Below are positions 1 to 64,000 of a DNA stretch of 64,000 bases, one piece after another (the first letter of the stretch is position 1; every line of letters starts with the position of its first letter). The stretch lies in assembly GCF_005863245.1 (NCBI RefSeq), contig NZ_VBUT01000013.1:62001-126000 (forward strand). The letters are read 5' to 3'. The position numbers and the translations under genes are program-made. Under the pieces are notes generated by a model, which was not told the DNA's origin, ran no database searches, and saw nothing but the letters and a program-made list of their open reading frames with translations. Source of the stretch: Nocardia cyriacigeorgica (GTDB taxonomy: Bacteria; Actinomycetota; Actinomycetes; Mycobacteriales; Mycobacteriaceae).

Positions 1-387
1 GGCGACGCCGATCGCGTCCGCGCCGGGCAGGCAGCCGATGAGGAAGGTGGCCAGGCCCATGCCGAGCAGGCAGGTCACCACGGCGGGTTTGCGCCCGTAC
101 TTGTCGCCGAAGTGCCCGGCGAGCACGCCGCCGAGCGGCCGGGCCACGAAGCCCGCCCAGAACGTGCTGAACGAGAGCAGGGTGCCCATCAGCGCGGAAC
201 TGTCCGGGAAGAACACGGCCGGAAAGACCAGCGCGGCCGCGGTTCCGTAGAGGAAGAAGTCGTACCACTCGATCGAGCTGCCGATGAGTCCGGCGGCGAG
301 GAGTTTGCGGTGGGCGCGCCGGCGGTGCGCCTCGTCGGGGGCCGCCTCGGCGGCCGGGCCTGCTGGTTCCACGGGGGGTGCGGTCAT
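1..387 (-). CDS. MFS transporter, metabolite:H+ symporter type (partial, C-terminal part outside window)
   Basis: Only the first 129 residues are inside the window; the gene runs off its left edge. After a charged cytoplasmic N-terminus, residues 36-47 (GSSIEWYDFFLYG region) match the first helix of the metabolite:H+ symporter subgroup (ShiA/ProP/KgtP-like), and GHFGDKYGRKP at 91-101 is the MFS loop 2-3 signature. It should be an inner-membrane proton symporter for a small organic acid; the substrate cannot be told. It is divergent from the acyl-CoA ligase at 701, with a candidate operator between them, which suggests uptake of a compound that the ligase or the operon at 2931-10721 then degrades (inference). 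The ATG at 385-387 is the only start that leaves the full first helix. Confidence 0.85.
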   Translation of the reverse strand, partial: MTAPPVEPAGPAAEAAPDEAHRRRAHRKLLAAGLIGSSIEWYDFFLYGTAAALVFPAVFFPDSSALMGTLLSFSTFWAGFVARPLGGVLAGHFGDKYGRKPAVVTCLLGMGLATFLIGCLPGADAIGVA

Positions 388-700
388 GCGTGTGCTCCTC
401 GGGCGGATCGCCCGGTCATCGACCTGACGGAAGTAGAAGTTGACACCAAGTTCAAATTGGTGGCACCAGTGTGGGGTAGGCCGGAAGTAATGTCAATCAC
501 ACTTCGCCAGGGAAATGAATCTCGCGCTTCCCCGCCACCGAGTGCGCCCTCGCCGCAGTTTCCGACATTCATCCAGTTCAGGGGCCATTTACCAGCACCC
601 ACGACCGCCGGAAGGAATCGATTCTCGCCAATCGCATAAACATGACGTCAGTTTCAGCTACGCTCGGCTCTCGCTCACTGTTGCCGTCGAAGGACCATCC
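388..700. other. Divergent promoter region, MFS transporter / acyl-CoA ligase
   Basis: This 313-bp gap has no convincing gene. It holds the operator-like sequence at 436-461 near the transporter start, the perfect 8-bp palindrome TGACGTCA at 643-650, and an AAGGA ribosome binding site at 689-693 ahead of the ligase ATG. No clear -35/-10 pair could be fixed. Confidence 0.5.
436..461 (-). promoter_or_regulatory. Candidate TetR operator shared with 10815-10841
   Basis: Read on the minus strand, the core (456 down to 436) is TTTGAACTTGGTGTCAACTT followed by C. It matches 18 of 21 bases with the plus-strand sequence at 10821-10841. Inside it is an imperfect inverted repeat TTGA-N8-TCAA, and CACCAA/TTGGTG arms (444-449, 457-462) overlap it. 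It sits 50-75 bp upstream of the transporter start. Binding by one of the nearby TetR proteins is inferred. Confidence 0.5.
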
Positions 701-2185
701 ATGGCCAACGTCTTCGATCCTGTTCGCACCCACGCCGAGACCGCGCCCGACAGTGTCGCGCTGCGCGGCGAGCGCGGCGAATGGACCTATCGCCAGCTGC
801 ACCGGCTCGCCTCGCGGTATGCCGGAGCACTCGTCGCCGCCGGCCTGCACCCCGGCGACCGGGTCCTGCTGGCCGCGCCCTCGGTGCCCGAATTCGTGGT
901 GGCCTACATGGGAATTCAGGCCGCCGGCTGCGTGACCGTACCGGTGAACACCATGTCGACGCGCGCCGAGGTCGAATACTTCCTCACCGACGCCGACTGC
1001 GCGCTCGCCATCGCCTGGCACGAACTCGGGCCCGCCGTCGCCGACGCCGCACAGCTCACAGGCACTCCGTTCTGGTCGCTCACCGCCGGTGCACAGGCCG
1101 CCGCCGAACCGGTGGCCTGCCTGGACCGCGACCGCACCGACACCGCGGCCATCCTCTACACCTCGGGCACCACCGGCCGCCCCAAGGGCGCTCAGCTGAC
1201 GGTCGGCAACCTGCTCGCCGGCGGCGAGATCGGCGCGGCGAGCAGCCGTGGCACCGCCACCGACCGCACCGGCACCGGGCTGCCACTGTTCCATGTCTTC
1301 GGCCAGGCCGCGGTCATGATGTCGTGTTTCACCAGCGGCGGATCACTGTCGCTACTGGCCCGATTCGATCCGGTCGCCATGCTCGAGCTGCTGCGCCGCG
1401 ACCGGCTGACCATCATGGCCGGGGTGCCGACCATGTGGAATGCCATGCTGCGGGCCGCCGATGCCGCCGACCCGGCCGATTTCGAGCAGCTGCGGGTAGC
1501 CATCTCGGGCGGGGCGTCGCTGCCCGGTGAGATCGCGCGCGAGTTCCAGAAGACGTTCGGATGCACCATCCTCGAGGGCTACGGGCTGACCGAGACCACG
1601 GCGTTCGGCACCTTCAACGATCTCGATCGCGGCGCCAAGATCGGCTACACCGGACGCGCGGTCGCCCGCACGCAGGTCGAAGTCCGCGACCATGATGCGA
1701 CGCCGTGCCCGCCGGGGCAGGTCGGCGAGGTGTTCGTGCGCGGCGAGACGGTGATGAAGGGCTACTGGCGCAGGCCGGAGGCCACCGCCGATGTCCTGTC
1801 CGACGACGGCTGGTTCCGCACCGGCGACCTGGGCGAATTCGACGCCGACGGCGATCTGCGCATCGTCGACCGGGTCAAGGACCTGATCATCCGCGGCGGC
1901 TACAACGTCTATCCAGGTGAGGTCGAGGAGGTGCTCTACGAGCACCCCGACATCATCGAGGCCGCGGTGGTCGGCGTACCGGACGACCATTACGGCGAGG
2001 AGGTCGCGGCGGTCATCGTCACCGCGCCGGACTCGGCCCTCGACGCCGAGACCGTGTCGCAGTGGAGCCGAGAAAGGCTGTCGGCCTACAAGATTCCGCG
2101 CATCATCCGATTCACCGATGCCCTGCCCAAGGGCGCGACCGGCAAGATCCTCAAACGCGCCATCGACCGCGAATCGCTGCGGTAG
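701..2185 (+). CDS. Acyl-CoA ligase, FadD type (AMP-forming)
   Basis: A 494-residue ANL-superfamily enzyme that should activate a carboxylic acid to its CoA thioester through an acyl-adenylate. Visible core motifs are YTSGTTGRPKG (153-163, phosphate loop), GYGLTETT (293-300), TGDLG (374-378) and PKGATGKILKR near the end with the catalytic lysine at about 482. Length is normal for medium or long-chain ligases. An upstream in-frame ATG exists at 515, but the start at 701 has an AAGGA site 7 bases away and gives the usual N-terminus. It is divergent from the transporter and convergent with the TetR gene at 2199. The position suggests it supplies the CoA substrate of the operon at 2931-10721. Acyl specificity is unknown. 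Confidence 0.88.
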   Translation: MANVFDPVRTHAETAPDSVALRGERGEWTYRQLHRLASRYAGALVAAGLHPGDRVLLAAPSVPEFVVAYMGIQAAGCVTVPVNTMSTRAEVEYFLTDADCALAIAWHELGPAVADAAQLTGTPFWSLTAGAQAAAEPVACLDRDRTDTAAILYTSGTTGRPKGAQLTVGNLLAGGEIGAASSRGTATDRTGTGLPLFHVFGQAAVMMSCFTSGGSLSLLARFDPVAMLELLRRDRLTIMAGVPTMWNAMLRAADAADPADFEQLRVAISGGASLPGEIAREFQKTFGCTILEGYGLTETTAFGTFNDLDRGAKIGYTGRAVARTQVEVRDHDATPCPPGQVGEVFVRGETVMKGYWRRPEATADVLSDDGWFRTGDLGEFDADGDLRIVDRVKDLIIRGGYNVYPGEVEEVLYEHPDIIEAAVVGVPDDHYGEEVAAVIVTAPDSALDAETVSQWSRERLSAYKIPRIIRFTDALPKGATGKILKRAIDRESLR

Positions 2186-2198
2186 CGGTCGCTGCGGC

Positions 2199-2849
2199 TC
2201 AGACCGGCGGCGCGCCGTGGACCACCCCGATCCCGCGCACCCACAGCGTCGACAGGGTGTCCGCGGCCGCGTCGGCGTCGATATCGGCGCCGGCTTTGGC
2301 CTGCTGGACGCAGAATTCGCGCACCATTCCGCACAGGGCCGTCGCGGCGACGCGGGCGTCGATATCGCGGGCGGCGAGGCGATCGACTTGCAGCCGGACG
2401 ATCATGGATTCCGCGCGATCGATGAACAGCTCGATCTCGGCCTGCGCGAGCTCGCCGATATCGGGGTTCACCCCGGCGACCTCACCCCACATCAGCATCA
2501 GGCGCTGGTGCTCCCGGAAGGCCAGAACGTAGGCGCGCACGGCCGATTCGATGGCTTCGACGGCGGTCTCGGGCTGGGTGCCCATGCGTGCGCGGACCTT
2601 GTCACGCATATCGGTGATCAAATTCAGCACGACGGCGTGGAAGATCGCTTCTTTGGAGTCGAAGTACACATAGAACGTGCCGTGCGCGACTCCCGCTTCG
2701 GCGACGATGTCGGCCACCCTGGTCTCGACGAATCCGAGGCGCGCGAAAACGAGCTCGGCGGCATCGATCAGTTTCGTGCGCGTCCGCTCCCCTCGCGGGG
2801 TCAACGCCGGTGTTTGCCTACCGGCTCGCGTATTCACAGAGTGCGACAC
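2199..2849 (-). CDS. TetR family transcriptional regulator
   Basis: About 216 residues. The N-terminal helix-turn-helix is clear (LIDAAELVFARLGFVETRV, then GVAHGTFYVYFDSKEAIF) and the C-terminal half is the ligand-binding helical domain, closest in style to TetR proteins of fatty-acid and steroid genes. The start is uncertain: the frame is open up to a TTG at 2912, and GTG codons at 2849 and 2837 both fit; none has a strong ribosome binding site. It lies 81 bp downstream of the HAD gene on the same strand, so it may be the last gene of that long operon, and is convergent with the acyl-CoA ligase. A role in controlling the flanking lipid genes is inferred. Confidence 0.85.
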   Translation of the reverse strand: MSHSVNTRAGRQTPALTPRGERTRTKLIDAAELVFARLGFVETRVADIVAEAGVAHGTFYVYFDSKEAIFHAVVLNLITDMRDKVRARMGTQPETAVEAIESAVRAYVLAFREHQRLMLMWGEVAGVNPDIGELAQAEIELFIDRAESMIVRLQVDRLAARDIDARVAATALCGMVREFCVQQAKAGADIDADAAADTLSTLWVRGIGVVHGAPPV

Positions 2850-2930
2850 CACACCATCGTCGCAAATCGCTGAGGTCGACAGCACCGACGGGCCTGCCCA
2901 CCGGGTCGGCAAGCCCTGTGCCTGATGCTG

Positions 2931-3566
2931 TCAGCCGCCGATGCCGTGCCGCTCGGCCAGCCGGCGGCGGGTATCGGCGGCGGCGGTATGCAGCACTCCC
3001 GCGATGCCGAGCCGGGCCGCACCGTCGAGATTCTGCTGGAGATCGTCGATCATCACCGCCTGCTCCGGCCGCACACCCAGCCGGTCACAGGCGATCCGAT
3101 AGATCTGCCGAGACGGTTTCCGGATGCCGACCTCCGAGGAGATGACCACGACGTCGGCGAGCTCGGTCAGATCGAAGCCCGCATAGCAGTCCCGGCCGAA
3201 CGCATTCGACACCAGCGCCACGGGAGTACCCGCATCGCGGAGCTCGCGGATCAGCTCGATGCTGTCCTCATCGCGGCGCAGCCCGACCTGCATCCGAGCA
3301 CTCAGCCCGTCCGGATCGACCGCGGCGCCGTGGGCGCGCAGCCTTTCGGCGAAGCCGGCGTCGAAGGCGTCGGCGTCGATACGGCCGGATTCGTGATCGG
3401 CCAGCAGCCTTCGCGAGATCTCATCCGTGCTCAGCAGGGTGATCGGCAGGTCCGGATACCCGATCGAGGCGCCGAATTCGCGGAACCCTTCGAGGACGCT
3501 GGTGGTCATGACGCCGCCGAAATCGACCAGGACGGCCTCGCGGGGATCGAGCATGGCCCCGGTCAT
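2931..3566 (-). CDS. HAD superfamily hydrolase (ACAD10-type phosphatase domain)
   Basis: A 211-residue HAD phosphatase. Motif I is VDFGGVMT with nucleophile Asp15; the usual Asp at +2 is Gly, as in the HAD domains of the epoxide-hydrolase/ACAD10 branch. Motif II is in ALVSNAFG and the acidic motif is in MIDDLQQN. The ATG at 3564-3566 overlaps the TGA of the quinone oxidoreductase by 4 bases (ATGA), so the two are translationally coupled, and an upstream extension of the frame is just a shadow of that gene. As last enzyme gene of the eight-gene operon that also encodes an APH-type kinase and an ACAD11-like dehydrogenase, it may remove a phosphate added by the kinase, or act as housekeeping. 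Activity is not certain given the missing second Asp. Confidence 0.82.
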   Translation of the reverse strand: MTGAMLDPREAVLVDFGGVMTTSVLEGFREFGASIGYPDLPITLLSTDEISRRLLADHESGRIDADAFDAGFAERLRAHGAAVDPDGLSARMQVGLRRDEDSIELIRELRDAGTPVALVSNAFGRDCYAGFDLTELADVVVISSEVGIRKPSRQIYRIACDRLGVRPEQAVMIDDLQQNLDGAARLGIAGVLHTAAADTRRRLAERHGIGG

Positions 3567-4546
3567 GGCTGGAACACGATTCGCCCGGTGGTGCTGCCGT
3601 CCCCGAGGCGGCCGAGCCCGTCGGCGACGTCGGTGAGTGCGAGCCTTTCGCTGACCAGCGGCTTGATCGCGCCGGTTGCGGCGAGCCGGGTGAGCTCGTC
3701 GTGGCAGTCCTGGATGGCTTGGAGGTTGTACTGCTTGTACAGGCCCCAGTGCAGCCCGATGATCGAATAGTTCTTGATCAGCGCATGATTGAGCGCGGGC
3801 TGCGGGATGGTGCCGCCGGCGAACCCGATCACCAGGATGCGGCCTTCGAAGGCAATGCATTTCGTGGATTTCGCGTAGGCATCACCACCGACCGGGTCGT
3901 ACACGACGTCGACGCCGCGTCCGCCGGTGAACTCCTTGACGACCGGCAAGAAATCCTCGCTGTGCCGGTCGATCACCAGATCCGCACCCAGCGCCCGGCA
4001 GTACTCGGCCTTGTCGGCACCGCCGACGACGCCGATGACGGTGGCGCCCGCGGCCTTACCGAGTTGCACCGCCGCACTGCCGACACCGCCCGCGGCGGCG
4101 TGCACCAGCAACGTCTCCCCCGGTTGCAGGGTGGTGCGCCGGTGCAGAGCGAACCAGCTGGTCTGGTAGCCGATGCTCAGTGCCGAGGCCTCGGCGTCAT
4201 CGAGTGCGGCCGGCGCGGGGAAGGCATTGGCCTCGTCGACGACGGTCAATTCGGCGAACGCGCCGCCGGGCAGGTTCGGATTGCCGATCACGCGATCGCC
4301 GACCGCGAACCGGGTGGCGCCGGCCCCGACCGCCACGACCTCACCGCACAGCTCGACCCCCGGGGTGAACGGCAGCGGCGGCGTGATCTGGTATTTGCCG
4401 CGGCACAGCAGCACATCCGGGAAGTTCGCCGGTGCGGCCAGCACCCCCACCAGCAGCTGTCCCTGGCCGGGAGCCGGATCGTCGACCTCTTCGAGGCGCA
4501 GCACCTCGCGCGGTTCGCCGAGTTCGTTGACTCGCCATGCTTTCAC
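3563..4546 (-). CDS. NADPH:quinone oxidoreductase family protein (zinc-free MDR)
   Basis: A 327-residue medium-chain dehydrogenase/reductase without the zinc-binding cysteines, of the quinone oxidoreductase/enoyl reductase type. It has the GroES-like N-domain and the Rossmann motif HAAAGGVGSAA near residues 149-159. It should reduce an enone, enoyl-CoA or quinone with NADPH. The GTG start at 4546 is chosen because GAGGAG precedes it at good spacing and the protein then begins at the usual point; no ATG fits. It lies 2 bases after the stop of the upstream acyl-CoA dehydrogenase and overlaps the HAD gene, so it belongs to the same operon. Substrate unknown; an enoyl-CoA intermediate is the natural guess. 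Confidence 0.87.
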   Translation of the reverse strand: MKAWRVNELGEPREVLRLEEVDDPAPGQGQLLVGVLAAPANFPDVLLCRGKYQITPPLPFTPGVELCGEVVAVGAGATRFAVGDRVIGNPNLPGGAFAELTVVDEANAFPAPAALDDAEASALSIGYQTSWFALHRRTTLQPGETLLVHAAAGGVGSAAVQLGKAAGATVIGVVGGADKAEYCRALGADLVIDRHSEDFLPVVKEFTGGRGVDVVYDPVGGDAYAKSTKCIAFEGRILVIGFAGGTIPQPALNHALIKNYSIIGLHWGLYKQYNLQAIQDCHDELTRLAATGAIKPLVSERLALTDVADGLGRLGDGSTTGRIVFQP

Positions 4547-4548
4547 CG

Positions 4549-5676
4549 TCAGCTCCTCGTGGTCGTGGCCGGATCCGCCGTCACCGGCAGATCGATGAGT
4601 TCGGCGAGCCGGGCCCGATGCCGGTAGCCGGTGCCGAACGCCAATTGCGAACTCTTGGCGCGCTTGAGATACAAGTGCGCCGGATACTCCCAGGTCATGC
4701 CGATGCCGCCGTGCAGTTGCACGCATTCCTCCGCGGCGTGCACGGCCGCGTCACCGCAGTAGGACTGGGCGAGCGCGGCGGCGATCTCGGCGTCGTCGTC
4801 ACCGCGGGCATAGGTGTCGGCGGCATAGCGGGCGGCCGAGGCCGCCGAACCCAGTTCCAGCCACAGTTCGGCGAGCCGATGCTTGATCGCCTGATATGAG
4901 CCGATGGCACGGCCGAACTGCTTGCGGTCCTTGACATAGGCGAGCGTGGTGTCGAAGCACCAGCGCGCCACCCCGTACTGTTCGGACGCCAGCAGGGCCG
5001 CACCGCAGCGCAGGGCCTCGGCAACAGCGCCTGCGGCGTCGCTGCTCACCCGCGTCGACGGTGTGGCGCCGAACGACACATCGGCCAGCGGCCTGGTCAT
5101 ATCCAGTGCCAGTACCGGTGTCACCGTCACGCCGCGGGCGGCCCGATCGACGACATGCAGCTCCAGTCCCCGCGGCCCCGCGGCCGGAACGACCAGCAGA
5201 TCGGCGTCGAGCGCACCTGCGACGCTGGTGACCGTGCCGGTCAACCCGCCACCGGTGGCCAGCACCCCGGTGCTGGGCGCACCCGGCGGGATCGACAACG
5301 GCACCACCAGCGTCGCGGTGCGATTGCCCTCGGCGAGCTCGCGCACCACCTCGGTGTCACCGGCCCGCAGCAACGCCACTGTCGCCAGCACCGCACTGGT
5401 CAGAAACGGCACCGGAGCAACAGCGCGCCCGATCTCTTCGCACACCACTGCGGCCTCGCGGGCCGACGCGCCCGCACCGCCGAGCTCCTCGGGTACCAGC
5501 AGCCCGGCGACCCCGAGATCGGCCGCGAGCGCTTTCCACACCTGCGTGAAATCCTTCGGCGCGCTGTCATAGACGCTCAGCACGGCCTCGGGCGGGCACC
5601 GATCGGTGAGCAGCCGCCGCACGCTGTCGCGCAGCGCTTCCTCGGTGTCGGAGTACAGCAGGTCCGCAGTGCTCAT
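4549..5676 (-). CDS. Acyl-CoA dehydrogenase (second subunit of an overlapping pair)
   Basis: A 375-residue acyl-CoA dehydrogenase with N-terminal helical, middle beta and C-terminal helical domains. The C-terminal stretch DRKQFGRAIGSYQAIKHRLA is the classic FAD-contact region of the family, whereas the middle domain is divergent and lacks the usual SEPxAGSD substrate-binding loop. It overlaps the preceding dehydrogenase by ATGA (5673-5676). In mycobacteria such adjacent divergent pairs form alpha2-beta2 heterotetramers with split FAD and catalytic sites, known for cholesterol side-chain enzymes. A similar arrangement here is inferred, not shown. Predicted role: alpha,beta-dehydrogenation of an acyl-CoA, probably bulky or branched. 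Confidence 0.88.
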   Translation of the reverse strand: MSTADLLYSDTEEALRDSVRRLLTDRCPPEAVLSVYDSAPKDFTQVWKALAADLGVAGLLVPEELGGAGASAREAAVVCEEIGRAVAPVPFLTSAVLATVALLRAGDTEVVRELAEGNRTATLVVPLSIPPGAPSTGVLATGGGLTGTVTSVAGALDADLLVVPAAGPRGLELHVVDRAARGVTVTPVLALDMTRPLADVSFGATPSTRVSSDAAGAVAEALRCGAALLASEQYGVARWCFDTTLAYVKDRKQFGRAIGSYQAIKHRLAELWLELGSAASAARYAADTYARGDDDAEIAAALAQSYCGDAAVHAAEECVQLHGGIGMTWEYPAHLYLKRAKSSQLAFGTGYRHRARLAELIDLPVTADPATTTRS

Positions 5677-6863
5677 CGGGCCAGGTCCTTCCAGGCGGCG
5701 GTCTTGTCGACGCGATGTTCCGGTGGCAGGCCGAGCACCCGCTCGGCGATGACATTGCGCAGGATCTCCGAGGTGCCGCCCTCGATCGAATTGCCCTTGG
5801 CGCGCAGATAGCGGTAACCCGGTCCGCGGCCGGTGAATTCGACGCGCTCGGGCCGCCGCAGCGTCCAATCGTCGTAGCGCAGACCGGCTTCGCCGTGCAG
5901 CTCGATACCGAATCCGGAGATGCGCTGGGCGAGCCTGGCGAAGGCCAGCTTCATCGCCGAACCCTCCGGCCCCGGCTGCCCGGCGGCCAGCTGCTGACGC
6001 AACCGTTCCCCGGTCAGGCGGGTCACCTCGGCCTCGACCCACAATCGCAGCAGCTCATCGTGCATGGCCGGATCCCGCAGCTGCGGCTGTTCACGCCAGG
6101 CCTGGGCGACCTTGCCGATCTGGCCGCCTTCGCGCGGCGCACCCGACCCGATGGCGACCCGCTCATTGTTCAGCGTGGTGGTGGCGACCCGCCAGCCCTG
6201 CCCTTCCCCGCCGAGACGGTTCTCGTCCGGGATGCGCACGCCGGACAGGAAGACCTCGTTGAATTCGGCTTCGCCGGTGATCTGGCGCAACGGCCGGATG
6301 TCGATGCCCGGATCGCTCATATCGCACAGGAAGTAAGTCAGCCCGGCATGTTTGGGCACCGACGGATCCGTGCGCGCGACCAGGATCGCCATCTGGGCGT
6401 TCTGCGCGCCGGAGGTCCACACCTTCTGCCCGTCCACCACCCAGTCCGCGCCGTCGCGGACCGCGCGGGTGGCCACCGCGGCCAGATCCGAGCCCGCGCC
6501 GGGTTCACTGAACAGCTGGCAGTAGATGTGTTCGCCGGTGAACAACGGCCGCAAGAACTTTCGCCGCTGCTCGGGTGTGCCGAAGGCGGCGATCGTCGGG
6601 GCGGCCATGCCGAGGCCGATGCCGTTGCGTTCCACCGCCGGGCCGGGCGCGCCGGCGGCGGCGAGGGCGGCATCGACGTGGGCCTGATAGATCTGCGGCA
6701 ATCCGAGACCGCCGTTGCCGACCGGGAAATGCACCCAGGCCAGGCCGTCATCGAAACGGGCGCCGAGGAATTCGCGTGCGTCGGTGGTCGCCGGATCGTT
6801 GGCCGCGAGCAGTTCGGCGATGCGCGCGTCGAGATCGGCGGCGATCGCGGTGTCGATCGTCAT
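5673..6863 (-). CDS. Acyl-CoA dehydrogenase (first subunit of an overlapping pair)
   Basis: A 396-residue acyl-CoA dehydrogenase. The substrate/FAD loop QLFSEPGAGSDLA is intact, followed by WVVDGQKVWTSGAQ, and the C-terminus carries the GGTSEILRN FAD-binding motif. It starts with ATG at 6863 and its stop overlaps the start of the second dehydrogenase. It carries the typical middle and C-terminal motifs that its partner lacks, which supports a heteromeric enzyme. It lies 26 bp downstream of the FabG-like SDR. The FadE26/FadE28-like architecture suggests a branched or ring-bearing acyl-CoA substrate; this is inference. Confidence 0.9.
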   Translation of the reverse strand: MTIDTAIAADLDARIAELLAANDPATTDAREFLGARFDDGLAWVHFPVGNGGLGLPQIYQAHVDAALAAAGAPGPAVERNGIGLGMAAPTIAAFGTPEQRRKFLRPLFTGEHIYCQLFSEPGAGSDLAAVATRAVRDGADWVVDGQKVWTSGAQNAQMAILVARTDPSVPKHAGLTYFLCDMSDPGIDIRPLRQITGEAEFNEVFLSGVRIPDENRLGGEGQGWRVATTTLNNERVAIGSGAPREGGQIGKVAQAWREQPQLRDPAMHDELLRLWVEAEVTRLTGERLRQQLAAGQPGPEGSAMKLAFARLAQRISGFGIELHGEAGLRYDDWTLRRPERVEFTGRGPGYRYLRAKGNSIEGGTSEILRNVIAERVLGLPPEHRVDKTAAWKDLAR

Positions 6864-6889
6864 ATCGTCGTCCTGGTTCTGGCGGCGGA

Positions 6890-7648
6890 TCAGTCCGTCG
6901 GCCCGCCGGCGACGTAGATGACCTGCCCGGAAACGAAACCCGCTCCCTCACTGACCAGGAACGACGCGGTGTGCGCGATATCGTCGGGCTTGCCGGTGCG
7001 CTGCACCGGGATCTGCTTGGCCATGGCCTTGGTGAACTCGTCGAACGGCACGCCGACACGTTCGGCGGTCGCGGCGGTCATCTCGGTTTCGATGAAACCG
7101 GGCGCGATGGCGTTCGCGGTGACGCCGAACTTGCCGAGCTCGATGGCGAGCGTCTTGGTCAGGCCCTGCATGCCCGCCTTGGCGGCCGAATAGTTGGCCT
7201 GGCCGCGGTTGCCGAGCGCGGAGGTGCTCGACAGGTTGACGATGCGGCCGAACCCGGCCTCGACCATGTGCTGCTGCACCGCGCGCGTCATCAGGAACGC
7301 ACCGCGCAGGTGCACGTTCATGACCGCGTCCCAATCGTCGACGGTCATCTTGAACAGCAGGTTGTCGCGGATGATGCCGGCATTGTTGACCAGCACGGTC
7401 GGCGCGCCGAGCGTGTCGGTGATCTGCTCGACGGCCGCGGCGACCGCCGATTCGTCGGCGACATCGGCGCCGACCGCGAGCGCGCGCCCACCGGCCGCGG
7501 TGATCGCGTCGACGGTGCCCGCGCAGGCGGCGGCATCGAGATCGAGGACCGCCACGGCCATTCCGTCGGCGGCGAGGCGCTTCGCTACGGCCGCGCCGAT
7601 GCCACGCGCGGCGCCGGTGACGATCGCGGTCCTGGTTTCCTGAGTCAT
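6890..7648 (-). CDS. SDR family oxidoreductase, 3-oxoacyl reductase (FabG-like)
   Basis: A 252-residue classical short-chain dehydrogenase: TGAARGIG at 11-18 binds the cofactor, NNAG is at 88-91, and the catalytic set is Ser140, Tyr153 and Lys157. The sequence is close to FabG and to beta-oxidation 3-hydroxyacyl-CoA dehydrogenases. Start ATG at 7648 follows AGGAGAATGAC. It sits 22 bp after the APH-type kinase gene and 26 bp before the acyl-CoA dehydrogenase pair, so it likely oxidises or reduces the 3-hydroxy/3-keto acyl-CoA step of the operon's pathway. Direction and substrate cannot be read from sequence. Confidence 0.88.
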   Translation of the reverse strand: MTQETRTAIVTGAARGIGAAVAKRLAADGMAVAVLDLDAAACAGTVDAITAAGGRALAVGADVADESAVAAAVEQITDTLGAPTVLVNNAGIIRDNLLFKMTVDDWDAVMNVHLRGAFLMTRAVQQHMVEAGFGRIVNLSSTSALGNRGQANYSAAKAGMQGLTKTLAIELGKFGVTANAIAPGFIETEMTAATAERVGVPFDEFTKAMAKQIPVQRTGKPDDIAHTASFLVSEGAGFVSGQVIYVAGGPTD

Positions 7649-7670
7649 GTCATTCTCCTGAAAGATGTGG

Positions 7671-8702
7671 TCAGAGGCCGGCGGCGTCGGCGACTTCGGT
7701 GGCCTTGCGCACCACCGCGTCGATCCGCTCGACGGTCGGGGTGCCCGCCGCGGCCCGGTTCTGTGGTTCGTCCATGGCCCGGCGCATCACGCCCTCGGCG
7801 ATCACCGCCAGCTTCCACAGACCGAGCACATGCCAGTACTGCAGAGCGGCCGGATCGCGTCCGGTTTCGGTGAGGTACACCTGGGCCAGTTCCGCGCGGG
7901 TCGGGAAACCCGGCAGGGTCGAGGCCGGGAAATCGCCGCCGAGCTCCTCCTCACCGGGTTCGGGCCAGTAGGCCAGCAGACTGCCCATATCCGCGAGCGG
8001 TTCACCGAGGGTGGACAATTCCCAGTCCAGCGCCGCCTTCAGCTCGCCGGATTCGGGATCGGCGATGACGTTGCGCAGATGGAAATCACCGTGCACCAGG
8101 GTGATTTCGCGCTGTTCCGGGACGGCGGCGACGAGCCTGCGGGTGAGGTCGTCGAGTTCGGGCAGCTCACGGGTCTTCGACTGTTCCCACTGCCCCGCCC
8201 AGCGCTTGAGCTGACGCTGCGCGTACGGCTTGTGCGAGGCCAGATCGGCGAGCCCGACCGCCTCGATATCGACGGCATGGATCTTCGCCAGCGTGCGCGG
8301 CAGCGCCATGGCGATCTCGCCGCGCCGCTGCGGTGTGAGCGAGCGCGCGATGTCCATGGTGTCGATCACCAGGCCGTCGACGAACTCCATCAGCACCAGC
8401 GGCACGTCGCAGACCGCGGGGTCGGTGCTGACCCCGAGGATGCGCGGCGCGGGCACCGCGGTGTCTTCCAGGGCCGCGATGATGCGTGCCTCGCGGACCA
8501 CGTCGTGCGCCGAGGCCAGCAGCTGACCGAGCGGCGGACGCCGCAGCACCCAGCGGCGCTCGGCGGCATCGGTGAGCAGATAGGTCAGATTGGACTGACC
8601 GAGGCCGATCCTGGTGAAGCGCAGCGGGGCATCGAAGTCGATGCCGAGCGAACCGAGCCAGCCCGCGATCGCATCCGGCTCCACCGCGAGGCTGTCACCC
8701 AT
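7671..8702 (-). CDS. APH family phosphotransferase (ACAD10/ACAD11-type kinase)
   Basis: A 343-residue aminoglycoside-phosphotransferase-fold kinase. The catalytic loop LVHGDFHLRN (about 202-211) and the metal-binding DWE at 226-228 are intact. This subgroup is the stand-alone form of the N-terminal kinase domain of ACAD11, which phosphorylates the 4-hydroxyl of 4-hydroxyacyl-CoA, and resembles LvaA of Pseudomonas levulinate catabolism. It is very unlikely to be an antibiotic resistance gene, since it lies between SDR and acyl-CoA dehydrogenase genes. ATG at 8702 overlaps the end of the upstream SDR by 8 bases; a longer in-frame start at 8738 is less likely. Confidence 0.87.
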   Translation of the reverse strand: MGDSLAVEPDAIAGWLGSLGIDFDAPLRFTRIGLGQSNLTYLLTDAAERRWVLRRPPLGQLLASAHDVVREARIIAALEDTAVPAPRILGVSTDPAVCDVPLVLMEFVDGLVIDTMDIARSLTPQRRGEIAMALPRTLAKIHAVDIEAVGLADLASHKPYAQRQLKRWAGQWEQSKTRELPELDDLTRRLVAAVPEQREITLVHGDFHLRNVIADPESGELKAALDWELSTLGEPLADMGSLLAYWPEPGEEELGGDFPASTLPGFPTRAELAQVYLTETGRDPAALQYWHVLGLWKLAVIAEGVMRRAMDEPQNRAAAGTPTVERIDAVVRKATEVADAAGL

Positions 8703-9477
8703 CGGCGACCGGGCCCTTCCGGAACTGGGCGGCGTCACCGAGCCGTTGTCCGCCGTCGATCACCATGGTTTCGCCGGTCACCCAGCTCGCGGCGTCGGAG
8801 GCCAGGAAGGCGATGGCCGCGCCGATGTCGGCGGGTTCGCCGATCCGGTTCAGCGCCGTCGCCTCGTTGAGCAGCTGCTCGTGTTCCTGCCACAGCGCGG
8901 CGGCCAGCTTGGTACGCACCACACCCGGCGCGACCGCGTTGACCCGGATCCGCGGCGACAGTTCCAGCGCCATCTGTTTGGTGAGATGGATCAGCGCGGC
9001 CTTGCTCGCGTTGTACAAGCCGAGGTTGGCCTCGAAACCCATGCCGCCGATGGACGCGGTATTGATGACCGCGCCGCCGTGCTCGCCCATCCAGGCGCGG
9101 GTGGCCAGCGACGTCCACAGGATCGGTGCCCACAGGTTCACGTCGAAGGTCTTCTGGAACCGGCCGTGGTCTTGGTCGATCACCGGGCCGTAGGCGGGGT
9201 TGGTGCCCGCGTTGTTGACGAGAATGTCGACGCTGCCGAACTTTTCCAGCGTCAGGTCGATACAACGGCGCGCGGCGTCCTCGTCCACGGCGTGCGCGGC
9301 CACACCGACGGCATTGCCGCCGACCTCGGCCGCCGCCGCGTCAGCGGAGTCCTGCGAGCGCGAGGTGAGCACGACATTGCCGCCCGCGGCCGCGATGGCC
9401 TGCGCCGCGGCGAGCCCGATGCCACGCGAGGCGCCGGTGATGACGGCGGTGCGCCCGCTCAGATCGATGCCCTTCAT
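8695..9477 (-). CDS. SDR family oxidoreductase
   Basis: A 260-residue classical SDR with TGASRGIG at 14-21, NNAG at 88-91 and catalytic Ser142, Tyr155 and Lys159. The C-terminus ends in a glucose/alcohol-dehydrogenase-like MVIDGGQ motif. It overlaps the acyl-CoA dehydrogenase upstream by ATGA (9474-9477) and the kinase downstream by 8 bases, so all three should be made together in fixed ratio. Probably a 3-hydroxyacyl-CoA or hydroxy-acid dehydrogenase of the same pathway; substrate unknown. Confidence 0.87.
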
Positions 9478-10721
9478 GCCTTCACCTGCTGTCCGTTGTT
9501 CGCGGCGGCCTCGGCGGTGCGGTACTTGCCGAGCTCCTGGCGGGCGATCGCACGCTTGTGCACCTCATCCGGACCGTCGGCCAGCCGCAGCGTGCGCAGA
9601 TGCGCCCACGCCATGGCGAGCGGGAAGTCATCGGTGACGCCGCCGCCGCCGTGCACCTGAATCGCGCGGTCCACCACCTTCAGCGCGATATTGGGTGCGG
9701 CGACCTTGATCGCCGCGATCTCGGTGCGGGCTTCCTTGTTGCCCACGGTGTCCATCAGGTAGGCGGCCTTGAGGGTGAGCAGCCGGATCATCTCGATATC
9801 GATGCGCGATTCGGCGATCCAGTCCTGGATATTGGCGTTGTCGCTGATCGGCTTGCCGAACGTGCTGCGCGAACGCGCCCGCGTGCACATCAATTCCAGT
9901 GCGCGTTCGGCCATGCCGATCGAGCGCATGCAGTGGTGGATGCGACCGGGGCCGAGCCGGGCCTGGCTGATCGCGAAGCCCTCACCCTCCCCCTTCAGCA
10001 CGTCCTTGGCCGGCACCCGGACATTGTCGAAATCGATTTCGGCGTGCCCCTCGCGGTCCTGATACCCGAAGACCGGCAGGTTGCGCATCACGGTGATGCC
10101 CGGTGCGTCGATGGGCACCACCATCATCGACTGCTGGCGGTGCGGGGCGGCGTTCGGATCGGTCTTGCCCATCACGATCAGCACCTTGCAGTTCTTGTGC
10201 ATCGCGTTGGAGGCGAACCACTTCCGCCCGTTGAGCAGGTAATCGTCGCCGTCACGGACCATCGACAGTTCGACATTGGTCGCGTCCGAGCTGGCCACCC
10301 GCGGCTCGGTCATCGCGAACGCCGACCTGATGGTGCCCTCCAGCAGCGGCTTCAGGTACTTCTCCTTGTGCTCATCGGTACCGAAGAGCGTGAGGACCTC
10401 CATGTTTCCGGTGTCGGGAGCATTGCAGTTGCAGGCTTCCGGTGCGATGAAACTGCGGCCCATGATCTCGGCCAGCGGCGCGTACTCCAGGTTGGTCAGC
10501 CCCGGCCCCCACTCCGGATGCGGATGGAAGAGGTTCCACAGCCCGCGCCGCCGGGCCTCGGCCTTGAGCTCCTCCATGATCGGCGGATGGAAGTGCGGAT
10601 CACCGGACTCACGCATCTGCTGGTCGTACACGGCCTCGGCCGGGTAGACGTGCGTATCCATGAAGTCGAGCAGTTCCGCCCGGTACTTCTCGGCACGTTC
10701 GGAGGTGTCGAACAAGGACAT
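9474..10721 (-). CDS. Acyl-CoA dehydrogenase, ACAD11-like
   Basis: A 415-residue acyl-CoA dehydrogenase and first gene of the eight-gene operon. The middle domain carries [16 protein letters not shown] (134-149) and [10 protein letters not shown], features of the branch that contains the dehydrogenase domain of ACAD10 and ACAD11, and the C-terminal FAD motif is [18 protein letters not shown] at 10721 is preceded by AGGAGCCAGG. Adjacent genes encode the APH kinase and HAD phosphatase that are fused to this dehydrogenase in vertebrates. ACAD11-type enzymes act on 4-phosphoacyl-CoA, eliminating phosphate; that role here is inferred from family and neighbourhood. Confidence 0.88.
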
Positions 10722-10921
10722 CCTGGCTCCTGACGGGTAAGACGGCGTTATCGGCGATCAACGGGTGCGGTCGCGCCGACTGCGGGGTCACGACCTGTGA
10801 ACCACATCGCAACCACCGTATTTGAACTCGGCGTCAATTTCAAGAGTTGCGTCGAGAAATGGCCTTCACCAGCGTTTATTCAGGAATTATCCGTGAAGAT
10901 CGCTGCGGATCCGGCCCGGCT
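10722..10921. other. Promoter region of the ACAD-kinase-HAD operon
   Basis: A 200-bp gap upstream of the operon start and downstream of a co-directional TetR gene. It holds the operator-like sequence at 10815-10841 and the ribosome binding site next to 10721. No protein-coding signal was seen. Confidence 0.5.
10815..10841 (+). promoter_or_regulatory. Candidate TetR operator shared with 436-461
   Basis: The core at 10821-10841 fits the consensus TTGAACTyGGyGTCAAyTTC plus a leading T, with 18 of 21 bases identical to the site at 436-456 read on the opposite strand. It contains an imperfect TTGA-N8-TCAA inverted repeat and lies about 95-120 bp upstream of the acyl-CoA dehydrogenase start. Either TetR protein of this region could bind it; the one encoded at 10922-11602 is adjacent. 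Confidence 0.5.
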
Positions 10922-11602
10922 TCAGGATCGGATGCGCAGGGCGTTGACCCACAGCCGGTTCGCGGTGTCGATCACGTCCTCGAGCGCGGGACTGTCCGCG
11001 CCGCCGTAGCCGGCCACGAAATGATTGAACGCGAGCCTGCTGACCATCCCCGACAGCGCCCGCGACGCCAGCATCGGATCGACCTGCGGGTCGGCCAGCC
11101 CCCGATCCTGCAAATTCTCGATACTGCGCGCATTGCGCACCATGAACGCCTCGGCCCGATTCCGCCGCAGCACCGCGAACTCCTGATCGATCCCGGCGAC
11201 CTGCTCCAGCAACCCCATCAACTTGGCATTGCGCTGATAAGCCAGGAAATACGCACGATTGCTCGCCGCGATGATCTGCGCCGGATCCGCGTCATCGTCC
11301 ACCCGGGGCATCCCCGGATGCATCATGTCCTCCTGCGCGAGTTCCAGTACCGCGGCGAAGATCTCCTCTTTGCTCGCGAAGTAGGTGTAGAACGTCCCCG
11401 ACGAACACTTCGCCGCCTTCGTGATGTCCGACAGCCGCGTCTCCAGATACCCCCGCCGCTCGAACACCTTGCGCGCCGCCGCAACCAACGCCCCCCGAGT
11501 CCGCAACCCCCGCGCCGTCGACGGCAACTCCCGCAACAGCGACGACCGAGCCATCGACGGCGCCGCCTCATCCCCCTCGACCCCGATACCCGCAGTATCC
11601 AT
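10922..11602 (-). CDS. TetR family transcriptional regulator
   Basis: About 226 residues. The DNA-binding domain reads VAAARKVFERRGYLETRLSD then KCSSGTFYTYFASKEEIF; the C-terminal helices form the ligand pocket. Start ATG at 11602 is preferred; a GTG at 11626 is also in frame. It is transcribed toward the ACAD-kinase-HAD operon and may be read through into it. It is divergent from tRNA-Pro, which lies 142 bp away. Most TetR proteins repress neighbouring genes and respond to acyl-CoA or xenobiotic ligands; here the likely target is the operator at 10815-10841. Confidence 0.87.
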   Translation of the reverse strand: MDTAGIGVEGDEAAPSMARSSLLRELPSTARGLRTRGALVAAARKVFERRGYLETRLSDITKAAKCSSGTFYTYFASKEEIFAAVLELAQEDMMHPGMPRVDDDADPAQIIAASNRAYFLAYQRNAKLMGLLEQVAGIDQEFAVLRRNRAEAFMVRNARSIENLQDRGLADPQVDPMLASRALSGMVSRLAFNHFVAGYGGADSPALEDVIDTANRLWVNALRIRS

Positions 11603-11744
11603 GCCCGCATTTATACGCCCGCACACACGCTCGCCACGACACCAACGCCGCCCCCTCCCCCACCGAACACGCCCCTGACCAGCGGATTAGCTCTCCACAC
11701 ACCCCCTGAGGTAATCTCTTCGAGCGCCCGGAAACGCGGCGCAA

Positions 11745-11821
11745 CGGGCTGTGGCGCAGTTTGGTAGCGCACTTGACTGGGGGTCAAGTGGTCGCAGGTT
11801 CAAATCCTGTCAGCCCGACCA
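11745..11821 (+). tRNA. tRNA-Pro (GGG anticodon)
   Basis: A full cloverleaf can be folded. The acceptor stem pairs CGGGCTG (11745-11751) with CAGCCCG (11811-11817), followed by discriminator A and an encoded CCA (11819-11821). The anticodon stem is CTTGA/TCAAG with loop CTGGGGG, giving anticodon GGG, and the T-arm holds GTTCAAATC. A TAATCT -10-like hexamer lies at 11712-11717. The gene stands alone and is followed directly by a terminator. Confidence 0.97.
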
Positions 11822-11823
11822 AA

Positions 11824-11857
11824 AAAACCCCTTCCGACCTGGGCCGGAAGGGGTTTT
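11824..11857 (+). terminator. Rho-independent terminator of tRNA-Pro
   Basis: The stem CCCCTTCCG/CGGAAGGGG is preceded by a run of A and followed by TTTT, so it is a bidirectional intrinsic terminator. It starts 2-3 bases after the tRNA CCA end and ends the transcript cleanly. It also lies just downstream of the minus-strand VOC remnant. Confidence 0.9.
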
Positions 11858-11877
11858 CTCGTTGCCGTGCGAGCTCT

Positions 11878-12081
11878 TTACGGTTCCCTGCCGAGTACGC
11901 CTAGTCCGCGATCACGAGATCCGTCTTCGTCGAAGTCGAATGTCAGATCGTCGTTGACTTGCACGGGCACGAACGGCCCGCTCGGGACGGAGACTGCAAG
12001 TCCCATCGGTTCAGCGAAAAACGTTGCCGCAGCCTGTTTGTCGGTTGCGAGCCGCTCCGGCGCCAATTCGCCGGCTACCTG
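11878..12081 (-). pseudogene. VOC family protein remnant
   Basis: The minus-strand frame contains DKQAAATFFAEPMGL and then GPFVPVQVNDDLTFDFDEDG, the recognisable first half of a small glyoxalase/dioxygenase-fold (VOC) protein. The N-terminal HxTI strand is lost, the frame upstream has no sensible start, and the C-terminal half (the usual HYAFLVS region) is replaced by unrelated sequence ending in a stop at 11878. About 45 of some 120 residues survive. It is read toward the tRNA-Pro terminator. A remnant beside a tRNA gene is a common mark of past integration or excision, but no attachment repeat is visible. Confidence 0.6.
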
Positions 12082-12167
12082 CAACGCCTCGCCGACGAAC
12101 GATCCAGTGAATCGAGCGGCCGCATGAGCGCCCGAGGTTCCCCGTCACGTGCTTACTCCCGTCCGCG

Positions 12168-12755
12168 TTATCGTCCATCTCGCCCCTGCGGGAATTGCCC
12201 AACAGCCTCCTCGATCAACCCGCCGAGCTGGCCGGCGGTGACCATGCCGCAGTTGACGAGCCCGGCCAGCCCTTGAAGGGTGGCAAGGAAGATCAGCGCA
12301 GTCCGCTCCGGGCTCGTGTCCGGCAGGTCGTCGGCGAGGCCGCGTTGGAACACCAGCAACATCGGCGCAAAGGCCGCCTCGGCAGCCGCGCTCACGGCGT
12401 CGCCACCTGCACCATGTTTGTGGGCGAACATCAGCTCAGCCAGATTCGCCTCCGAAGTCACGAAGTCGAGGTAGGCCCGCGCGATCGAAAGGATCTGAGC
12501 GCGGTAGTCGGGCGCGGATTCGACGGCGTCCCGCAGTCGGGCGCCGAGCAGCGCGAACCCTTCGACGGCCAGTGCGTCGTGCAGCTGCCGGCGGTCAGGA
12601 AAGTGGCGGCGCACAGCGGCGTGCGAAACGCCGATGGCGGCAGCCAGCTCGCGCAGCGACAGCTCCGAGGCTCCTCGGTCACGCACCACCGGTGTGGCGT
12701 GCTCCAGAACGGCCTGGCGCAGGTTGCCGTGGTGATAGGGGCGGTCAGGCGTCAT
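12168..12755 (-). CDS. TetR family transcriptional regulator
   Basis: A 195-residue TetR protein that begins MTPDRPYHHGNLR, a hallmark start of a large TetR subgroup; the HTH is ASELSLRELAAAIGVSHAAVRRHF. Its C-terminal TetR_C domain covers about residues 80-195. The ATG at 12755 is chosen; the frame extends to 12824 but would then run through the operator. It is divergent from the SDR at 12817 with 61 bp between them, and a perfect palindrome at 12793-12809 lies in that gap. It very probably represses both genes. Confidence 0.9.
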   Translation of the reverse strand: MTPDRPYHHGNLRQAVLEHATPVVRDRGASELSLRELAAAIGVSHAAVRRHFPDRRQLHDALAVEGFALLGARLRDAVESAPDYRAQILSIARAYLDFVTSEANLAELMFAHKHGAGGDAVSAAAEAAFAPMLLVFQRGLADDLPDTSPERTALIFLATLQGLAGLVNCGMVTAGQLGGLIEEAVGQFPQGRDGR

Positions 12756-12792
12756 GCCGGCAGTGTACCCAGGATGTTTCCGTTGACTAGAT

Positions 12793-12809
12793 TGTATCCA
12801 CTGGATACA
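12793..12809. promoter_or_regulatory. Operator palindrome between TetR and SDR genes
   Basis: TGTATCCACTGGATACA is a perfect 8+1+8 palindrome, centred 8 bp upstream of the SDR start and 38 bp upstream of the TetR start. Size, symmetry and position fit a TetR operator that autoregulates and controls the divergent SDR gene. Confidence 0.8.
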
Positions 12810-12816
12810 TTGCTCC

Positions 12817-13746
12817 ATGCTCACACTCGCCTCGCCGTCGCAGATACCGGATCAAACCGGCCGCACCGTCATCGTCACCGGCGCCGGCAGCGGTATCGGC
12901 CGTGCCGCGGCGGCCGCCCTGGCCGCCAAGGGCGCTCGGCTCATCCTCGCCGTCCGAGACCAGGACAAAGGCCGCGCAGCCGCCGCCGAGATGAGCGGCA
13001 CGGTCGAAGTCCGTCCGCTCGACCTCAGCTCCCTGACATCGGTCCGGCAGTTCGCGGACAGCATCGACAGCACAGTGGACGTGCTCATCAACAACGCCGG
13101 CACGATGACCGACTCGCTACAGCACACCGCGGACGGTTTCGAACTCCAGTTCGGCGTCAACCACCTGGCACCCTTCGCATTGACGAACCTGCTGCTGGAC
13201 CGGATCACCGACCGCGTCGTGTCCACCTCGTCGACCGCGTACCGCACTGCGCAGCTCGACTTCGACGACATGCAATGGGCGCAACGCCCCTACAAGCCGT
13301 TCGGCGCCTATGGGGCGTCGAAGTTGTCGGTCCTGCTGTTCACCGCCGAACTACAACGCCGCCTGAGCGCGGCCGGCTCGCCGGTCATCGCGACCACCGC
13401 GCACCCCGGTTGGGCCTCCACCGGCTTCCGGATCACCAGCGGCAACCGACTCCTCGACGCCCTGTCGACCCTCTTCACACCATTACTCGCCCAGGGACCC
13501 GACGCCGGTGCGCTTCCCACCCTGCTGGCGGCCGTCGGCGACGTCCCCGGCGGCAGTTTCGTCGGCCCGAGCCGCTTCGGCGGTGTTCGCGGTCCGGCGA
13601 CGGTGGGCGAAATATCCCCCGTGGCCGAGAATCCGGACACCGCCGCACGGCTCTGGGGCATCTCCGAACACCTCACCGGCACCCGCTTCCCCTTCGCCTC
13701 GGCATCGCCGACGCCCGCCCCGGCTACAGACCTCTCGGGAGCATGA
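12817..13746 (+). CDS. SDR family oxidoreductase, retinol-dehydrogenase-like
   Basis: A 309-residue SDR. TGAGSGIG at 21-28 binds NADP(H), NNAG lies at 92-95, and Tyr165 with Lys169 (YGASK) is the active site. The longer C-terminal part and AHPGWASTGF match the retinol-dehydrogenase/protochlorophyllide-reductase-like branch. It likely reduces or oxidises a small xenobiotic or ketone. It is divergently transcribed from its TetR neighbour around a perfect operator, so it is probably induced by the regulator's ligand. ATG at 12817 lies only 7 bp from the operator, so the transcript would have a very short leader. Confidence 0.88.
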   Translation: MLTLASPSQIPDQTGRTVIVTGAGSGIGRAAAAALAAKGARLILAVRDQDKGRAAAAEMSGTVEVRPLDLSSLTSVRQFADSIDSTVDVLINNAGTMTDSLQHTADGFELQFGVNHLAPFALTNLLLDRITDRVVSTSSTAYRTAQLDFDDMQWAQRPYKPFGAYGASKLSVLLFTAELQRRLSAAGSPVIATTAHPGWASTGFRITSGNRLLDALSTLFTPLLAQGPDAGALPTLLAAVGDVPGGSFVGPSRFGGVRGPATVGEISPVAENPDTAARLWGISEHLTGTRFPFASASPTPAPATDLSGA

Positions 13747-13761
13747 CGATGCAGCGCACCC

Positions 13762-13836
13762 ACAACCACCCGGTACGGCGGACCCGAGGTGTTGCGGCTG
13801 GACGACTTCGAGGCCTGCCGGCCGGGCCGCGGTCCA
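13762..13836 (+). pseudogene. Remnant of a zinc-type oxidoreductase N-terminus
   Basis: Directly after the SDR stop, one plus frame reads TTTRYGGPEVLRLDDFE followed by a poor match, which is the typical start of quinone-oxidoreductase or alcohol-dehydrogenase MDR proteins. There is no start codon in frame and the rest of the gene is absent before the next gene at 14019. It looks like a small decayed fragment. The match is short, so chance cannot be excluded. Confidence 0.4.
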
Positions 13837-14018
13837 ATTCGCGCGCGTCCCGAGGGGCGTCGGTGGCCCGGTAGCTGCCGCCCCACGGCTGCCGACAGTG
13901 GCCGAAGCCTCCCGTCCACCGGGAGAAGTTCTTGGGACCCCGCCGCGCCGAACTTAGTGTGACTCCGGCCACTGGGACGCCCCAGGAGGGCCGAACCGAT
14001 ATCCACTAGGGAGTCCCT

Positions 14019-14735
14019 ATGAACCTCATGAAGTCTCGCCTGTTCGCGATGATCGCCACGATCATCGCGGCGGTGGCGCTCATGGCAGCCGGAGCAGGTA
14101 GCGCGGCCGCGGCACCGCAGACCGGTGAAATGTTCCTCACCTTTGTTCGTCACGGAGAATCGGCCGGCAATAGTTCCGGTCTGATCGACACTTCTGTCCC
14201 CGGACCCGAGCTGACCGAGCAGGGGCGGGCCCAAGCCGTGGCGGTCTCCCAGCTGCTGGCCGATTGCAAGTTCGACGGCGTCTACGCGTCGACGATGGTG
14301 CGGACCCAGCAGACGGCGGAGCCGACCTCGCAGCTGTGTGGTCATCCGACCGTCGTCGAAGACGGACTGCACGAGATCGAGGCAGGCATCTACGAGGGCA
14401 CGCCCGAAAAGGATGCGCGCGAGGGTTATTTGGCCGCGCCGATCCAGTGGTTGCAGGGCAACCTTGATGCCAGGATCCCGGGCTCGATCAACGGCCACGA
14501 GTTCAAGAAGCGCATGGACGACTCCCTTCAGGACATCCAGGACCGTGGCAGCAAGCGCGCGGTGGTCTTCTCCCACGGCGGCGCCATCATGTTCTGGGCA
14601 CTCATGTCCGTCTCGAACCCCGACATGAGCAAGCTGCAGACCGATCCGTTGCACAACACCGGCCGGGTGGTCGTGAAGGGCACCCCGGCGAAGGGCTGGA
14701 AGCTCGTGTCGTGGGATGGCCATCCCGCCGCCTGA
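14019..14735 (+). CDS. Secreted histidine phosphatase family protein
   Basis: A 238-residue exported protein. Residues 1-32 form a Sec signal peptide (basic start, helix MIATIIAAVALMAAGAG, AAA cleavage site). The phosphatase fold follows with RHGE at 44-47 (catalytic His45) and the second histidine in VVFSHGGA (His186). Two cysteines, 83 and 107, could form a disulfide outside the cell. It belongs to the branch of exported phosphoglycerate-mutase-like phosphatases common in Nocardia and mycobacteria; the natural phosphate ester is unknown. It stands alone, with a promoter-like region downstream for the next unit. Confidence 0.88.
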   Translation: MNLMKSRLFAMIATIIAAVALMAAGAGSAAAAPQTGEMFLTFVRHGESAGNSSGLIDTSVPGPELTEQGRAQAVAVSQLLADCKFDGVYASTMVRTQQTAEPTSQLCGHPTVVEDGLHEIEAGIYEGTPEKDAREGYLAAPIQWLQGNLDARIPGSINGHEFKKRMDDSLQDIQDRGSKRAVVFSHGGAIMFWALMSVSNPDMSKLQTDPLHNTGRVVVKGTPAKGWKLVSWDGHPAA

Positions 14736-14789
14736 ACCCAGCTTCTGGAAACAGACGTCTCGGCCATCGAAAATCTACATCGGCGACTG

Positions 14790-14818
14790 TAGACATCCTG
14801 CAACCATCGATATATTCT
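14790..14818 (+). promoter_or_regulatory. Candidate promoter of the structured leader
   Basis: TAGACA and TATTCT are separated by 17 bp, matching the vegetative sigma consensus reasonably. The -35 element overlaps the right arm of a TCTACA/TGTAGA inverted repeat (14774-14793), a possible repressor site. Confidence 0.35.
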
Positions 14819-14983
14819 CACTGGCATTGGAGATAAGCGGAGTCCAGAAGGCCGGGCAGGTGAACTGCCCGGAAGCAACACCCGATCGACCCCTCTCCTC
14901 CGGCGAAAGCAAGACCCGGGGCACGTGACCGGACTGCCGGAGGAGAGGGCTGGTAACGCAGAATCGATCCGCGATCTCGGGAG

Positions 14984-15070
14984 GTGGTCTCTGAGAAGAC
15001 TTTCGACAGTTTCCGCGTCCACGAACGCTCGGACGCGATGTTCATTGTCGGCCCCGTGGCCGACCAATAG
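14984..15070 (+). CDS. Possible short peptide gene (28 aa)
   Basis: A GTG-started frame encodes 28 residues (VVSEKTFDSFRVHERSDAMF, then eight more ending VADQ) and closes with three stop codons in a row, TAG TAA TGA. It is enclosed between the structured leader and the 12-bp hairpin. The GGGAGG ribosome-binding-like sequence overlaps the GTG rather than preceding it at normal spacing, so the start is doubtful. No family is recognised. Confidence 0.25.
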   Translation: MVSEKTFDSFRVHERSDAMFIVGPVADQ

Positions 15071-15092
15071 TAATGAAGTCCCCTCGCAACCC

Positions 15093-15121
15093 GGGCCCCG
15101 GCGCACAACGCGCCGGGGCCC
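15093..15121 (+). terminator. Strong GC hairpin upstream of MerR gene
   Basis: GGGCCCCGGCGC and GCGCCGGGGCCC pair perfectly over 12 bp with a 5-base loop. There is no T tract, which is common for terminators in high-GC actinobacteria. It ends about 25 bp before the MerR start, so it could also act as an attenuator. Confidence 0.6.
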
Positions 15122-15146
15122 CTCCGACGTTGACCCCAGAGGTGCT

Positions 15147-15503
15147 GTGCAGCAATCCGACACGAACCCGACCGGCGTTTCCCGCACCGATGAGCGCCTC
15201 GAAGACGATGACTATCCCGCCTACAGCATGGGCCGGGCCGCCGAAATTCTCGGCGTCACACCCGCGTTCCTGCGCGGCCTCGACGCCGCGGAACTGCTGA
15301 CCCCGCAACGTTCCGCGGGTGGGCACCGCCGCTACTCGCGCTACCAGCTACGCCTGGCCGCCCGCGTCCGGGAACTCGTCGACGCCGGAAACACCCTCGA
15401 CGCCGCCTGCCGCATCGTCATCCTCGAAGACCAACTCGCCGAAGCACAACGACTCAATACCGAACTGCAGCACAGCCTCGACCAGCGAACCGGCCCCGAC
15501 TGA
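15147..15503 (+). CDS. MerR family transcriptional regulator, short form
   Basis: A 118-residue protein with a MerR-type winged helix: YSMGRAAEILGVTPAFLRGL, then the wing SAGGHRRYSRYQLRLA. A short coiled-coil tail (EDQLAEAQRLNTELQHSL) follows, with no ligand-binding domain. This short form is widely conserved in Actinobacteria as a stand-alone regulator. GTG at 15147 is chosen because GAGG lies just upstream and the domain then has its normal N-terminal extension; the open frame continues upstream to 14925 but would cross the hairpin. Its target is unknown; the structured leader upstream may regulate it. Confidence 0.8.
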   Translation: MQQSDTNPTGVSRTDERLEDDDYPAYSMGRAAEILGVTPAFLRGLDAAELLTPQRSAGGHRRYSRYQLRLAARVRELVDAGNTLDAACRIVILEDQLAEAQRLNTELQHSLDQRTGPD

Positions 15504-15692
15504 CGGGTGGGCAGCCGCACGGTGAACATGTTGGCCGGCTTCATCGGCAGCGAGATCAGCTCGGCGCGGGCCGCGAGACACAGGTAACGCGAAGGCTGGG
15601 GCGGTTGGCGTCGCCGAGGGCACGGTGCGGCGTCGCGGGGAACATATTCGCGGCGATACCGTGCGCGACGCACGCCGGGGCCGGTCCGAAGC

Positions 15693-16427
15693 TCAGGAGT
15701 CCGAGGCCTCGAGATGCGCCGCAATGCCGTCGAGCAGTTTGGCGAGACCGAATTCGAAGACGTCCTCGGCGACCGCGCGAGCGTCGCGGTCATCCGCGGG
15801 GCTCGCGCCGAGCGCGGCCAGCAAAATCGGATAACGCTCGGGCTGCCCGTACCGGCGGATCATCTCCGGGTCGAGGGCTGGGCCGACGTGGCCGGGTGCG
15901 TCACGGCCGCGGGTCGGGTCGATGCCGAGACGGGTGGCACCGCCGACGAAGGCGTTGATGGACAGGACGATGTCGGAGATCCCGTCCGGCGGTAGTCCGG
16001 CCGCCAGCAGCGCGCTCATCGCGGCCTCGCCCCAGGCGGCTTCGTTCGGGCCCATCCAGCGGTTGCTTGCGCCGGCCACCAGCACCCACGGGTGGCGCAG
16101 GTAGAGGTCGCGGGTCAGGCGAGCCCAGTGTTCCACCGCAGCGCGCCAGTCGTCGCGAGGGAGGTCGGGTGGTTCGGCCATCGTGGCGTCGAGCATGAGG
16201 GCCACGAGTTCGTCTTTGCCCGGCACGTGCCGATACAGCGACATGGTCGCCGCGCCGAGCTGAGTGGCGACGCGCTGCATGGACAGTGCGGCGATCCCGT
16301 CCGCGTCGGCGATGGCGATGGCTTCCTCGACGATCCGCTCCAGGCTCAGCGCCGGTCGCCGGCCACGGCCCGAGCGTCGAGCTCCTGACCACAGCAGCTG
16401 TGCCACGCGCGGTGGTTCCTCGGCCAT
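15693..16427 (-). CDS. TetR family transcriptional regulator (TetR_C_1 type)
   Basis: A 244-residue TetR protein. It begins with a tail rich in Arg and Gly (GRGRRPALS), then the HTH IADADGIAALSMQRVATQLG and LYRHVPGKDELV. The C-terminal domain is the TetR_C_1 type found in regulators of drug and tetracycline efflux. ATG at 16427 follows GGGAGTGCAT. It is divergent from the DUF2306 gene, with two palindromes in the 92-bp gap. It likely represses both directions. Confidence 0.9.
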   Translation of the reverse strand: MAEEPPRVAQLLWSGARRSGRGRRPALSLERIVEEAIAIADADGIAALSMQRVATQLGAATMSLYRHVPGKDELVALMLDATMAEPPDLPRDDWRAAVEHWARLTRDLYLRHPWVLVAGASNRWMGPNEAAWGEAAMSALLAAGLPPDGISDIVLSINAFVGGATRLGIDPTRGRDAPGHVGPALDPEMIRRYGQPERYPILLAALGASPADDRDARAVAEDVFEFGLAKLLDGIAAHLEASDS

Positions 16428-16446
16428 ATGCACTCCCTAGCCTCGC

Positions 16447-16467
16447 ATTGCGTATGCAATACGCAAT
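16447..16467. promoter_or_regulatory. Operator 1 of tandem pair (TetR/DUF2306)
   Basis: Perfect inverted repeat with 9-bp arms ATTGCGTAT and ATACGCAAT around GCA. It lies 20 bp upstream of the TetR start and is directly followed by the second operator. Confidence 0.8.
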
Positions 16468-16483
16468 GCGTATTGTATACGCA
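16467..16483. promoter_or_regulatory. Operator 2 of tandem pair (TetR/DUF2306)
   Basis: TGCGTATTGTATACGCA is a perfect 7+3+7 inverted repeat using the same half-site (TGCGTAT) as operator 1. The two centres are 18 bp apart (16457 and 16475), so the repeated half-sites lie close to two helical turns apart and two dimers could bind cooperatively. Confidence 0.8.
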
Positions 16484-16519
16484 AATACATCCGTTTTCGC
16501 CGTCCGGGGTGATTCCACC

Positions 16520-17254
16520 ATGGCAGTACCCACCAGGCATTCGAATGCCGTTGTCCCCGAAACGAATCCGTCACGATGGTGGCAGCGGCCCTGGGTGGGA
16601 CCGCTGCTGGTGCTCACGTTCGCATTCGTCGCCTTCTCTCTGCCGCCGTATCTCACCTTGGATCCGGACCGGTCGCGGGTGCCGGACCCGGGGTTCGCAC
16701 CGCACTATCCGATGCTCGTCGTGCACGTGTTCTGCGGCTCGATCGCCATCCTCGTCTGTGGCTTCCAAGTGTGGCCGTGGTTCCGGCGCAAGCATCCCGC
16801 GACACATCGGCGATTGGGTCGTTGGTACATCCTCGCCGGTGTGCTGCCCGCCGGACTGGCCGGCCTGGTGATCGGCGCGACCAGTCCGTTCGGCCCGGTC
16901 GCGCGCGTCAGCAATGTCATGCTGGCGACGTTGTGGCTGCTCACCACGCTGATCGGCTGGCGGATGGCGCGGCAACGCCGCTTCGCCGAGCATCGCCGCT
17001 GGATGATCCGCAGCGTCGCGCTCACCCTGTCCATCATGCTCAACAGGGTGCTCGGCGCCGTGCTGCTGCTCGTGCTGAGCCCGCACCTGGAATCCACCTT
17101 CCACGGGGACGAGACCCAGCTCGTGCAGGCCATCGCCGGAATCGGCACCTGGCTCGGCTGGACGCTGTCGCTGTTGATCGCCGAAGCGTGGCTCGAACGC
17201 GGTCGATCGCCGCGGCGCACAGAGTCCGCCGTGACCGGCAGGCACCGGGCATGA
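16520..17254 (+). CDS. DUF2306 family membrane protein
   Basis: A 244-residue polytopic membrane protein with about six to seven hydrophobic segments (first at about 26-44, later ones rich in Leu and Val) and conserved histidines in YPMLVVHVFCG, PATHRRLGRWY and AEHRRWM. These match DUF2306, a cytochrome-b561-like family of unknown function. ATG at 16520 starts the protein with a 20-residue polar tail. It overlaps the next regulator gene by ATGA (17251-17254), so the two are coupled. The divergent TetR and the tandem operators imply that it is induced by a small molecule. Confidence 0.8.
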   Translation: MAVPTRHSNAVVPETNPSRWWQRPWVGPLLVLTFAFVAFSLPPYLTLDPDRSRVPDPGFAPHYPMLVVHVFCGSIAILVCGFQVWPWFRRKHPATHRRLGRWYILAGVLPAGLAGLVIGATSPFGPVARVSNVMLATLWLLTTLIGWRMARQRRFAEHRRWMIRSVALTLSIMLNRVLGAVLLLVLSPHLESTFHGDETQLVQAIAGIGTWLGWTLSLLIAEAWLERGRSPRRTESAVTGRHRA

Positions 17255-18186
17255 GCCTGGCCAGACTCGGGCTGACCGCCGAGCAGGAACGGGTGTATCG
17301 CCATCTGCTGCGCACCCGTCCGTCCGGGCAGGCGCGCCGGGCGGTGGAGGTCGAGTCCGAGACGCGCACTGTGATCGGCGAACTGCGCACGCTCGGCCTG
17401 GTGAACGAGAACCTGACGGCGGTATCACCGGACGTGGCGGTGGATCTGCTGGTGCGGCGGCGAATCACGCAGGCGCAGCGCCAGTTCGAGGGGCTCACCG
17501 CGGCCTGGGACGCGTTGCGGGAGCTGACCGAGGAACATCGCACGGGACGCCCCGCGAGCATGATCGAGCAGCTGCCGCACGGGGCGGCGGCCGCGCGGCG
17601 AATCCACGCGGTGCTGGCCGATCATCCCGGCGAACTCCGCACCCTGCGGCCGCACGCGCCGCACCACCCTTCCCGGCACGAGCACCTGCTCGGCACCCGG
17701 CACGAGCATCTGCTCGCGGCCGGATTACGCAGTCGGACCGTCGTGCCCCTGCGGGCCATGGCGGACGCGCGGCAGGCAGACGACGCCCGCCGCCGGCACG
17801 CCCTCGGCGATCTCCACCGGGCCACCGCCGAACCCATCCGGCCGCTGACGCTGGTCAACCAGTCGGTCGCCTTCGTCCCGGCCGACCTCGCCGAACCGGC
17901 GGCCGGCGTGTTGCAGATCCGCGGCAACGGTGTGGTCGGGCTGCTCGCGGACGCGTTCGACCGGATCTGGGAACGCGCCCACGACGTCGACGAACTCCCG
18001 GTCTCGCCGTTCGAGCAGCAGGTATTGGACGCGCTCACCCGCCATGCCACCGACGAATCGGCGGCACGGGCGCTCAATGTGTCGGTACGGAAGTTTCGCT
18101 CGCACGTGGCCGATCTGATGGATCGGCTCGGCGCGCACACCCGGTTTCAGGCGGCCCTGCTGGCCAAACAACGCCACTGGCTCTGA
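17251..18186 (+). CDS. TrmB-like/LuxR-type hybrid transcriptional regulator
   Basis: A 311-residue regulator with DNA-binding-like domains at both ends. Residues 5-50 (GLTAEQERVYRHLLRTRPSG onward) form a TrmB-type winged helix and the C-terminus (about 245-305, VSPFEQQVLDALTRHATDES, then AARALNVSVRKFRSHV) is a LuxR-type HTH. The middle part (about 130-230) resembles the phospholipase-D-like effector region of TrmB proteins. Such hybrids are common in Streptomyces and Nocardia as pathway-specific regulators. It is translationally coupled to the DUF2306 protein, so it may sense through or control that protein. Confidence 0.82.
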   Translation: MSLARLGLTAEQERVYRHLLRTRPSGQARRAVEVESETRTVIGELRTLGLVNENLTAVSPDVAVDLLVRRRITQAQRQFEGLTAAWDALRELTEEHRTGRPASMIEQLPHGAAAARRIHAVLADHPGELRTLRPHAPHHPSRHEHLLGTRHEHLLAAGLRSRTVVPLRAMADARQADDARRRHALGDLHRATAEPIRPLTLVNQSVAFVPADLAEPAAGVLQIRGNGVVGLLADAFDRIWERAHDVDELPVSPFEQQVLDALTRHATDESAARALNVSVRKFRSHVADLMDRLGAHTRFQAALLAKQRHWL

Positions 18187-18204
18187 CGGGCGCGCGGACC
18201 GGAT

Positions 18205-19077
18205 TCACAATGTCCGGCCGAAGTGCGCGGCGACGGTGTCGACGGCCACGCCGACCTGGGGTTCGGTGTCGTAGAAGTCGAACTGGGTGCCCTGGGTCCA
18301 GTAGATGTCCTTCGGCCCGGCAAGTCCGGCGTGGAAACGATGTGCGCCCTGCGGGATGGCGGCGTCCTCGCTGTGCACCAGCACGGTGGGCCGGGTGATG
18401 CGCGGGGCGAGGGAGATGGAGTCGTAGGTCAGCCAGTCGACCCAGGACATCACGGCGAAACGGTTGGGCCAGGCGGGAATTCCACCGCGTGCGGGGTTGA
18501 GGTAGAAATCGATGTCGTACGGCATGGCGGCGCGTTCGTCGGTGGCACTGACCACCGGCACGTACTCGATCTCGCCGGTCTCGTCGTAGCGCGCTCGCGC
18601 CGCGCGCCCGAGCTCGAGCTTGGCGGCGACCGCGTCGGCGCCGCCGTACGCCTGTTCGCAGACCGCGGCGTCGTGCAGCCACGGCGCCACCAGCGCGAGC
18701 GATTTCACCCGGGCGTCGCCGGCGGTGTTGTCCGACATGTACATCGCCGCCGCACAGATGCCGAGAGCGCCGAGACGCTCACCGTCGACGGACGGGTGTG
18801 CGGCCAGGAAGCTCACCGCGTGGTGGATGTCGCGGACTTTGCGCGCCGGGTTCTCGACATCGCGCGGTTCGCCTCCCGATTCACCGAACCCGGTGAAATC
18901 GAACGACAGCGCCGCGTACCCGTGCTCGGCCAGCCGCCGGGCGTAGCGATCGGCCATCAACTCCTTGACACTGGTCCACGTCCCGGCGACCACCACACCG
19001 GGCGGCCGTTCCCGGCCGGCGGGCAGGAACAGATTGCCGACGAGGGTGGCGCCGTCACTGTCGAATTCGACCTTCAT
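18205..19077 (-). CDS. Alpha/beta hydrolase with Cys nucleophile
   Basis: A 290-residue alpha/beta hydrolase of the YcjY/dienelactone-hydrolase-like group. The nucleophile elbow is LGICAAA with Cys108 in place of the usual Ser; FDFTGFGESGGEP at 59-71 is the conserved loop typical of this group. No signal peptide, so cytoplasmic. The likely acid is in the HSEDAAIP region and the His near the C-terminus in TVAAHFG. Substrate unknown. It is followed upstream on the same strand by a SnoaL-like gene 28 bp away, so the two form a small operon. Confidence 0.85.
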   Translation of the reverse strand: MKVEFDSDGATLVGNLFLPAGRERPPGVVVAGTWTSVKELMADRYARRLAEHGYAALSFDFTGFGESGGEPRDVENPARKVRDIHHAVSFLAAHPSVDGERLGALGICAAAMYMSDNTAGDARVKSLALVAPWLHDAAVCEQAYGGADAVAAKLELGRAARARYDETGEIEYVPVVSATDERAAMPYDIDFYLNPARGGIPAWPNRFAVMSWVDWLTYDSISLAPRITRPTVLVHSEDAAIPQGAHRFHAGLAGPKDIYWTQGTQFDFYDTEPQVGVAVDTVAAHFGRTL

Positions 19078-19105
19078 GGTTTCCGGTTCTCCTTCTTCTC
19101 TCTGC

Positions 19106-19540
19106 TCAGGGCAGTAGCCCGCGGTTGCCGTCGCCCCATGCCGCCGTCATCACGATGCCGCTGATCCGCCAGCCACCCGCGGAGCGGACGAGATCGAAGC
19201 GATAGCTGCCGCCCAGCGTCCACAGCGTCGCGCCGAACGCCTCGGACCCGCGGTGGGTGGCCTGGAAGGAGGCGGTGCACACCGCCGCGTCGCTGTCGAT
19301 GGTGACCAGGTGATTGCCCAGCAGGTGCTGGGTGGCGGCGAACCCGCCCAGAGTGTCCCGCCATGCGGCGACGAGCTGCGCCGGAGACAGGGTGACCGGT
19401 TCACCACCGTTGAGGCTGGTGTAGTCCAACCGCACCCGGTCGGTGAAAACAGTAGCGAGCTCGTCCCATTCGCGATGGTCCACATGCCAGGCCATGCGCG
19501 TGCAGGTGTCGATGACGTCCAGGCGATCCATGGCGACCAT
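19106..19540 (-). CDS. Nuclear transport factor 2 / SnoaL-like protein
   Basis: A 144-residue alpha+beta-barrel protein: VIDTCTRMAWHVDHREWDEL and VFTDRVRLDY near the N-terminus and the closing strands WRISGIVMTAAWGDGN are typical of the SnoaL_4 group of the NTF2 fold. These proteins act as small isomerases, dehydratases or accessory domains. ATG at 19540 or 19531 both fit. It is divergent from the NmrA-like gene at 19647 (106 bp gap), and precedes the hydrolase gene. Confidence 0.8.
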   Translation of the reverse strand: MVAMDRLDVIDTCTRMAWHVDHREWDELATVFTDRVRLDYTSLNGGEPVTLSPAQLVAAWRDTLGGFAATQHLLGNHLVTIDSDAAVCTASFQATHRGSEAFGATLWTLGGSYRFDLVRSAGGWRISGIVMTAAWGDGNRGLLP

Positions 19541-19646
19541 GCTGCCCACCGGGCATCGCCGGCGAAACGGAAGACGCTGCACGATCGTGTGCAGGAAGCT
19601 GCACCACCACGTGCGAAACCGGCTCTGTTCCACAAGTATTGGTGCA

Positions 19647-20462
19647 ATGATTCTCGTGACAGGTGCGACCGGCAATGTCGGCGCGGAAGTTGTGCGGGCC
19701 TTGGCGGCGGACAGCGAACCGGTGCGGGCGCTGGTACGCGATCCCCGGCGCGCCACGGTGCCCGCGGGCGTGGAAGCCGTGGCGGGTGATCTCTCCGTGC
19801 CCGAGACGCTGAGTTTCGACCAGGTGCGGGCGCTGTTCCTGTTGCCCGGCTATTCCGGCGTCGCGCAGGCGGCGGCGAAGGCGGGCGTCGAGCACATCGT
19901 GCAACTCTCCGGTGTTTCCGCGGCGACCGGTGACATCGCCAACGCCATCACCCGCTACATGATGACCTCCGAGCAGGAAACCACCGAATGCGGTGCGGCA
20001 TGGACCATCCTGCGGCCCTGCGCATTCGCCTCCAACGCGCTGCGCTGGCTCCCCCAGTTGCGCGACGGCGACGTGATCCGGGCGCCGTTCCCCGAGGTGT
20101 GCACGGCCAGCCTGGATCCACAGGATCTCGGCGCGGTGGCCGCCACCATCCTGCGCGGCAACACCCACCACGGCGAGATCCTCTGGCCCACCGGCCCGGA
20201 ACCACTCACCCCCGCCCAGCAGGTGGCGATCCTGGCCGAGGCCACCGGCCGCCCCCTCACCTGCATCGGGCTCACCGACGACCAGGCCCGCGCCCAAATG
20301 CTCGAGACCACCCCCGTCGAATACGTCGACGCCTTCTTCGACTTCTACGTCAACGGCGCCATCGACGAATCTGTCGTCCGCCCGACAGTGCAACAGCTGC
20401 TCGGCCGCCCACCGCGGACCTTCGCCCAGTGGGCCACCGCCCACGCCGCCGCATTCCGCTGA
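19647..20462 (+). CDS. NAD(P)H-binding protein, NmrA-like (atypical SDR)
   Basis: A 271-residue atypical SDR. MILVTGATGNVGAEVVRAL at the start is the NAD(P) Rossmann motif, and VRALVRDPRRA contains the second-strand arginines that favour NADP. The fold continues with HIVQLSGVSA and WTILRPCAFASN, as in NmrA/QorB proteins, which act as redox sensors or quinone reductases. ATG at 19647 makes this the exact N-terminus. Divergent from the SnoaL/hydrolase pair; a small palindrome CACGATCGTG (19580-19589) lies in the gap. Target or substrate unknown. Confidence 0.85.
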   Translation: MILVTGATGNVGAEVVRALAADSEPVRALVRDPRRATVPAGVEAVAGDLSVPETLSFDQVRALFLLPGYSGVAQAAAKAGVEHIVQLSGVSAATGDIANAITRYMMTSEQETTECGAAWTILRPCAFASNALRWLPQLRDGDVIRAPFPEVCTASLDPQDLGAVAATILRGNTHHGEILWPTGPEPLTPAQQVAILAEATGRPLTCIGLTDDQARAQMLETTPVEYVDAFFDFYVNGAIDESVVRPTVQQLLGRPPRTFAQWATAHAAAFR

Positions 20463-20504
20463 GCACGGCAGGGACCGGCTGCACAATTATGAGAGGTTTC
20501 TCGC

Positions 20505-21986
20505 TCAGCTGAAGACATAGTCCTCCAATGGGAAATGCCCGCTGCGCCAAGCGGCTTCGAGAGTCGACACGGGCCGCAAGGGCACATCGCCGTGCTTGTC
20601 GAAGTAGTAGCTGTTGGCGGTGGCGCAGCTGTCCTGCCAGAACACCTGGCCGCCGCGGCGGGCGAGCATCTCGCGGAAGTAGCGGTCGTTGGCTTCCTCG
20701 GTGACTTCGATGCGGGCGGCGGCGGTGGCGCGGGCGTGGTGCAGGCAGCGCAGGATGTGGCGGGTCTGGTTCTCGATGAGGGTGAAGTAGGAGGCGCCGT
20801 TGTAGCCGTAGGGGCCGATGATGGAGAAGAAGTTGGGGAAGCCGGGGACGCTCACGCCCTCGTAGGCTTGCAGGCGGTTGTCGTCCCACCAGGTTTCCAG
20901 GTCGCGGCCGCCGACGCCGTGCAGGTCGTAGGTGGGCATATTGCCCGACTCCATCACTTTGAAGCCGGTGGCGAAGATGAGGACGTCGGCGGTGTGTTCG
21001 GCGCCGGACTCGACACGCACACCGGTAGGCGTGATCTCGCTGATCGGCGTGGTTTCCAGCGTGACGTTGGACCGGTTGAAGGTCGACAGATAGTCGTTGG
21101 AGAAGCTGGGCCGTTTGCAGCCGAGCGCGTATTTCGGCGTCAGCGCCTCCCGCACGGCGGGGTCTTTCACCTGGCGCCGCAGATGGGCCAGACCTGCGCG
21201 TTCGCCGATCGCGGCGGTCGGAAGGGAACGGTAGAAGTGGGCGGCGAGCGGGAAGGTGAATTCGACGTAGGTCTGGCTCACCAGCCGGGTCAGTGTGCGT
21301 CCGCCCGGGATTCTCATCGCCAGGCGCACGGGCAGCGGCAACGGCATATCGGGGCGCGGCAGGCACCAGATCGGGGTGCGCTGGAACACCGTCAGATGCG
21401 CTACCCGCGGTGCGATCTCGGGAATCACCTGCACGGCCGAGGCGCCGGTGCCGATGATCGCGACGCGCTTGCCGCGCAGGTCCTGGCTGTGGTCCCAGCG
21501 GGAGGTGTGCATCGTGACGCCGGCGAAGCGGTCGATCCCGGCGATATCGGGGAGCTTGGGCCGGGTGAGCACGCCGGTCGCGCTGATCACGAAACGCGCG
21601 GTCAGGTCGTCACCGCCGGCGATGTGCAGGATCCAGCGATCGCCGTCCTCGTCGAAGTCCGCGCCGGACACGGTGGTGGCGAAGCGAATTCGCGGGCGCA
21701 GCCGGTATTTGTCGACACACGATTCGGCGTAGGCCTTGAGCTCGTGCCCCGGCGCGTAGACCCGCGACCAATCGGTGCGCTGCTCGAAGGAGAACTGGTA
21801 GCTGAACGAGGGAATATCCACGGCGACACCGGGATAGGTGTTCCAGTGCCAGGTCCCGCCGACGCCGTCGGCGTCGTCGACGATCAGGAAGTCGTCGAAC
21901 CCGGCGTTGCGCAACGCGATCGCCGCACCGATGCCGGAGAACCCGGCACCGACGATGATGATCTCGTGATCGACGGCGGTGGTCAT
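20505..21986 (-). CDS. Flavin-containing monooxygenase, Baeyer-Villiger type
   Basis: A 493-residue FAD/NADPH monooxygenase. VGAGFSGIG (12-20) binds FAD; the Baeyer-Villiger fingerprint FxGxxxHxxxWD is intact (F154, G156, H160, W164, D165); and GTGASA (179-184) binds NADPH. It should insert oxygen into a ketone or oxidise a heteroatom, working in the cytoplasm. ATG at 21986 overlaps the stop of the half-size paralogue by ATGA, and the operon starts with a diiron protein. Mycobacterial relatives (EthA/MymA-like) oxidise hydrophobic ketones and prodrugs. Confidence 0.9.
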   Translation of the reverse strand: MTTAVDHEIIIVGAGFSGIGAAIALRNAGFDDFLIVDDADGVGGTWHWNTYPGVAVDIPSFSYQFSFEQRTDWSRVYAPGHELKAYAESCVDKYRLRPRIRFATTVSGADFDEDGDRWILHIAGGDDLTARFVISATGVLTRPKLPDIAGIDRFAGVTMHTSRWDHSQDLRGKRVAIIGTGASAVQVIPEIAPRVAHLTVFQRTPIWCLPRPDMPLPLPVRLAMRIPGGRTLTRLVSQTYVEFTFPLAAHFYRSLPTAAIGERAGLAHLRRQVKDPAVREALTPKYALGCKRPSFSNDYLSTFNRSNVTLETTPISEITPTGVRVESGAEHTADVLIFATGFKVMESGNMPTYDLHGVGGRDLETWWDDNRLQAYEGVSVPGFPNFFSIIGPYGYNGASYFTLIENQTRHILRCLHHARATAAARIEVTEEANDRYFREMLARRGGQVFWQDSCATANSYYFDKHGDVPLRPVSTLEAAWRSGHFPLEDYVFS

Positions 21987-22564
21987 GCGATCTCCTTCGA
22001 CCGAGTGGGCAGGACAGCGGTGGTGAGTTCGGGCGGAGTGTGTGTGCGGCCCGGGCCGGCGACCCTGCGCACGATATGCCCGGCGTCCTCGGCGTAGACG
22101 ATGATGTCGACCCGGTGTTCGATCCCGTCGACGGTGCGCACACCCAGCGGGACCAGCCGCGCGATCGGCCAGGTCACCAGGGTGCAATGCGGTTGTCTCA
22201 GGGTCCGGTAGTAGCTGTTGTGCACCGCGACGCCCGCGGCCTCATCGGGCGTGAGCCGGTGCCGCAGCCACGAATCACGCACCTGAAGGCGCAGGTTGAC
22301 GCGCGCGATCAGCCGCACGAACCGGTCGGGAGCCCGCCGCAGCACCGCAGCGGGCAGCGGCGCCCGCGGCAGCACCCACACCGCATCGGTCTGGAACACC
22401 GTCACCCGCTGCGCCTCCGCGGCGATTCCCGGCAGCAGCCGCGCCGCCGCCGCACCGGTACCGATGATCGCGACCCGCCGGCCGGTGAATTCGTGGCGCG
22501 GAACGAACGCCTTGCGGTGCAGCTGCGGACCAGTGAACGTCTCCGCGAACCGCGGGGTGGTCAT
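21983..22564 (-). CDS. Half-size Baeyer-Villiger-like protein (NADPH domain only)
   Basis: A 193-residue protein that aligns only with the middle of a Baeyer-Villiger monooxygenase. It starts at a degenerate fingerprint (F10, G12, H16 kept; Trp replaced by Phe20) and continues with VAIIGTGAAAARLLPGI (NADPH site, about 31-47) and VTVFQTDAVWVLPRA. The FAD-binding N-terminus and the C-terminal part are absent. Yet it has its own start, keeps the reading frame and overlaps both neighbours by ATGA, so it appears maintained rather than decaying. It may be a partner of the full-length enzyme, or an early-stage remnant. Confidence 0.75.
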   Translation of the reverse strand: MTTPRFAETFTGPQLHRKAFVPRHEFTGRRVAIIGTGAAAARLLPGIAAEAQRVTVFQTDAVWVLPRAPLPAAVLRRAPDRFVRLIARVNLRLQVRDSWLRHRLTPDEAAGVAVHNSYYRTLRQPHCTLVTWPIARLVPLGVRTVDGIEHRVDIIVYAEDAGHIVRRVAGPGRTHTPPELTTAVLPTRSKEIA

Positions 22565-23484
22565 TTCGCCACCGGGTCGTAGGTCAGCTCGTCCGACCAC
22601 GACGGCCTGCGGCCGAGCACGCGCACCGGGAACCGGTCGATACACGCATTGGACACATCGGCCAGCAGCTGGAACGGCTGACGCCGATGGATGGTGGCCT
22701 TACCGTGCATCTTCACCACGTGATACAGCGGCATCCGCCGGATCGACGGGCTGCGCTCGCCGACGTTCTCGTAACGGCGCACCGCCTGCCACAGCTTCTC
22801 CTCGTCGAGTCCGAGCGCGATGATGTTCGTCGACATCCGCGACAGCAGCGGTGCGTACAGCAGCGCGCCGAGCACGAACGACGGACGGACCGCGAAACCG
22901 GCCGTCTCGATGACGATCCGGCGCAGCGGACCCGCCCCGAGCTGTTCGAGCACCTGGAAGCCGACAGCCAGATGCCGCGACTCGTCACTGTTGATGTGCC
23001 GGAACACCTCGTGACACACCGGGTCCTCGACCTCGTCCAGCAGGAATTTCACCAGCGCGCCGTCCAACGCGGTCTCCAGCGACGGGATGACCGTGCCGAG
23101 CACCGGCAGCGACAGCTGGTCGGCGTAACGGTCGAGCCAGCTGATGACGAGGCGGATGTTCTTGTTGGGCACCGGCATCGCGTCACCGTCGAGCATCCCC
23201 CACCGTCGCATCAGCGCCAGTTCGGCGTTGGCGTGCTTCTGCTCCTCGGCGTGGAAGTACCGGTAGATCTCCCGCAGTGGCCCCGGTGGGGCCTGGTGCA
23301 CGAGGGCGGCGAAGCCGCGGGCACCCACGTGTTCGATCCACACCAGGTCGGCCATGAAGGTGGCCAGCCGGGGACGCTGCTCGTCGGTGATCGTGTCGGC
23401 GCCCGGAGCGTCCCAATCGATATCGGCCAGCGCCCACTGCCTGGCCCGAATCGTGTCGAGCATATCGGGATAGGCGAACGTCAT
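22561..23484 (-). CDS. Ferritin-like diiron oxygenase family protein
   Basis: A 307-residue all-helical protein with the four-helix diiron signature: Glu51 (WIEHVGARGF), E81xxH84 (EEQKH), Glu137 (PSLETALDG) and E168xxH171 (DESRH). This pattern fits the AurF/acyl-desaturase-like diiron oxygenases found in mycobacteria and Nocardia. It should activate oxygen to hydroxylate, desaturate or N-oxygenate a substrate. It is the first gene of a three-gene operon with two flavin monooxygenase-like proteins, all joined by ATGA overlaps. It is divergent from a TetR regulator with an inverted repeat between them. Confidence 0.82.
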   Translation of the reverse strand: MTFAYPDMLDTIRARQWALADIDWDAPGADTITDEQRPRLATFMADLVWIEHVGARGFAALVHQAPPGPLREIYRYFHAEEQKHANAELALMRRWGMLDGDAMPVPNKNIRLVISWLDRYADQLSLPVLGTVIPSLETALDGALVKFLLDEVEDPVCHEVFRHINSDESRHLAVGFQVLEQLGAGPLRRIVIETAGFAVRPSFVLGALLYAPLLSRMSTNIIALGLDEEKLWQAVRRYENVGERSPSIRRMPLYHVVKMHGKATIHRRQPFQLLADVSNACIDRFPVRVLGRRPSWSDELTYDPVAK

Positions 23485-23516
23485 TGTTCGAACTCCTTCG
23501 ACGGCGGGGCTCGAAT

Positions 23517-23534
23517 TGGTGGCAATCGCCACCA
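23517..23534. promoter_or_regulatory. Operator between diiron operon and TetR
   Basis: TGGTGGC and GCCACCA form a perfect 7-bp inverted repeat around AATC, 33 bp upstream of the diiron gene and 51 bp upstream of the TetR gene. A second block, TGACACCAATT, starts about 13 bp further. The words AATTGGTGGC and TGACACCAA also occur around 440-464. Confidence 0.7.
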
Positions 23535-23584
23535 TTGGCCGCACCTGACACCAATTAGGCTCGCGACGGAGTACTTTGTCAACC

Positions 23585-24238
23585 ATGGATGTGCGCGCAC
23601 CGGCCAGGACCTGGGGCGGGCTGACCGCCGACGAGCGCAGGGCGCAGCGGCGGACCAGCCTGGTCGAAGCCGCCCTCGACATCTGGATCGACAACGGGTG
23701 GGCCGCGGTCACCATGCGCGGCGTCTGTCAGCGGACTTCCCTCAACGACCGCTACTTCTACGAGCACTTCGCCGACCGCGACGCACTGCTGGCTGTGGTG
23801 TGGGACGAAGTGTGCGCGGAGGTCTTCGCCGAGCTGGCCTGCGTCGTCGCCGAGAACGCGGACCGCACGCCGCTCGAGATCATGCGCGCCGCCATCGCCC
23901 GCTCGGTCGAGTTGCAGTCCGACCCGCGTGGCCACGCCAGAATCCTGCTCGCCGACCACGCGGGCAGCGCCGTCCTGGAGCAGCGCCGCAAAACCATGCT
24001 CACCGACGCGACCAACCTGCTCATCGCCACCGCCTGGCCCTACCTGCGCCCCGGCGTCGACGAGACCGCCATCCGGATGAGCACCCTGGCGGGCATCGGC
24101 GGTTTCATCGAACTGCTCTCGGCCTGGCGCACCGGCGTCCTCGACGTCGACGCCGAGCGCATCGTCGAGCACACCAGCGCGATCGCGGCGCAGCTGGGCA
24201 CGATGTTCCTTCCGCCGGAGCTCATCGGCGATCAGTAG
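23585..24238 (+). CDS. TetR family transcriptional regulator
   Basis: A 217-residue TetR protein with HTH LVEAALDIWIDNGWAAVTMR then TSLNDRYFYEHFADRDALL. The C-terminal domain is long and helical with no recognised ligand signature. ATG at 23585 is preferred over the upstream TTG at 23576. It is divergent from the diiron/monooxygenase operon, 100 bp apart, and probably controls it through the inverted repeat at 23517-23534. Confidence 0.9.
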   Translation: MDVRAPARTWGGLTADERRAQRRTSLVEAALDIWIDNGWAAVTMRGVCQRTSLNDRYFYEHFADRDALLAVVWDEVCAEVFAELACVVAENADRTPLEIMRAAIARSVELQSDPRGHARILLADHAGSAVLEQRRKTMLTDATNLLIATAWPYLRPGVDETAIRMSTLAGIGGFIELLSAWRTGVLDVDAERIVEHTSAIAAQLGTMFLPPELIGDQ

Positions 24239-24474
24239 GGCCATCGAGTCCTGAGAGTGCGTGCACCTGCCCCTGCCGGGCGGGCAACGGCGCGTGACGT
24301 CGCGGGGCGCCGGACCAGGCGTCTTCGCCCGGTTGATAGGGCCTCGGCGAGCACCGGGGATGCCGAGCGGACGTTCCCTCCTCGCGCCCAGGCGTTTTCG
24401 CATTCGACAATCCGACGCCGGCCTGCGTTCAGTGCACCGTCGCACCGCGTTCACGGCCTATTTACGATGTCCGA
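24239..24474. other. Intergenic region without recognised feature
   Basis: A 236-bp gap between a TetR gene and the PAP2 gene. No coding signal, hairpin or promoter could be recognised with confidence. Confidence 0.4.
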
Positions 24475-25830
24475 ATGCTTATTCACGACACGCACGGCAG
24501 TTCGACCTCACCTCCGGAGCCGACCGGGGCAGGGCGGGAACGTCGAATTCTGCCGTTCGTGGTGTGGGGCGGCGTTGCCGCCGCGCTGCTCGTGCTCGTC
24601 GCGGGGCAGCTCATGGCCGCGCACATTCACGCCTTGGGTCCGTTGACCAGCCTCCTTCGTGACTACATCGGCACACCCAAGTCGGCGACGACACCGTGGG
24701 CGGGGTTCCTGCTGGCGCTGATCGGTGTCACCGCCCGGGTGCGGGTGGGTGCCCTGGCCGCCGCGGTCGCCATCGATCTGATCTTCGTGGCGGTGCGGAG
24801 CCTCGACGGTCGTCCGTTCACCGTCGGTAACGGGCCGACCATCGTGCTGACGGCGCTGGCGGTGATCGTCGCCCTGCGGTGGAGCGGTGAACGACGGCGG
24901 ACGGCACTGCGGACGATCGCGCTCGGTGCGCTGCTCATCCTCGCGACGAAGGTCGGCGACATCTGGTTGGACATCACCGCCTGGGCGTGTCCGCAGGTCC
25001 TCGATCCGTATGTGGAGTTGGCCGATCGTGCCCTCGGCAGCCCCGCCTGGGTGGTCGGGCATGCGCTCGACGTGGCCGGGCCGATACCCACCGGAGTGGT
25101 GCGGTGGGTGTACTTCGAGCTTCCGGTGGCGGCCATCGTCGTCGCCGTCTGGCAGTTGCGCCACGTGACCACGGGTTCGTGGCCGCAGCACCACCTGGTG
25201 CGCACGTTCTTGGCCATCGGGCTCATCGGTCCGATCTTCTATGTGCTCTTCCCGGTGGTAGGTCCTGTGCTCGCGTTCGGACCGTGGGGCAATGGCATGG
25301 AACTTGCCGACGTCTGGCCGAATGTCGTTCCAGCGCTTCCTGCCTCGGTCGAATCGATGCCCTTCGACGGCATCACACCACGCAACTGCATGCCGTCACT
25401 GCACACCGCGTGGGCCCTCGCGCTGTTCATCCACACCCGCCGCGGACCCCTCTGGCTGCGCTGGGGCGGCGCCTTCTGGCTGGTGTGCACCCTGACCGCG
25501 ACGCTCGGCCTCGGCGCGCATTACGGCATCGACCTCGTCGCGGGCGCCGCGTTCTGCCTGACGATCGAGTCCGCCCTGCGCGACCCCGACCGAGGCTGGG
25601 ACCGTCAGCGCGGCCTGGTGGTAGCGATTGGAACAGCCACATTCGCAGCGGTGCTGCTGTGCATCCGCTATTTCGCGATGCCCATGGCGACGCACCCGGT
25701 GCCCTTCGGCATCGCAATCCTCGGCGCTCTCACCGCACTGTCGATCGTGTTCTACCGGACCTGGTTCGCGCCGCAACGTCCGGAAGTGATCGCGCGCGAG
25801 GTGGAGCAGGTCGAGCTCGAGCGGCGCTGA
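24475..25830 (+). CDS. PAP2 superfamily membrane phosphatase/phosphotransferase
   Basis: A 451-residue integral membrane protein with about ten hydrophobic segments. The PAP2 motifs are late: PRNCMPSLHTAW (302-313, SLH with His310) and GLGAHYGIDLVAG (345-357, His349 and Asp353). This spacing fits the inositol-phosphoceramide-synthase/aureobasidin-type branch (PAP2_3) more than simple phosphatidate phosphatases. The N-terminal half has extra membrane helices of unknown role. It may transfer or remove a phosphate from a lipid at the outer face of the membrane. ATG at 24475 gives a 25-residue polar N-terminus. It stands alone. Confidence 0.83.
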   Translation: MLIHDTHGSSTSPPEPTGAGRERRILPFVVWGGVAAALLVLVAGQLMAAHIHALGPLTSLLRDYIGTPKSATTPWAGFLLALIGVTARVRVGALAAAVAIDLIFVAVRSLDGRPFTVGNGPTIVLTALAVIVALRWSGERRRTALRTIALGALLILATKVGDIWLDITAWACPQVLDPYVELADRALGSPAWVVGHALDVAGPIPTGVVRWVYFELPVAAIVVAVWQLRHVTTGSWPQHHLVRTFLAIGLIGPIFYVLFPVVGPVLAFGPWGNGMELADVWPNVVPALPASVESMPFDGITPRNCMPSLHTAWALALFIHTRRGPLWLRWGGAFWLVCTLTATLGLGAHYGIDLVAGAAFCLTIESALRDPDRGWDRQRGLVVAIGTATFAAVLLCIRYFAMPMATHPVPFGIAILGALTALSIVFYRTWFAPQRPEVIAREVEQVELERR

Positions 25831-25947
25831 CGGGGCCTGCCGCACAGAGTGCCAGACGTATGGGTTGGCGGTCGGCTGTTCACCGGACGGCGTGGCGGTC
25901 GGCCGTGCTCACCGGCCCCACATGTGTTGTGGGGCTAGGCTGGCGCG

Positions 25948-26927
25948 ATGACGACCTGGTTGGAGGTCCTGACAGCGCTCACCACCGTTCCGCAGATATC
26001 CCTGCACGGGACGGTTCGCGAGGTCCGTGGCGGCGAGCCCGCCGGCTTCGGCTGGGCGGGCCATTCGGATCAGATGGTGATACCGGTCGGCGACGGCTGC
26101 CGGGTGTGGCGGCACGGTGATCGGCTCCGCGTCGAACGGGAGGACGGCGGCCTGGTCTTCATCACCGACGGTGCCCAGGCCTGGGACTTCACCGTCGATG
26201 CGCAGCGTCCTCGAACCGGCTCGGTCGACCGCGTGATCTACCTGGGGCCGAACCAATTCCTGGTGCAGCGCCGCAGCGCCGCCGACTGGCAAGGCAACGA
26301 TTTCACCCGCCCGGCCGGGGATGTGGGGGAAACCGAGTTCGCCGGGCGGCGATGCTGGACCTCGAGCTGGCTCCGCCGCCCGGTAAACCGCATCCGCTGC
26401 GGATCTGGGTGGATATCGAGTCCGGTCAGATGCTCGGCTTCCATTCCGAAGCAGGCGGTCGCGGCGCGCGATTCGTCGATCCGGTCATCGGCGCGGAGGT
26501 CGATGAAGCCCTGTTCCGTTGGGATGGGCCGGTGTACACGCCCCAGCAGTATCAGCAGCTGCTCGAAGAGCAGCGCGCGGCCGTACAACGTGAGCAGGCC
26601 GGATGGTTCGCCGAGACCGTCACGTCCGCACCGATCACCACACGGGTGCCGGTGGACTTCACCCCCGAATCCGTCCCGTTCCGCGACCCGGACACCGGCG
26701 CCTTCGACGCGCACAGCCGCCGGACACTGCTGTCGCGCCGGCCACGTACCGCCGAGGGCTGGACACCACGATGGGGTCCACTGCACTACGTCTGGTCGAC
26801 ACCGCACTGGGACTGGGCAGCCGCGGTCATCGATGCCGATCTCGACGACGACGCGGTCACCCAGCTCCAGCAGCAGCTGCATCCCGGCGAGCCGGTCGAC
26901 CGGCAACGTCGGGTTCCGGGGCGGTGA
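25948..26927 (+). pseudogene. LolA-like hypothetical protein gene, frameshifted
   Basis: Two plus-strand frames join to one protein of about 326 residues. The first (from ATG 25948) reads up to AGRRCWT near 26354-26361; the second frame continues at LELAPPPGKPHPLRIWVDIE and ends at the stop at 26927. The expected junction CWT-LELAPPP needs one extra C, so a single base is missing in an ACC/CTC context near 26361. The N-terminal part (SLHGTVREVRGG, CRVWRHGDRLRVE) and GRRCW..ELAPPP resemble LolA/LppX-fold proteins of actinobacteria. It may be a true frameshift mutation or a sequencing error. It is convergent with an epoxide-hydrolase-like gene. Confidence 0.7.
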
Positions 26928-26945
26928 TCCCGGCACACGCCGGGA
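26928..26945. terminator. Hairpin between convergent genes
   Basis: TCCCGGC and GCCGGGA form a perfect 7-bp stem with loop ACAC just after the stop at 26927 and before the end of the minus-strand gene at 26962. It can terminate transcription from both sides; there is no T run. Confidence 0.6.
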
Positions 26946-26961
26946 CAACACCGCGCGCCGG

Positions 26962-27801
26962 TCAGGATCCGGCACGCGCGAGGATCGCCTGCGCCAGTTC
27001 TTCGGGGCGCTCCTCCGGGATCCAGTGACTGCCGCCCTCGAGCACCACGAACTCGTATGGCGCATCCACGAATTCGCCGCAGCGCTCGGCGCCCGCGCGG
27101 CCGAGTGCGGTGTCGTCGGTGCTCCAGACGTAGGTGGTCGGCACTGTGGTGGGGCCGATATCGCCGAAGTCGCTGGTCATCGCGCGGTACCAGTTCAAGG
27201 CGCCGGTGAGGGCGCCCGCGCCGCGGAGGACACGAATGTGCTCGTCGACGAACTCGGGGGCGACGCGGCCGCCGAACATCGCGCGCAGTCGGCGGAAATC
27301 GTCCTCCGACAACACTTTCTCGGCCTTGCCCTCCTGCCGGAGCAACCCCATGTACGCCGAGCGTTGCCGCTGGTCGTCATCCTCGCGGAGTGCCCAGCCG
27401 AAGGCCGTGGGGTGCGGGACGGAGATCGCGGTCAAGCTGCGCACCCGGCTCGGATGACGCCCGGCGACCTGCCAGGCGACAGCCGAACCCCAGTCGTGAC
27501 CGACGAGATGCGCATCGGGCACACCGAGCGCATCGAGCAGCCCGACGACGTCGGCGACCAGGCACTCGATCCGGTACGCGTCCACACCTTCCGGGCGCGC
27601 GCCAGCCGAGTATCCGCGCTGATTCGGCGCGATCACGCGGTACCCCGCTGCTGTAAGCAGAGGAGTGATCTTGCCCCAGGTGGCCGCGCTTTCCGGGAAT
27701 CCGTGCAGTGCGACCAAGGGAATACCGTCCTGCGGGCCAGAGATCAGCACGTCGAAGGTCAGGTCGCCGACGGGGATGTCCACTGTGCTCGCGGAAGGCA
27801 T
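26962..27801 (-). CDS. Alpha/beta hydrolase, epoxide-hydrolase-like
   Basis: A 279-residue alpha/beta hydrolase. The oxyanion loop is HGFPE (33-37), the nucleophile elbow is VGHDWGSAVAW with Asp103, and the C-terminal histidine is in EGGSHWIPEE. An Asp nucleophile and HGFPE are the marks of soluble epoxide hydrolases and related dehalogenases. Ring-opening tyrosines in the cap domain cannot be assigned surely. Cytoplasmic, single gene, ATG at 27801. Substrate unknown. Confidence 0.87.
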   Translation of the reverse strand: MPSASTVDIPVGDLTFDVLISGPQDGIPLVALHGFPESAATWGKITPLLTAAGYRVIAPNQRGYSAGARPEGVDAYRIECLVADVVGLLDALGVPDAHLVGHDWGSAVAWQVAGRHPSRVRSLTAISVPHPTAFGWALREDDDQRQRSAYMGLLRQEGKAEKVLSEDDFRRLRAMFGGRVAPEFVDEHIRVLRGAGALTGALNWYRAMTSDFGDIGPTTVPTTYVWSTDDTALGRAGAERCGEFVDAPYEFVVLEGGSHWIPEERPEELAQAILARAGS

Positions 27802-27863
27802 GGACTGATCCTACGGCATGAGTTGAATCTGAGGCCAGGTTCAATAACGGATATGGCCGCCGG

Positions 27864-28817
27864 TTACTCTTCCCGCCGAGCCCGTGCTCGCCGCTTGCCT
27901 TCGTGCATGGCCTGCACCCTGGCCACCGGAATGGTGTGACCTTCCTCGACCAAGTCGCGGGGAAGTTCTTGCGGGGCAGGCATTTCCGATTGCCATGGGT
28001 CCGTGTCGCCGATCAGGTCCGGCACGGTCCGCAGGGTGAAATCGGCGGGTGCGACGTTGTCCAGGTCCGACCAGCGCAGCGGGAACGAGACCGTAACGCC
28101 GGGACGGATGCGCGGGCTGTAGGCCGCGGCCACGGTGGCGCCGCCGGAGCGGGTGGCGTCGAGGAAGACCTTGCCGTGACGGTCGTCGCGGATGAAGGCG
28201 GTCGTGGCGACCGAGGGGTCGATGCGTTCGGCCCGGGCCGCGACCGCACGTGTGGCGGCGGCGGCATCCTCGACATCGATGCCGGCCACGACGGGCACGA
28301 AGACGTGCAGACCTTTGGAGCCGCTCGTCTTCACCGCACCCGCCAGCCCGTCCGCGGCCAGGGCCTCCCGGATCAGCCGCGCACCGGCGACCGCGTCGGC
28401 GAAGGTCTGGCCCGGTGAGGGGTCGAGGTCGAGCACGAGGTGGGTCGGTTCGGGTGCGGAATCGGCGAAGAACAGGGTCGGGTGGTATTCGACCGCGCGC
28501 TGATTGCCGAACCAGATCAATGTCCGCAGGTCCTCGCACAGCGCGTAGCTGATCTCGCGCCGTGAACTCTGCGCCCACACCGTCGTCCTCCGCACCCAGT
28601 CGGGCGTGTTCTTCGGAAGATTCTTCTGCATGAACGGCTCCTGCCCCGGCCGCACCCGCACCACCGACAGCGGCCGGCCGCGAAGCACGCGCAGCAGCCG
28701 CTCGCCGGCGAACTCCAGGTAGTTCAGCAGATCACCCTTGCTCGCCTCGGCCCCGTCGAACAGCGGCTGATCGAGATTGGACAGTTCGACACCGTGCCGC
28801 GTCAGGTCTCCCGTCAT
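27864..28817 (-). CDS. LigD-type polymerase/primase domain protein
   Basis: A 317-residue stand-alone archaeo-eukaryotic primase domain, homologous to the polymerase domain of bacterial LigD. The catalytic acids are in HLVLDLDPS (Asp130, Asp132), KTSGSKGLHVFVPV (163-176) binds the nucleotide, and the N-terminus (LSNLDQPLF, SKGDLLNYLE) matches the family start. LigD polymerases fill gaps and add ribonucleotides at double-strand breaks with Ku. No ku or ligase gene is in the window, so this is one of the extra PolDom proteins that actinobacteria carry, such as mycobacterial PolD1/PolD2. ATG at 28817 is chosen over a start at 28862. Confidence 0.88.
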   Translation of the reverse strand: MTGDLTRHGVELSNLDQPLFDGAEASKGDLLNYLEFAGERLLRVLRGRPLSVVRVRPGQEPFMQKNLPKNTPDWVRRTTVWAQSSRREISYALCEDLRTLIWFGNQRAVEYHPTLFFADSAPEPTHLVLDLDPSPGQTFADAVAGARLIREALAADGLAGAVKTSGSKGLHVFVPVVAGIDVEDAAAATRAVAARAERIDPSVATTAFIRDDRHGKVFLDATRSGGATVAAAYSPRIRPGVTVSFPLRWSDLDNVAPADFTLRTVPDLIGDTDPWQSEMPAPQELPRDLVEEGHTIPVARVQAMHEGKRRARARREE

Positions 28818-28993
28818 CGCTCCACACTCCCCCGCCGCCGACTGCCCGTCAATCACCGGCATCGGGTGCCGAAGCGCCTTCGAGGCATTGGCCGGTACCG
28901 GTTACGACGACCTGCGCCTCGGACAGCTCCTGATGAGGTGTCGTACCTCTGCAACGTCGTCACCTCGCCGCCGGTGAACCCTTGTGGCACCGG

Positions 28994-29680
28994 CTATTTG
29001 CGCAGCCTCTCCATCACGAGGCGAGCCTGATCGTGCACTACAGCCGACAGATCGGACTTCGAGTCCCGGTCACCTATGACTTGGATCGTGACGGACAGTT
29101 TCAAGTTGTCGTCTCGAACGTTCAGCTGATAGACGGCCGCCTGGTAGGAATCGGCGAAGGATCCGTGGGATTCACTTCCCGGTGACCAGATGTACTCGGC
29201 GTGCTCGCCGATACCGGGGACTTCGCCGCGTTCTGCGCCCGGCTCGCCGACGCTGTCGGGCAGCGGCACTTCCCTCGGCTGAATACCGACCGACGGCGCA
29301 TCGTCGACTGTCGCCGTCATATCAATCGAGGCCATGCGCGAGCGATCCGAGTATCCGTTCTCGGCGGCACACTGCAGCATGGTGATCGGTGCGGCCCCGG
29401 ATTCGATATGCGTCGTCTCACCCCGGGGAGCGGTCCACTGCTCGAGCACGGTCAAATCGACGAGATCACAGGCGTTGGTGACACCGTCGGCTGAATACGT
29501 GCCCTCATTCGACGAGGAGTTGAAGATCAGCAGACCGGCGATCGACACGACGAGGACGGCGAAAACCGCACCGACGATGATCCAGGTTCGACGGTGACCT
29601 CGCCGCTGATCCACGGGTCCCGGCCCCGTGGCCGGATGCTGAACGCCCGGACCACTCGCCGGCGTGAGGTGCTCTGACAT
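28994..29680 (-). CDS. Membrane-anchored hypothetical protein (DUF3558-like)
   Basis: A 228-residue protein. A polar, Pro/Gly-rich N-terminal tail (1-31) is followed by one transmembrane helix (about 32-53, TWIIVGAVFAVLVVSIAGLL) and an extracytoplasmic domain with two cysteines (NACDLVD, MLQCAAE) that may form a disulfide. The domain resembles the DUF3558 group of cell-wall lipoproteins by its CDLVD start. Function unknown. ATG at 29680 has GAGG upstream. Confidence 0.65.
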   Translation of the reverse strand: MSEHLTPASGPGVQHPATGPGPVDQRRGHRRTWIIVGAVFAVLVVSIAGLLIFNSSSNEGTYSADGVTNACDLVDLTVLEQWTAPRGETTHIESGAAPITMLQCAAENGYSDRSRMASIDMTATVDDAPSVGIQPREVPLPDSVGEPGAERGEVPGIGEHAEYIWSPGSESHGSFADSYQAAVYQLNVRDDNLKLSVTIQVIGDRDSKSDLSAVVHDQARLVMERLRK

Positions 29681-29975
29681 GTACCGCCTCTTCCTACGAG
29701 GACCGTCGCGAGGACATCCCCTCGCTTACGACCGAAGCCGATGTTGCGACATTTCTCCTTGCGCCCCTGACCATCTCACCGGCAATCCAGTGGAACATCG
29801 GCAGCGAATCACCGACAACCCCGCAAAACAAGGGGGGTCCGAGAGGATCGCGGCGGGGGCGTCGGGAAGGGTCCGAAATGGTGCGGCTGTTGGACGGGTG
29901 AGCCAGGCGGGAGGTCGGTGTCCTTGCCCCGGGACGTCCGGCCTCGGCGGGGTCCGCTCGAGTAGTGTGAGTCGC

Positions 29976-30893
29976 ATGCGGCTCGGACTGGACGATGTGA
30001 TCGACCCTCGCCTGCGGCCTCTCGTCGACGAATCACGCGGGTTCTACGAGAACCGAGAACCAGGGCGCGGTCCGCGGAATTTCGAGGAACTCTGTGCCGT
30101 CCGGGGCGGTGCGGGTGATCCTGCACCGGTGGACCCGGCCGCGGTCGAAGAGTCGATCGAGGCCGAGGGCCGCACAGTCGGGGTGCGGATCCATGCTCCC
30201 GTGAATGGGGTCGTGAACGGGGTGTTCCTGGAGATGCACGGGGGCGGGTTCTATATGGGGTCGGCGGCGGGCAGCGATGTCCGGAATCGGCGGCTGGCCG
30301 ATGCGCTCGGGGTTGTGGTGGTGAGCGTCGATTACCGGCTCGCGCCGGAGCACCCGTGGCCCGCTGCTCCGGACGATTGCGAAACTGCCGCACTCTGGCT
30401 GGTGGAGCATGCCGGACAGCGGTTCGGCACCGGCAGGCTCGCTGTCGGCGGATTCTCGGCGGGGTCGACGCTGGCGATGACGACGCTGCTGCGTCTCCGT
30501 GATCGCGGTGTCGGCGCATTCGATTGTGCCGTACTGCAATTCGGCACCTACGACCTCAGCGCGCAGACGCCGGCGGGACGTTTGATCGCCGACGAGTACT
30601 TCCTCGAGGCCTATGCCGGCGGGGCACCGGATCGCACACATCCCGACATCTCGCCGGTCTACGCCGAACTGTCCGGCCTGCCACCCATTCTCATGGTCGT
30701 CGGCGAGCGGGACATTCTGCTGCAGGACAACCTCGCCATGGCCGCCCGGCTGTCGGCGTCGGGGGTGGATGTCGATCTCCGCGTCTATCCCGGTGCACCG
30801 CATGGGTTTACCGGGCATCCGACTCCGATGGCGAAGGCTGCCATCGGCGATATCGAGACGTGGCTGGGTGCACACCTCAACCACGCACTCTGA
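29976..30893 (+). CDS. Alpha/beta hydrolase, HSL-type esterase/lipase
   Basis: A 305-residue hormone-sensitive-lipase-like (LipN/LipH type) esterase. Oxyanion-hole motif MHGGGFYMGS (87-96), nucleophile GGFSAGSTLA with Ser161, acid in VVGERDILL and histidine in GAPHGFTG. It hydrolyses short acyl esters, in the cytoplasm since no signal peptide is seen. ATG at 29976 gives the normal N-terminus. Upstream lies the divergent membrane protein gene; downstream a convergent MerR-HEAT gene. Related Nocardia and mycobacterial lipases act on storage or cell-envelope esters, but the substrate here is unknown. Confidence 0.88.
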   Translation: MRLGLDDVIDPRLRPLVDESRGFYENREPGRGPRNFEELCAVRGGAGDPAPVDPAAVEESIEAEGRTVGVRIHAPVNGVVNGVFLEMHGGGFYMGSAAGSDVRNRRLADALGVVVVSVDYRLAPEHPWPAAPDDCETAALWLVEHAGQRFGTGRLAVGGFSAGSTLAMTTLLRLRDRGVGAFDCAVLQFGTYDLSAQTPAGRLIADEYFLEAYAGGAPDRTHPDISPVYAELSGLPPILMVVGERDILLQDNLAMAARLSASGVDVDLRVYPGAPHGFTGHPTPMAKAAIGDIETWLGAHLNHAL

Positions 30894-31088
30894 CAACGGC
30901 GTTCCGAGCGAAAGCCTGATCGCGAAACAGCTGGGCGCTCGCGGAATCGCCCAGTACGCTGCCATGCGCTCTGATGCGGTCCACATCCGCCCTGAGGAGG
31001 CCGGAGCCACGCCGCACCAGCGACGCCCAGTGCCGACTAGGCGAACAGCGCAGTGGTCCGTCCTGCCCCCGAACACCGCAGGGCGTCC

Positions 31089-32099
31089 TCAGCCGGAAGA
31101 GTCGGCGGCGCTCCGCAGAATCGCGGCGGCCGTTGCGGCGACCCAGTGATCGCCGTCCTCGGTCAACTCGATCAGCGCCTGGCGGGCAGCGGGTACGGGG
31201 ATCTCGCCGAGCGCCTGGGTGACCCGCAAGCGCGTCGGTTGGTCGTCGGTGCCGAGACGGTCTCGCAGGCGGCCAACGATATCGTCGGCGGCAGTCTCGG
31301 CCAGCAGGCCGAGCATCTCGGCGGCTTCGACGTCGGTGCGGCCGTCGGTCACCATCTCCAGCAGGTATGGCATGGCCTCGGCGACGCGGCGGGAGCCCAG
31401 AGCCAGCGCCGCGCGGTCGCGAACCGCCACGTCCGCGTCGTCGAGCGCACGGCGTAGCGCGGCGGTAGCCTCAGCGGTGGGCACGGCCGCGATCGCCTCG
31501 ACCGCGCGGCGCCGCACCTCGGCCTTCGGCGAATCCAAGCCCGCGGCGAGGTCGGGCAGGCCTGCGTCGGCCGCCCGCGCCAACGACCACCGCAGCGCCC
31601 CCGCCACATTCAGGTCCTCCTCCGACAACGCCGCCGCAACCAGCGCGTCAACCGGCACGCCCTCGAACTGCGCCAGCACCGCCTGTTGCCGGTCGGCCCC
31701 GGACTCCGACTCGAGGGCGTGCAGCAGGGTGACGATGCTCAGCACCGCCTCCCACTGCTCGGGCGCGGCCGCGTCCACGCGCTCGAGTTTCCTGAGCAAC
31801 TCCTGCTCGGCGGCGATCCGGGCGCGGGTGCGCCGGACCAGCTGCTCGACCATGTCGCCGGGAGCGAAGCCGGGATCGTCGAGGGCGCGTTTGGCTTCGG
31901 TGAGCGACAACCCGAGGGTGCGCAGGCATTCGACATGGAAGAGGCGACGGATGTCGTCGGCGGAGTACTCGCGGTAGCCGCTCGCGGTGCGCACCGACGG
32001 CGTCACCAGCCCCAAGGAGTCGTAATGACGCAACATCCGGGTGCTGACGCCGCAACGCCGCGAGACTTCACCGATCAACATGCCGTCGCCTCCTGTCAT
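31089..32099 (-). CDS. MerR family regulator with C-terminal HEAT repeats
   Basis: A 336-residue fusion. Residues 7-75 form a MerR helix-turn-helix and wing (MLIGEVSRRCGVSTRMLRHY, SGYREYSADDI). A coiled coil follows, then from about 200 on at least four HEAT-like repeats (VRRRAVEAIAAVPTAEA, VRDRAALALGSRRVAEA and similar). The HEAT part replaces a small-molecule pocket, so it may sense a protein or a DNA structure. It overlaps the upstream HEAT-repeat gene by ATGA (32096-32099). The two form an operon with a MerR-type promoter, so the regulator probably controls its own operon. Confidence 0.85.
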   Translation of the reverse strand: MTGGDGMLIGEVSRRCGVSTRMLRHYDSLGLVTPSVRTASGYREYSADDIRRLFHVECLRTLGLSLTEAKRALDDPGFAPGDMVEQLVRRTRARIAAEQELLRKLERVDAAAPEQWEAVLSIVTLLHALESESGADRQQAVLAQFEGVPVDALVAAALSEEDLNVAGALRWSLARAADAGLPDLAAGLDSPKAEVRRRAVEAIAAVPTAEATAALRRALDDADVAVRDRAALALGSRRVAEAMPYLLEMVTDGRTDVEAAEMLGLLAETAADDIVGRLRDRLGTDDQPTRLRVTQALGEIPVPAARQALIELTEDGDHWVAATAAAILRSAADSSG

Positions 32100-32749
32100 G
32101 CGTTCTGCCCCAGCGCGGTGGCACGCTTGGCCAGCTCGACCGACGACGCGAACCCGCTGTCGGGGTCGAGGCGCAGCTGTTCGCTCGCCTCGGCATGAGC
32201 GCGCACGTACGGGTCGGGATGGGCCATCGCCACCTCCAGGACGGGTGCGGCGGCCTCGCCGAGCGCCGCGAAAGCCCGGCTCAGACTCAACCACATCTGA
32301 TGGTCACCGCGGCCCAGCGCACGCGCCAGATCACCGGCGAGCGCGTGCTCCGCGCCGGGCGGAACCAGCACGGCGGCGGCGCGCCAGGCGCTCAGCGCGA
32401 CCTCGTCGTGCTCATCGTGCAGCAGCGCCGACACCGCGGGCCAAGCCCGGCGATCGCCGATCTTGGACAGGGTGTGCAGCGCCTGGCTGCGGGCCTGCGC
32501 GGTCTCGGAGTCGAGTTCGGCGAGCAGCATCGGCACGGTGATCTCGGCGGGCAGGCGGCACAGCGCCCAGGTCAGCATGTCCCGGACGAAGAAGTCCGGT
32601 TCGATCGCGCACCGATCGACCAGGGTCCGGGCCAGGGCAGGCTCGGCGAGCGTGCCCGCCGACAGCGCCGCCCGCAGGCGAGCCGACGGATCGGGACCCG
32701 CGAGGGCGTCGACGAGGCGGACATCCACCTCATGGTTGGTTGTGTTCAC
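32096..32749 (-). CDS. HEAT-repeat protein
   Basis: A 217-residue alpha-solenoid of HEAT repeats, with repeats around MLTWALCRLPAEITVPMLLA, QARSQALHTLSKIGDRRAWP, VALSAWRAAAVLV and PVLEVAMAHPDPYVRAHAEA. No catalytic motif; likely a protein- or DNA-binding scaffold, partly similar to the solenoid part of its MerR partner. The GTG at 32749 is chosen because GGAGG lies 8 bases upstream. The MerR-type operator at 32783-32799 directly precedes it. Alkylpurine glycosylases AlkC/AlkD also are HEAT solenoids, but this protein is too divergent to claim that. Confidence 0.75.
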   Translation of the reverse strand: MNTTNHEVDVRLVDALAGPDPSARLRAALSAGTLAEPALARTLVDRCAIEPDFFVRDMLTWALCRLPAEITVPMLLAELDSETAQARSQALHTLSKIGDRRAWPAVSALLHDEHDEVALSAWRAAAVLVPPGAEHALAGDLARALGRGDHQMWLSLSRAFAALGEAAAPVLEVAMAHPDPYVRAHAEASEQLRLDPDSGFASSVELAKRATALGQNA

Positions 32750-32773
32750 GACAACCACCTCCTTCGACGACCC

Positions 32774-32804
32774 ACTCAAGCCCTTGTCACAGTGTCAAGG
32801 TCAA
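32774..32804 (-). promoter_or_regulatory. MerR-type promoter of HEAT/MerR operon
   Basis: On the minus strand, TTGACC (32804-32799) and TTGAGT (32779-32774) are separated by 19 bp, the over-long spacing typical of MerR-activated promoters. The spacer holds a near-perfect palindrome: CTTGTCAC-A-GTGTCAAG at 32783-32799 on the plus strand, one mismatch per arm. The start codon at 32749 lies 25 bp further down. Confidence 0.7.
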
Positions 32805-32945
32805 GCCGGGAAGTCACCTCACGCCCCGGCGCGCCGCCCACCCGCAGCTGACGCCGACTCCGGTGCACCGTCCTCCCGATCTCCCACAGCGCTCCGCGTC
32901 GATCGAGCCGAGACGGGTACTCCCAGGTCGAAAGGAGGTTTCGCC

Positions 32946-33359
32946 ATGAGTACTCCCCCGTCCGGCCGCCGGAGGTCGCGGGCGTGGCTCGCCGCCGGCG
33001 TTATCCTCGCGGCCGCGGCGTCAGGCGCGTGTTCCGACGATTCCGGTGACGAGCCGGCCTCCCAGCCGCCCCCGCAACCGACCGTCGAGGAAGTCGGCCC
33101 GGTCGCCGCGGGCTACCTGTGCGACATGCTCCACGTCGACACCGCCACCTGGCGCGAACACCCGGACATCGGGCTGATCTCCTTCGAAGGCCACGTCCGC
33201 ACCTGGGCAGCCGAGTACGAGAACTTCGAGGGCGCCATCATCCGCGACCATGCCTTCGTCGACGACCTGACGATCCACTACTGCCCCGAGGTGCGGGAGC
33301 GCGCACTGGACGCGCTCGGGCTCGACACGCTGTCCTCCGGCTTGATCGGCTACACCTGA
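32946..33359 (+). CDS. Small exported lipoprotein-like protein
   Basis: A 137-residue protein with a signal-peptide-like N-terminus: basic RRRSRAW, hydrophobic LAAGVILAAAASGA and Cys29. The preceding SGA is a weak lipobox, so either lipoprotein processing at Cys29 or simple Sec cleavage is possible. A Pro/Gln-rich linker (41-50) leads to a small domain with CDMLHVDTATWREHPD and a second cysteine in IHYCPEVRE. No family recognised. GGAGG precedes ATG 32946 with good spacing. It is divergent from the HEAT/MerR operon and could be under related control. Confidence 0.7.
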   Translation: MSTPPSGRRRSRAWLAAGVILAAAASGACSDDSGDEPASQPPPQPTVEEVGPVAAGYLCDMLHVDTATWREHPDIGLISFEGHVRTWAAEYENFEGAIIRDHAFVDDLTIHYCPEVRERALDALGLDTLSSGLIGYT

Positions 33360-33676
33360 CCCGTGCCGAACGCTCGAGCGAGCGAGTCGCACGGAAGTCC
33401 CGCATGACCTCGGCGCACAGACAGCCGAGGCCGGGAACAAACGGGCCTCATTGCGTGTTGACCCGATCAGCGCTACTGTAGGCGCGTCTCCATCTTGTGG
33501 ATGCAGGTGACTGGCCCCTCCCACAAGAGTTCGATTCATCTCCACGGTTTCGATCCCGTGCCTTCGGCATCGCGTCCGAACCGAACGGATCCGCCGCGCG
33601 CTCCATCCAGCGCCATTCCGCGGGCCGCACACGTACCGGCCTGCCTCCACCGATTCACTCCATGAGGAGAAAACCC
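33360..33676 (+). other. Long leader of the Rho paralogue gene
   Basis: A 317-bp gap. A TTGACC -35-like hexamer lies at 33458-33463 without a good -10. An inverted repeat CTTGTGG/CCACAAG (33494-33500, 33521-33527) can form a 7-bp stem with a 20-base loop. An in-frame extension of the downstream gene from 33497 has no Rho similarity. Long leaders are usual for autoregulated rho genes; here that is only a possibility. Confidence 0.4.
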
Positions 33677-34813
33677 ATGCACAACAACACTATTCACGAT
33701 GCCGAAGAACTCCCCACGACGATCACCGGCATCCTCGACATCAACGACAAACACGCCGCACTGCGCGTCGACGGTTACCTTCCCGGCCCCGACGATGCGC
33801 ACGTGCCCGCGCGGCTGATCCGCGAATACGGACTCCGCCGTGGCGATATCGTCACCGGCGTCACCGGAACCGGCGACGGCGCGAAACTCGCACCGCTGAT
33901 CCGCGTCGACACCGTCAACGGACTGCCACCGGCCAACGCCAAGGCGCGGCCCCACTTCGGCGACCTGACACCGATCTATCCGAGGCAGCGACTGCGGCTC
34001 GAGACCGAAGCGCACGAAATGACCACGCGCGCAACCGATCTCGTCATGCCGGTCGGCAAGGGCCAGCGCGCCATGATCGTCGCGCCGCCGAAAGCCGGCA
34101 AAACCTCTGTGCTGCAATCCATCGCCCACGGCATCGCCAAGAATCATCCGGAATGCCATCTGATGCTGGTGCTGGTCGGCGAGCGCCCCGAGGAGGTGAC
34201 CGACCTGTCGCGCGCCGTACCCGCCGAGGTCGCCGCCGCCACTTTCGACCAGCCCGCCCGCGAACACATCGCACTCGCCGAGCTGGCCATCGAACACGCC
34301 AAACGCCTGGTCGAAATGGGTCGCGACGTCGTTGTGCTGCTGGACTCGCTCACCCGGCTGGCCCGCGCCTACAACCTCGCGGCCACCGGTTCCGGCCGGA
34401 TCCTCTCGGGCGGCGTCGACGCCGGCGCCCTCGCCCCGCCGAAGAAATTCCTCGGCGCCGCAAGGAATATCGAAAACGGCGGCTCGCTCACCATCATCGC
34501 CACCGCCCTCGTCGAAACCGGCTCCCTCGCCGACACCGTCATCTTCGAGGAGTACAAGGGAACGGGCAACGCCGAACTCAAACTCGACCGCCACCTCGCC
34601 GACCGCCGCACCTTCCCCGCCATCGACATCGACCGATCCAGCACCCGCAAAGAAGAACTCCTCCTCACCCCCGAAGAACTCACCGCCACCCACTCCCTCC
34701 GCAAAACCCTCGCCAGCCGCGAACCCCAACAAGCGCTGGAGCTTTTGCTCACCGGTCTGCGGCAGACGGATTCGAACGCCGAGTTCCTGCGCCAGATCCG
34801 CGCATCGAGCTGA
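33677..34813 (+). CDS. Rho-type transcription termination factor paralogue, short form
   Basis: A 378-residue Rho homologue, clearly shorter than the 600-700-residue main Rho of actinobacteria. It keeps the OB-fold domain (about 14-105), Walker A APPKAGKT (136-143), Walker B VVLLDS (219-224), and the Q/R loops through GSGRILSGGVDAGAL and PPKKFLGAARNIENGGS. It lacks the N-terminal helical part and the long basic insertion. In the OB fold, the RNP1-like DGFGFLR motif reads DKHAALR (24-30), so both conserved aromatics that bind RNA are missing. ATP-driven hexamer function looks intact but primary RNA binding should differ. ATG 33677 follows GAGGAG. Monocistronic. Not the housekeeping rho. Confidence 0.9.
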   Translation: MHNNTIHDAEELPTTITGILDINDKHAALRVDGYLPGPDDAHVPARLIREYGLRRGDIVTGVTGTGDGAKLAPLIRVDTVNGLPPANAKARPHFGDLTPIYPRQRLRLETEAHEMTTRATDLVMPVGKGQRAMIVAPPKAGKTSVLQSIAHGIAKNHPECHLMLVLVGERPEEVTDLSRAVPAEVAAATFDQPAREHIALAELAIEHAKRLVEMGRDVVVLLDSLTRLARAYNLAATGSGRILSGGVDAGALAPPKKFLGAARNIENGGSLTIIATALVETGSLADTVIFEEYKGTGNAELKLDRHLADRRTFPAIDIDRSSTRKEELLLTPEELTATHSLRKTLASREPQQALELLLTGLRQTDSNAEFLRQIRASS

Positions 34814-34838
34814 GGGGTTGCGGCCGCCGCGGCTTCGA

Positions 34839-34964
34839 TCAGCTCCCGCCCTCGGGCCAATACAGCCACACTGTCAGGCCGATGAGCGCGGCGACCAGCG
34901 CAATCAGCGCCACGGTGTCCGTCACGGCCGCGACCACTCTGCGCCATGGCCGCCCGGTGACCAC
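34839..34964 (-). CDS. Possible small membrane protein (41 aa)
   Basis: A minus frame from GTG 34964 encodes 41 residues: a short basic start (VVTGRPWRRVVAAVTD), one transmembrane helix rich in Leu/Ala/Ile, and a WLYWPEGGS end. It overlaps the 3' end of the next gene upstream (stop at 34922) in another frame, as many small coupled genes do. The helix composition is convincing, the ribosome binding site is weak. Convergent with the Rho paralogue. Confidence 0.4.
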   Translation of the reverse strand: MVTGRPWRRVVAAVTDTVALIALVAALIGLTVWLYWPEGGS

Positions 34965-35251
34965 CTGTACCCGCGCGGATAGATCTGCATGGGCGTAATC
35001 AGGGCAGCGAGATCGGTCACTACGTGGCGGAGAGAATCAGCGTGTTCGAATCCCGGCACGACGACAGCGGACGCGTCGAGTTCGACGATGTACTGCCTCA
35101 CCACCAAAGCCGCCACGAGCGGACCGGTATCCACGGTGACGGTGAAGACCAGCCGGCAGCCATGCCTTCGCGCCACCGCATCGAGGTCGTGTCCTCCTCC
35201 GGGGATTCCGCGCCGGATCAATCCGATAGCTCGCGCCTGTCCGAGCGACAT
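34922..35251 (-). CDS. Hypothetical protein of the accessory region
   Basis: A 109-residue protein of unknown function. The sequence has an N-terminal helix (LGQARAIGLIR), a segment GHDLDAVARRHGCRLVFTVT followed by hydrophobic strands, and ends with a basic tail. The ATG at 35251 has GAGG 8 bases upstream, which separates it from a longer open frame running to 35557. The mixed polar/hydrophobic pattern looks like a small alpha/beta protein; a distant link to the N-terminal domain of serine recombinases could be tested but is not claimed. It is divergent from the cassette at 35376. Confidence 0.6.
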   Translation of the reverse strand: MSLGQARAIGLIRRGIPGGGHDLDAVARRHGCRLVFTVTVDTGPLVAALVVRQYIVELDASAVVVPGFEHADSLRHVVTDLAALITPMQIYPRGYRWSPGGHGAEWSRP

Positions 35252-35375
35252 CTGCACCGCCTCGTCGTTGGGTGGATGGCACCCACCGCCGGGGAGAGAT
35301 CGCACTGACGGCGCGGGCTCTAGGACTGACGGTGCCCGAGTGTGCGCACCCGGCGGCGGGGCTGAAAGTGACGCT

Positions 35376-35663
35376 ATGAGAGGCGAGTTCGGCATCGACA
35401 GAAAATTGCGCGATATTGCGCCGGATTGCGGCGCGCCGCAATGGCCGACGGTTGATGATGGAGGCTCACGCAGACCAAGGGAGGCCGGCACCTGCCTCGG
35501 CGCGTTGCTGCACGACACCGGGCACGGTACATTCCTGCTCACCGGCGATCCGGTCACCGACCCCGCAGCGCTCGCTCAGATGCGGTTGCCCGGCCACGAA
35601 TCGGCGATCGAGGTCGGCGTCGGAGTGGAGCGGAGGCGCGATGCGGCACCTGTCGTTCGATGA
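35376..35663 (+). CDS. Cassette 1 small protein A (hypothetical)
   Basis: A 95-residue protein. Its C-terminal half, LGALLHDTGHGTFLLTGDPV and following ALAQMRLPGHESAIEV, aligns with the protein at 37591 (LGATLVDTGRGTFLVTGPPV). The N-terminal half is more divergent and shorter than in that paralogue. Family unknown. It overlaps the DUF6879 gene by 23 bases, so the two are co-translated. Together with the XRE gene it forms cassette 1. Confidence 0.65.
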   Translation: MRGEFGIDRKLRDIAPDCGAPQWPTVDDGGSRRPREAGTCLGALLHDTGHGTFLLTGDPVTDPAALAQMRLPGHESAIEVGVGVERRRDAAPVVR

Positions 35664-36156
35664 TCTAGCGGAGGCTTTCCGCACCCACCGGCGGGCATTC
35701 CACCTCGAAGTGCGCGACGACTACAGCGGCGTGGCAGGCGAAGCAGACCGAGTACGCCGATTCCTCGATGGCGAACCGCAAGACCCCGCGGCGAGCGCGC
35801 GATGGCATGCGCTCATGCGGGAAGTCACCGGTTCCGGCGCAGCAGTCCAGCGCGTCCGGGTGATCTCGGAACCGCACGGGGACTACACCCGATTCTCGAT
35901 CGCGACCACCGCCGCCAATGTGACTGCGGGCGAGGACATACGGTGGCTGCCCCGGCGCGATGCGCCGCTCGACCTGCCCGATGACGACTGGTGGTTGTTC
36001 GACGAGGACATGGCAGCGTTCACGGTGTTCACCGCGGACGGCCGAGCGCTTCCCGGCTGGGTGGCGACAACAGATCCGGTCATCGTCGCGCACTGCGCGC
36101 AGCGGCGAGACGACCTGTGGGCGAAGGCAATCGAACACTCTGACTACGCCAAGTGA
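35641..36156 (+). CDS. DUF6879 family protein (cassette 1)
   Basis: A 171-residue protein. Conserved marks shared with the paralogue at 37901 are FHLEVRDDY near the start, RRFLDGEPQD, VQRVRVISEPHGDYTRF, GEDIRWLPR, DWWLFDED and the C-terminal HCAQRRDDLWAKAIEHSDYA. This is the DUF6879 pattern, a family often encoded beside Scr1-type XRE regulators in actinobacteria. Function is not known; partner of a regulator or toxin-like role are both possible. It ends in a GTGA overlap with the XRE gene (36153-36156). Confidence 0.8.
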   Translation: MRHLSFDDLAEAFRTHRRAFHLEVRDDYSGVAGEADRVRRFLDGEPQDPAASARWHALMREVTGSGAAVQRVRVISEPHGDYTRFSIATTAANVTAGEDIRWLPRRDAPLDLPDDDWWLFDEDMAAFTVFTADGRALPGWVATTDPVIVAHCAQRRDDLWAKAIEHSDYAK

Positions 36157-36998
36157 CGAATGCGGGCGAAGCGCGCCGCGATCTGGGCGCCCGATTACGC
36201 GGGCTCCGGGTCGCGGCGCACCTGCGCGGTTATCAGTTGGCCGAGCAGGCCGGTTGGCATCCGGCAAAAGTCTCCCGGATCGAGAACGGTGCACAATCCA
36301 CCTCGGAAGACGATCTGGCAATCTGGTGCCGGATCACCGGCGCCGAGGACGAGTACCCGGACCTGCTGGCCACTGTCCGCAACATATCCGCGGCCTGGAC
36401 TGAATGGCGCCGCATCGTCGGACTCGGCTACACCAATCACCAACGCCAGATCAGCGGCATCGAGGAACGCACCGAACTTCTTCGCGGCTACGACCCACAG
36501 GTGTTCCACGGTCTACTGCAAACGGCGGACTACGCCCGCGCACTCATGGCCGCGGGTATGTCGTTCCTCAACACCAGCCGAGACCTGGATCAAGCCGTCG
36601 CCGCACGGATGGACCGCCAGCGGGTCCTGCATCAGGGGAGGCACCGCTTCTATCTGCTGGTCGGCGAGCAGGCGCTGCGCACGACCGTCGGCGGCGATGA
36701 GGTGATGGCAGGCCAGCTCGCCCATCTGCTCGAGGTGATGAGCCTGCCTCGCCTGGTGTTCGGCATCGTCCCGGCCAGTAGCGCGTTCTTCCGCCGAACC
36801 ACCGATTTCGTGATCTACGACCGGCGCAAGGTGCTGGTGGAGACCATCACCGCGGAGTCGACCATCACCCAGCCACGCGAGATCGCCCTCTACGAGAAGG
36901 TGTTCACGGCGTTGGCCGAGCAGGCCGTGCACGGGGACGCGGCGCGAGAACTCATTGCCGCCGAATTGTCGCGGCGAACAAGCCACCCGACGAACTGA
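36153..36998 (+). CDS. Scr1-type XRE regulator, DUF5753 (cassette 1)
   Basis: A 281-residue regulator with N-terminal XRE helix-turn-helix (LGARLRGLRVAAHLRGYQLA, then GWHPAKVSRIENG, about residues 10-50) and a C-terminal DUF5753 domain (from about 100; QVFHGLLQTADYARALM, VGEQALRTTVGG, ITQPREIALYEKVF). This family is annotated as antitoxin-like regulators and includes WhiJ-type developmental regulators of Streptomyces. The GTG start overlaps the DUF6879 stop. Its last 47 bases overlap the convergent small gene at 36952, so antisense effects are possible. Confidence 0.88.
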   Translation: MTNAGEARRDLGARLRGLRVAAHLRGYQLAEQAGWHPAKVSRIENGAQSTSEDDLAIWCRITGAEDEYPDLLATVRNISAAWTEWRRIVGLGYTNHQRQISGIEERTELLRGYDPQVFHGLLQTADYARALMAAGMSFLNTSRDLDQAVAARMDRQRVLHQGRHRFYLLVGEQALRTTVGGDEVMAGQLAHLLEVMSLPRLVFGIVPASSAFFRRTTDFVIYDRRKVLVETITAESTITQPREIALYEKVFTALAEQAVHGDAARELIAAELSRRTSHPTN

Positions 36999-37200
36999 TG
37001 CGGCGGGACTCCGCGGAAGCCTCGACGCGAAGGCGACGGCCGTCCTCCTCGTCGGCTAACGGTGCGGTAGCCCGATCCACCAGGGCGGAGAGCACCACCG
37101 CGCCCGGCAGCCGCTCCCCCGTCCAGCCATCGGAGTACACCGGCGACCACGTCCCGTCGTCCCACTGCACCCAGCACTGTGGCTCATCCGGGTCGATCAC
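36952..37200 (-). CDS. Small Trp-rich protein W1 (cassette 1)
   Basis: An 82-residue protein beginning VIDPDEPQCWVQWDDGTWSP and continuing VYSDGWTGERLPG. The same core (WVQWxDGxWxPVYxDGWTG) occurs in the 77-residue protein at 41426, so it is a true family with spaced Trp residues that suggest a small beta-sheet binding module. GTG 37200 has AAAGGT upstream and overlaps the stop of the 56-residue gene before it (GTGA). Convergent with, and overlapping, the XRE gene. Confidence 0.7.
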   Translation of the reverse strand: MIDPDEPQCWVQWDDGTWSPVYSDGWTGERLPGAVVLSALVDRATAPLADEEDGRRLRVEASAESRRISSSGGLFAATIRRQ

Positions 37201-37367
37201 CGCAGGTACCTTTCGGCGCGCCGGTCCGGGACGACCACCCCGTGGTCGACGAGCGTCTGGTACGCCTGTCGTTTCTCGGCGCAGCTGTCGAGGCTGCATC
37301 GCCGGTGGTCCTGCATGATGTCGTGCGCGGCGCCGATTGTCAGCCGGCGTTCACTGTGCTCGGGCAT
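37197..37367 (-). CDS. Small CxxxxC protein C1 (cassette 1, 56 aa)
   Basis: A 56-residue protein from ATG 37367, with AGGGG upstream. It has an N-terminal helix (LTIGAAHDIMQDH), two cysteines in RRCSLDSCAEKRQAY and a C-terminal DHGVVVPD. The stop overlaps the next gene by GTGA. The paralogue at 41656 keeps HARGIVGIHERLGC and DTC with the same spacing of the cysteines and downstream arginines. Possibly a small DNA-binding or metal-binding protein. Confidence 0.65.
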   Translation of the reverse strand: MPEHSERRLTIGAAHDIMQDHRRCSLDSCAEKRQAYQTLVDHGVVVPDRRAERYLR

Positions 37368-37479
37368 CGGAGACCCCTGTGGTGTGTCGGGTTGTGGATT
37401 CCACCCGACGCCGAGGAGGTCGACACCCGGCGCCGGGGGTGTGCAGCACGCTATGAACGAAGCGCCGGGCCGGTCTACG

Positions 37480-37493
37480 AGTTTGCTAAAACT
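37480..37493. promoter_or_regulatory. Inverted repeat in divergent promoter of cassettes 1 and 2
   Basis: AGTTTGCTAAAACT is a 5+4+5 inverted repeat inside the 223-bp gap between the minus-strand small genes (start 37367) and cassette 2 (start 37591). This AT-rich patch is unlike the surrounding DNA and is a fair candidate for an XRE operator or promoter element. Confidence 0.4.
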
Positions 37494-37590
37494 TGCCGAT
37501 TTCGGCTGTTCTGCGAGTTTGTCGAGATATGGTGCGAGAGCATGGAATCAGCACGGAAAGCCCGTGCACAGCGCTTCGAGGGGACAGGCC

Positions 37591-37956
37591 ATGCGTGTGA
37601 GGTTTCTCGGCAAGGGCGGATCCGGTACCAACGACTGCCCGTCGCTGTATGTGACCGACGAGGACAGCTATATCGTTCAGGGGTGGGAGACGAACGAGCC
37701 GGGCACGGTAGAGATACCGCACCTGTTGACCGGGTTCGTCGAGCCGCGAAAGTTCCTCGGTGCGACGCTCGTCGATACCGGCAGAGGAACATTCCTCGTG
37801 ACCGGACCGCCGGTGACCGAACCCGATGTGCTGGCGCAGCTCACGCTGGCCGACGGTGAAGCGGCGATCGAAGTACCCCGGCAGGAGAGGACGTTCTACG
37901 GTGCAACTGCTACCCGGCAATCCATGGCCCGAGTTGTTCGGCCGCTGCCGGCGTGA
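37591..37956 (+). CDS. Cassette 2 small protein A (hypothetical)
   Basis: A 121-residue protein: MRVRFLGKGGSGTNDCPSLY at the start, a GWETNEPGTVEIPHLL segment, then LGATLVDTGRGTFLVTGPPV. It is the full-length version of the protein at 35376. Beta-strand rich, no known domain. It overlaps the DUF6879 gene by 56 bases in another frame. ATG 37591 follows GAGGGGACAGGCC. Confidence 0.7.
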   Translation: MRVRFLGKGGSGTNDCPSLYVTDEDSYIVQGWETNEPGTVEIPHLLTGFVEPRKFLGATLVDTGRGTFLVTGPPVTEPDVLAQLTLADGEAAIEVPRQERTFYGATATRQSMARVVRPLPA

Positions 37957-38437
37957 GGCCTTCCATCTGGAGGTGCGCGACACCTACGCGGTGCCGAGTG
38001 AATCCGAACCGTTCCGGCGGTTCCTCGACGGCGAGCCCGACGACAACGCATGGTTCGAATCCTGGGGTCGGCTGATACGCGAAACCACCGCACGCGGCGT
38101 GAAGGTGACGCGCGTGCGGGTGGTCACGGTGCCGCACTCGGATTACCAGCGCTGGTTGCTGGCCTTGAGCGCCTTGAACACAGAAGCGGGAGAAGACATC
38201 CGGTATCTTCCCCGGCATCTGGTGGATGCGGCCGCTGTTCCGTTGGATGACTTCTGGCTGCTCGACGACGAACGCGTAGTGTTCAATCTGGTGAATGAGC
38301 AAGGCCGCGCTGCGGGCTGTTCCGCACTGAGCGTCGATCCGGCAACCGTCGCCCGGTGCCGACGCGTGAAAGAACAGCTCTGGGCGCTGGCGACACCGTA
38401 TGCGGAGTACCGCTCAGCGAGCACCACAGGACGGTGA
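37901..38437 (+). CDS. DUF6879 family protein (cassette 2)
   Basis: A 178-residue DUF6879 protein, paralogous to that at 35641: FHLEVRDTY, FRRFLDGEPDD, VTRVRVVTVPHSDYQRW, GEDIRYLPR, DFWLLDDE and a C-terminal VKEQLWALATPYAEYR. The GTG start at 37901 lies inside the preceding gene with GGAGAGG a little far upstream, so initiation may depend on translation of protein A. Ends in a GTGA overlap with the XRE gene. Confidence 0.8.
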   Translation: MQLLPGNPWPELFGRCRREAFHLEVRDTYAVPSESEPFRRFLDGEPDDNAWFESWGRLIRETTARGVKVTRVRVVTVPHSDYQRWLLALSALNTEAGEDIRYLPRHLVDAAAVPLDDFWLLDDERVVFNLVNEQGRAAGCSALSVDPATVARCRRVKEQLWALATPYAEYRSASTTGR

Positions 38438-39285
38438 CCAGCTCGATACAGCAAGCCAGGGAAGCTCTCGGGGCACGGCTTCGAGAGCTTCGCCGGCGCG
38501 CCGGCATCACCGGCCGTGACCTCGCCCGCCGGGAGGGATGGCACGAGTCGAAGGTCTCCAAGATCGAGTACGGCAGGGTCAAACCGTCCGATGCCGATGT
38601 GCGGGCCTACTGCCGCCACACCGGGGCGGCCGACCAGCTGGACGATCTACTCGCCAGTGTGCACAACCTCGATGCGGCGTACCTGGAGTACCGGCGCCAG
38701 CATGTAGCGGGGCTCAGGCAGGGTCAACGCCGCTCGATCAAGCGTGCCGAGCAGGCCGATATCGTGCGGATCTTTCAACCGCACGTCATTCCGGGCATCG
38801 TGCAGACCGCCGAATACGCCGAAGCGATCCTCCGGCACGCGGTCGCGTTCTACCGGCTTCCCGACGACGTGGACGAAGCGGTGGCCGCACGGATCGAACG
38901 CCAGCAGCTGCTCTACCGCGGGCATCGGCGGTTCCACATACTCGTCGCCGAACAGGCATTGCACAACACCGTCGGCGACGACGCGGTGATGGCGGGCCAG
39001 CTGGACCGGCTGCTGGCGGTACTCGGCCTGCCACGCGTGCGAATCGGCATACTCCCGGCCGATGCCGAACTGCCCATGCAGGTAACGAACTTCGTCATGT
39101 TCGATGATCAGCTCGTTCAGGTCGAAGCACTGACCGCGGAGTTGTCCATCACTCAGCCGCGTGAGATCGCGGTCTACGGGCGGGCCTTCGACTTGATCGC
39201 CGGGCACGCCGTCTACGGCGCCGATGCGCGAGAACTCATTGCTGGGCAGGCCGAACGCCGCGGCGGCGGTAGTCGGTGCGACTAG
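38434..39285 (+). CDS. Scr1-type XRE regulator, DUF5753 (cassette 2)
   Basis: A 283-residue paralogue of the regulator at 36153, with XRE HTH (LGARLRELRRRAGITGRDLA, GWHESKVSKIEYG) and DUF5753 (VIPGIVQTAEYAEAIL, VAEQALHNTVGDD, ITQPREIAVYGRAF). The DNA-recognition helices differ between the copies (PAKVSRIENG against ESKVSKIEYG), so they may bind different operators. GTG 38434 overlaps the DUF6879 stop. Confidence 0.88.
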   Translation: MTSSIQQAREALGARLRELRRRAGITGRDLARREGWHESKVSKIEYGRVKPSDADVRAYCRHTGAADQLDDLLASVHNLDAAYLEYRRQHVAGLRQGQRRSIKRAEQADIVRIFQPHVIPGIVQTAEYAEAILRHAVAFYRLPDDVDEAVAARIERQQLLYRGHRRFHILVAEQALHNTVGDDAVMAGQLDRLLAVLGLPRVRIGILPADAELPMQVTNFVMFDDQLVQVEALTAELSITQPREIAVYGRAFDLIAGHAVYGADARELIAGQAERRGGGSRCD

Positions 39286-39310
39286 CAACAGCACCGGCTA
39301 CCGCCGTCCC

Positions 39311-40228
39311 CTACGGCAACCGATTCCCGTCGAACAACTCCCACATCCGATTACGGATGTGCGCACCCGCGGGGTCGGCGGGCCAGTCGTGGGCCTTGGT
39401 GACGTCGTCGGGGCCGTCGTAGAGGCGGTAGACGACTTCGGTTCCCGCGGCGCAGTCGAAGCGCTGGCCGCGGAGGACGCCGGGGCCGGTTTCGGAGTGT
39501 TCGGTGCCGCAGTTGTTCATCGTGCGCCAGTGGTCGCGGTGTTGCTCGGCGAGCCATTGCCAGATGATGGGGTCGTTGTCGTTGACCATGACGGCGTAGG
39601 AGATCGGCCGGGTGGCGGGGCAGTCGGCGGCGTCCCATGCGCCTTTCGCTCCCGCCCAGACGGCGGCGGAGGCGATCCAATCGGTGCCCTCGCAGGCCAT
39701 GCGGGTGGTCATCTGGCCGCCGTTGGAATGACCGACGAAGTGGACGCGCTTCGGGTCCACGCAGTAGGTGCCTGCGATGTCTTCGGCAACACTGCGCAGG
39801 TAGTCGACGTCGGGGCCGGTGTCGCGGGCGAACTCCCAGGCCCATTTGCCCGCGCCGCCATCGGGTTTGCTGCCACGCGGGTAAGCGACGATCACCTTGT
39901 TGGTCTTGGCGAAGCCGGTCCATCCGGACTGACCCTCGAACTTGGCCGGATTGCTCTGCCCGCCGTGCAGGGCGATGATCAGCGGTGCGGGGCCGGTGAG
40001 CCCTGCGGGCACGAACAGTCGGTATCGGCGCACTTCGCCGGTCGAGTCGGCGAGGTCTCGTTCGATGGCGTTCTCACCGGTCGGCGTGGTCGAGCACGAC
40101 GGCCCCGGCGGTGGTAGCGGTCCCGGTCCGGCCGCGTGTGCTTGTGGCCCGGCCACGGTGGTTGCGGCGAGCGTCGCCCCGGCGACGACCACGAACAGCC
40201 GCCTGATCCGCGATGTCCATGACTGCAT
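39311..40228 (-). CDS. Secreted esterase, PHB-depolymerase/feruloyl-esterase-like
   Basis: A 305-residue exported alpha/beta hydrolase. Residues 1-33 form a Sec signal peptide ending AHAAG; a Pro/Gly linker follows. The oxyanion strand IIALHGG (84-90) and the nucleophile elbow FVGHSNGGQM with Ser168 match LpqC/PHB-depolymerase-like esterases. Several cysteines fit extracellular disulfides. It likely hydrolyses polymer or plant-derived esters. It is convergent with cassette 2 and lies, with the SDR gene, between the two halves of that cassette. Confidence 0.88.
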   Translation of the reverse strand: MQSWTSRIRRLFVVVAGATLAATTVAGPQAHAAGPGPLPPPGPSCSTTPTGENAIERDLADSTGEVRRYRLFVPAGLTGPAPLIIALHGGQSNPAKFEGQSGWTGFAKTNKVIVAYPRGSKPDGGAGKWAWEFARDTGPDVDYLRSVAEDIAGTYCVDPKRVHFVGHSNGGQMTTRMACEGTDWIASAAVWAGAKGAWDAADCPATRPISYAVMVNDNDPIIWQWLAEQHRDHWRTMNNCGTEHSETGPGVLRGQRFDCAAGTEVVYRLYDGPDDVTKAHDWPADPAGAHIRNRMWELFDGNRLP

Positions 40229-40422
40229 GTGTGAACTCCCTTGCGCAGTCGGATTTTTCCGCTCTCACAACACAGTCACCGGAGGCTGCGCGCAAGCCCG
40301 CAATGTCGGCGGGTTGCCGGTGCGCGCTGTCGCTCGACGTGCCGTTCACGGAAGCAGCGTCGCCGGTCTCTACACCGGGCAACGACGACGGCGACACCGA
40401 TATCGGACGGTAAGGCGAGACC

Positions 40423-41298
40423 TCAGTCGATGACCGCGTCGGAGAACACCGGTGGGTCGCCGAGGAAGGGGCGATGTGACGGCGGATGTTGCCCCTCGGT
40501 GTCCGAGACGCCCAGCTCCTGCGCGATTTCCGCGCCGACGAGCACCTTGCCGCTGCGCTTCATCAAGTCCGGATCGCGGGCCAAGGCGTCGATGACGCGG
40601 CCGGTGAACTCCGGGGATTCGGCGGTCGCGGCCAGGCCCTCGTAGGCGCCCGGGTTCGCGGCGAAACCGGCCAGTGTACGTTCGGTTGTGAGCAGGCCCA
40701 TCCAGATGGAGACGACCGCGACGTTCCACGGCCGGAAGTCGACCGCCATATCGTGGGCCATCTTGTCCACCGCGGCCTTGCCCGCACCGTAGGCCGGGCC
40801 GTGCATGTAGCAGGTGCCACCGAACGACGACGTATTCACCACCAGGCCGCCACCATTGGCGACCAGCAGCGGCGCGGCGTAGTAGCTGCTGACGTAGCTC
40901 GAGCGCATGCCGACGTCGAGCAGGTCGAGCAAGGCCAGCGGCTTCTCCCAGAACGGGCCCTTGTCGGTCAGGCCGTCGGGCACCGTGAAGGCATTGTTGA
41001 CCAGGATGTCCAGCCGCCCGTGTTTGTCGCGAAGGTCGGCGAAGAGGGCCTCTACCTGGGCGTCGTCACGGTGGTCGAGCACCACCGGCACGCCGCGTCC
41101 GCCGCGACGGGTGATCTGCTCGGCGGTCGCGAACACGGTGCCCGGTAGCGGCGACTCGCCTTCGGTGCGCGTGCGGCCGGTGACGTACACCGTGGCACCG
41201 GTCTCCCCGAGCGCCAACGCGATTCCCTTGCCTGCGCCGCGACTGGCACCGGTGACCACCACGATCCGATCCGAACTCAGACCCACCATCGACTCCAT
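40423..41298 (-). CDS. SDR family oxidoreductase
   Basis: A 291-residue SDR with TGASRGAG at 16-23, NNAF instead of NNAG in the substrate loop, and catalytic Tyr/Lys in HGPAYGAGKAA. It resembles DHRS1-like SDRs, which share the NNAF/Y variant and a longer C-terminus. ATG at 41298 or 41289. The gene shares direction with the esterase, 194 bp upstream, but probably is transcribed separately. Substrate unknown. Confidence 0.83.
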   Translation of the reverse strand: MESMVGLSSDRIVVVTGASRGAGKGIALALGETGATVYVTGRTRTEGESPLPGTVFATAEQITRRGGRGVPVVLDHRDDAQVEALFADLRDKHGRLDILVNNAFTVPDGLTDKGPFWEKPLALLDLLDVGMRSSYVSSYYAAPLLVANGGGLVVNTSSFGGTCYMHGPAYGAGKAAVDKMAHDMAVDFRPWNVAVVSIWMGLLTTERTLAGFAANPGAYEGLAATAESPEFTGRVIDALARDPDLMKRSGKVLVGAEIAQELGVSDTEGQHPPSHRPFLGDPPVFSDAVID

Positions 41299-41425
41299 CC
41301 GCCGCCGGTAGGACCACGTCCGTGGTCCACGTCTCATGCACTGAACCGCCTCGGCAGGACATGGCAGATACCGCTTCCCACTGGGCGGGAGATGGAACCC
41401 TGCGGGCGTCCGCGTCAGCGGCGGT

Positions 41426-41659
41426 TCACGGCGGGCCTTCGCCCTCGCCGAGCTCCGATCCGGTCGATTCGATATCGGTGACCGAGAGCGGATCGACGTC
41501 GATGTAAGGGCCGACCAATTCCCCGGACGACGGTGCAGCGCCGAGTATTTCGGAGATCCTGACCGGGTCGCCCGTCCACCCGTCGGCGTACACCGGCGCC
41601 CACGATCCGTCCGCCCATTGCACCCAGCTCTGCGGCTCGGGCTCGTCAGGTGCCCTCAT
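41426..41659 (-). CDS. Small Trp-rich protein W2 (cassette 2)
   Basis: A 77-residue protein: the core PQSWVQWADGSWAPVYADGW is the same as in W1 at 36952, followed by an acidic C-terminus (VDPLSVTDIESTGSELGEGE). ATG 41659 overlaps the stop of the C2 gene (ATGA). The pair has the same order and coupling as C1-W1, but lies 2.1 kb from the rest of cassette 2. Confidence 0.7.
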   Translation of the reverse strand: MRAPDEPEPQSWVQWADGSWAPVYADGWTGDPVRISEILGAAPSSGELVGPYIDVDPLSVTDIESTGSELGEGEGPP

Positions 41660-41871
41660 GGCAGCGTCGCCAGGTACAGGCGCGCGGCGCGCAACCGATC
41701 ACAGGTGTCGAAACGGCATCCGAGGCGTTCATGGATGCCGACGATGCCGCGCGCGTGCGCTTCGGTGAGCAGGATCGGCACCTCATGGCAGCGTTCATAG
41801 GCGGGATCGTCGGCCGAGCGGGGTGCGGCGCTGCTGTCGGATGAATCGCCGGGTGGCTCTACCCCCTGCAC
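41656..41871 (-). CDS. Small CxxxxC-type protein C2 (cassette 2)
   Basis: A 71-residue protein from GTG 41871, the first possible start after an in-frame stop. The C-terminal half HARGIVGIHERLGCRFDTC then DRLRAARLYLA corresponds to C1 at 37197 (helix, Cys-x4-Cys, Arg-rich helix). A third Cys in YERCHEVP is extra. A shorter start inside is possible. Overlaps W2 by ATGA. Confidence 0.6.
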   Translation of the reverse strand: MQGVEPPGDSSDSSAAPRSADDPAYERCHEVPILLTEAHARGIVGIHERLGCRFDTCDRLRAARLYLATLP

Positions 41872-42219
41872 TGATCACCACCCGGCAGGTCGGCCGCGCG
41901 ATCGGAACCAGCTGTCGCCGAGGTCGGCATGTTCGTAACGGCCTCTCCCGCACGGACATCGAGCGCACGTCCGAGCGTTGTCGTCGAGAAACTCACGAGC
42001 AGGTCGGCCGCCGGTTGGCGATGGCATACTGGAGCCCATCGCCTCCGGTCGACCGGGCGCGTTCCCCGTGGGGCCCGCAGGGGACAACTTCGACTAGCGT
42101 TGCTCAAGAGTAACTGAGAACCCGTCACTGCGCGAGAATTCCCGCAAATAGTGGCCCAATGATGTTTGCCGACCAGTAGCCATTCGGAGCGGGAGTGCGG
42201 TCGCTGGTACCTCGGACGC
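41872..42219. other. Intergenic region upstream of C2/W2 genes
   Basis: A 348-bp gap. A minus-strand frame from about 42039 encodes roughly 50 residues with a CARCPCGRGRYEHAD segment, but its codon bias is poor and another frame competes, so it is not called. No clear hairpin or promoter was found. Confidence 0.35.
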
Positions 42220-44550
42220 TCAGGTCGAACGCTGGACCTTCACCTTCACGTTCTTCATGATCGGCTGATCACTTTGAGTGCTCACATCGCCGATCGCGCA
42301 CAAGACATTCATTTCCGGCATGTACCCCGCCGCGCAGCCGGGTGGGATGTCGTACGGGATGACCTTGTAGTTGCGCAGTGAACGGGTGCTGCCGTCACGG
42401 GCGATGCTGGTGATATCGACCTCGTCGAACTGGCGCAGACCGCGCTCACGCATATCGTCGGCGTTCATGAAGATCAGCGTGCGCAGGTTCTTGACGCCGC
42501 GGTATCGGTCGTTGCCGGAGTAGATGGTGGTGTTCCACTGGTCGTGCGAACGCATGGTGGCGAGAGTGAGGGTATCGGGTTCCCGGGTGAGGTCGGGCAG
42601 CGCGGCGGCCGAGAATTCGGCGCGACCGGATGGGGTGCGGAACACCAATTCGCGTGCGGGCTGGCGGATCCGGAAGCCGAGCGGCAGCCGGACGCGGCGA
42701 TTGAAATCTTCGAAACCGTCGAGCACCTGGGCCATCGTGTCGCGGATGCGGTCGTAGTCCTCGACGTAGTACTCCCACGGTGTCGCGCTGCCGGGCAACG
42801 CGGCGCGGGCGATGCCGGCGATGATCGCGGGCTCGGACATCAGGTGCGGTGAGGCCGGCTTCTTCATCCCGCGCGACAAATGCACCATGCTCATCGAGTC
42901 CTCCACCGAGGTCTCCTGGATGCCACCGCGCTGTTCGTCCTTCTCGGTGCGGCCCAGGCACGGCAGGATCACCGCGCGCCTGCCGTGCACGAGGTGGCTG
43001 CGATTGAGTTTCGTGCTCACCTGCACGGTCAGTTCGCAGGTGCGCAGCGCGTCGAAGGTGTAGGCGGTATCGGGTGCCGCGATCGCGAAATTGCCGCCCA
43101 TACCGACGAAGACCTTCACCCGGCCGGCGTGCATGGCATCGATCGCTCCCACGGTGTCCAGGCCGTGCGCGCGCGGCGGATCGATCCCGCACACCTGCGC
43201 CAGCCGGTCCAGGAACGCGTCCGTTGGCCGATGATCGATACCGCAGGTGCGGTTGCCCTGCACATTGCTGTGCCCGCGCACCGGCGACGGTCCCGCGCCT
43301 TCCCGGCCCAGATTGCCGCGCAGCAACAGCAGATTCACGATCTCGCGGACGGTGTCGACGCCGTGCTCATGCTGGGTCACCCCGAGACACCAGCTGATGA
43401 TGCTGCGGTCGGCGTCGCAGTAGATCCGCGCCGCCTTGCGGATATCGGCCACCTCGACACCGGACTGCCGTTCGATATCGGTCCACGACGTCGCGTCACA
43501 CACCGCGCGATACTCGTCGAACCCGTGCGTGTACCGCTCGATGAATTCGATGTCGATCGCCTTCGGGTCCGACCGCGCCTGTTCCAGCACCGCTTTCGCC
43601 ATCCCACGCAGCAACGCCATATCGCCGCCGATGCGCGGCTGTAGATTCAGCGAACTGGTCGGCGTGGCGCGGAAGGTGGCCATCTGCACGAAATCATGCG
43701 GGATCATCGCCTTGCGAGCGGCCGCCTCCACCAGCGGGTTGATATGCACGATGTGCGCGCCGCGCTTGTGCGCCTCCACCAGCGCGGTCAGCATGCGCGG
43801 TGCGTTCGAGGCCGCGTTGACGCCGAGGATGAACAGGGCGTCGGTGGTTTCCCAGTCCTCGAGATCCACGGTGCCCTTACCCGTGCCGAGCGCCGCTTGG
43901 AGCGCTCGGCCGCTGGCCTCGTGACACATGTTCGAACAGTCCGGCAAGTTGTTGGTGCCGAGTTCGCGGGCCAGCAGCTGATACAGAAAGGTCGCTTCGT
44001 TGCCGAGCCTGCCCGAGGTATAGAAGGCGGCCTGGTTCGGGTCGTCGAGTTCGCGCAGGGTGCGGCCGATGAGTTCGAACGCCTCCTGCCAGCTGATCGG
44101 GACATAGCGGTCGGTGGCGGGGTCGTAGCTCATCGGCTCGGTGAGCCTGCCCTGGTTCTCCAGATCGAATTCGCTCCACCGCGACAGCTCGCTGACGGTG
44201 TGCGTGGCGAAGAACTCGCGGTCGACCCGCTTGTGGGTCATCTCCCAGGCGACGTGTTTGATGCCGTTCTCGCAGATGTCGAGGTGCAGGCCCTTCATAT
44301 CGTCGGGCCAGGCGCAGCCCGGACAGTCGAATCCGCCGTCCTCATGGTTCATCTTCAGGATCGCGTGCGGTCCGGCGATCCCTTCGCCTTCGCGCGCCAG
44401 GAACCTGGTCACGCTCTTGGCCGCGCCCCAACCGGCCGCCGGGTGGGTGTAGGGCCGGAATTCGGGTTCGGGCTGCTTGTCGCGGCCGCTCGGCCCCTCG
44501 TCCGGTGCGGATCCCGCGCGGTCGGCATCGGTACGAACACGATCGGCCAT
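42220..44550 (-). CDS. FdhF/YdeP family molybdopterin oxidoreductase
   Basis: A 776-residue molybdopterin enzyme of the FdhF/YdeP (formate-dehydrogenase-like) family. Cysteines 76, 79 and 93 (FDCPGCAW, DICENG) can bind one Fe-S cluster. Then follow the molybdopterin domains: SNMCHEASGRAL, LGVTQHEHGVDT, GNLGREGAGPSPVRGHSNVQ and a C-terminal dinucleotide-binding domain (SHDQWNTTIYSGNDRYRG). No Tat signal, so cytoplasmic. YdeP-type enzymes are linked to acid resistance in E. coli but their reaction is unknown. ATG 44550 is used; the frame upstream is a shadow. Divergent from the FUSC-type gene and LysR. Confidence 0.9.
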   Translation of the reverse strand: MADRVRTDADRAGSAPDEGPSGRDKQPEPEFRPYTHPAAGWGAAKSVTRFLAREGEGIAGPHAILKMNHEDGGFDCPGCAWPDDMKGLHLDICENGIKHVAWEMTHKRVDREFFATHTVSELSRWSEFDLENQGRLTEPMSYDPATDRYVPISWQEAFELIGRTLRELDDPNQAAFYTSGRLGNEATFLYQLLARELGTNNLPDCSNMCHEASGRALQAALGTGKGTVDLEDWETTDALFILGVNAASNAPRMLTALVEAHKRGAHIVHINPLVEAAARKAMIPHDFVQMATFRATPTSSLNLQPRIGGDMALLRGMAKAVLEQARSDPKAIDIEFIERYTHGFDEYRAVCDATSWTDIERQSGVEVADIRKAARIYCDADRSIISWCLGVTQHEHGVDTVREIVNLLLLRGNLGREGAGPSPVRGHSNVQGNRTCGIDHRPTDAFLDRLAQVCGIDPPRAHGLDTVGAIDAMHAGRVKVFVGMGGNFAIAAPDTAYTFDALRTCELTVQVSTKLNRSHLVHGRRAVILPCLGRTEKDEQRGGIQETSVEDSMSMVHLSRGMKKPASPHLMSEPAIIAGIARAALPGSATPWEYYVEDYDRIRDTMAQVLDGFEDFNRRVRLPLGFRIRQPARELVFRTPSGRAEFSAAALPDLTREPDTLTLATMRSHDQWNTTIYSGNDRYRGVKNLRTLIFMNADDMRERGLRQFDEVDITSIARDGSTRSLRNYKVIPYDIPPGCAAGYMPEMNVLCAIGDVSTQSDQPIMKNVKVKVQRST

Positions 44551-44924
44551 GACATATCCCTTCGACGGTTCGAACGCGGCTCTCACCGGTTCGAGATTTG
44601 CGAAGCTGCTGAATGTCGTGCGTTCAGAATCCTCGTCCCGATTCCGGCGCGACCGCAATACCCACCGGATCCGGGCGCGGCGGCCACCACCTCGACCGCC
44701 AGTGTTCAGGGCGCTCGGACCCGCTGTCCAAGACGAACTTCCGACCGGTCGATAGGCAGCGCTTATCACCGCCGGTCGCACCGGAAATCGCCGCCGGAGA
44801 TCGGATAACCGCAGGTTGACGGCTTGCGATGGGCTCGGGCACGCTGATCCACCGCACCGGGTCACGCGTAGCGACCTGGCAACACTGCCGTCATCGCGCC
44901 CGCGATGCGACCTTCGGAGGATTC
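44551..44924. other. Divergent promoter region, FdhF / FUSC
   Basis: A 374-bp gap without a convincing gene. It has a LysR-type motif at 44751-44767 and GGAGG ahead of the GTG at 44925. A TTGACG hexamer at 44816-44821 could be the -35 of the rightward promoter. Confidence 0.4.
44751..44767. promoter_or_regulatory. Candidate LysR-type site
   Basis: GATAGGCAGCGCTTATC is an inverted repeat with one mismatch (GATAGGC/GCTTATC) and contains the ATA-N9-TAT pattern typical of LysR activators. The LysR gene at 46173 is two genes away and could act here. Confidence 0.4.
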
Positions 44925-46160
44925 GTGCCGACCACGCGACCACGGCCGCGTCCGCTCACCCAGCGCCTCGCCGGCGAGATCGATCATCATCTGCCCGCCG
45001 TCCGGGTGTTCGCCGGACTGGCGATTCCCGGGCTGATGCTGATCGCCGCGGGCCGGACCGATCTGCTCATCTACGCGGTGTTCGGGTCCTTCACCGGCAT
45101 GTACGGCTATGCGGAGGCGCCGAGGCAGCGGCTGATCCACCAGCTGGAGGCAGCGGTCCTGCTGGTCGGCGGCGTCGCGGCCGGCATCGTGCTCGGTCGC
45201 TCACTCGCACCCGCATGGCTGCTGGTGGTGGCGGTCGCGCTGTTCGGCGCCGCCGCCTCACCGCTGACCGATCGGCTGGGACTGCGGCCGGAGGGCCCGT
45301 TCTTCGGGATCTTCGCCTTCGGCGCCATCGCCATGGTCGCCGGAACACAGGACGATCCGGTGCAGGCCGTGGCGATCTGCGCGGCGACCGCCGGACTGTG
45401 CGTGCTGGTCGGTTACCTCGATGCGATCCGGCGGCCCGGCACCGAGGCGAGCGTGGCGGCCCTGCCGCGCCGGACCGGGACCGCATCGCTGGTGCAGGCC
45501 GGGCGCTATGCGACGGCCATCGCGGTGGCGGGCGGGATCGGGCTGCTGCTCGGTGTGGGGCATGCCAATTGGGCGATGGCCGGCGCCGCGGTGCCCTTGG
45601 TCGCGGCCGACCGCAAGGGCGGGATCCAGCGGGGCGTGCACCGGGTGGTCGGCACCTTCGCCGGTCTCGCGGTCACCGCTCCCCTGCTGATCCCCGGCCC
45701 GAGCGCGACCGTACTGGCGCTGGCGATCATCGCGTTGCTGTATCCGACGGAGCTGTTCATGGCCCGCCACTACGCGGTGGCGCTCGGCTTCTTCACACCG
45801 CTGATCATGTTGATGACCGAGCTCGCCGATCCGGCCGATCCCCTGACCATGCTGAGCGACCGGGCCGTCGACACGCTCCTCGGAGTCACCGTCGGTGTCG
45901 CGGTAGCGCTGCTGATCCATCAACCGGGCGCCACGCCGCCCGCCGTCACCGCGGCGATATGCGAACTCGCGCATACTGGCGCCATGACTTCCGACAACGA
46001 CGCCTGGTACTACTGCCTCGAGCATCATCGCGCCGAGCAGGGCAAGAACTGCTGGGTCGGCGACCGGATGGGGCCCTACCCCGACCAGGCGACCGCGGAG
46101 AACGCCCTGGAGATCGCCAAAGCCCGCAATCGCGTCGCCGACGCCCAAGACGAGGACTGA
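44925..46160 (+). CDS. FUSC-type membrane protein fused to a small C-terminal domain
   Basis: A 411-residue protein. Residues 20-350 hold about ten hydrophobic segments in two blocks (VFAGLAIPGLMLIAAG, LLVVAVALFGAA, then TAIAVAGGIGLLLGVG, GTFAGLAVTAPLLI), the layout of FUSC/aromatic-acid exporter family proteins. From residue 354 (MTSDNDAWYYCLEHHRAEQG) to the end there is a 58-residue soluble domain that in mycobacterial relatives is a separate small protein with a SPOR-like ending. Here both are in one open frame without a stop. GTG 44925 follows GGAGG. Possibly exports aromatic acids or other anions. Confidence 0.78.
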   Translation: MPTTRPRPRPLTQRLAGEIDHHLPAVRVFAGLAIPGLMLIAAGRTDLLIYAVFGSFTGMYGYAEAPRQRLIHQLEAAVLLVGGVAAGIVLGRSLAPAWLLVVAVALFGAAASPLTDRLGLRPEGPFFGIFAFGAIAMVAGTQDDPVQAVAICAATAGLCVLVGYLDAIRRPGTEASVAALPRRTGTASLVQAGRYATAIAVAGGIGLLLGVGHANWAMAGAAVPLVAADRKGGIQRGVHRVVGTFAGLAVTAPLLIPGPSATVLALAIIALLYPTELFMARHYAVALGFFTPLIMLMTELADPADPLTMLSDRAVDTLLGVTVGVAVALLIHQPGATPPAVTAAICELAHTGAMTSDNDAWYYCLEHHRAEQGKNCWVGDRMGPYPDQATAENALEIAKARNRVADAQDED

Positions 46161-46172
46161 TCGCGGTAGCGC

Positions 46173-47099
46173 ATGCTGTTTCGCCAGCTCGAGTACTTCG
46201 TCGCGCTCGCGCGCGAACGTCACTTCGCCCGCGCGGCCCGCGCCTGCTACGTCTCCCAGCCCGCGCTGTCGGAGGCGATCCGCAAGCTCGAACGCGAGCT
46301 GGAAGTGCCGCTGGTCCGGCGCGGGCGCACCTTCGAGGGGCTGACGCCCGAGGGTGAGCGGCTCGTGCTGTGGGCGCGGCGCATACTGGCCGACCACGAT
46401 GCGCTCAAACACGAGGTGACGGCCCTGCGCACCGGGTTGACCGGGCAATTGCGGATCGGCGTGATTCCGGCGGCGTCGGGCACCGTCGCGCTGCTCACCG
46501 ATCCGTTCTGCACCGCACACCCGCTGGTGCGGGTGCGGCTGGAGACCAGCCTGCGCTCCCCCGACATCGTCGACCGGATCCGGCGCTTCGAACTCGATGC
46601 CGGGATCGTGTACGCGCATGGCATCGAAACCGGCGATCTCACCGTCACCCCGCTCTACGACGAGCGGCATGTCCTCGTCGCGGGCGCCGAATTGCTCGCG
46701 GGGCGCGCGGACGCCATCACCTGGGCCGAGGCATTGGAGATGCCGATGTGCCTGCTGCACAAGGGGATGCACGGCCGTCAGCTCATCGACGACGCCCTCG
46801 CCACCCGCGGCCTCACCGCCGCCCCGCAACTGGACAGCGATTCGGTGGTGGCCATGCTCGCGCACGCGGGCACCGGACGTTGGGCCTGCGTCGTGCCGCA
46901 GCCCTGGCTGCACACCCTGCGACCGCCCGCAGGCGTGCGGGTGCTCGCACTCGACGATCCTGCCGTGGTCGCGCGGATCGTCCTGGTCACCCATGCGGGC
47001 GAACCGAGTTCGGTACTGACCAGGGCGCTGACGGAGACCGCGAGTTCGGCGGGCATCGGGGAGACGATTCGGCGGGCGTCCGGGCGGCTACCGATGTAG
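46173..47099 (+). CDS. LysR family transcriptional regulator
   Basis: A 308-residue LysR protein. HTH at 1-60 (QLEYFVALARERHFARAARA, YVSQPALSEAIRKLE), linker, and effector-binding domain from about 90 (LRIGVIPAASGTVALLTDPF, AGIVYAHGIETGDL). It lies 12 bp after the FUSC-type gene in the same direction, and this regulator group is often found beside FdhF/YdeP-type dehydrogenases. It probably controls the divergent fdhF-like gene through a site in the 44551-44924 gap. The inducer is unknown. Confidence 0.9.
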   Translation: MLFRQLEYFVALARERHFARAARACYVSQPALSEAIRKLERELEVPLVRRGRTFEGLTPEGERLVLWARRILADHDALKHEVTALRTGLTGQLRIGVIPAASGTVALLTDPFCTAHPLVRVRLETSLRSPDIVDRIRRFELDAGIVYAHGIETGDLTVTPLYDERHVLVAGAELLAGRADAITWAEALEMPMCLLHKGMHGRQLIDDALATRGLTAAPQLDSDSVVAMLAHAGTGRWACVVPQPWLHTLRPPAGVRVLALDDPAVVARIVLVTHAGEPSSVLTRALTETASSAGIGETIRRASGRLPM

Positions 47100-47136
47100 C
47101 TACGTCGCGGCAATCCGATCCGTACAGTGAACGAGC

Positions 47137-47772
47137 ATGAGGACTCGGATCCTGCGATCCGCCGTCGGTCGACTCGTCGGCGCGGTGCTGGTCGGTGTCG
47201 TGATCGGCGCGCTGGTGGGCCGTCTGACCGAATGGCCGCTGGGGGTCCTGGCCGGCATCGCCACGGCGGACACGCTGTTCGTCGTCGTCGGCTGGTTCGC
47301 GCTGTGGCCGATGGATGCCGCGCAGACCCGCGCGAACGCGCGACGCGAAGACTTCCGGCCTGTTGTCGAGGAGCTGTCGGTGGTCGGCGCCGCGTCGAGC
47401 GGGCTGATCGGCATCGTGGTGATCCTCGTGCTCGGCGATTCCGGCGCAGGCGAGCTGGCGGCCGCGCTCGCTCTCGGCGGGGTCTTCATGGCGTGGGCCG
47501 CGCTGCATCTGATGTACTCCGCCCGCTACGCCTACCTGTTCTACGAATCTCCTGTCGGCGGCATCGATTTCAACTCCGACGACGCGCCCGCCTACCGCGA
47601 CTTCCTCTACTTCAGCTACAACCTCGGCATGACCTATCAGGTCTCCGACACCGACGTCTCCAGCTCACGGATCCGGGCCATCACCCTGCGCCACAACCTG
47701 CTGTCCTACGCCTTCGGCACCGTCATCCTCGCGACGACGATCAATCTCGTCGTGGGAATCGCCACCGGGTGA
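47137..47772 (+). CDS. DUF1345 family membrane protein
   Basis: A 211-residue membrane protein with five to six hydrophobic segments and the family-defining soluble loop [16 protein letters not shown], followed by [20 protein letters not shown]. This is DUF1345, conserved in bacteria, function unknown. It follows the LysR gene by 37 bp; co-transcription is possible but no functional link is evident. Confidence 0.85.
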
Positions 47773-47830
47773 TCGGCCGGCTCCCTGCGTCACCGGCGCA
47801 CGAGTGGGGCGGCGGGCGAGGAGACTGCGT

Positions 47831-48325
47831 TCAGCTAGGCGTGCCCGGGCGCATGACGGCCAGCGCCGCATCGGGTACGAGTTCGCGCGGCAGGATCTCG
47901 CGGCGATGATCGGTGTAGCGGAGCACGACGACCGTCTCCCGAATGTCGACGGATTCGATCTCGTCGTATCGGTGGCTGTCGGCGTCGTCGGCAGTGCCGG
48001 TGGTGACGAAGTCCTCGAAGTACCGGGCCTGGATGACCGAACCCGTGCGGGCGTGCAGGGTGGTGGTGCGCAGCGCGGGGCCCAGCGGTAGCGCGAGCGC
48101 CATGAGGGTCATGAGCACCGACAGGAACACCGGCAGATACAGACCGCCGACCGGCGCGACGACCACCCAGATACCGAGCCAGATGATGACCAGGGCGCCC
48201 AGCACGGGACGCCCGATCACCGACCGGAGGAAGGTCAGCACGATCCGTCGCGAGGTCGCGCGGTCCACGACCTGCTCCAGGTCGAGCCATGGCGTCTGGG
48301 TCGCCACCGGCTGTTGCGCGTCCAT
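47831..48325 (-). CDS. Hypothetical membrane protein
   Basis: A 164-residue protein with a polar N-terminus, two closely spaced transmembrane helices (VLGALVIIWLGIWVVVAPVG, LPVFLSVLMTLMALALPLG), and a cytoplasmic beta-rich tail (ARYFEDFVTT, VDIRETVVVLRYTDHR). The tail resembles the YcxB-like C-terminal domain of small membrane proteins. ATG 48325 has GGAGG upstream. Convergent with the DUF1345 gene. Confidence 0.68.
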   Translation of the reverse strand: MDAQQPVATQTPWLDLEQVVDRATSRRIVLTFLRSVIGRPVLGALVIIWLGIWVVVAPVGGLYLPVFLSVLMTLMALALPLGPALRTTTLHARTGSVIQARYFEDFVTTGTADDADSHRYDEIESVDIRETVVVLRYTDHRREILPRELVPDAALAVMRPGTPS

Positions 48326-48561
48326 GTCGTCCTCCGTATCGATGCACCCAGACCCTACCCATGCCGGAAACCGGGACAAAACGGGCACCGATCGTTCGGG
48401 TGTCAGCGACCGAGCACAGGTCGGCGCCGGTCTCGCCCACCTACCGACCTGCGCGCACGCACCGGACTGCGACGCACACGCCTACACCTCGCATCCCCTC
48501 GCGACGTGACCGGCCGCGACCGGTCACGAGCCGTCCGGGTCGCGCATGGCCCGATGCCCGC

Positions 48562-49407
48562 TCACGCCCAGGTCGCGGTCTCCGGGTCGACGCCGTGATG
48601 GCGGGCATTCGCGTCGATGATGTCGTGCAACCATACGGTCAGGCCGGGCGCCAGGCCGTCGTAGAACTCGGTGTACCCCGCATCGTCGACGTACCTGCGC
48701 GCCAGGCAGACCTGCATCGCATGAGTGCAGTCGAAGTACACCCCGATCGAGGCCCGATGCCGTTCGGCCAGGTCATCGGCTTCCGCGCTGCCGGGCCGCA
48801 CGCCCCGGCGGCAGGCGGCGGCCAGGTCCGCGTTGAGCGCGTGGACGGAGTCGGCGATCTGCTGCCACTGGCCGGGTGTGCGTTCGGCTGCCCGCTCGGC
48901 GTACTGCGCCCACTGCGCGGTGTCGCCCCATTGTTCGCGGGCCCGGCCGACCCATTCCGGCTGCCAGTGCTTGCCGAACATCGCGACCTGCTCCTGGTCC
49001 GACAGCAGGATGCCGGACTGCCTGGCCTCGATCATGCGGTCGAGCGCCGCGCCCATCCGTTCCAGTTCGGCGATGCGTTCGCGCAGGTGGTCGCGTTGGC
49101 GGCGCAGCGAGTCCGTCGCATCGGCCGACGGGGAGTCGAGCAGGCCGGCGATCTCGGCGAGCGGCACCCCGAGCTCCCGGTAAACCAGCACGCGGTGCAG
49201 CCGGGTGAGGTCCGCGGCGGTGTAGAGCCGGTAGCCGCCGTCGGTGCGGGCGGACGGACTGACCAGGCCGATGGCATCCCAGTGGTGCAGGGCGCGGACT
49301 GTCACGCCCGCCCGCGCCGCGACCGCACCGACGGTGAGACCTGCCTCGACGTCGTGCGCTGCCGGATCCGCCACACCGCCCAGTGTGGCAGCGCCACCAT
49401 TCGTCAT
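48562..49407 (-). CDS. MerR family regulator with TipAS-like domain
   Basis: A 281-residue regulator. N-terminal MerR HTH and wing (VGAVAARAGVTVRALHHWDA, GGYRLYTAADLTRLHRVL), a coiled coil (about 100-140), and a C-terminal TipAS domain (FGKHWQPEWVGRAREQWGDT onward), which in TipAL binds thiopeptide and other drugs. It overlaps the upstream VOC gene by ATGA (49404-49407) and the operon has a MerR-type promoter, so it likely activates its own operon when bound to a drug. Closest description: TipAL-like drug sensor. Confidence 0.87.
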   Translation of the reverse strand: MTNGGAATLGGVADPAAHDVEAGLTVGAVAARAGVTVRALHHWDAIGLVSPSARTDGGYRLYTAADLTRLHRVLVYRELGVPLAEIAGLLDSPSADATDSLRRQRDHLRERIAELERMGAALDRMIEARQSGILLSDQEQVAMFGKHWQPEWVGRAREQWGDTAQWAQYAERAAERTPGQWQQIADSVHALNADLAAACRRGVRPGSAEADDLAERHRASIGVYFDCTHAMQVCLARRYVDDAGYTEFYDGLAPGLTVWLHDIIDANARHHGVDPETATWA

Positions 49408-49904
49408 TCGCGGGTGATGCCGATGTCGCGCAGATGCTGGGCTTCGGGGCTGTCCGGGTCCCAAGGTCGCGCCGCCGTCATGATGACGCGGGTGTTCTCC
49501 GGTGTGCGGACCTCGAGCTCCACCGAGTTCCACGGCGTCTGCCGGGGTCCGGTGGTCGAGCCGGGAACGAGTTGCTCGCAGGCGGCCGCGATCTCCTCGA
49601 TCTGGTTGAGCACGCACGAGAAACTGACGGTCGATCCTGCCCCATCGGCGGCCCGCTCGCCGGGCACGAGCAGCACATCCTGGAAGGCCCATCGGCGCAG
49701 GTGGGTGACGCGCCCGGGCGCGGTGAAGAAGTCCATGAAGCCGAGGCCACGGACCCAGAAGTCCACCGAGGCCGCCAGATCGGGTGTCGGCGCGGTGACG
49801 AACATGGGCATTCCGTAGACGCCGCGGTACAGCTCGGGCGGTTCGGCGTCGGGTCCGGGGACGGGAACGGGGCTGATCTCGAAGGCGTCGTAGAGGTCGG
49901 TCAT
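49404..49904 (-). CDS. VOC family protein
   Basis: A 166-residue glyoxalase/bleomycin-resistance-fold protein. The sequence starts with a short tail and then MFVTAPTPDLAASVDFWVRG, the first VOC module, and RVIMTAARPWDPD near the end. Members bind or modify drugs or small electrophiles. As first gene of an operon with a TipAS-type MerR sensor, a drug-binding or drug-modifying role is likely. Metal-binding residues cannot be fixed by eye. Confidence 0.85.
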   Translation of the reverse strand: MTDLYDAFEISPVPVPGPDAEPPELYRGVYGMPMFVTAPTPDLAASVDFWVRGLGFMDFFTAPGRVTHLRRWAFQDVLLVPGERAADGAGSTVSFSCVLNQIEEIAAACEQLVPGSTTGPRQTPWNSVELEVRTPENTRVIMTAARPWDPDSPEAQHLRDIGITRE

Positions 49905-49910
49905 GCCGTC

Positions 49911-49941
49911 ATCGTCGGGCCTGACGCTACGTGAGGGTCAA
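49911..49941 (-). promoter_or_regulatory. MerR-type promoter of VOC/TipAS-MerR operon
   Basis: On the minus strand TTGACC (49941-49936) and GACGAT (49916-49911) are 19 bp apart. The spacer is filled with CCTGACGCTACGTGAGG (49920-49936), an inverted repeat with a single mismatch. The -10 ends only 6 bp before the VOC ATG, so the mRNA is nearly leaderless. Confidence 0.7.
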
Positions 49942-49948
49942 GTCGGTT

Positions 49949-52900
49949 TCAGAGCGTGCTGATCCAGCGGCGGGAGTCCGCCGGATCGATGACGTCGTCG
50001 AGCTCGAGCAGGGTCGCGGCGTTGAGCGCCTTGCCGTTGGCGTAGGCGAGTTCGACGAGGTTGTCGAAGGTTTCCCGGCGCTGCTCGGGATCCTCGATGG
50101 CGGCCAGTTCCTTGGCGAAGCCGAGGCGCACCGCCCCTTCCAGGCCCATGCCGCCGATTTCGCCGGTCGGCCAGGCGACCACGAAGCGCGGCGCGCGGAA
50201 CGATCCGGCGGCCATTGCCTGCGCGCCGAGCCCATAGCCCTTGCGCAGGATGATCGTGCCGAAGGGCACCGTGAGGGCGGCGGCGTCGATGAACAGGCGG
50301 GCGAACCGCGTCACCACGCCCTCCTTCTCGATATCCGGCCCGACCATGAAACCCGGTGTGTCACACAGGGAGACGATCGGCAGGCCGTGGGTGCCGCAGA
50401 GCCGCAGGAAGGCGCTGAGCTTGTCGGCCGCGGGGGCGTCGATGGCGCCGCCGAGGTGGTGGCAGTCGTTGGCGATCACGCCGAACGGCCTGCCCTCCAC
50501 CCGCATGAGGGCGGTGACCATGCCGGTCCCCCAGTCGCGGCGCAGTTCCAGCACCGAGCCGAGGTCGGCGATGGCCTCGATGGCGGCGCGAATATCGAAG
50601 GCGCGCAACCTGTTCTCGGGCACGATGTGGCGGGCCAGGCGCGGATCGGGCGCCTCCCACTCGTCGGCGGTGCCCTGGAAGTACGCCAGGTACTTCCGGG
50701 CGAGGGCGACCGCTTCGGCTTCGTCCGCGGCGACGACATGCACCACTCCATTGCGGCGCTGCACGTCGATGGGCCCGATGTCTTCGGGCTTGTAGACGCC
50801 GAGGCCGCCGCCTTCGATCATGGCCGGACCGCCCATGCCGATATTCGCGTCCGGGGTGGCGATGACGACATCGCACATCCCCAGCAGCGCGGCATTGCCG
50901 GCGAAGCAGCGCCCGGACACGATGCCGATCAACGGGACTCGCCCCGACAGCGCGCCCATGGCGCGGAACGTGGTGACGTCCAGGCCGGACACACCGGCGT
51001 AGTCGGTGTCGCCGGGGCGTCCGCCGCCGCCCTCGGTGAAGAACACCACCGGCAGTTCGCGTTCGCGGGCGAGTTCGAGCATGCGATCGGTCTTGGCGTG
51101 ATTGCGCATGCCCTGGGTGCCGGCGAGCACGGTGTAGTCGTAGGACATCACGACCGCGCGGGAGGTGTCCGTGCCGAATCGGTCCGCGTTGATGGTGGCG
51201 ATCCCGGCGACGAGCCCGTCGGCGGGGGTGTTCGCGATGAGGTCTTCGGTGTTGCGGCGGCGGGTCTGCGCGGCGATCGCCAGGCCGCCGTATTCGACGA
51301 AGCTGTCGGCGTCGACCAGGTCGGCGATGTTCTCGCGGGCGGTGCGGCGGCCGAGGCGATGACGTTTCGCGACGGCGTCCGGGCGGGCTTCGTCGCCGAG
51401 GATGTCGTGCCGCCGGCGCACTTCGGCGAGGTCGTCGCGCACCCGGTCGAGGTCGACGGCTGTCGTTTCCTCGCCGCAGCCGTCGTGGTCGGCGTCGGTG
51501 ACGATCAGCAACACGGCGTGCGGATCGACCACCTCGCCCGCGGCCACAGCGGGCCGCAGCACGCGCAGCGGACGCTCCGCGCGCACCACATGCTGCATCT
51601 TCATCGCCTCCAGCACCGCCACCTCGGCGCGGGCGGGCAGCACGGACCCCGGCGCGGCCACCGACACCACGGTCGCGCCCATCGGGGAACGGACCACCCA
51701 CTCGTCCGCGGCGAGGTCGATGGTCACCTGTTGCTGATCGGTCGCGGCCGGTGTGGCGTAATCCGCTGCGCGAGTCAGTAGTTCGCCGGTCGATCGTTCG
51801 AACCAGCCGGTGGATACCGGCCCGTCCAGGGTGTCGAGAATCGCGCGCAGCAGTGCGATATTGGTGTCGACGCCGGCGATGGTCATCTCGGCGAGGGCGT
51901 CGCGGCAGCGGCGCATGGCGCTGTCCAGCGACGGGCCGCGGGCGATCACCTTCGCCAGCAAGGAATCGAAGCGGGTGCCGTGCCGCATACCGGCATGGAC
52001 GGCGGTGTCGACGCGGACACCGGCACCGGTCGGCGGGCCGAACTGGGTGATGGTGCCGCTGGTCGGCAGCAGGTCGCCGTCCGCGGCGACGAGTTCGGCG
52101 TTGACGCGCGCCTGCACGGCGTAGCCGCGCGCGGGATGGCCGAGGTCGAGTTCGGTCAGCGTGCGCCCGAGCGCCAGGTCGAACTGGATGCCGACGAGGT
52201 CGGTACCGGTGATCTCCTCGGTGACGGTGTGCTCCACCTGGAGCCGGGGGTTGACCTCGAGGAACCATCCGTCGGCGCCCGCGACGAGGAACTCCACCGT
52301 GATCACGCCCCGGCAGCGCACCGATTCGGCGATCCGCACCGCATCGCGATGCAGCCGTTCCCGCAGGGCGGGCGCGAGCGCCGGTGCGGGCGCGATTTCG
52401 ATGAGCTTCTGATGGCGGCGCTGCACACTGCAATCGCGGTCGCCGAGCGCCATCGCATGGGTGCCGTCGGCGACGACCTGCACCTCCACGTGCCGGGCCT
52501 CGGCGATCAGCGCTTCGGCATAGACGGTGGCATCACCGAAGGCATTGCGCGCCTCGGCGCGGCAGCGTTCATAGACGGCCTCGACCTCGTCGGCCGCGAA
52601 CACCATCCGCATCCCGCGCCCGCCGCCACCCGCCGCGGCCTTCACCATCACGCCGTCCGGATGCGTCGCCAACAGGGCGGCGATATCGGCGGGACCGGCC
52701 GCCCGCGTCGCAGGCAGCACCGGCACACCCGCCTTCTCCGCCGCTGCCCGCGCCGCCACCTTGTCACCGAACGTGCGCAGCACCGCCGGTTCCGGACCGA
52801 CGAAAATCAGCCCCACCCCCGCACACGCTCGCGCCAGATCCGCACTCTCACTGAGGAACCCATACCCCGGATGCACCAGCGCACCCGGGCCGGCGCTGCG

Positions 52901-53101
52901 AGCCGCCGTCACAACAGCGTCGACATCGAGATAAGCCGCCGCCCCCTCACCGGGCAACCGCACGGCCGCATCGGCCAGCCGCACCGCCGCCGATTCCGAT
53001 TCCTCCCCGGTATGCAGCACATGCGTGCGATACCCGCGCTCCCGAGCGGTCCGCACGATACGAACGGCGATCTCGCCCCGGTTCGCGACGACGATGTCCA
53101 T
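49949..53101 (-). CDS. Single-chain acyl-CoA carboxylase (BC-BCCP-CT)
   Basis: A 1050-residue fusion. Biotin carboxylase at 1-450 (AAAGGGGRGMRMVF, EVNPRLQVEHTVTE); biotin carboxyl carrier at about 465-535 with EAMKM and biotin-lysine 501; carboxyltransferase at about 570-1050 (SYDYTVLAGTQGMRNHAKTD, FFTEGGGGRPGDTDY, GMGGPAMIEGGGLG). It should carboxylate an acyl-CoA with ATP and bicarbonate. Most actinobacterial complexes use separate AccA and AccD chains; this chain resembles the single-chain long-chain acyl-CoA carboxylase of Mycobacterium avium paratuberculosis. ATG 53101 sits just behind a promoter-like palindrome. The gene is alone; no epsilon subunit nearby. Confidence 0.92.
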   Translation of the reverse strand: MDIVVANRGEIAVRIVRTARERGYRTHVLHTGEESESAAVRLADAAVRLPGEGAAAYLDVDAVVTAARSAGPGALVHPGYGFLSESADLARACAGVGLIFVGPEPAVLRTFGDKVAARAAAEKAGVPVLPATRAAGPADIAALLATHPDGVMVKAAAGGGGRGMRMVFAADEVEAVYERCRAEARNAFGDATVYAEALIAEARHVEVQVVADGTHAMALGDRDCSVQRRHQKLIEIAPAPALAPALRERLHRDAVRIAESVRCRGVITVEFLVAGADGWFLEVNPRLQVEHTVTEEITGTDLVGIQFDLALGRTLTELDLGHPARGYAVQARVNAELVAADGDLLPTSGTITQFGPPTGAGVRVDTAVHAGMRHGTRFDSLLAKVIARGPSLDSAMRRCRDALAEMTIAGVDTNIALLRAILDTLDGPVSTGWFERSTGELLTRAADYATPAATDQQQVTIDLAADEWVVRSPMGATVVSVAAPGSVLPARAEVAVLEAMKMQHVVRAERPLRVLRPAVAAGEVVDPHAVLLIVTDADHDGCGEETTAVDLDRVRDDLAEVRRRHDILGDEARPDAVAKRHRLGRRTARENIADLVDADSFVEYGGLAIAAQTRRRNTEDLIANTPADGLVAGIATINADRFGTDTSRAVVMSYDYTVLAGTQGMRNHAKTDRMLELARERELPVVFFTEGGGGRPGDTDYAGVSGLDVTTFRAMGALSGRVPLIGIVSGRCFAGNAALLGMCDVVIATPDANIGMGGPAMIEGGGLGVYKPEDIGPIDVQRRNGVVHVVAADEAEAVALARKYLAYFQGTADEWEAPDPRLARHIVPENRLRAFDIRAAIEAIADLGSVLELRRDWGTGMVTALMRVEGRPFGVIANDCHHLGGAIDAPAADKLSAFLRLCGTHGLPIVSLCDTPGFMVGPDIEKEGVVTRFARLFIDAAALTVPFGTIILRKGYGLGAQAMAAGSFRAPRFVVAWPTGEIGGMGLEGAVRLGFAKELAAIEDPEQRRETFDNLVELAYANGKALNAATLLELDDVIDPADSRRWISTL

Positions 53102-53107
53102 GACACC

Positions 53108-53138
53108 GCATCGTCATCAATCTTGACGTCAATGTCAA
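53108..53138 (-). promoter_or_regulatory. Promoter/operator of the acyl-CoA carboxylase
   Basis: On the minus strand TTGACA (53138-53133) is followed after 17 bp by GACGAT. The spacer contains TTGACGTCAA (53123-53132), a perfect 10-bp palindrome whose right half repeats as GTCAA at 53134-53138. The site resembles operators of TetR-type acyl-CoA-responsive regulators. Confidence 0.5.
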
Positions 53139-53260
53139 TAATTGCCGGTTCCACGGCCGCTGGTTCTCGATCTGCGGCGGGAGCGGCGAGCGAACGAGTA
53201 GTCCACTACGCGTGATTCGCGCCCGCGCCGAGGGCACCGTGGGTTCGGCCACACACCAGC

Positions 53261-53294
53261 GGCACCGGGACGGCCGGCGGAACCTCCCGGTGCC
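53261..53294 (-). terminator. Hairpin downstream of FAD oxidoreductase
   Basis: A 10-bp perfect stem with 14-base loop, about 220 bp after the stop at 53511 on the minus strand. No T run. It may be a terminator or RNA-stabilising hairpin. Confidence 0.4.
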
Positions 53295-53510
53295 GGACCC
53301 TCGGTGATCCGGCTCGGGCGGCAACGAGCGCGCGCCCGCGACCGAGCCATGGACCACCGGGACCCTGGACCTCGACGCCGGCCACGGCTTCGGCGATCGT
53401 CACCGGAACACCGGCGACGCAATCGACGATGACCGGGCGGCGTCGAGGTCCCGGAGGGGATGCGCGGCGGTACCTACCGGTTGACGGGCGTCGAGATCGC
53501 CTTCCCGGAC

Positions 53511-54926
53511 TCACCGGCGCAGCCGGGCCAACGCATCCTGTGCCGCGTGGTACCCGCACATTCCGTGCGCGCCGGGTCCCGGGGCGGTCGAGGCCGAGCA
53601 GATGTACATCCCGGGAATGCCCACCCGGTAGGGGCTCAGCGATATCCGCGGACCGAAGACCAGCTGGCGGACGTCCTTGGCGCCGGTGATGATGTCGCCG
53701 CCCACGTAATTCGGGTTGTAGGAGAACATTTCGGTGGTGGAGCGGCTGGTGGTGCCGATGATCCGGTCGCGGAAACCGGGTGCGAAGCGTTCGATCTGAG
53801 CGATGATCGCCTCGGTGGCATCGCCGGTGTAGCCGTGCGGGACGTGCGCGTAGGCGTAGAGCGGGTGGATATCGCCGACAGAACGCCCCGGGTCGGCCAG
53901 GTACTGCTGGCCGACCAGCACGAAAGGCCGCTCCGGCATCCGTCCGGCATGGACGTCGCGTTCGGCGGCTGCCACCTCCGCGTAGTCACCACCGAGGTGC
54001 ACGGTGCCCGCACGCCGGGCCGCCGGATTGGTCCACGGCACCCCGCCCTGGACGGCGAAGTCGACCTTGAACGCCCCCGGTGCGCGCCGGAAGCGGCGGT
54101 AGGCGCGGGCAACCCGCGCGGGCAGCCGGTCACCGAGAATGCCTGCCACCGCACCGGGTTCGAGGTCGAACAGCGTCACATCGGCAGGCGGGAGCTGGGC
54201 CGCCGAGACGACGCGGACGCCGGTCTCGATCTTGCCGCCCAGATCACCGAGCAGCGCGGCCAGCGCATCGGTGATGGCCTGCGAACCACCTTCGGCCACC
54301 GGCCATCCGTGCCGGTGCCCGGCCGCGATGATGCCCATGCCGATCGCCGCGGTCATCGGATAGTGCAGCGGACGGAAGGTATGAGCGGCGACACCGCCGA
54401 ACAGTGCGCGTCCCGGCGCTGTCCGGAACCAGCGCGCCACCGTCGAGGCGGGCAGCACGGTGGGCGCGCCGAACCGGGCCAGGGTCAGCGGATGACGGGG
54501 CAGGTGCAGCAGCGGCACCATGATGTCCTCGGCGAGGGCATCGAACCGGGCCGCGGGACGGGCGAACGCCGCCCGCCAGCGGGCACCGTCAGCGCCGAGG
54601 CCGGCGGCAGTGGCCTCGACGGAGCGGTACAGCACCCCGGCCCGGCCGTCATCCACAGGGTGCGCGCAGTCGATCTCCGGCCACCGCCAGCGCAGGCCGT
54701 AGCGTTCGAGCCCGAGACCGGCCAGCAGCGGCGACGCGACGGCCATCGGGTGGATGGCGGCGCAGTGATCGTGCACCAGGCCGGGCACGATCGCCTCGCC
54801 GGAGCGGACACCGCCGCCGACCTGCTCGGCGGCCTCGAGGACCGTCACCTGCGCGCCTTCGGCGGCGAGGGTGACGGCGGCGGCGAGCCCGTTCGGCCCG
54901 CCTCCGACCACGACTGCGGTACTCAT
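53511..54926 (-). CDS. FAD-dependent oxidoreductase, phytoene-dehydrogenase-like
   Basis: A 471-residue flavoprotein. AVVVGGGPNGLAAAVTLAAE is the FAD Rossmann motif and the C-terminal MYICSASTAPGPGAHGMCGY is the second FAD motif of the phytoene desaturase/CrtI-like family. These enzymes desaturate or isomerise polyene and terpenoid chains, but many actinobacterial members (pyridine nucleotide-disulfide oxidoreductase domain-containing protein 2-like) have unknown substrates. GAGGAG precedes ATG 54926. Last gene of a three-gene operon with a DUF3556 protein and an acyl ligase. Confidence 0.87.
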   Translation of the reverse strand: MSTAVVVGGGPNGLAAAVTLAAEGAQVTVLEAAEQVGGGVRSGEAIVPGLVHDHCAAIHPMAVASPLLAGLGLERYGLRWRWPEIDCAHPVDDGRAGVLYRSVEATAAGLGADGARWRAAFARPAARFDALAEDIMVPLLHLPRHPLTLARFGAPTVLPASTVARWFRTAPGRALFGGVAAHTFRPLHYPMTAAIGMGIIAAGHRHGWPVAEGGSQAITDALAALLGDLGGKIETGVRVVSAAQLPPADVTLFDLEPGAVAGILGDRLPARVARAYRRFRRAPGAFKVDFAVQGGVPWTNPAARRAGTVHLGGDYAEVAAAERDVHAGRMPERPFVLVGQQYLADPGRSVGDIHPLYAYAHVPHGYTGDATEAIIAQIERFAPGFRDRIIGTTSRSTTEMFSYNPNYVGGDIITGAKDVRQLVFGPRISLSPYRVGIPGMYICSASTAPGPGAHGMCGYHAAQDALARLRR

Positions 54927-54977
54927 CCTGGTTCCTCTCCTCTCGGTGCCCTCAGGCCTAGACTGCCGCACGCCGTC

Positions 54978-56783
54978 TCAGGCGACGACCCCGAAATCGC
55001 CCTGCCGCGGGGTCTGCGGTGCACCGACGGCCGCGCGAGTCCAGCTCACCCGCAACGGGATCGGCCCGTTGGGCAGCCACGGCTGTTCGGCCACCGCGTC
55101 GGCCACCTTCCAGGAGCCGCGCTCGATCACCCCGAGGGCCGCGTCGATCAGCAGGTAGCGCTGGATGCCGCTGCCGAACGCCTCCGACTCGACCCACGCG
55201 ATGACGCATTCGCCGGGTTCGAACCGCGCCTCGTCCTGTACGGCGCGAATCATCTCCGGCCCGTGCAGATGGCCGTCGCCGAAATTGAAACCGAGAATCG
55301 AATTGCACAGGAACTCCGCCTCGCGCACGGTCCGCGCATCGATATCGGGCAGCCGCGACAGCAGCAGCGAGAACAACCCGCGGGCTTGGCTGTGCATGCT
55401 GCGCCAGGCGAGGGTCTTCTGCAAGGTGATCTCCGCCCATTCGGGTTCGTAGCCGAATTCGATGAACTGGTCGATCTGGTTCTTCGCAGAGCGGGTCACC
55501 CGGTCGAGTTTCGCTTCGGCGCCGGGAGCGAAGGCCCAGATCGCCGAGGCCCAGTTGCCGGCGTACTGCCGCATCGAGGGCAGGAACGACACCTTGTCGG
55601 GGCGCAGGTTACCCAGGATCGGGAAGAACACCAGCGCGGCGACGATCACCGCGAGCAGCCACGGCGACGACATGTTCCACGGCGCGTAGCCGTCGGCGTT
55701 CGGGAAGCCGAGGAACAGGAACACCGACGCGTAGGCGAACAGCAGGTTCCATTCCAGCGGCACCGCCAGCGGGAAGGTCGAGATGATGAACAGGTGGAAG
55801 ATCACCATCATGGTGACGGCGGCCACGGTCAGGTAGGTGTTCGTGGAGAACAGCAGGACCAGCGGAGTCACGATTTCGATGGTGGTTCCGCCGACGTGCG
55901 CCATGAAGCCGGCCACTCGCGACGGCCGCATATCGTTCGGAAAGTCCCGGTAGTGCGCACGCTTGATCGCCTTGAACGGCGTCGACGGACTATTGCTCAC
56001 CATGGGCGGCACCACATTCGAGAAATGCTTGCCGAACTTGGAGAACCCGGCGCCGAGCCACACGATCACGATCAGCAGTTTCAACGCGATGATCATGTCC
56101 ACGAACGGCAAGGCGGCGGAGAACACCAGTGCGGGCAGATATTGTTCACCGCGGGCCGCGAGGAAAATCGTCTTGTCGCGCACACCGTTCAGGATCAGCA
56201 GGGCGATCGGCGCGAGCAGCAGCACGGGATTCACCAGCCCCGAGGCATTGTCCGGCACTGCCGCCGACAGCGAGGTGCTGATCACCCCTGGTCGCACCAA
56301 CGCCACGAACAAACTCACCAGCAGCGCGAGGTAGAGCACCACATCGAGCCAGGTCCGACGATCCCCGTCGGTGCCCGGCACCCACCTCCAGGGCCGCAGG
56401 CGAATGGTTCCGGGCCTGGCCCAGAACAGCATGCCGCCGGTCATCGGCTTCACCTTGCCTGCCAGCGGCCCCCAGGAACCGGCGACGCCGATCGCCTCGA
56501 GCAGCACCGTCCAGATGATGAGTTTCTGGTAGACGATCGGCTGGTTCCACCATTCGGCGACATGCCAGAACGCGGGCAGCCCGGACGTCGCCGTCGCGAG
56601 GGTGATACCGCCGATGGCGTAGAGCACGATCAGTTTCGCGATGTAGACGCAGTGCACCATTTTCGGTGAGCCGAAACCGTTTTCGGCCCAGTCCAGGGCG
56701 AGAATACGCATCCGCTCCATGAGTGGTTTGCGCAAGAATTCGTGCGGATCTACCGCGGGTAGATCCGGTGTCGTGAAACCCAT
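54978..56783 (-). CDS. DUF3556 family transmembrane protein
   Basis: A 601-residue membrane protein with about ten transmembrane segments between residues 45 and 400 and a soluble C-terminal domain of about 200 residues (QNQIDQF, CNSILGFNFGDGHLHG). It matches DUF3556, a family typical of Mycobacterium, Nocardia and Rhodococcus; the membrane part recalls HTTM/VKGC-type proteins. Function unknown; membrane partner of the co-transcribed FAD enzyme and ligase is plausible. ATG 56783 has AGAAGGAG upstream; 36 bp separate it from the ligase gene. Confidence 0.83.
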   Translation of the reverse strand: MGFTTPDLPAVDPHEFLRKPLMERMRILALDWAENGFGSPKMVHCVYIAKLIVLYAIGGITLATATSGLPAFWHVAEWWNQPIVYQKLIIWTVLLEAIGVAGSWGPLAGKVKPMTGGMLFWARPGTIRLRPWRWVPGTDGDRRTWLDVVLYLALLVSLFVALVRPGVISTSLSAAVPDNASGLVNPVLLLAPIALLILNGVRDKTIFLAARGEQYLPALVFSAALPFVDMIIALKLLIVIVWLGAGFSKFGKHFSNVVPPMVSNSPSTPFKAIKRAHYRDFPNDMRPSRVAGFMAHVGGTTIEIVTPLVLLFSTNTYLTVAAVTMMVIFHLFIISTFPLAVPLEWNLLFAYASVFLFLGFPNADGYAPWNMSSPWLLAVIVAALVFFPILGNLRPDKVSFLPSMRQYAGNWASAIWAFAPGAEAKLDRVTRSAKNQIDQFIEFGYEPEWAEITLQKTLAWRSMHSQARGLFSLLLSRLPDIDARTVREAEFLCNSILGFNFGDGHLHGPEMIRAVQDEARFEPGECVIAWVESEAFGSGIQRYLLIDAALGVIERGSWKVADAVAEQPWLPNGPIPLRVSWTRAAVGAPQTPRQGDFGVVA

Positions 56784-56819
56784 GGTGTTTCGGCTCCTTC
56801 TGAGAGGGTGGGCAGAGTT

Positions 56820-58277
56820 CTAGCGTTCGGCGACCAGCTGCCGCAGTTTCGGTTTGTCGAGCTTGCCGACCGCGTTGACGGGCAGCTCGTCGAGAATCGT
56901 GATCTCCACGGGCAGCTTGTATTTCGACAGCGATGCGCTGAGGTGAGCATGGATGCGCTGTTCGTCGATGCGTGCGCCGGAATTCAAGGCCACGTACAGC
57001 ACCGGCTCTTCGCCGTAGACCCCGTGCGCGCGGCCGACGACCGCCGCGGCGGCGATCTCGGGCAGCTGGTAGACGACGGTTTCGATTTCCTTCGGGTAGA
57101 TGTTCTCCCCGCCGCGGATGATCATGTCCTTGGCGCGATCGACCAGCACCAGATAGCCATCCTCATCGACGCGGCCGATATCACCGGTGTGCAGCCAGCC
57201 GTCGACAACGGTTCGCGCCGTCTCCTCCGGCCGGTTCAGGTACCCGCGCATCACGTTCGGGCCCGCGACCAGCACTTCACCGGCCTCACCCCGGCCGACC
57301 TCCGCACCGTTCGGATCGACGATGCGCACCTGCTGGCCGGGTAGCGGCAACCCCACGGTGCCCGGCTTGCGCGGGCCGGTCAGCGGGTTGACCGTGCTGG
57401 CGCAGGTCCCCTCGGACAGGCCGTAGCCCTCGATGATCGGGATGCCGTAGCGGGATTCGAACTTCTCCAGCAGTTCCACGCTCGCCGGCGCCGCACCGCA
57501 GATCGCGAACCGGACCGAGGAGGTATCCGGACGCACGTCGTCGGGCAGATCGGCGAGCATGGTGTAGATCGTCGGCACCGCGGAGAAATAGGTCGCGGCG
57601 CTGCGCTCGAGCCGATCGAAGAACGTCTGCGCGCTGAACCGGCCCGCGATGGTGGTGCTCGCACCCACGAGGAGCGGCGACAGCGTGCTGACCACGATGC
57701 CATTGACGTGGAACAGCGGCAGCACCAGCAGGCTGCGATCGGCCGAGGTGAGGGCGAACGCTTCGATCACCATGGCGCACATCGCGTTCAGGTTGGCGTG
57801 GTCGAGCATCACCCCTTTCGGCCTGCCGGTCGTGCCGGTGGTGTAGATCAGCAGGGCGAGCGCGTCCGTGGGCACCTCGACCGGATCCGCGGAGTGATCA
57901 CCGCAGGCCAGCGCCTCCACCGGCAGTACCACCGGGACATCGACAATGGTGTCGAGCGGTCGCGCGACGATCAGCGCTGCCGCTGCCGAATCCGCGACCT
58001 GGTAGGCGACCTCGTCGGTGACCAGTCCCGGGTTCAGCGGCGTCACCGCCGCGCCGAGCCGCCACGCGGCGAACAGCTTGACGACCAGGTCCACGGTGTT
58101 GGGCAGCATCACCGCGACGACGTCGCCCGCACCCACCCCGTGCGCCCGCAGGGTGCCCGCGGCCCGGCGGACCGCATCGAGGAACGCGGCGTTGTCGAGT
58201 TGCGTGTCATCGTCGGCGAGGGCCGGCGCGGTGGGATGCTGCGCGGCGCGGCGATCGGGCAGCGTGGACAGGTTCAT
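56820..58277 (-). CDS. Acyl-CoA ligase (AMP-forming)
   Basis: A 485-residue ANL ligase with YTTGTTGRPKG (145-155), EGYGLSEGT, TGDIG and a C-terminal NAVGKLDKPKL with the catalytic lysine. It activates a fatty or aromatic acid. ATG 58277 is preferred because AGGAGTGACG lies upstream; a start at 58313 is also in frame. It is first gene of the operon running to 53511 and divergent from a PucR-type regulator, with a perfect palindrome in between. Confidence 0.88.
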   Translation of the reverse strand: MNLSTLPDRRAAQHPTAPALADDDTQLDNAAFLDAVRRAAGTLRAHGVGAGDVVAVMLPNTVDLVVKLFAAWRLGAAVTPLNPGLVTDEVAYQVADSAAAALIVARPLDTIVDVPVVLPVEALACGDHSADPVEVPTDALALLIYTTGTTGRPKGVMLDHANLNAMCAMVIEAFALTSADRSLLVLPLFHVNGIVVSTLSPLLVGASTTIAGRFSAQTFFDRLERSAATYFSAVPTIYTMLADLPDDVRPDTSSVRFAICGAAPASVELLEKFESRYGIPIIEGYGLSEGTCASTVNPLTGPRKPGTVGLPLPGQQVRIVDPNGAEVGRGEAGEVLVAGPNVMRGYLNRPEETARTVVDGWLHTGDIGRVDEDGYLVLVDRAKDMIIRGGENIYPKEIETVVYQLPEIAAAAVVGRAHGVYGEEPVLYVALNSGARIDEQRIHAHLSASLSKYKLPVEITILDELPVNAVGKLDKPKLRQLVAER

Positions 58278-58374
58278 CGTCACTCCTGGCGGTACGGCTG
58301 TGGTCTGTGCCATAACGCTAGGAATTCGAGATCTGGATCACACCGTCGCGCGACGATGAAGGTTGCGGCCCGGT

Positions 58375-58391
58375 TTGTCTCCCGGAGACAA
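58375..58391. promoter_or_regulatory. Operator palindrome between ligase and PucR genes
   Basis: TTGTCTCCCGGAGACAA is a perfect 8+1+8 palindrome in the 164-bp divergent gap, 50 bp upstream of the PucR start and 98 bp upstream of the ligase. It is the natural candidate for the PucR binding site. Confidence 0.75.
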
Positions 58392-58441
58392 GCTGACGTC
58401 AATGCGCGAACCGCCGGGCGCACGGCGTTCTACTGTTGGCC

Positions 58442-59713
58442 ATGCCCGTTGGAGACGACGAATCGCAGGTCGGCCTGCATGCCGCGGTGGCGGTCGAACG
58501 GCTCGCCGACCGCCTCGGCGAAGTGAGCCGCACGATTCAACAGCATCTGCTCGCCGAGATCGCCGATCTCCAGGGCGACCAGCAGCTACACGAGCTGCTG
58601 CGCGACAGCGTCGAGGGCAACGTCGACACCATCTTCTCCGCGATCCAGCACGCCATCCCGATCGAGAACGTGGAACCACCGACCGCCGCGCTGGAGTACG
58701 CGCGACGGCTCGCCCAGCACGGCATCGCCCCGAACGCGCTGGTCCGCGCCTACCGGCTCGGTCAGCAGAAACTGCTCAGCATCGTCTCCGAGGAGGTCAG
58801 GGCCCTCGATCTCGACCCGCAGCTGCGGCTGGATGTCTTCGAGCAGATCACCACGATCACCTTCGGCTATATCGACTGGATCTCCCAGCAGGTGGTCGAG
58901 ACCTACCAGAACGAACGTGATCGCTGGCTGGAGAACCGCAACAGCATGCGGGCGGTGCGCGTGCGGGAGGTGCTCGACGGTCATGCCGTCGACGTCGACG
59001 CGGTGACCGACGCGATCCGCTACCCCTTGCGGCGCACCCATCTGGCGTTGGTGCTGTGGCTGCCCAGCGGTGGCGACGAGCTCGGCCGGCTGGAGCGGTT
59101 CGTGCGTGAACTCGCCGAATTCATGGACGCTCTCGGCGCCGGATTGTTCGTCGCGGCAGACCGATTGACCGGATGGGGCTGGATACCGCTGGCCGCGGCG
59201 TCCGGCCAGGACTGCGCACGGCAGGTCCGCCGCTTCACCGAAACCCGCACCGACGCCCCGTGGATCGCGCTCGGCACCCCGCTGCCCGGCGTCGACGGCT
59301 TCCGGGATTCGCACCGGCAAGCCCTGCGGGCCCGCGCGGTCGCGCTGGCGGGCGGGCAGGCAGCCGAGCGCGTCACCGCCGCATCCGATCCGGGACTGAC
59401 CGCCGCCGCCCTACTCGGGCGCGATCTCGCCGAGGCCCGCGAGTGGGTGCAGCAGGTGCTCGGTCCGCTCGCCGTCGACAGCGACAACGACGCGCGACTG
59501 CGGGAGACCTTGCGGGTATTCCTGCACACCGGGTCGAGCCACAAAGCCGCCGCCCAGGCGCTCAACCTGCACGCCAATTCGGTGAAATACCGGGTCAACC
59601 GGGCAATCGAACGCCGAGGGGAGCCCATCTCCGATGATCGGCTCGATGTGGAAATGGCGTTGCTGGTGTGCCGCTGGTTCGGCGGGGCGGTGCTGCGGCC
59701 GGAGGTGCGATGA
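58442..59713 (+). CDS. PucR/CdaR-type transcriptional regulator
   Basis: A 423-residue regulator. The N-terminal half is helical (RsbR-like RDSVEGNVDTIFSAI, ALVRAYRLGQQKLL), the middle is a GGDEF-like degenerate domain, and the C-terminus carries the PucR helix-turn-helix (LRVFLHTGSSHKAAAQALNL, HANSVKYRVNRAIE). These actinobacterial regulators control lipid and amino acid catabolism genes. ATG 58442. It overlaps the cyclase gene by ATGA (59710-59713). Likely activates or represses the divergent ligase operon. Confidence 0.87.
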   Translation: MPVGDDESQVGLHAAVAVERLADRLGEVSRTIQQHLLAEIADLQGDQQLHELLRDSVEGNVDTIFSAIQHAIPIENVEPPTAALEYARRLAQHGIAPNALVRAYRLGQQKLLSIVSEEVRALDLDPQLRLDVFEQITTITFGYIDWISQQVVETYQNERDRWLENRNSMRAVRVREVLDGHAVDVDAVTDAIRYPLRRTHLALVLWLPSGGDELGRLERFVRELAEFMDALGAGLFVAADRLTGWGWIPLAAASGQDCARQVRRFTETRTDAPWIALGTPLPGVDGFRDSHRQALRARAVALAGGQAAERVTAASDPGLTAAALLGRDLAEAREWVQQVLGPLAVDSDNDARLRETLRVFLHTGSSHKAAAQALNLHANSVKYRVNRAIERRGEPISDDRLDVEMALLVCRWFGGAVLRPEVR

Positions 59714-60447
59714 ATCCGTTCGGGCGGCTGGTGAATCTGTCGCACATGCACGATCCGGCGAGCACACCGGTCTATCCGGGTGATCCCGCGTTCGCGATCG
59801 AGACGGTGGCGACGATCGCCGAGGACGGTTACTACCTGCGATATGTGCGGCAGGGAGAGCACACGGGCACGCATTGGGGCGCGCCTGTTCATTTCGACTC
59901 GGCGGGTCTTGCCGCCGACGAACTGGATCTCGATGATCTGCTGCTGCCCGCGGTCAGGATCGATGTGCGCGCCGAATGCGCGCACGACCGGGACCATGCG
60001 ATCACGGCCGCGGACCTGCGGGACTGGGAGCGGCGGCACGGGCCGATACCCGAGGGTGCGGCGGTGATCGCCTGGACCGGATGGGACGCGAAATGGGGCA
60101 CCCCGGATTTCATCGGCAGCGGCGCCGACGCCGGCCATATGCCGGGTTTCTCGGTCGACGCCGTCGAATGGCTGCTCGAGACCGGACGGCTCGGGCGGCG
60201 CGGTGCGCTCGGTATCGATACCTTCGGGCCCGACCTCGGCATCGACCACGAGTACACGGTGTCGAAACTGCTGTACCGGGAGCATCGGATCAGCCTGGAA
60301 TGCCTGGCCGGTCTGGCCGCGCTCCCGGCCACCGGGGCGTGGGTGCTGGCCGGCGGGCCGATCTACCGCGGCGGTTCCGGCTCCCCCGCCACCGTCATCG
60401 GCATCATCCCGGAGACGGTGCGGCCAGAGGTGAAACCGAATTACTAA
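59710..60447 (+). CDS. Cyclase family protein (kynurenine-formamidase-like)
   Basis: A 245-residue protein of the cyclase/KynB family. The signature HxGTHxDxPxH reads HTGTHWGAPVH (51-61): the histidines 51, 55 and 61 are kept, but the metal-binding Asp is Gly57. The second His/acid pair is in FGPDLGIDHEYTV. Family members hydrolyse amide or ester bonds using a metal; the loss of Asp57 may change metal use. It is coupled to the PucR regulator. Confidence 0.82.
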   Translation: MNPFGRLVNLSHMHDPASTPVYPGDPAFAIETVATIAEDGYYLRYVRQGEHTGTHWGAPVHFDSAGLAADELDLDDLLLPAVRIDVRAECAHDRDHAITAADLRDWERRHGPIPEGAAVIAWTGWDAKWGTPDFIGSGADAGHMPGFSVDAVEWLLETGRLGRRGALGIDTFGPDLGIDHEYTVSKLLYREHRISLECLAGLAALPATGAWVLAGGPIYRGGSGSPATVIGIIPETVRPEVKPNY

Positions 60448-60520
60448 AACGCGTTCACAAATGGCTTGCGCCGTGGTTCACTCGACACGACCGTGTTCCA
60501 TGAGGACGAAGGGCACTCGC

Positions 60521-60667
60521 GTGAAGACCAGACTGAACTGCCCCTGCGGCGAACACATCACCGGCACCGATGAGGACGACCTCGTCGCCAAGACCCAGGC
60601 CCACCTCGCCGCCGAGCACCCCGGTCACGACTACACGCGCGACGAGATCCTGTTCATCGCCTACTGA
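60521..60667 (+). CDS. DUF1059-like small protein
   Basis: A 48-residue protein: LNCPCGEHITGTDEDDLVAK, then HLAAEHPGHDYTRDEILFIA. Two cysteines (CPC) and the two histidines of HLAAEHPGH can bind a metal, as expected for DUF1059-type zinc modules. GTG 60521 is chosen after AAGGG; ATG 60500 is an alternative that adds seven residues. Function unknown. Confidence 0.72.
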   Translation: MKTRLNCPCGEHITGTDEDDLVAKTQAHLAAEHPGHDYTRDEILFIAY

Positions 60668-60794
60668 CCTGCACGAACAGGGCCGGGAAAGATTCTCGGA
60701 AAAAGCTTCACGGTCGTGTCGATCGGTCGCCTCCCCCGTTCGACCAAGGGATGAGAGGGTCAGAAGGACCCGGACGATCCCGAGGAGACACACC

Positions 60795-61217
60795 ATGAAG
60801 TACATGCTGATCATGCGCGCCACCGACGAGACCTTCGCGGCCTTCGAGAACGCCGACTTCGACGAAATCATGGAGTCGATGGGCAAGTTCAACGACGAGA
60901 TGATCCGGGCCGGCGTGCTGGTCGCGGCCGAGGGGCTGGATCCCGACCCGGCGACGGGCGTCGTGGTGGACTACTCCACCGAGACTCCGGTGGTCACCGA
61001 CGGCCCCTACGGTGAGACCAAGGAACTGTTCGGCGGCTTCTGGATCCTCAATGTGGCGTCGCTGGAAGAGGCCGTCGAGTGGGCCAAGCGGGCGCCGCTG
61101 GCGGGACCGGGCGCCAAGTGCGAGATCCGCCGGGTCACAACGATCGACGAATTTCCGCAGGACAACGTGTGGATCCAGAAGGAGCGGGCGTGGCGCGAGA
61201 CCACCGGCCAGCTCTGA
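60795..61217 (+). CDS. YCII-related protein (DGPF family)
   Basis: A 140-residue protein starting MKYMLIMRATDETFAAFEN, with TDGPYGETKELFGGFWILNV, the DGP[FY] motif, and a C-terminal helix pair. DGPF proteins are typical partners encoded next to ECF42-type sigma factors. ATG 60795 follows GAGGAG. The sigma gene starts 11 bp downstream, so they form an operon. Confidence 0.9.
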   Translation: MKYMLIMRATDETFAAFENADFDEIMESMGKFNDEMIRAGVLVAAEGLDPDPATGVVVDYSTETPVVTDGPYGETKELFGGFWILNVASLEEAVEWAKRAPLAGPGAKCEIRRVTTIDEFPQDNVWIQKERAWRETTGQL

Positions 61218-61228
61218 GCGGGTAGGCG

Positions 61229-62515
61229 ATGGCCGAACACACCGGACGTGCGGCCGTCGCCGCCGTCTGGCGGATCGAATCGGCGCGGATCGTCGGTGCG
61301 CTCGCCCGATACACCGGCGATTTCGCCCTCGCCGAGGATCTCGCCCAGGAGGCGTTCGCCGAGGCGCTGGTGACCTGGCCGCGCGAGGGCGTACCGCACC
61401 ATCCCGCGGGCTGGCTGCTCACCGTCGGCAAGCGGCGCGCGATCGACGCCTTCCGCCGCCGCGCGCTGCGCGACGACAAGTACGCCGTCCTCGCCCACGG
61501 CCTTGGTGAGGGCGGCGTCGTCGCGGGCAGCCCGCCCACCGACCCGGTGCGCGCGGCCGAGGATGTGCTGTGGGATCCGGACCAGATCGACGACGACCTG
61601 CTCGCGTTGATCTTCGTCTCCTGCCATCCGGTGCTGTCGCGGGAGGCGCGGATCGCGCTCACCTTGCGGGTGGTCGGCGGTTTGACCAGCGATGAGATCG
61701 CGCGTGCCTTCCTGGTACCGACGGCGACCGTGCAGGCGCGCATCACGCGCGCCAAGAAGACCCTCGCCGCGGCGCGCGTGCCCTTCGAGGTGCCTGCCGC
61801 CGCCGAGCGCACCGAGCGCATCGGCTCGGTGCTGAGCGTGATCTACCTGATCTTCACCGAGGGCTCCTCGGCCAGCTCCGGCAGCAGTGTGATCCGCTTG
61901 GACCTGGCCGGGGAAGCGCTGCGGCTGGCGCGGGTACTGGCACGGCTGATGCCCGATGAGCCGGAAGCGCAGAGCCTGCTGGCCCTGCTCGAACTGACCG
62001 CCGCGCGCTTCCCCGCCCGCACCGATGCCGCGGGCCGCCCGGTGCTGTTGGAGCAGCAGGACCGGCGCCGCTGGGATCGGTCGGCGATCCGGCGGGGACG
62101 GGCCGCGCTGGCCCGCACCGAACGCCTCGGTCGCGGCCTGGGCGCCTACGGCTTGCAGGCCGCGATCGCCGAATGTCATGCGGTCGCACCGTCGGTCGAG
62201 GAGACGAACTGGGAGCGCATCGTGCTGCTGTACGAAGCGCTGGGCAGGCTGGCGCCGTCACCGGTGGTGGAGTTGAACCGGGCCGTGGCGGTGTCGATGG
62301 CGGACGGGCCCGCGGCCGCGTTGCCGATCGTCGACGAGCTGGCAGCCGATGGGGCCCTGGCGAATTCGCATCTGCTGCCCAGCGTGTGCGGCGAACTGTT
62401 CATCCGTCTCGGGCGCCGCGAGGATGCCCGCGCCGAGCTGGAACGCGCGGTGAAGCTGTGCGGTAACGAGCAGGAACGGGCGGTCCTGCACCAGAAGCTC
62501 GCCGATCTCGGCTGA
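61229..62515 (+). CDS. RNA polymerase sigma factor, ECF42 type
   Basis: A 428-residue ECF sigma factor: region 2 (IVGALARYTGDFALAEDLAQ, AGWLLTVGKRRAIDAFRRRA), region 4 (TLRVVGGLTSDEIARAFLVP, TVQARITRAKKTL) and a long C-terminal tetratricopeptide-like domain (about 200-428; ELNRAVAVSMADGPAAALPI). This size and the adjacent DGPF gene define the ECF42 group, which has no classical anti-sigma and is thought to be controlled by its C-terminal extension. Confidence 0.92.
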   Translation: MAEHTGRAAVAAVWRIESARIVGALARYTGDFALAEDLAQEAFAEALVTWPREGVPHHPAGWLLTVGKRRAIDAFRRRALRDDKYAVLAHGLGEGGVVAGSPPTDPVRAAEDVLWDPDQIDDDLLALIFVSCHPVLSREARIALTLRVVGGLTSDEIARAFLVPTATVQARITRAKKTLAAARVPFEVPAAAERTERIGSVLSVIYLIFTEGSSASSGSSVIRLDLAGEALRLARVLARLMPDEPEAQSLLALLELTAARFPARTDAAGRPVLLEQQDRRRWDRSAIRRGRAALARTERLGRGLGAYGLQAAIAECHAVAPSVEETNWERIVLLYEALGRLAPSPVVELNRAVAVSMADGPAAALPIVDELAADGALANSHLLPSVCGELFIRLGRREDARAELERAVKLCGNEQERAVLHQKLADLG

Positions 62516-62673
62516 GACACCGGGGCATGCGCGGGCGCTGCGATCCATGCTCTATGGCGAGCCCGTCGGCTATCCCGTCGAGCAGGGCCGCCGATGGCAT
62601 CGGCAGGTCCTTCACAAGCGGATGCGCACTGATCCCGCGCCGGGGATGAATGCCCGCATATCGGCCTGTACGA

Positions 62674-63561
62674 CTAGGGCAGCGCCTGCGGGAATTGCTT
62701 TGCTGCACAGTCGTGGAGGGCGCTACGGGCGGCGCTCACAATGGGATGGGCGCCGGTACCGCGACGGTAGGCCAGTCGGGTGTGCCGTCGAGTCGGTAGC
62801 GGGGTCAGCACCACATCCTCGGGTGGGGTACGGGCGCCGAGTTCGGGCACCATGCTGACACCGCGGCCGGCGGCGACGAACGCGAGCACGGCGCTGAAAT
62901 CGTCGACATGGTGGCGGATTCGCGGTGAGAAGCCCGCCGCCTCACAGACCCGGATGGTCATCGAATGACACAGGGTGCCCGGCGTGCCCGCGATCCACGG
63001 TGAGTCGCGCTGCTTCGGCAGCGGGTCGTCGCCGAGAGCGGCGAGGTAGATCGTTTCCGCGAGCAGCGGATCGGTGTCCAAGGCGGGGTCGGGCGGTATG
63101 GGCACGTGGTCGTATTCCTGGACCAGAGCCACGTCGACGGTCTCGGTGCGCAGCGCGGCCGGCGCGGTCGCCGGATCGAGTTCGGTCACCACGACGTCCA
63201 ATCCCGGGTGCTCGCCGGTGAGGGATACCAGGGCGGGGGCCAGGATTGTCGGCACCGCCGAGGGGAAGGCGCCGATGCGGAGGGTTCCGGTGAGTTGTCC
63301 GCCCGCGCTGGTCAGCTCGGCGGCGGCGTGTTCGAGGGTGGCCAGGATGGTTTCGGTGTGCTCGACGAGGGTCAGCGCGGCCGGGGTCAGCGTGACGCGG
63401 CGGCCGGTCCGTTCCAGCAGCGGCACGCCGGCTTCCCGTTCGAGCGCGCTCAGTTGCTGCGAGACCGCCGACGGCGTGTAGTTCAGCGCCTCGGCGACCG
63501 CGGCGATCGTCTGCCGGTGCGCCAATTCGCGCAGCAGGCGCAGCTTCCGCACATCGAGCAT
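62674..63561 (-). CDS. LysR family transcriptional regulator
   Basis: A 295-residue LysR protein: HTH LRLLRELAHRQTIAAVAEAL, YTPSAVSQQLSALER; effector domain from about 92 (LTGTLRIGAFPSAVPTILAP). It is divergent from the dapA-like gene at 63632 with 70 bp between them; CAGGTTACTATCGCAAAGCG on the minus strand in this gap is AT-richer than its surroundings and may hold the operator. Probably regulates that gene. Confidence 0.9.
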   Translation of the reverse strand: MLDVRKLRLLRELAHRQTIAAVAEALNYTPSAVSQQLSALEREAGVPLLERTGRRVTLTPAALTLVEHTETILATLEHAAAELTSAGGQLTGTLRIGAFPSAVPTILAPALVSLTGEHPGLDVVVTELDPATAPAALRTETVDVALVQEYDHVPIPPDPALDTDPLLAETIYLAALGDDPLPKQRDSPWIAGTPGTLCHSMTIRVCEAAGFSPRIRHHVDDFSAVLAFVAAGRGVSMVPELGARTPPEDVVLTPLPTRRHTRLAYRRGTGAHPIVSAARSALHDCAAKQFPQALP

Positions 63562-63631
63562 CAGTTCAGCTTACGCTTTGCGATAGTAACCTGAACTGGA
63601 CCTGAGGCTGTCCCGGCCGCACGCTGATCCC

Positions 63632-64000
63632 ATGACTCCCACCGGCCTCTTCGTCCCGCTCATCACGCCGTTCACCGACGACGGCACCCTTGCCGCCGAC
63701 GCGCTGGAACATCACGCCCACCGGGTACTCGATGACGGCGCCACCGGCCTGGTGGCGCTCGGCACCACCGCCGAACCGGCCACGCTCACCCCCGGCGAGC
63801 GCGCCCTCGTGCTCGAGATCTGCGCCCGGGTATGCGCCGAGCGCGGCGCGCCGCTGATCGCCGGGGCGGGCACGAACTCGACCACCGGCTCCCTCGCCGC
63901 ACTGGCAGCCTTGGAAGGGCGGATCGCGGCGGCCTTGACGGTGGTGCCCTACTACACCCGGCCGTCGGAAGCCGGTGTGCTGGCACATTTCCGGGCGCTC
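63632..64000 (+). CDS. Dihydrodipicolinate synthase family protein (partial)
   Basis: The first 123 residues of a class I aldolase of the DapA/NanA family, cut by the window end: MTPTGLFVPLITPFTDDGTL, GATGLVALGTTAEPATLTPG and TVVPYYTRPSEAGVLAHFRA. The pocket motif GTTAEPATL matches the GTTGE motif of DapA, with Ala for Gly, and YYTRP includes the catalytic-loop tyrosine. The Schiff-base lysine is outside the window. It may be true DapA (lysine and diaminopimelate synthesis) or a catabolic aldolase; the divergent LysR favours a catabolic role. Confidence 0.88.
   Translation, partial: MTPTGLFVPLITPFTDDGTLAADALEHHAHRVLDDGATGLVALGTTAEPATLTPGERALVLEICARVCAERGAPLIAGAGTNSTTGSLAALAALEGRIAAALTVVPYYTRPSEAGVLAHFRAL

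Follow-up and report, generated by a model that had tools for sequence, protein, structure and literature searches.

A Nocardia cyriacigeorgica operon encodes separate HAD, kinase and ACAD11-type dehydrogenase proteins and probably serves 4-hydroxy acid catabolism

Organization of the operon

The window analyzed is a 64,000-nucleotide stretch of Nocardia cyriacigeorgica DNA (contig NZ_VBUT01000013.1, here C13, positions 62,001 to 126,000). Eight genes with intact open reading frames lie on its minus strand, read from 10721 to 2931, with gaps of at most 26 bases (Table 1). Spacings were taken from the gene coordinates, and protein families were assigned with Pfam and NCBIfam. The ACAD11-like and SDR1 genes overlap by 4 bases, the SDR1 and kinase genes by 8, ACADa and ACADb by 4, and the MDR and HAD genes by 4, while the SDR2 gene is bordered by gaps of 22 and 26 bases and 2 bases separate ACADb from the MDR gene. 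The start of the HAD gene, which overlaps the MDR gene, was called at 3566, with no clear ribosome site. The intact frames and profile matches bear out the sequence-only reading that one minus-strand operon encodes a HAD protein, an APH-type kinase and an ACAD11-like dehydrogenase separately, and both positions and profiles agree with its two SDRs, overlapping acyl-CoA dehydrogenase pair and MDR reductase, giving three acyl-CoA dehydrogenases in all.

The MDR protein scores 240 bits to a PIG3-like model, under that model's cut-off, and ACADb scores 195.9 bits (cut-off 450) to the profile of IpdE2, a steroid-pathway enzyme. Among the relatives' loci ACADa/b is optional, and SDR1 adjoins the kinase and ACAD11-like genes in many of those mapped. 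In Rhodococcus opacus strains such as DSM 44186 the operon has the composition SDR-ECH-ACAD11-SDR-kinase. The MFS gene is truncated by the window edge and extends beyond it on the minus strand of C13, and the ligase start at 701 comes from gene calling.

Table 1. Genes and candidate operator sites at the locus (positions in the window)
Feature	Position	Strand	Basis and proposed role
ACAD11/LvaC-type acyl-CoA dehydrogenase, 415 aa	9474..10721	-	Profile, alignment, tree; candidate 4-phosphoacyl-CoA phosphate-eliminating enzyme
SDR1, short-chain dehydrogenase	8695..9477	-	Profile; possible 4-hydroxy/4-oxo interconversion
APH-family kinase, 343 aa from ATG 8702	7671..8702	-	Profile, alignment, model; putative 4-hydroxyacyl-CoA kinase
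SDR2, FabG-like	6890..7648	-	Profile; putative 3-hydroxyacyl-CoA dehydrogenase
ACADa, acyl-CoA dehydrogenase with N, middle and C domains	5673..6863	-	Profile; without ACAD11 signature
ACADb, partner subunit, middle domain not detected	4549..5676	-	IpdE2-like profile below cut-off; without ACAD11 signature
MDR reductase, PIG3/quinone-reductase-like	3563..4546	-	Profile
HAD-IA protein, D-x-G motif I, motifs II to IV intact	2931..3566	-	Proposed stand-alone counterpart of the ACAD10 HAD domain
TetR1 regulator	2199..2804	-	Profile, gene call
TetR2 regulator	10922..11554	-	Profile; adjoins the ACAD11-like operon in many mapped relatives
Acyl-CoA ligase (AMP-binding)	701..2185	+	Gene call; putative 4-hydroxy acid activation
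MFS transporter, 5' part	1..387	-	Whole gene G000:C13:60999-62387 (L011 16999-18387)
Candidate operator TTGAAATTGACGCCGAGTTCAA, 22 bases	10822..10843	-	Upstream of the ACAD11-like operon
Same candidate operator, 1 mismatch	434..455	+	Intergenic region of the divergent MFS/ligase pair

A candidate operator shared with the transporter and ligase genes

The 22-base operator was found by comparing upstream regions, among which that of locus L089 held no common stretch. With up to 3 mismatches allowed, the pattern occurs at 4 places in the whole genome (6.5 Mb), all on C13: before the ACAD11 operon, at the transporter/ligase genes and, weakly, before two other genes. At the same tolerance the reversed control pattern had no match genome-wide, and contig C11, which carries the lactonase gene described below, had no operator. 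An inverted-repeat search upstream of the ACAD11-like gene found none at the settings used. The common operator favors the earlier view that the ligase and MFS protein (1 to 2185) provide entry steps, although their genes are divergent neighbors and not members of the operon.

The ACAD11-type dehydrogenase

The dehydrogenase scores 452.8 bits to the ACAD11 chain 8v3u and 458.1 to 4hr3; the best conventional acyl-CoA dehydrogenase reaches 153.1. In the alignment, P94, R255, R260, H263, R266 and D382 fit the ACAD11 signature. Equivalents of R626, R631, H634, R637 and D753, as defined in PMC12440821, are all present: the catalytic Asp (ACAD11 D753) is found as D382 in place of Glu, the phosphate-binding R626, H634 and R637 of the HCMR region correspond to R255, H263 and R266, and P94 is the group-specific Pro. 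The tree places the protein in one group with mouse ACAD11 comprising 9 of the 18 rows, with moderate support (88/98), and 86% of 200 bootstrap trees contain a branch that sets this group apart. Bit scores, diagnostic residues and tree thus uphold its assignment as ACAD11-like.

Two paralogues of the same genome (41% and 37% identical) share the R/H/R/D signature, which is therefore wider than ACAD10/11/LvaC, not exclusive to them. Four kinase places were found in this genome, and neither paralogue lies beside any of them. In the close relative L058, a Ser occupies the position of the group-specific Pro.

The APH-family kinase

The kinase matches the APH family (PF01636, 1.9e-48), with E values of 7.5e-41 to the ACAD11 chain 8v3v and 1.4e-58 to 9o56, an entry linked to LvaA by annotation name only. 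Alignment shows the catalytic loop HGDFHLRN with conserved catalytic D and N, and R163 at the position of the CoA-contact R176 of ACAD11. In the kinase tree mouse ACAD11 groups with 3dxp, L140 and L149 (96/96) and the window kinase lies in a different branch, which lends no support to close orthology with ACAD11. The proposed ACAD10/11-like nature of the kinase thus holds for the family, the catalytic D/N and the R176 equivalent but not for the branch; grouping with an unrelated family, which would speak against it, is seen in this weak form only, the family being the same.

The predicted structure (pLDDT 92) has 3dxp as its best structural match (Z 31.0) and the 25-hydroxysteroid kinase 9ft5 as second best (Z 27.9), and neither 8v3v nor 9o56 is among the 50 matches listed. 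Aminoglycoside resistance was rejected as a function, given 38.4 bits against a cut-off of 205 for the APH(3') model and the catabolic context. Among kinase loci at 36 to 50% identity, many of them on short contigs, only 5 of 60 have an ACAD11-like gene (at least 50% identity). Of the 64 kinase places where identity reaches 50% or more, 27 lack an ACAD11-like gene within 5 kb, as do 23 of the 31 with lower identity.

The HAD protein

The HAD protein matches PF00702 (4.4e-15), and its best NCBIfam model, TIGR02247 (epoxide-hydrolase N-domain-like), gives 84.7 bits, below the cut-off of 125.4. All 18 HADs inspected carry Asp-x-Gly in motif I and have motifs II to IV intact. The best solved match, the putative phosphatase 2b0c, has D-x-G at the same place, in a stretch identical to that shown for the phosphatase YihX (8pno, 8pne), which supplies the next matches. 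In PMC11342911, the HAD domain of ACAD10 is described as retaining the first Asp of DxD only, as restraining its kinase and as having negligible phosphatase activity on 4-phosphohydroxyhexanoyl-CoA. Compared through this published motif description, the window HAD likewise has the first Asp only. The name "HAD phosphatase" used in the sequence-only reading is thus sound as to family and motifs II to IV, but with Asp-x-Gly in motif I a phosphatase role is only a possibility.

A family draw of 121 genomes gave 14 HAD places besides the window's own, each with an ACAD11-like gene no more than 19.1 kb away; the same distance holds for all 10 non-own places of HADs at least 50% identical. This linkage at high identity, together with the ACAD10-type motif defect, supports the HAD as a counterpart of that of ACAD10. 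Distant HADs (34 to 44% identity) were rejected as a uniform partner, because just 5 of the 35 places drawn across the phylum are linked; in that draw, 8 of the 23 genomes having both HAD and ACAD11-like genes show linkage within 5 kb. Locus L057 has both genes and no nearby kinase of the kind searched for.

Lactonase genes in related loci

Before relatives' loci were counted, tblastn matches covering less than 40% of the query were removed, as were matches below 35% identity in the survey of mapped relatives' clusters. In related genomes, a PTE-family (QsdA-type) lactonase gene lies within 24 kb of an ACAD11-like gene or 26 kb of a kinase gene at 21 of 46 lactonase places (20 of 45 without the query's own, which was chosen for lying in a cluster), and 25 places are unlinked to either. 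Loci L058 and L059 have genes for a QsdR-type TetR, a PTE lactonase and a ligase contiguous with the ACAD11-like and kinase genes; in L062, from a genome of the same genus, the order is QsdR-type/PTE, kinase, ligase, and the trio is contiguous with the kinase. The L058 TetR matches QsdR 4ZA6 at 3.8e-71. L048 and L049 carry a TetR and a PTE gene near operon genes, with a ligase of another type. The names QsdA-type and QsdC are applied to the lactonase and ligase because of family, gene order and the QsdR match.

In N. cyriacigeorgica itself, the QsdR-type TetR, PTE and ligase genes lie together on C11 (lactonase G000:C11:30607-31575, outside the window), unlinked to the operon, and the MFS gene is on C13, so that qsdR/qsdA-qsdC-qsdD is not contiguous in this genome. 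The lactonase genes within orthologous clusters strengthen the earlier suggestion of a lactone as substrate source.

Proposed pathway and alternatives

The reactions and substrates that follow are inferred from the genes present and their order, the active-site residues, the linkage and the shared operator. The operon probably serves the catabolism of 4-hydroxy acids, most likely from gamma-lactones, as a carbon source through phosphorylation followed by elimination; the HAD would be a regulator or repair phosphatase. Degradation of a 4-hydroxy acid or lactone had been suggested before, and the dehydrogenase signature, the linkage and the lactonase genes in orthologous clusters support it. The MFS protein would import the substrate, the QsdA-type lactonase encoded on C11 would open the ring, and the window ligase or the lactonase-adjacent ligase on C11 would attach CoA. 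The kinase would then phosphorylate the 4-hydroxyl of the acyl-CoA, and the ACAD11-type dehydrogenase would eliminate the phosphate in an FAD-dependent, redox-neutral reaction, yielding 2-enoyl-CoA. Hydration by a MaoC hydratase (C13:59193-59666), oxidation by SDR2 and thiolysis by a thiolase (C13:59750-60937) may follow, the first and last being encoded upstream of the window. By way of the 4-oxo form, SDR1 may invert a disfavored 4-hydroxy isomer; the ACAD10 kinase is reported to prefer the R isomer (PMC11342911). ACADa/b and the MDR reductase probably act in later beta-oxidation rounds, and the HAD may restrain the kinase, as reported for ACAD10, or clear phosphorylated dead ends.

That the HAD is an active repair phosphatase, acting on free 4-phospho acids or excess 4-phosphoacyl-CoA, and not a kinase regulator, has nearly an even chance. 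The intact motifs II to IV in all 18 proteins, the D-x-G in 2b0c and YihX, and a histidine-phosphatase gene reported in the Pseudomonas citronellolis lva cluster (PMC6692424) point to it, but the HAD of ACAD10 has the same defect and negligible activity on its phosphoacyl-CoA. It is rather unlikely that the same chemistry serves a 4-oxo acid, levulinate or longer, as the natural substrate, with an LvaD-like SDR1 converting 4-oxoacyl-CoA to 4-hydroxyacyl-CoA before the kinase and dehydrogenase act. The counterparts of LvaE, LvaD, LvaA and LvaC (PMC6692424) would be the ligase, SDR, kinase and ACAD11-type dehydrogenase, and in the window, as in several relatives, the SDR1 gene separates those of the dehydrogenase and kinase; however, gene calling alone finds no small LvaB-type gene within the operon, the regulators are TetR rather than the sigma54 type described for lva (PMC6692424), and the PTE-lactonase gene recurs in clusters. 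Levulinate as the sole substrate was set aside and retained as a rival.

The phosphate put on by the 25-hydroxysteroid kinase serves as a leaving group. This enzyme resembles the window kinase in fold and, by the title of its structure entry, phosphorylates an alcohol, as proposed for the window kinase, but differs in gene neighborhood and has just 17 to 18% identity over the aligned model. Its rank as second-best structural match and the IpdE2 score of ACADb would fit a kinase acting on a different alcohol, such as a tertiary one in the side chain of a steroid or terpenoid, with phosphate eliminated elsewhere than at C4 and the operon degrading that compound; since a common fold says nothing on substrate, and given the ACAD11-type signature and the co-location with gamma-lactone genes, this is improbable. 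Least credible is a conventional acyl-CoA dehydrogenase with incidental kinase and HAD neighbors: the two signature-bearing paralogues have no kinase place beside them and many kinase and HAD relatives are located elsewhere, but the linkage recurs across genera despite altered gene orders, and the operon has overlapping genes and a shared operator. An ordinary beta-oxidation operon was likewise set aside on the signature residues and the recurrent kinase/HAD linkage.

Relation to known systems

The operon has the same three domain families and ACAD signature residues as mammalian ACAD10 (HAD-kinase-ACAD) and ACAD11 (kinase-ACAD), and shares with ACAD10 a HAD without the second Asp of DxD. The gene order in L064 and L152, two relatives, is HAD-kinase-ACAD, the domain order of ACAD10. 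The operon differs in that its proteins are separate, its kinase belongs to another branch than that of ACAD11, and its neighbors include genes for CoA ligation, beta-oxidation and, in relatives, the opening of lactones. As separate, small and clustered proteins, the HAD, kinase and dehydrogenase make the role of the ACAD10 HAD domain directly testable.

The lva operon of Pseudomonas putida (LvaA-E) likewise combines a kinase and LvaC-type dehydrogenase with an SDR, ligase and transporter. The Nocardia operon differs in its HAD, its TetR regulators with a common operator, its two-subunit acyl-CoA dehydrogenase and, in relatives, its lactonase (PTE) linkage; PMC12440821 states that lva contains nothing equivalent to the ACAD10 HAD domain. 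LvaB, a 12-kDa kinase partner, has no called equivalent in the Nocardia operon, and P. citronellolis has none either (PMC6692424).

The qsd operon of Rhodococcus erythropolis (qsdR/qsdA-qsdC-qsdD) resembles the QsdR-type TetR/PTE-lactonase/ligase trio of N. cyriacigeorgica, which differs in lying on another contig than the ACAD11 operon. In the passages and term counts covered, its published description includes no kinase, phosphotransferase or acyl-CoA dehydrogenase. Steps of the gamma-lactone pathway past lactone opening have been ascribed to beta- or omega-oxidation. The qsd-type link supplies candidate enzymes for gamma-lactone catabolism after QsdA and QsdC in a biocontrol organism. Tentatively, a rhodococcal and nocardial gamma-lactone (quorum-quenching) pathway might proceed via 4-phosphoacyl-CoA with the D-x-G HAD as a dedicated trans-acting kinase regulator or repair enzyme, and ACAD10 might in effect be a fused form of a bacterial operon that persists today in the gene order HAD-kinase-dehydrogenase. 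In L049, L055 and like relatives, the MFS orthologues come after the PTE-lactonase and ligase genes, which parallels the place of qsdD after qsdA and qsdC.

Organization of the operon and its setting

The operon coordinates and gene families put forward in the sequence-only reading agree, after small corrections, with the gene calls and domain matches. The source genome measures 6.52 Mb, and the window spans positions 62001 to 126000 of its contig C13. The same contig continues upstream (locus L011) with the part of the MFS gene that the window cuts off and with genes for a thiolase and a MaoC hydratase; 6 to 8 kb off the window edge there is a second SDR-HAD pair, the HAD of which is 50% identical to that of the operon. 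The cluster of Nocardia cyriacigeorgica NBRC 100375 encodes a kinase and an ACAD11-like protein 93% and 98% identical to those of the window, in the order TetR2 (the adjacent regulator), ACAD11-like, SDR1, kinase, MDR, HAD. SDR2, ACADa, and ACADb are absent from this cluster, which indicates that the two-subunit dehydrogenase ACADa/ACADb is optional; the ACAD11-like gene, the kinase, and the HAD are still together in its absence.

The dehydrogenase and the kinase

The ACAD11-like dehydrogenase scores 452.8 bits against the ACAD11 chain 8v3u and 458.1 against 4hr3, with the next solved acyl-CoA dehydrogenase at 153.1. Residues R626, H634, R637, and D753, as well as H597 with a partial effect, are named for the ACAD11 structure (PMC12440821), and a group-specific proline and the same arginine are named for the ACAD10/11 group (PMC11342911). 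The window dehydrogenase presents P94, R255, R260 (general), H263, R266, and D382, and a histidine is aligned opposite H597. In the alignment, the ACAD11 residue set is absent from ACADa, ACADb, one control from the source genome, and four conventional neighbors from relatives. The R/H/R/D signature also occurs in two paralogues of the source genome, 41% and 37% identical, and is thus the mark of a wider group; neither paralogue adjoins any of the four kinase places found in this genome. In the tree, the window dehydrogenase groups with mouse ACAD11 (support 88/98).

The D and N of the HGDFHLRN loop of the kinase and the arginine equivalent to ACAD11 R176 are kept in the 16 usable rows of the kinase alignment. 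An arginine preceding the alpha-C glutamate is conserved among the kinases, and the published R86 is not matchable by number. A structure model built from 26 sequences (pLDDT 92.0) matches best to 3dxp (Z 31.0, rmsd 3.1, 320 aligned), followed by 25-hydroxysteroid kinase and then Rv3168. In the kinase tree, mouse ACAD11 kinase sits with 3dxp and the window kinase lies in a different branch. We favor the reading that the window kinase works like that of ACAD11, from its context and active site, as a likeness of function rather than a claim of orthology. The source genome also has a second ACAD11-like dehydrogenase gene directly before an APH kinase gene on contig C5. This kinase, which groups with PDB 9o56 apart from the window kinase, has a catalytic loop that does not fit the motif searched.

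Linkage of kinase, dehydrogenase, and HAD

Among the best 80 of 587 loci, an ACAD11-like gene lies within 10 kb in 15 of the 20 named loci with a 52 to 93% identical kinase, and one of at least 50% identity is found in 5 of the 60 with 36 to 50% kinases. In the family draw, an ACAD11-like gene lies no more than 5 kb from 37/64 non-own kinase places at kinase identities of at least 50% and from 8/31 below. On a plasmid of Rhodococcus opacus PD630 (L038, 5661-13029), the ACAD11-like and kinase genes adjoin LLM-class monooxygenases and a flavin reductase; another PD630 record names the two "ACAD family members 11 and 10."

The HAD is found at E 1e-30 or better in 15 of 121 family genomes, the source genome included, and an ACAD11-like gene lies within 19.1 kb of all 14 non-own HAD places (within 8 kb of 12). 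In a draw of 396 genomes from the phylum, linkage within 5 kb occurs at 3/3 non-own HAD places with at least 50% identity versus 5/35 at 34 to 44%. When both draws are pooled, linkage holds at 10 of 10 distinct non-own places where the HAD is 50% or more identical; the family draw supplies 8 of these, one of which (G008) turns up again among the phylum genomes. In L064, overlapping genes follow the order HAD, kinase, dehydrogenase, an order also present in L152.

The 18 HADs inspected, which come from loci fetched for this cluster and include near-copies, all have a D-x-G motif I (first aspartate only) and intact motifs II, III, and IV. The HAD of ACAD10 likewise has only the first aspartate, with negligible phosphatase activity, and restrains the kinase (PMC11342911). 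The D-x-G defect is no proof of inactivity, because 2b0c, the solved structure that matches best, carries D-x-G too, in a printed stretch that it has in common with the phosphatase YihX.

Putative lactonase and the qsd genes

The clusters of relatives contain a phosphotriesterase-family (PTE) protein (PF02126) that matches the PTE homology protein 4if2, which we take to be mycobacterial, at 3.6e-130. In L058, the PTE gene stands beside a ligase gene and a divergent TetR gene, the product of which matches 4za6 at 3.8e-71. The names QsdA-type and QsdC-type used here are putative, given by family, gene order, and this match rather than by direct comparison with QsdA or QsdC sequences. The 4ZA6 structure is QsdR, and in Rhodococcus erythropolis the genes qsdC (ligase) and qsdD (MFS) come after qsdA, in that order (PMC4640858); the qsd operon is required for gamma-caprolactone use (PMC6476934).

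L058 and L059 have the order QsdR-type / PTE, ligase, SDR, ACAD11-like, (SDR1), kinase, and L062, from the genus of the window, has QsdR-type / PTE, kinase, ligase. The ligases of these three loci are 66 to 86% identical to that on contig C11 of the source genome, which carries QsdR-type TetR, PTE, and ligase genes. L063, L153, and L155 combine PTE, ligase, kinase, ACAD11-like, HAD, MaoC, SDRs, and more in a different order. In the family draw, an ACAD11-like gene lies within 24 kb of 20 of 46 non-own PTE places (18 within 10 kb). A kinase gene lies within 26 kb of 14/46, a count from a kinase list limited to E 1e-60, so that the 35 to 37% kinases of L063, L153, and L155 are excluded. Either gene is found at 21/46, including the place of the PTE query itself (G026).

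Once opened, the lactone is described as undergoing beta- or omega-oxidation (PMC3689677). The main text of that paper contains neither "phospho" nor "kinase," and "kinase" is absent from the main text of PMC6476934. Among the matches listed in a literature search that covers few subscription papers, none joins qsd genes with this kinase chemistry. ACAD10/11 and LvaA/LvaC chemistry is already known; among the matches listed for ACAD10, bacterial operon, and phosphotransferase, the ACAD10 term occurs only in the two ACAD10 papers themselves.

A candidate operator

Comparison of the sequence upstream of the ACAD11-like gene yielded the candidate operator TTGAARTTGACNCCRNNTTYAA. At a limit of 2 mismatches, the window contains it at its derivation site and, independently, between the MFS and ligase genes (0 occurrences in 100 shuffles). 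With up to 3, the whole genome has four places, all on C13, and the reversed control pattern has none; none falls in six other loci of this genome (L012 to L016 and L069). The second SDR-HAD pair is probably part of a regulon common with the operon, and the alpha/beta-hydrolase is possibly a further member, e.g., an esterase or lactonase. In 12 relatives chosen for cluster-type kinase or ACAD11-like genes, 26 distinct places have up to 2 mismatches; by hand labeling, 21 of them fall inside the cluster, another 2 no more than 7 kb from it, and 3 elsewhere; at this threshold, genomes G026, G021, and G064 have none.

Features of the window and source genome
Feature	Position	Similarity	Context
Operator-like site	10822-10843	0 mismatches	upstream of ACAD11-like operon
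Operator-like site	434-455	1 mismatch	between MFS and ligase
Operator-like site	C13:56099	3 mismatches	before second SDR-HAD pair
Operator-like site	window 27823-27844	3 mismatches, none in the TTGAA/TTCAA arms	just upstream of alpha/beta-hydrolase gene 26962-27801 (-)
Second SDR-HAD pair	G000:C13:54423-55999 (L011 10423-11999)	HAD 50% identical	D-x-G HAD
Acyl-CoA dehydrogenase paralogues with R/H/R/D	G000:C5:163478-164650 (L015 8388-9680); C4:48193-49239 (L016 6067-7239)	41% and 37%	
Second ACAD11-like dehydrogenase and APH kinase	G000:C5:194880-197106 (within L012 8865-11268)	52% and 36%	dehydrogenase directly before kinase
FMO-like flavin monooxygenase	window 20505-21986 (-)		
Neighbors of FMO-like gene	window 21983-22564, 22561-23484		no Pfam match at 1e-5
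Histidine phosphatase	window 14019-14735 (+)		signal-like N terminus (by eye)

The window also encodes an FMO-like flavin monooxygenase, which, if it is a Baeyer-Villiger-type enzyme, could make lactones. The lva cluster of P. citronellolis contains a histidine phosphatase, and the histidine phosphatase of the window looks secreted.
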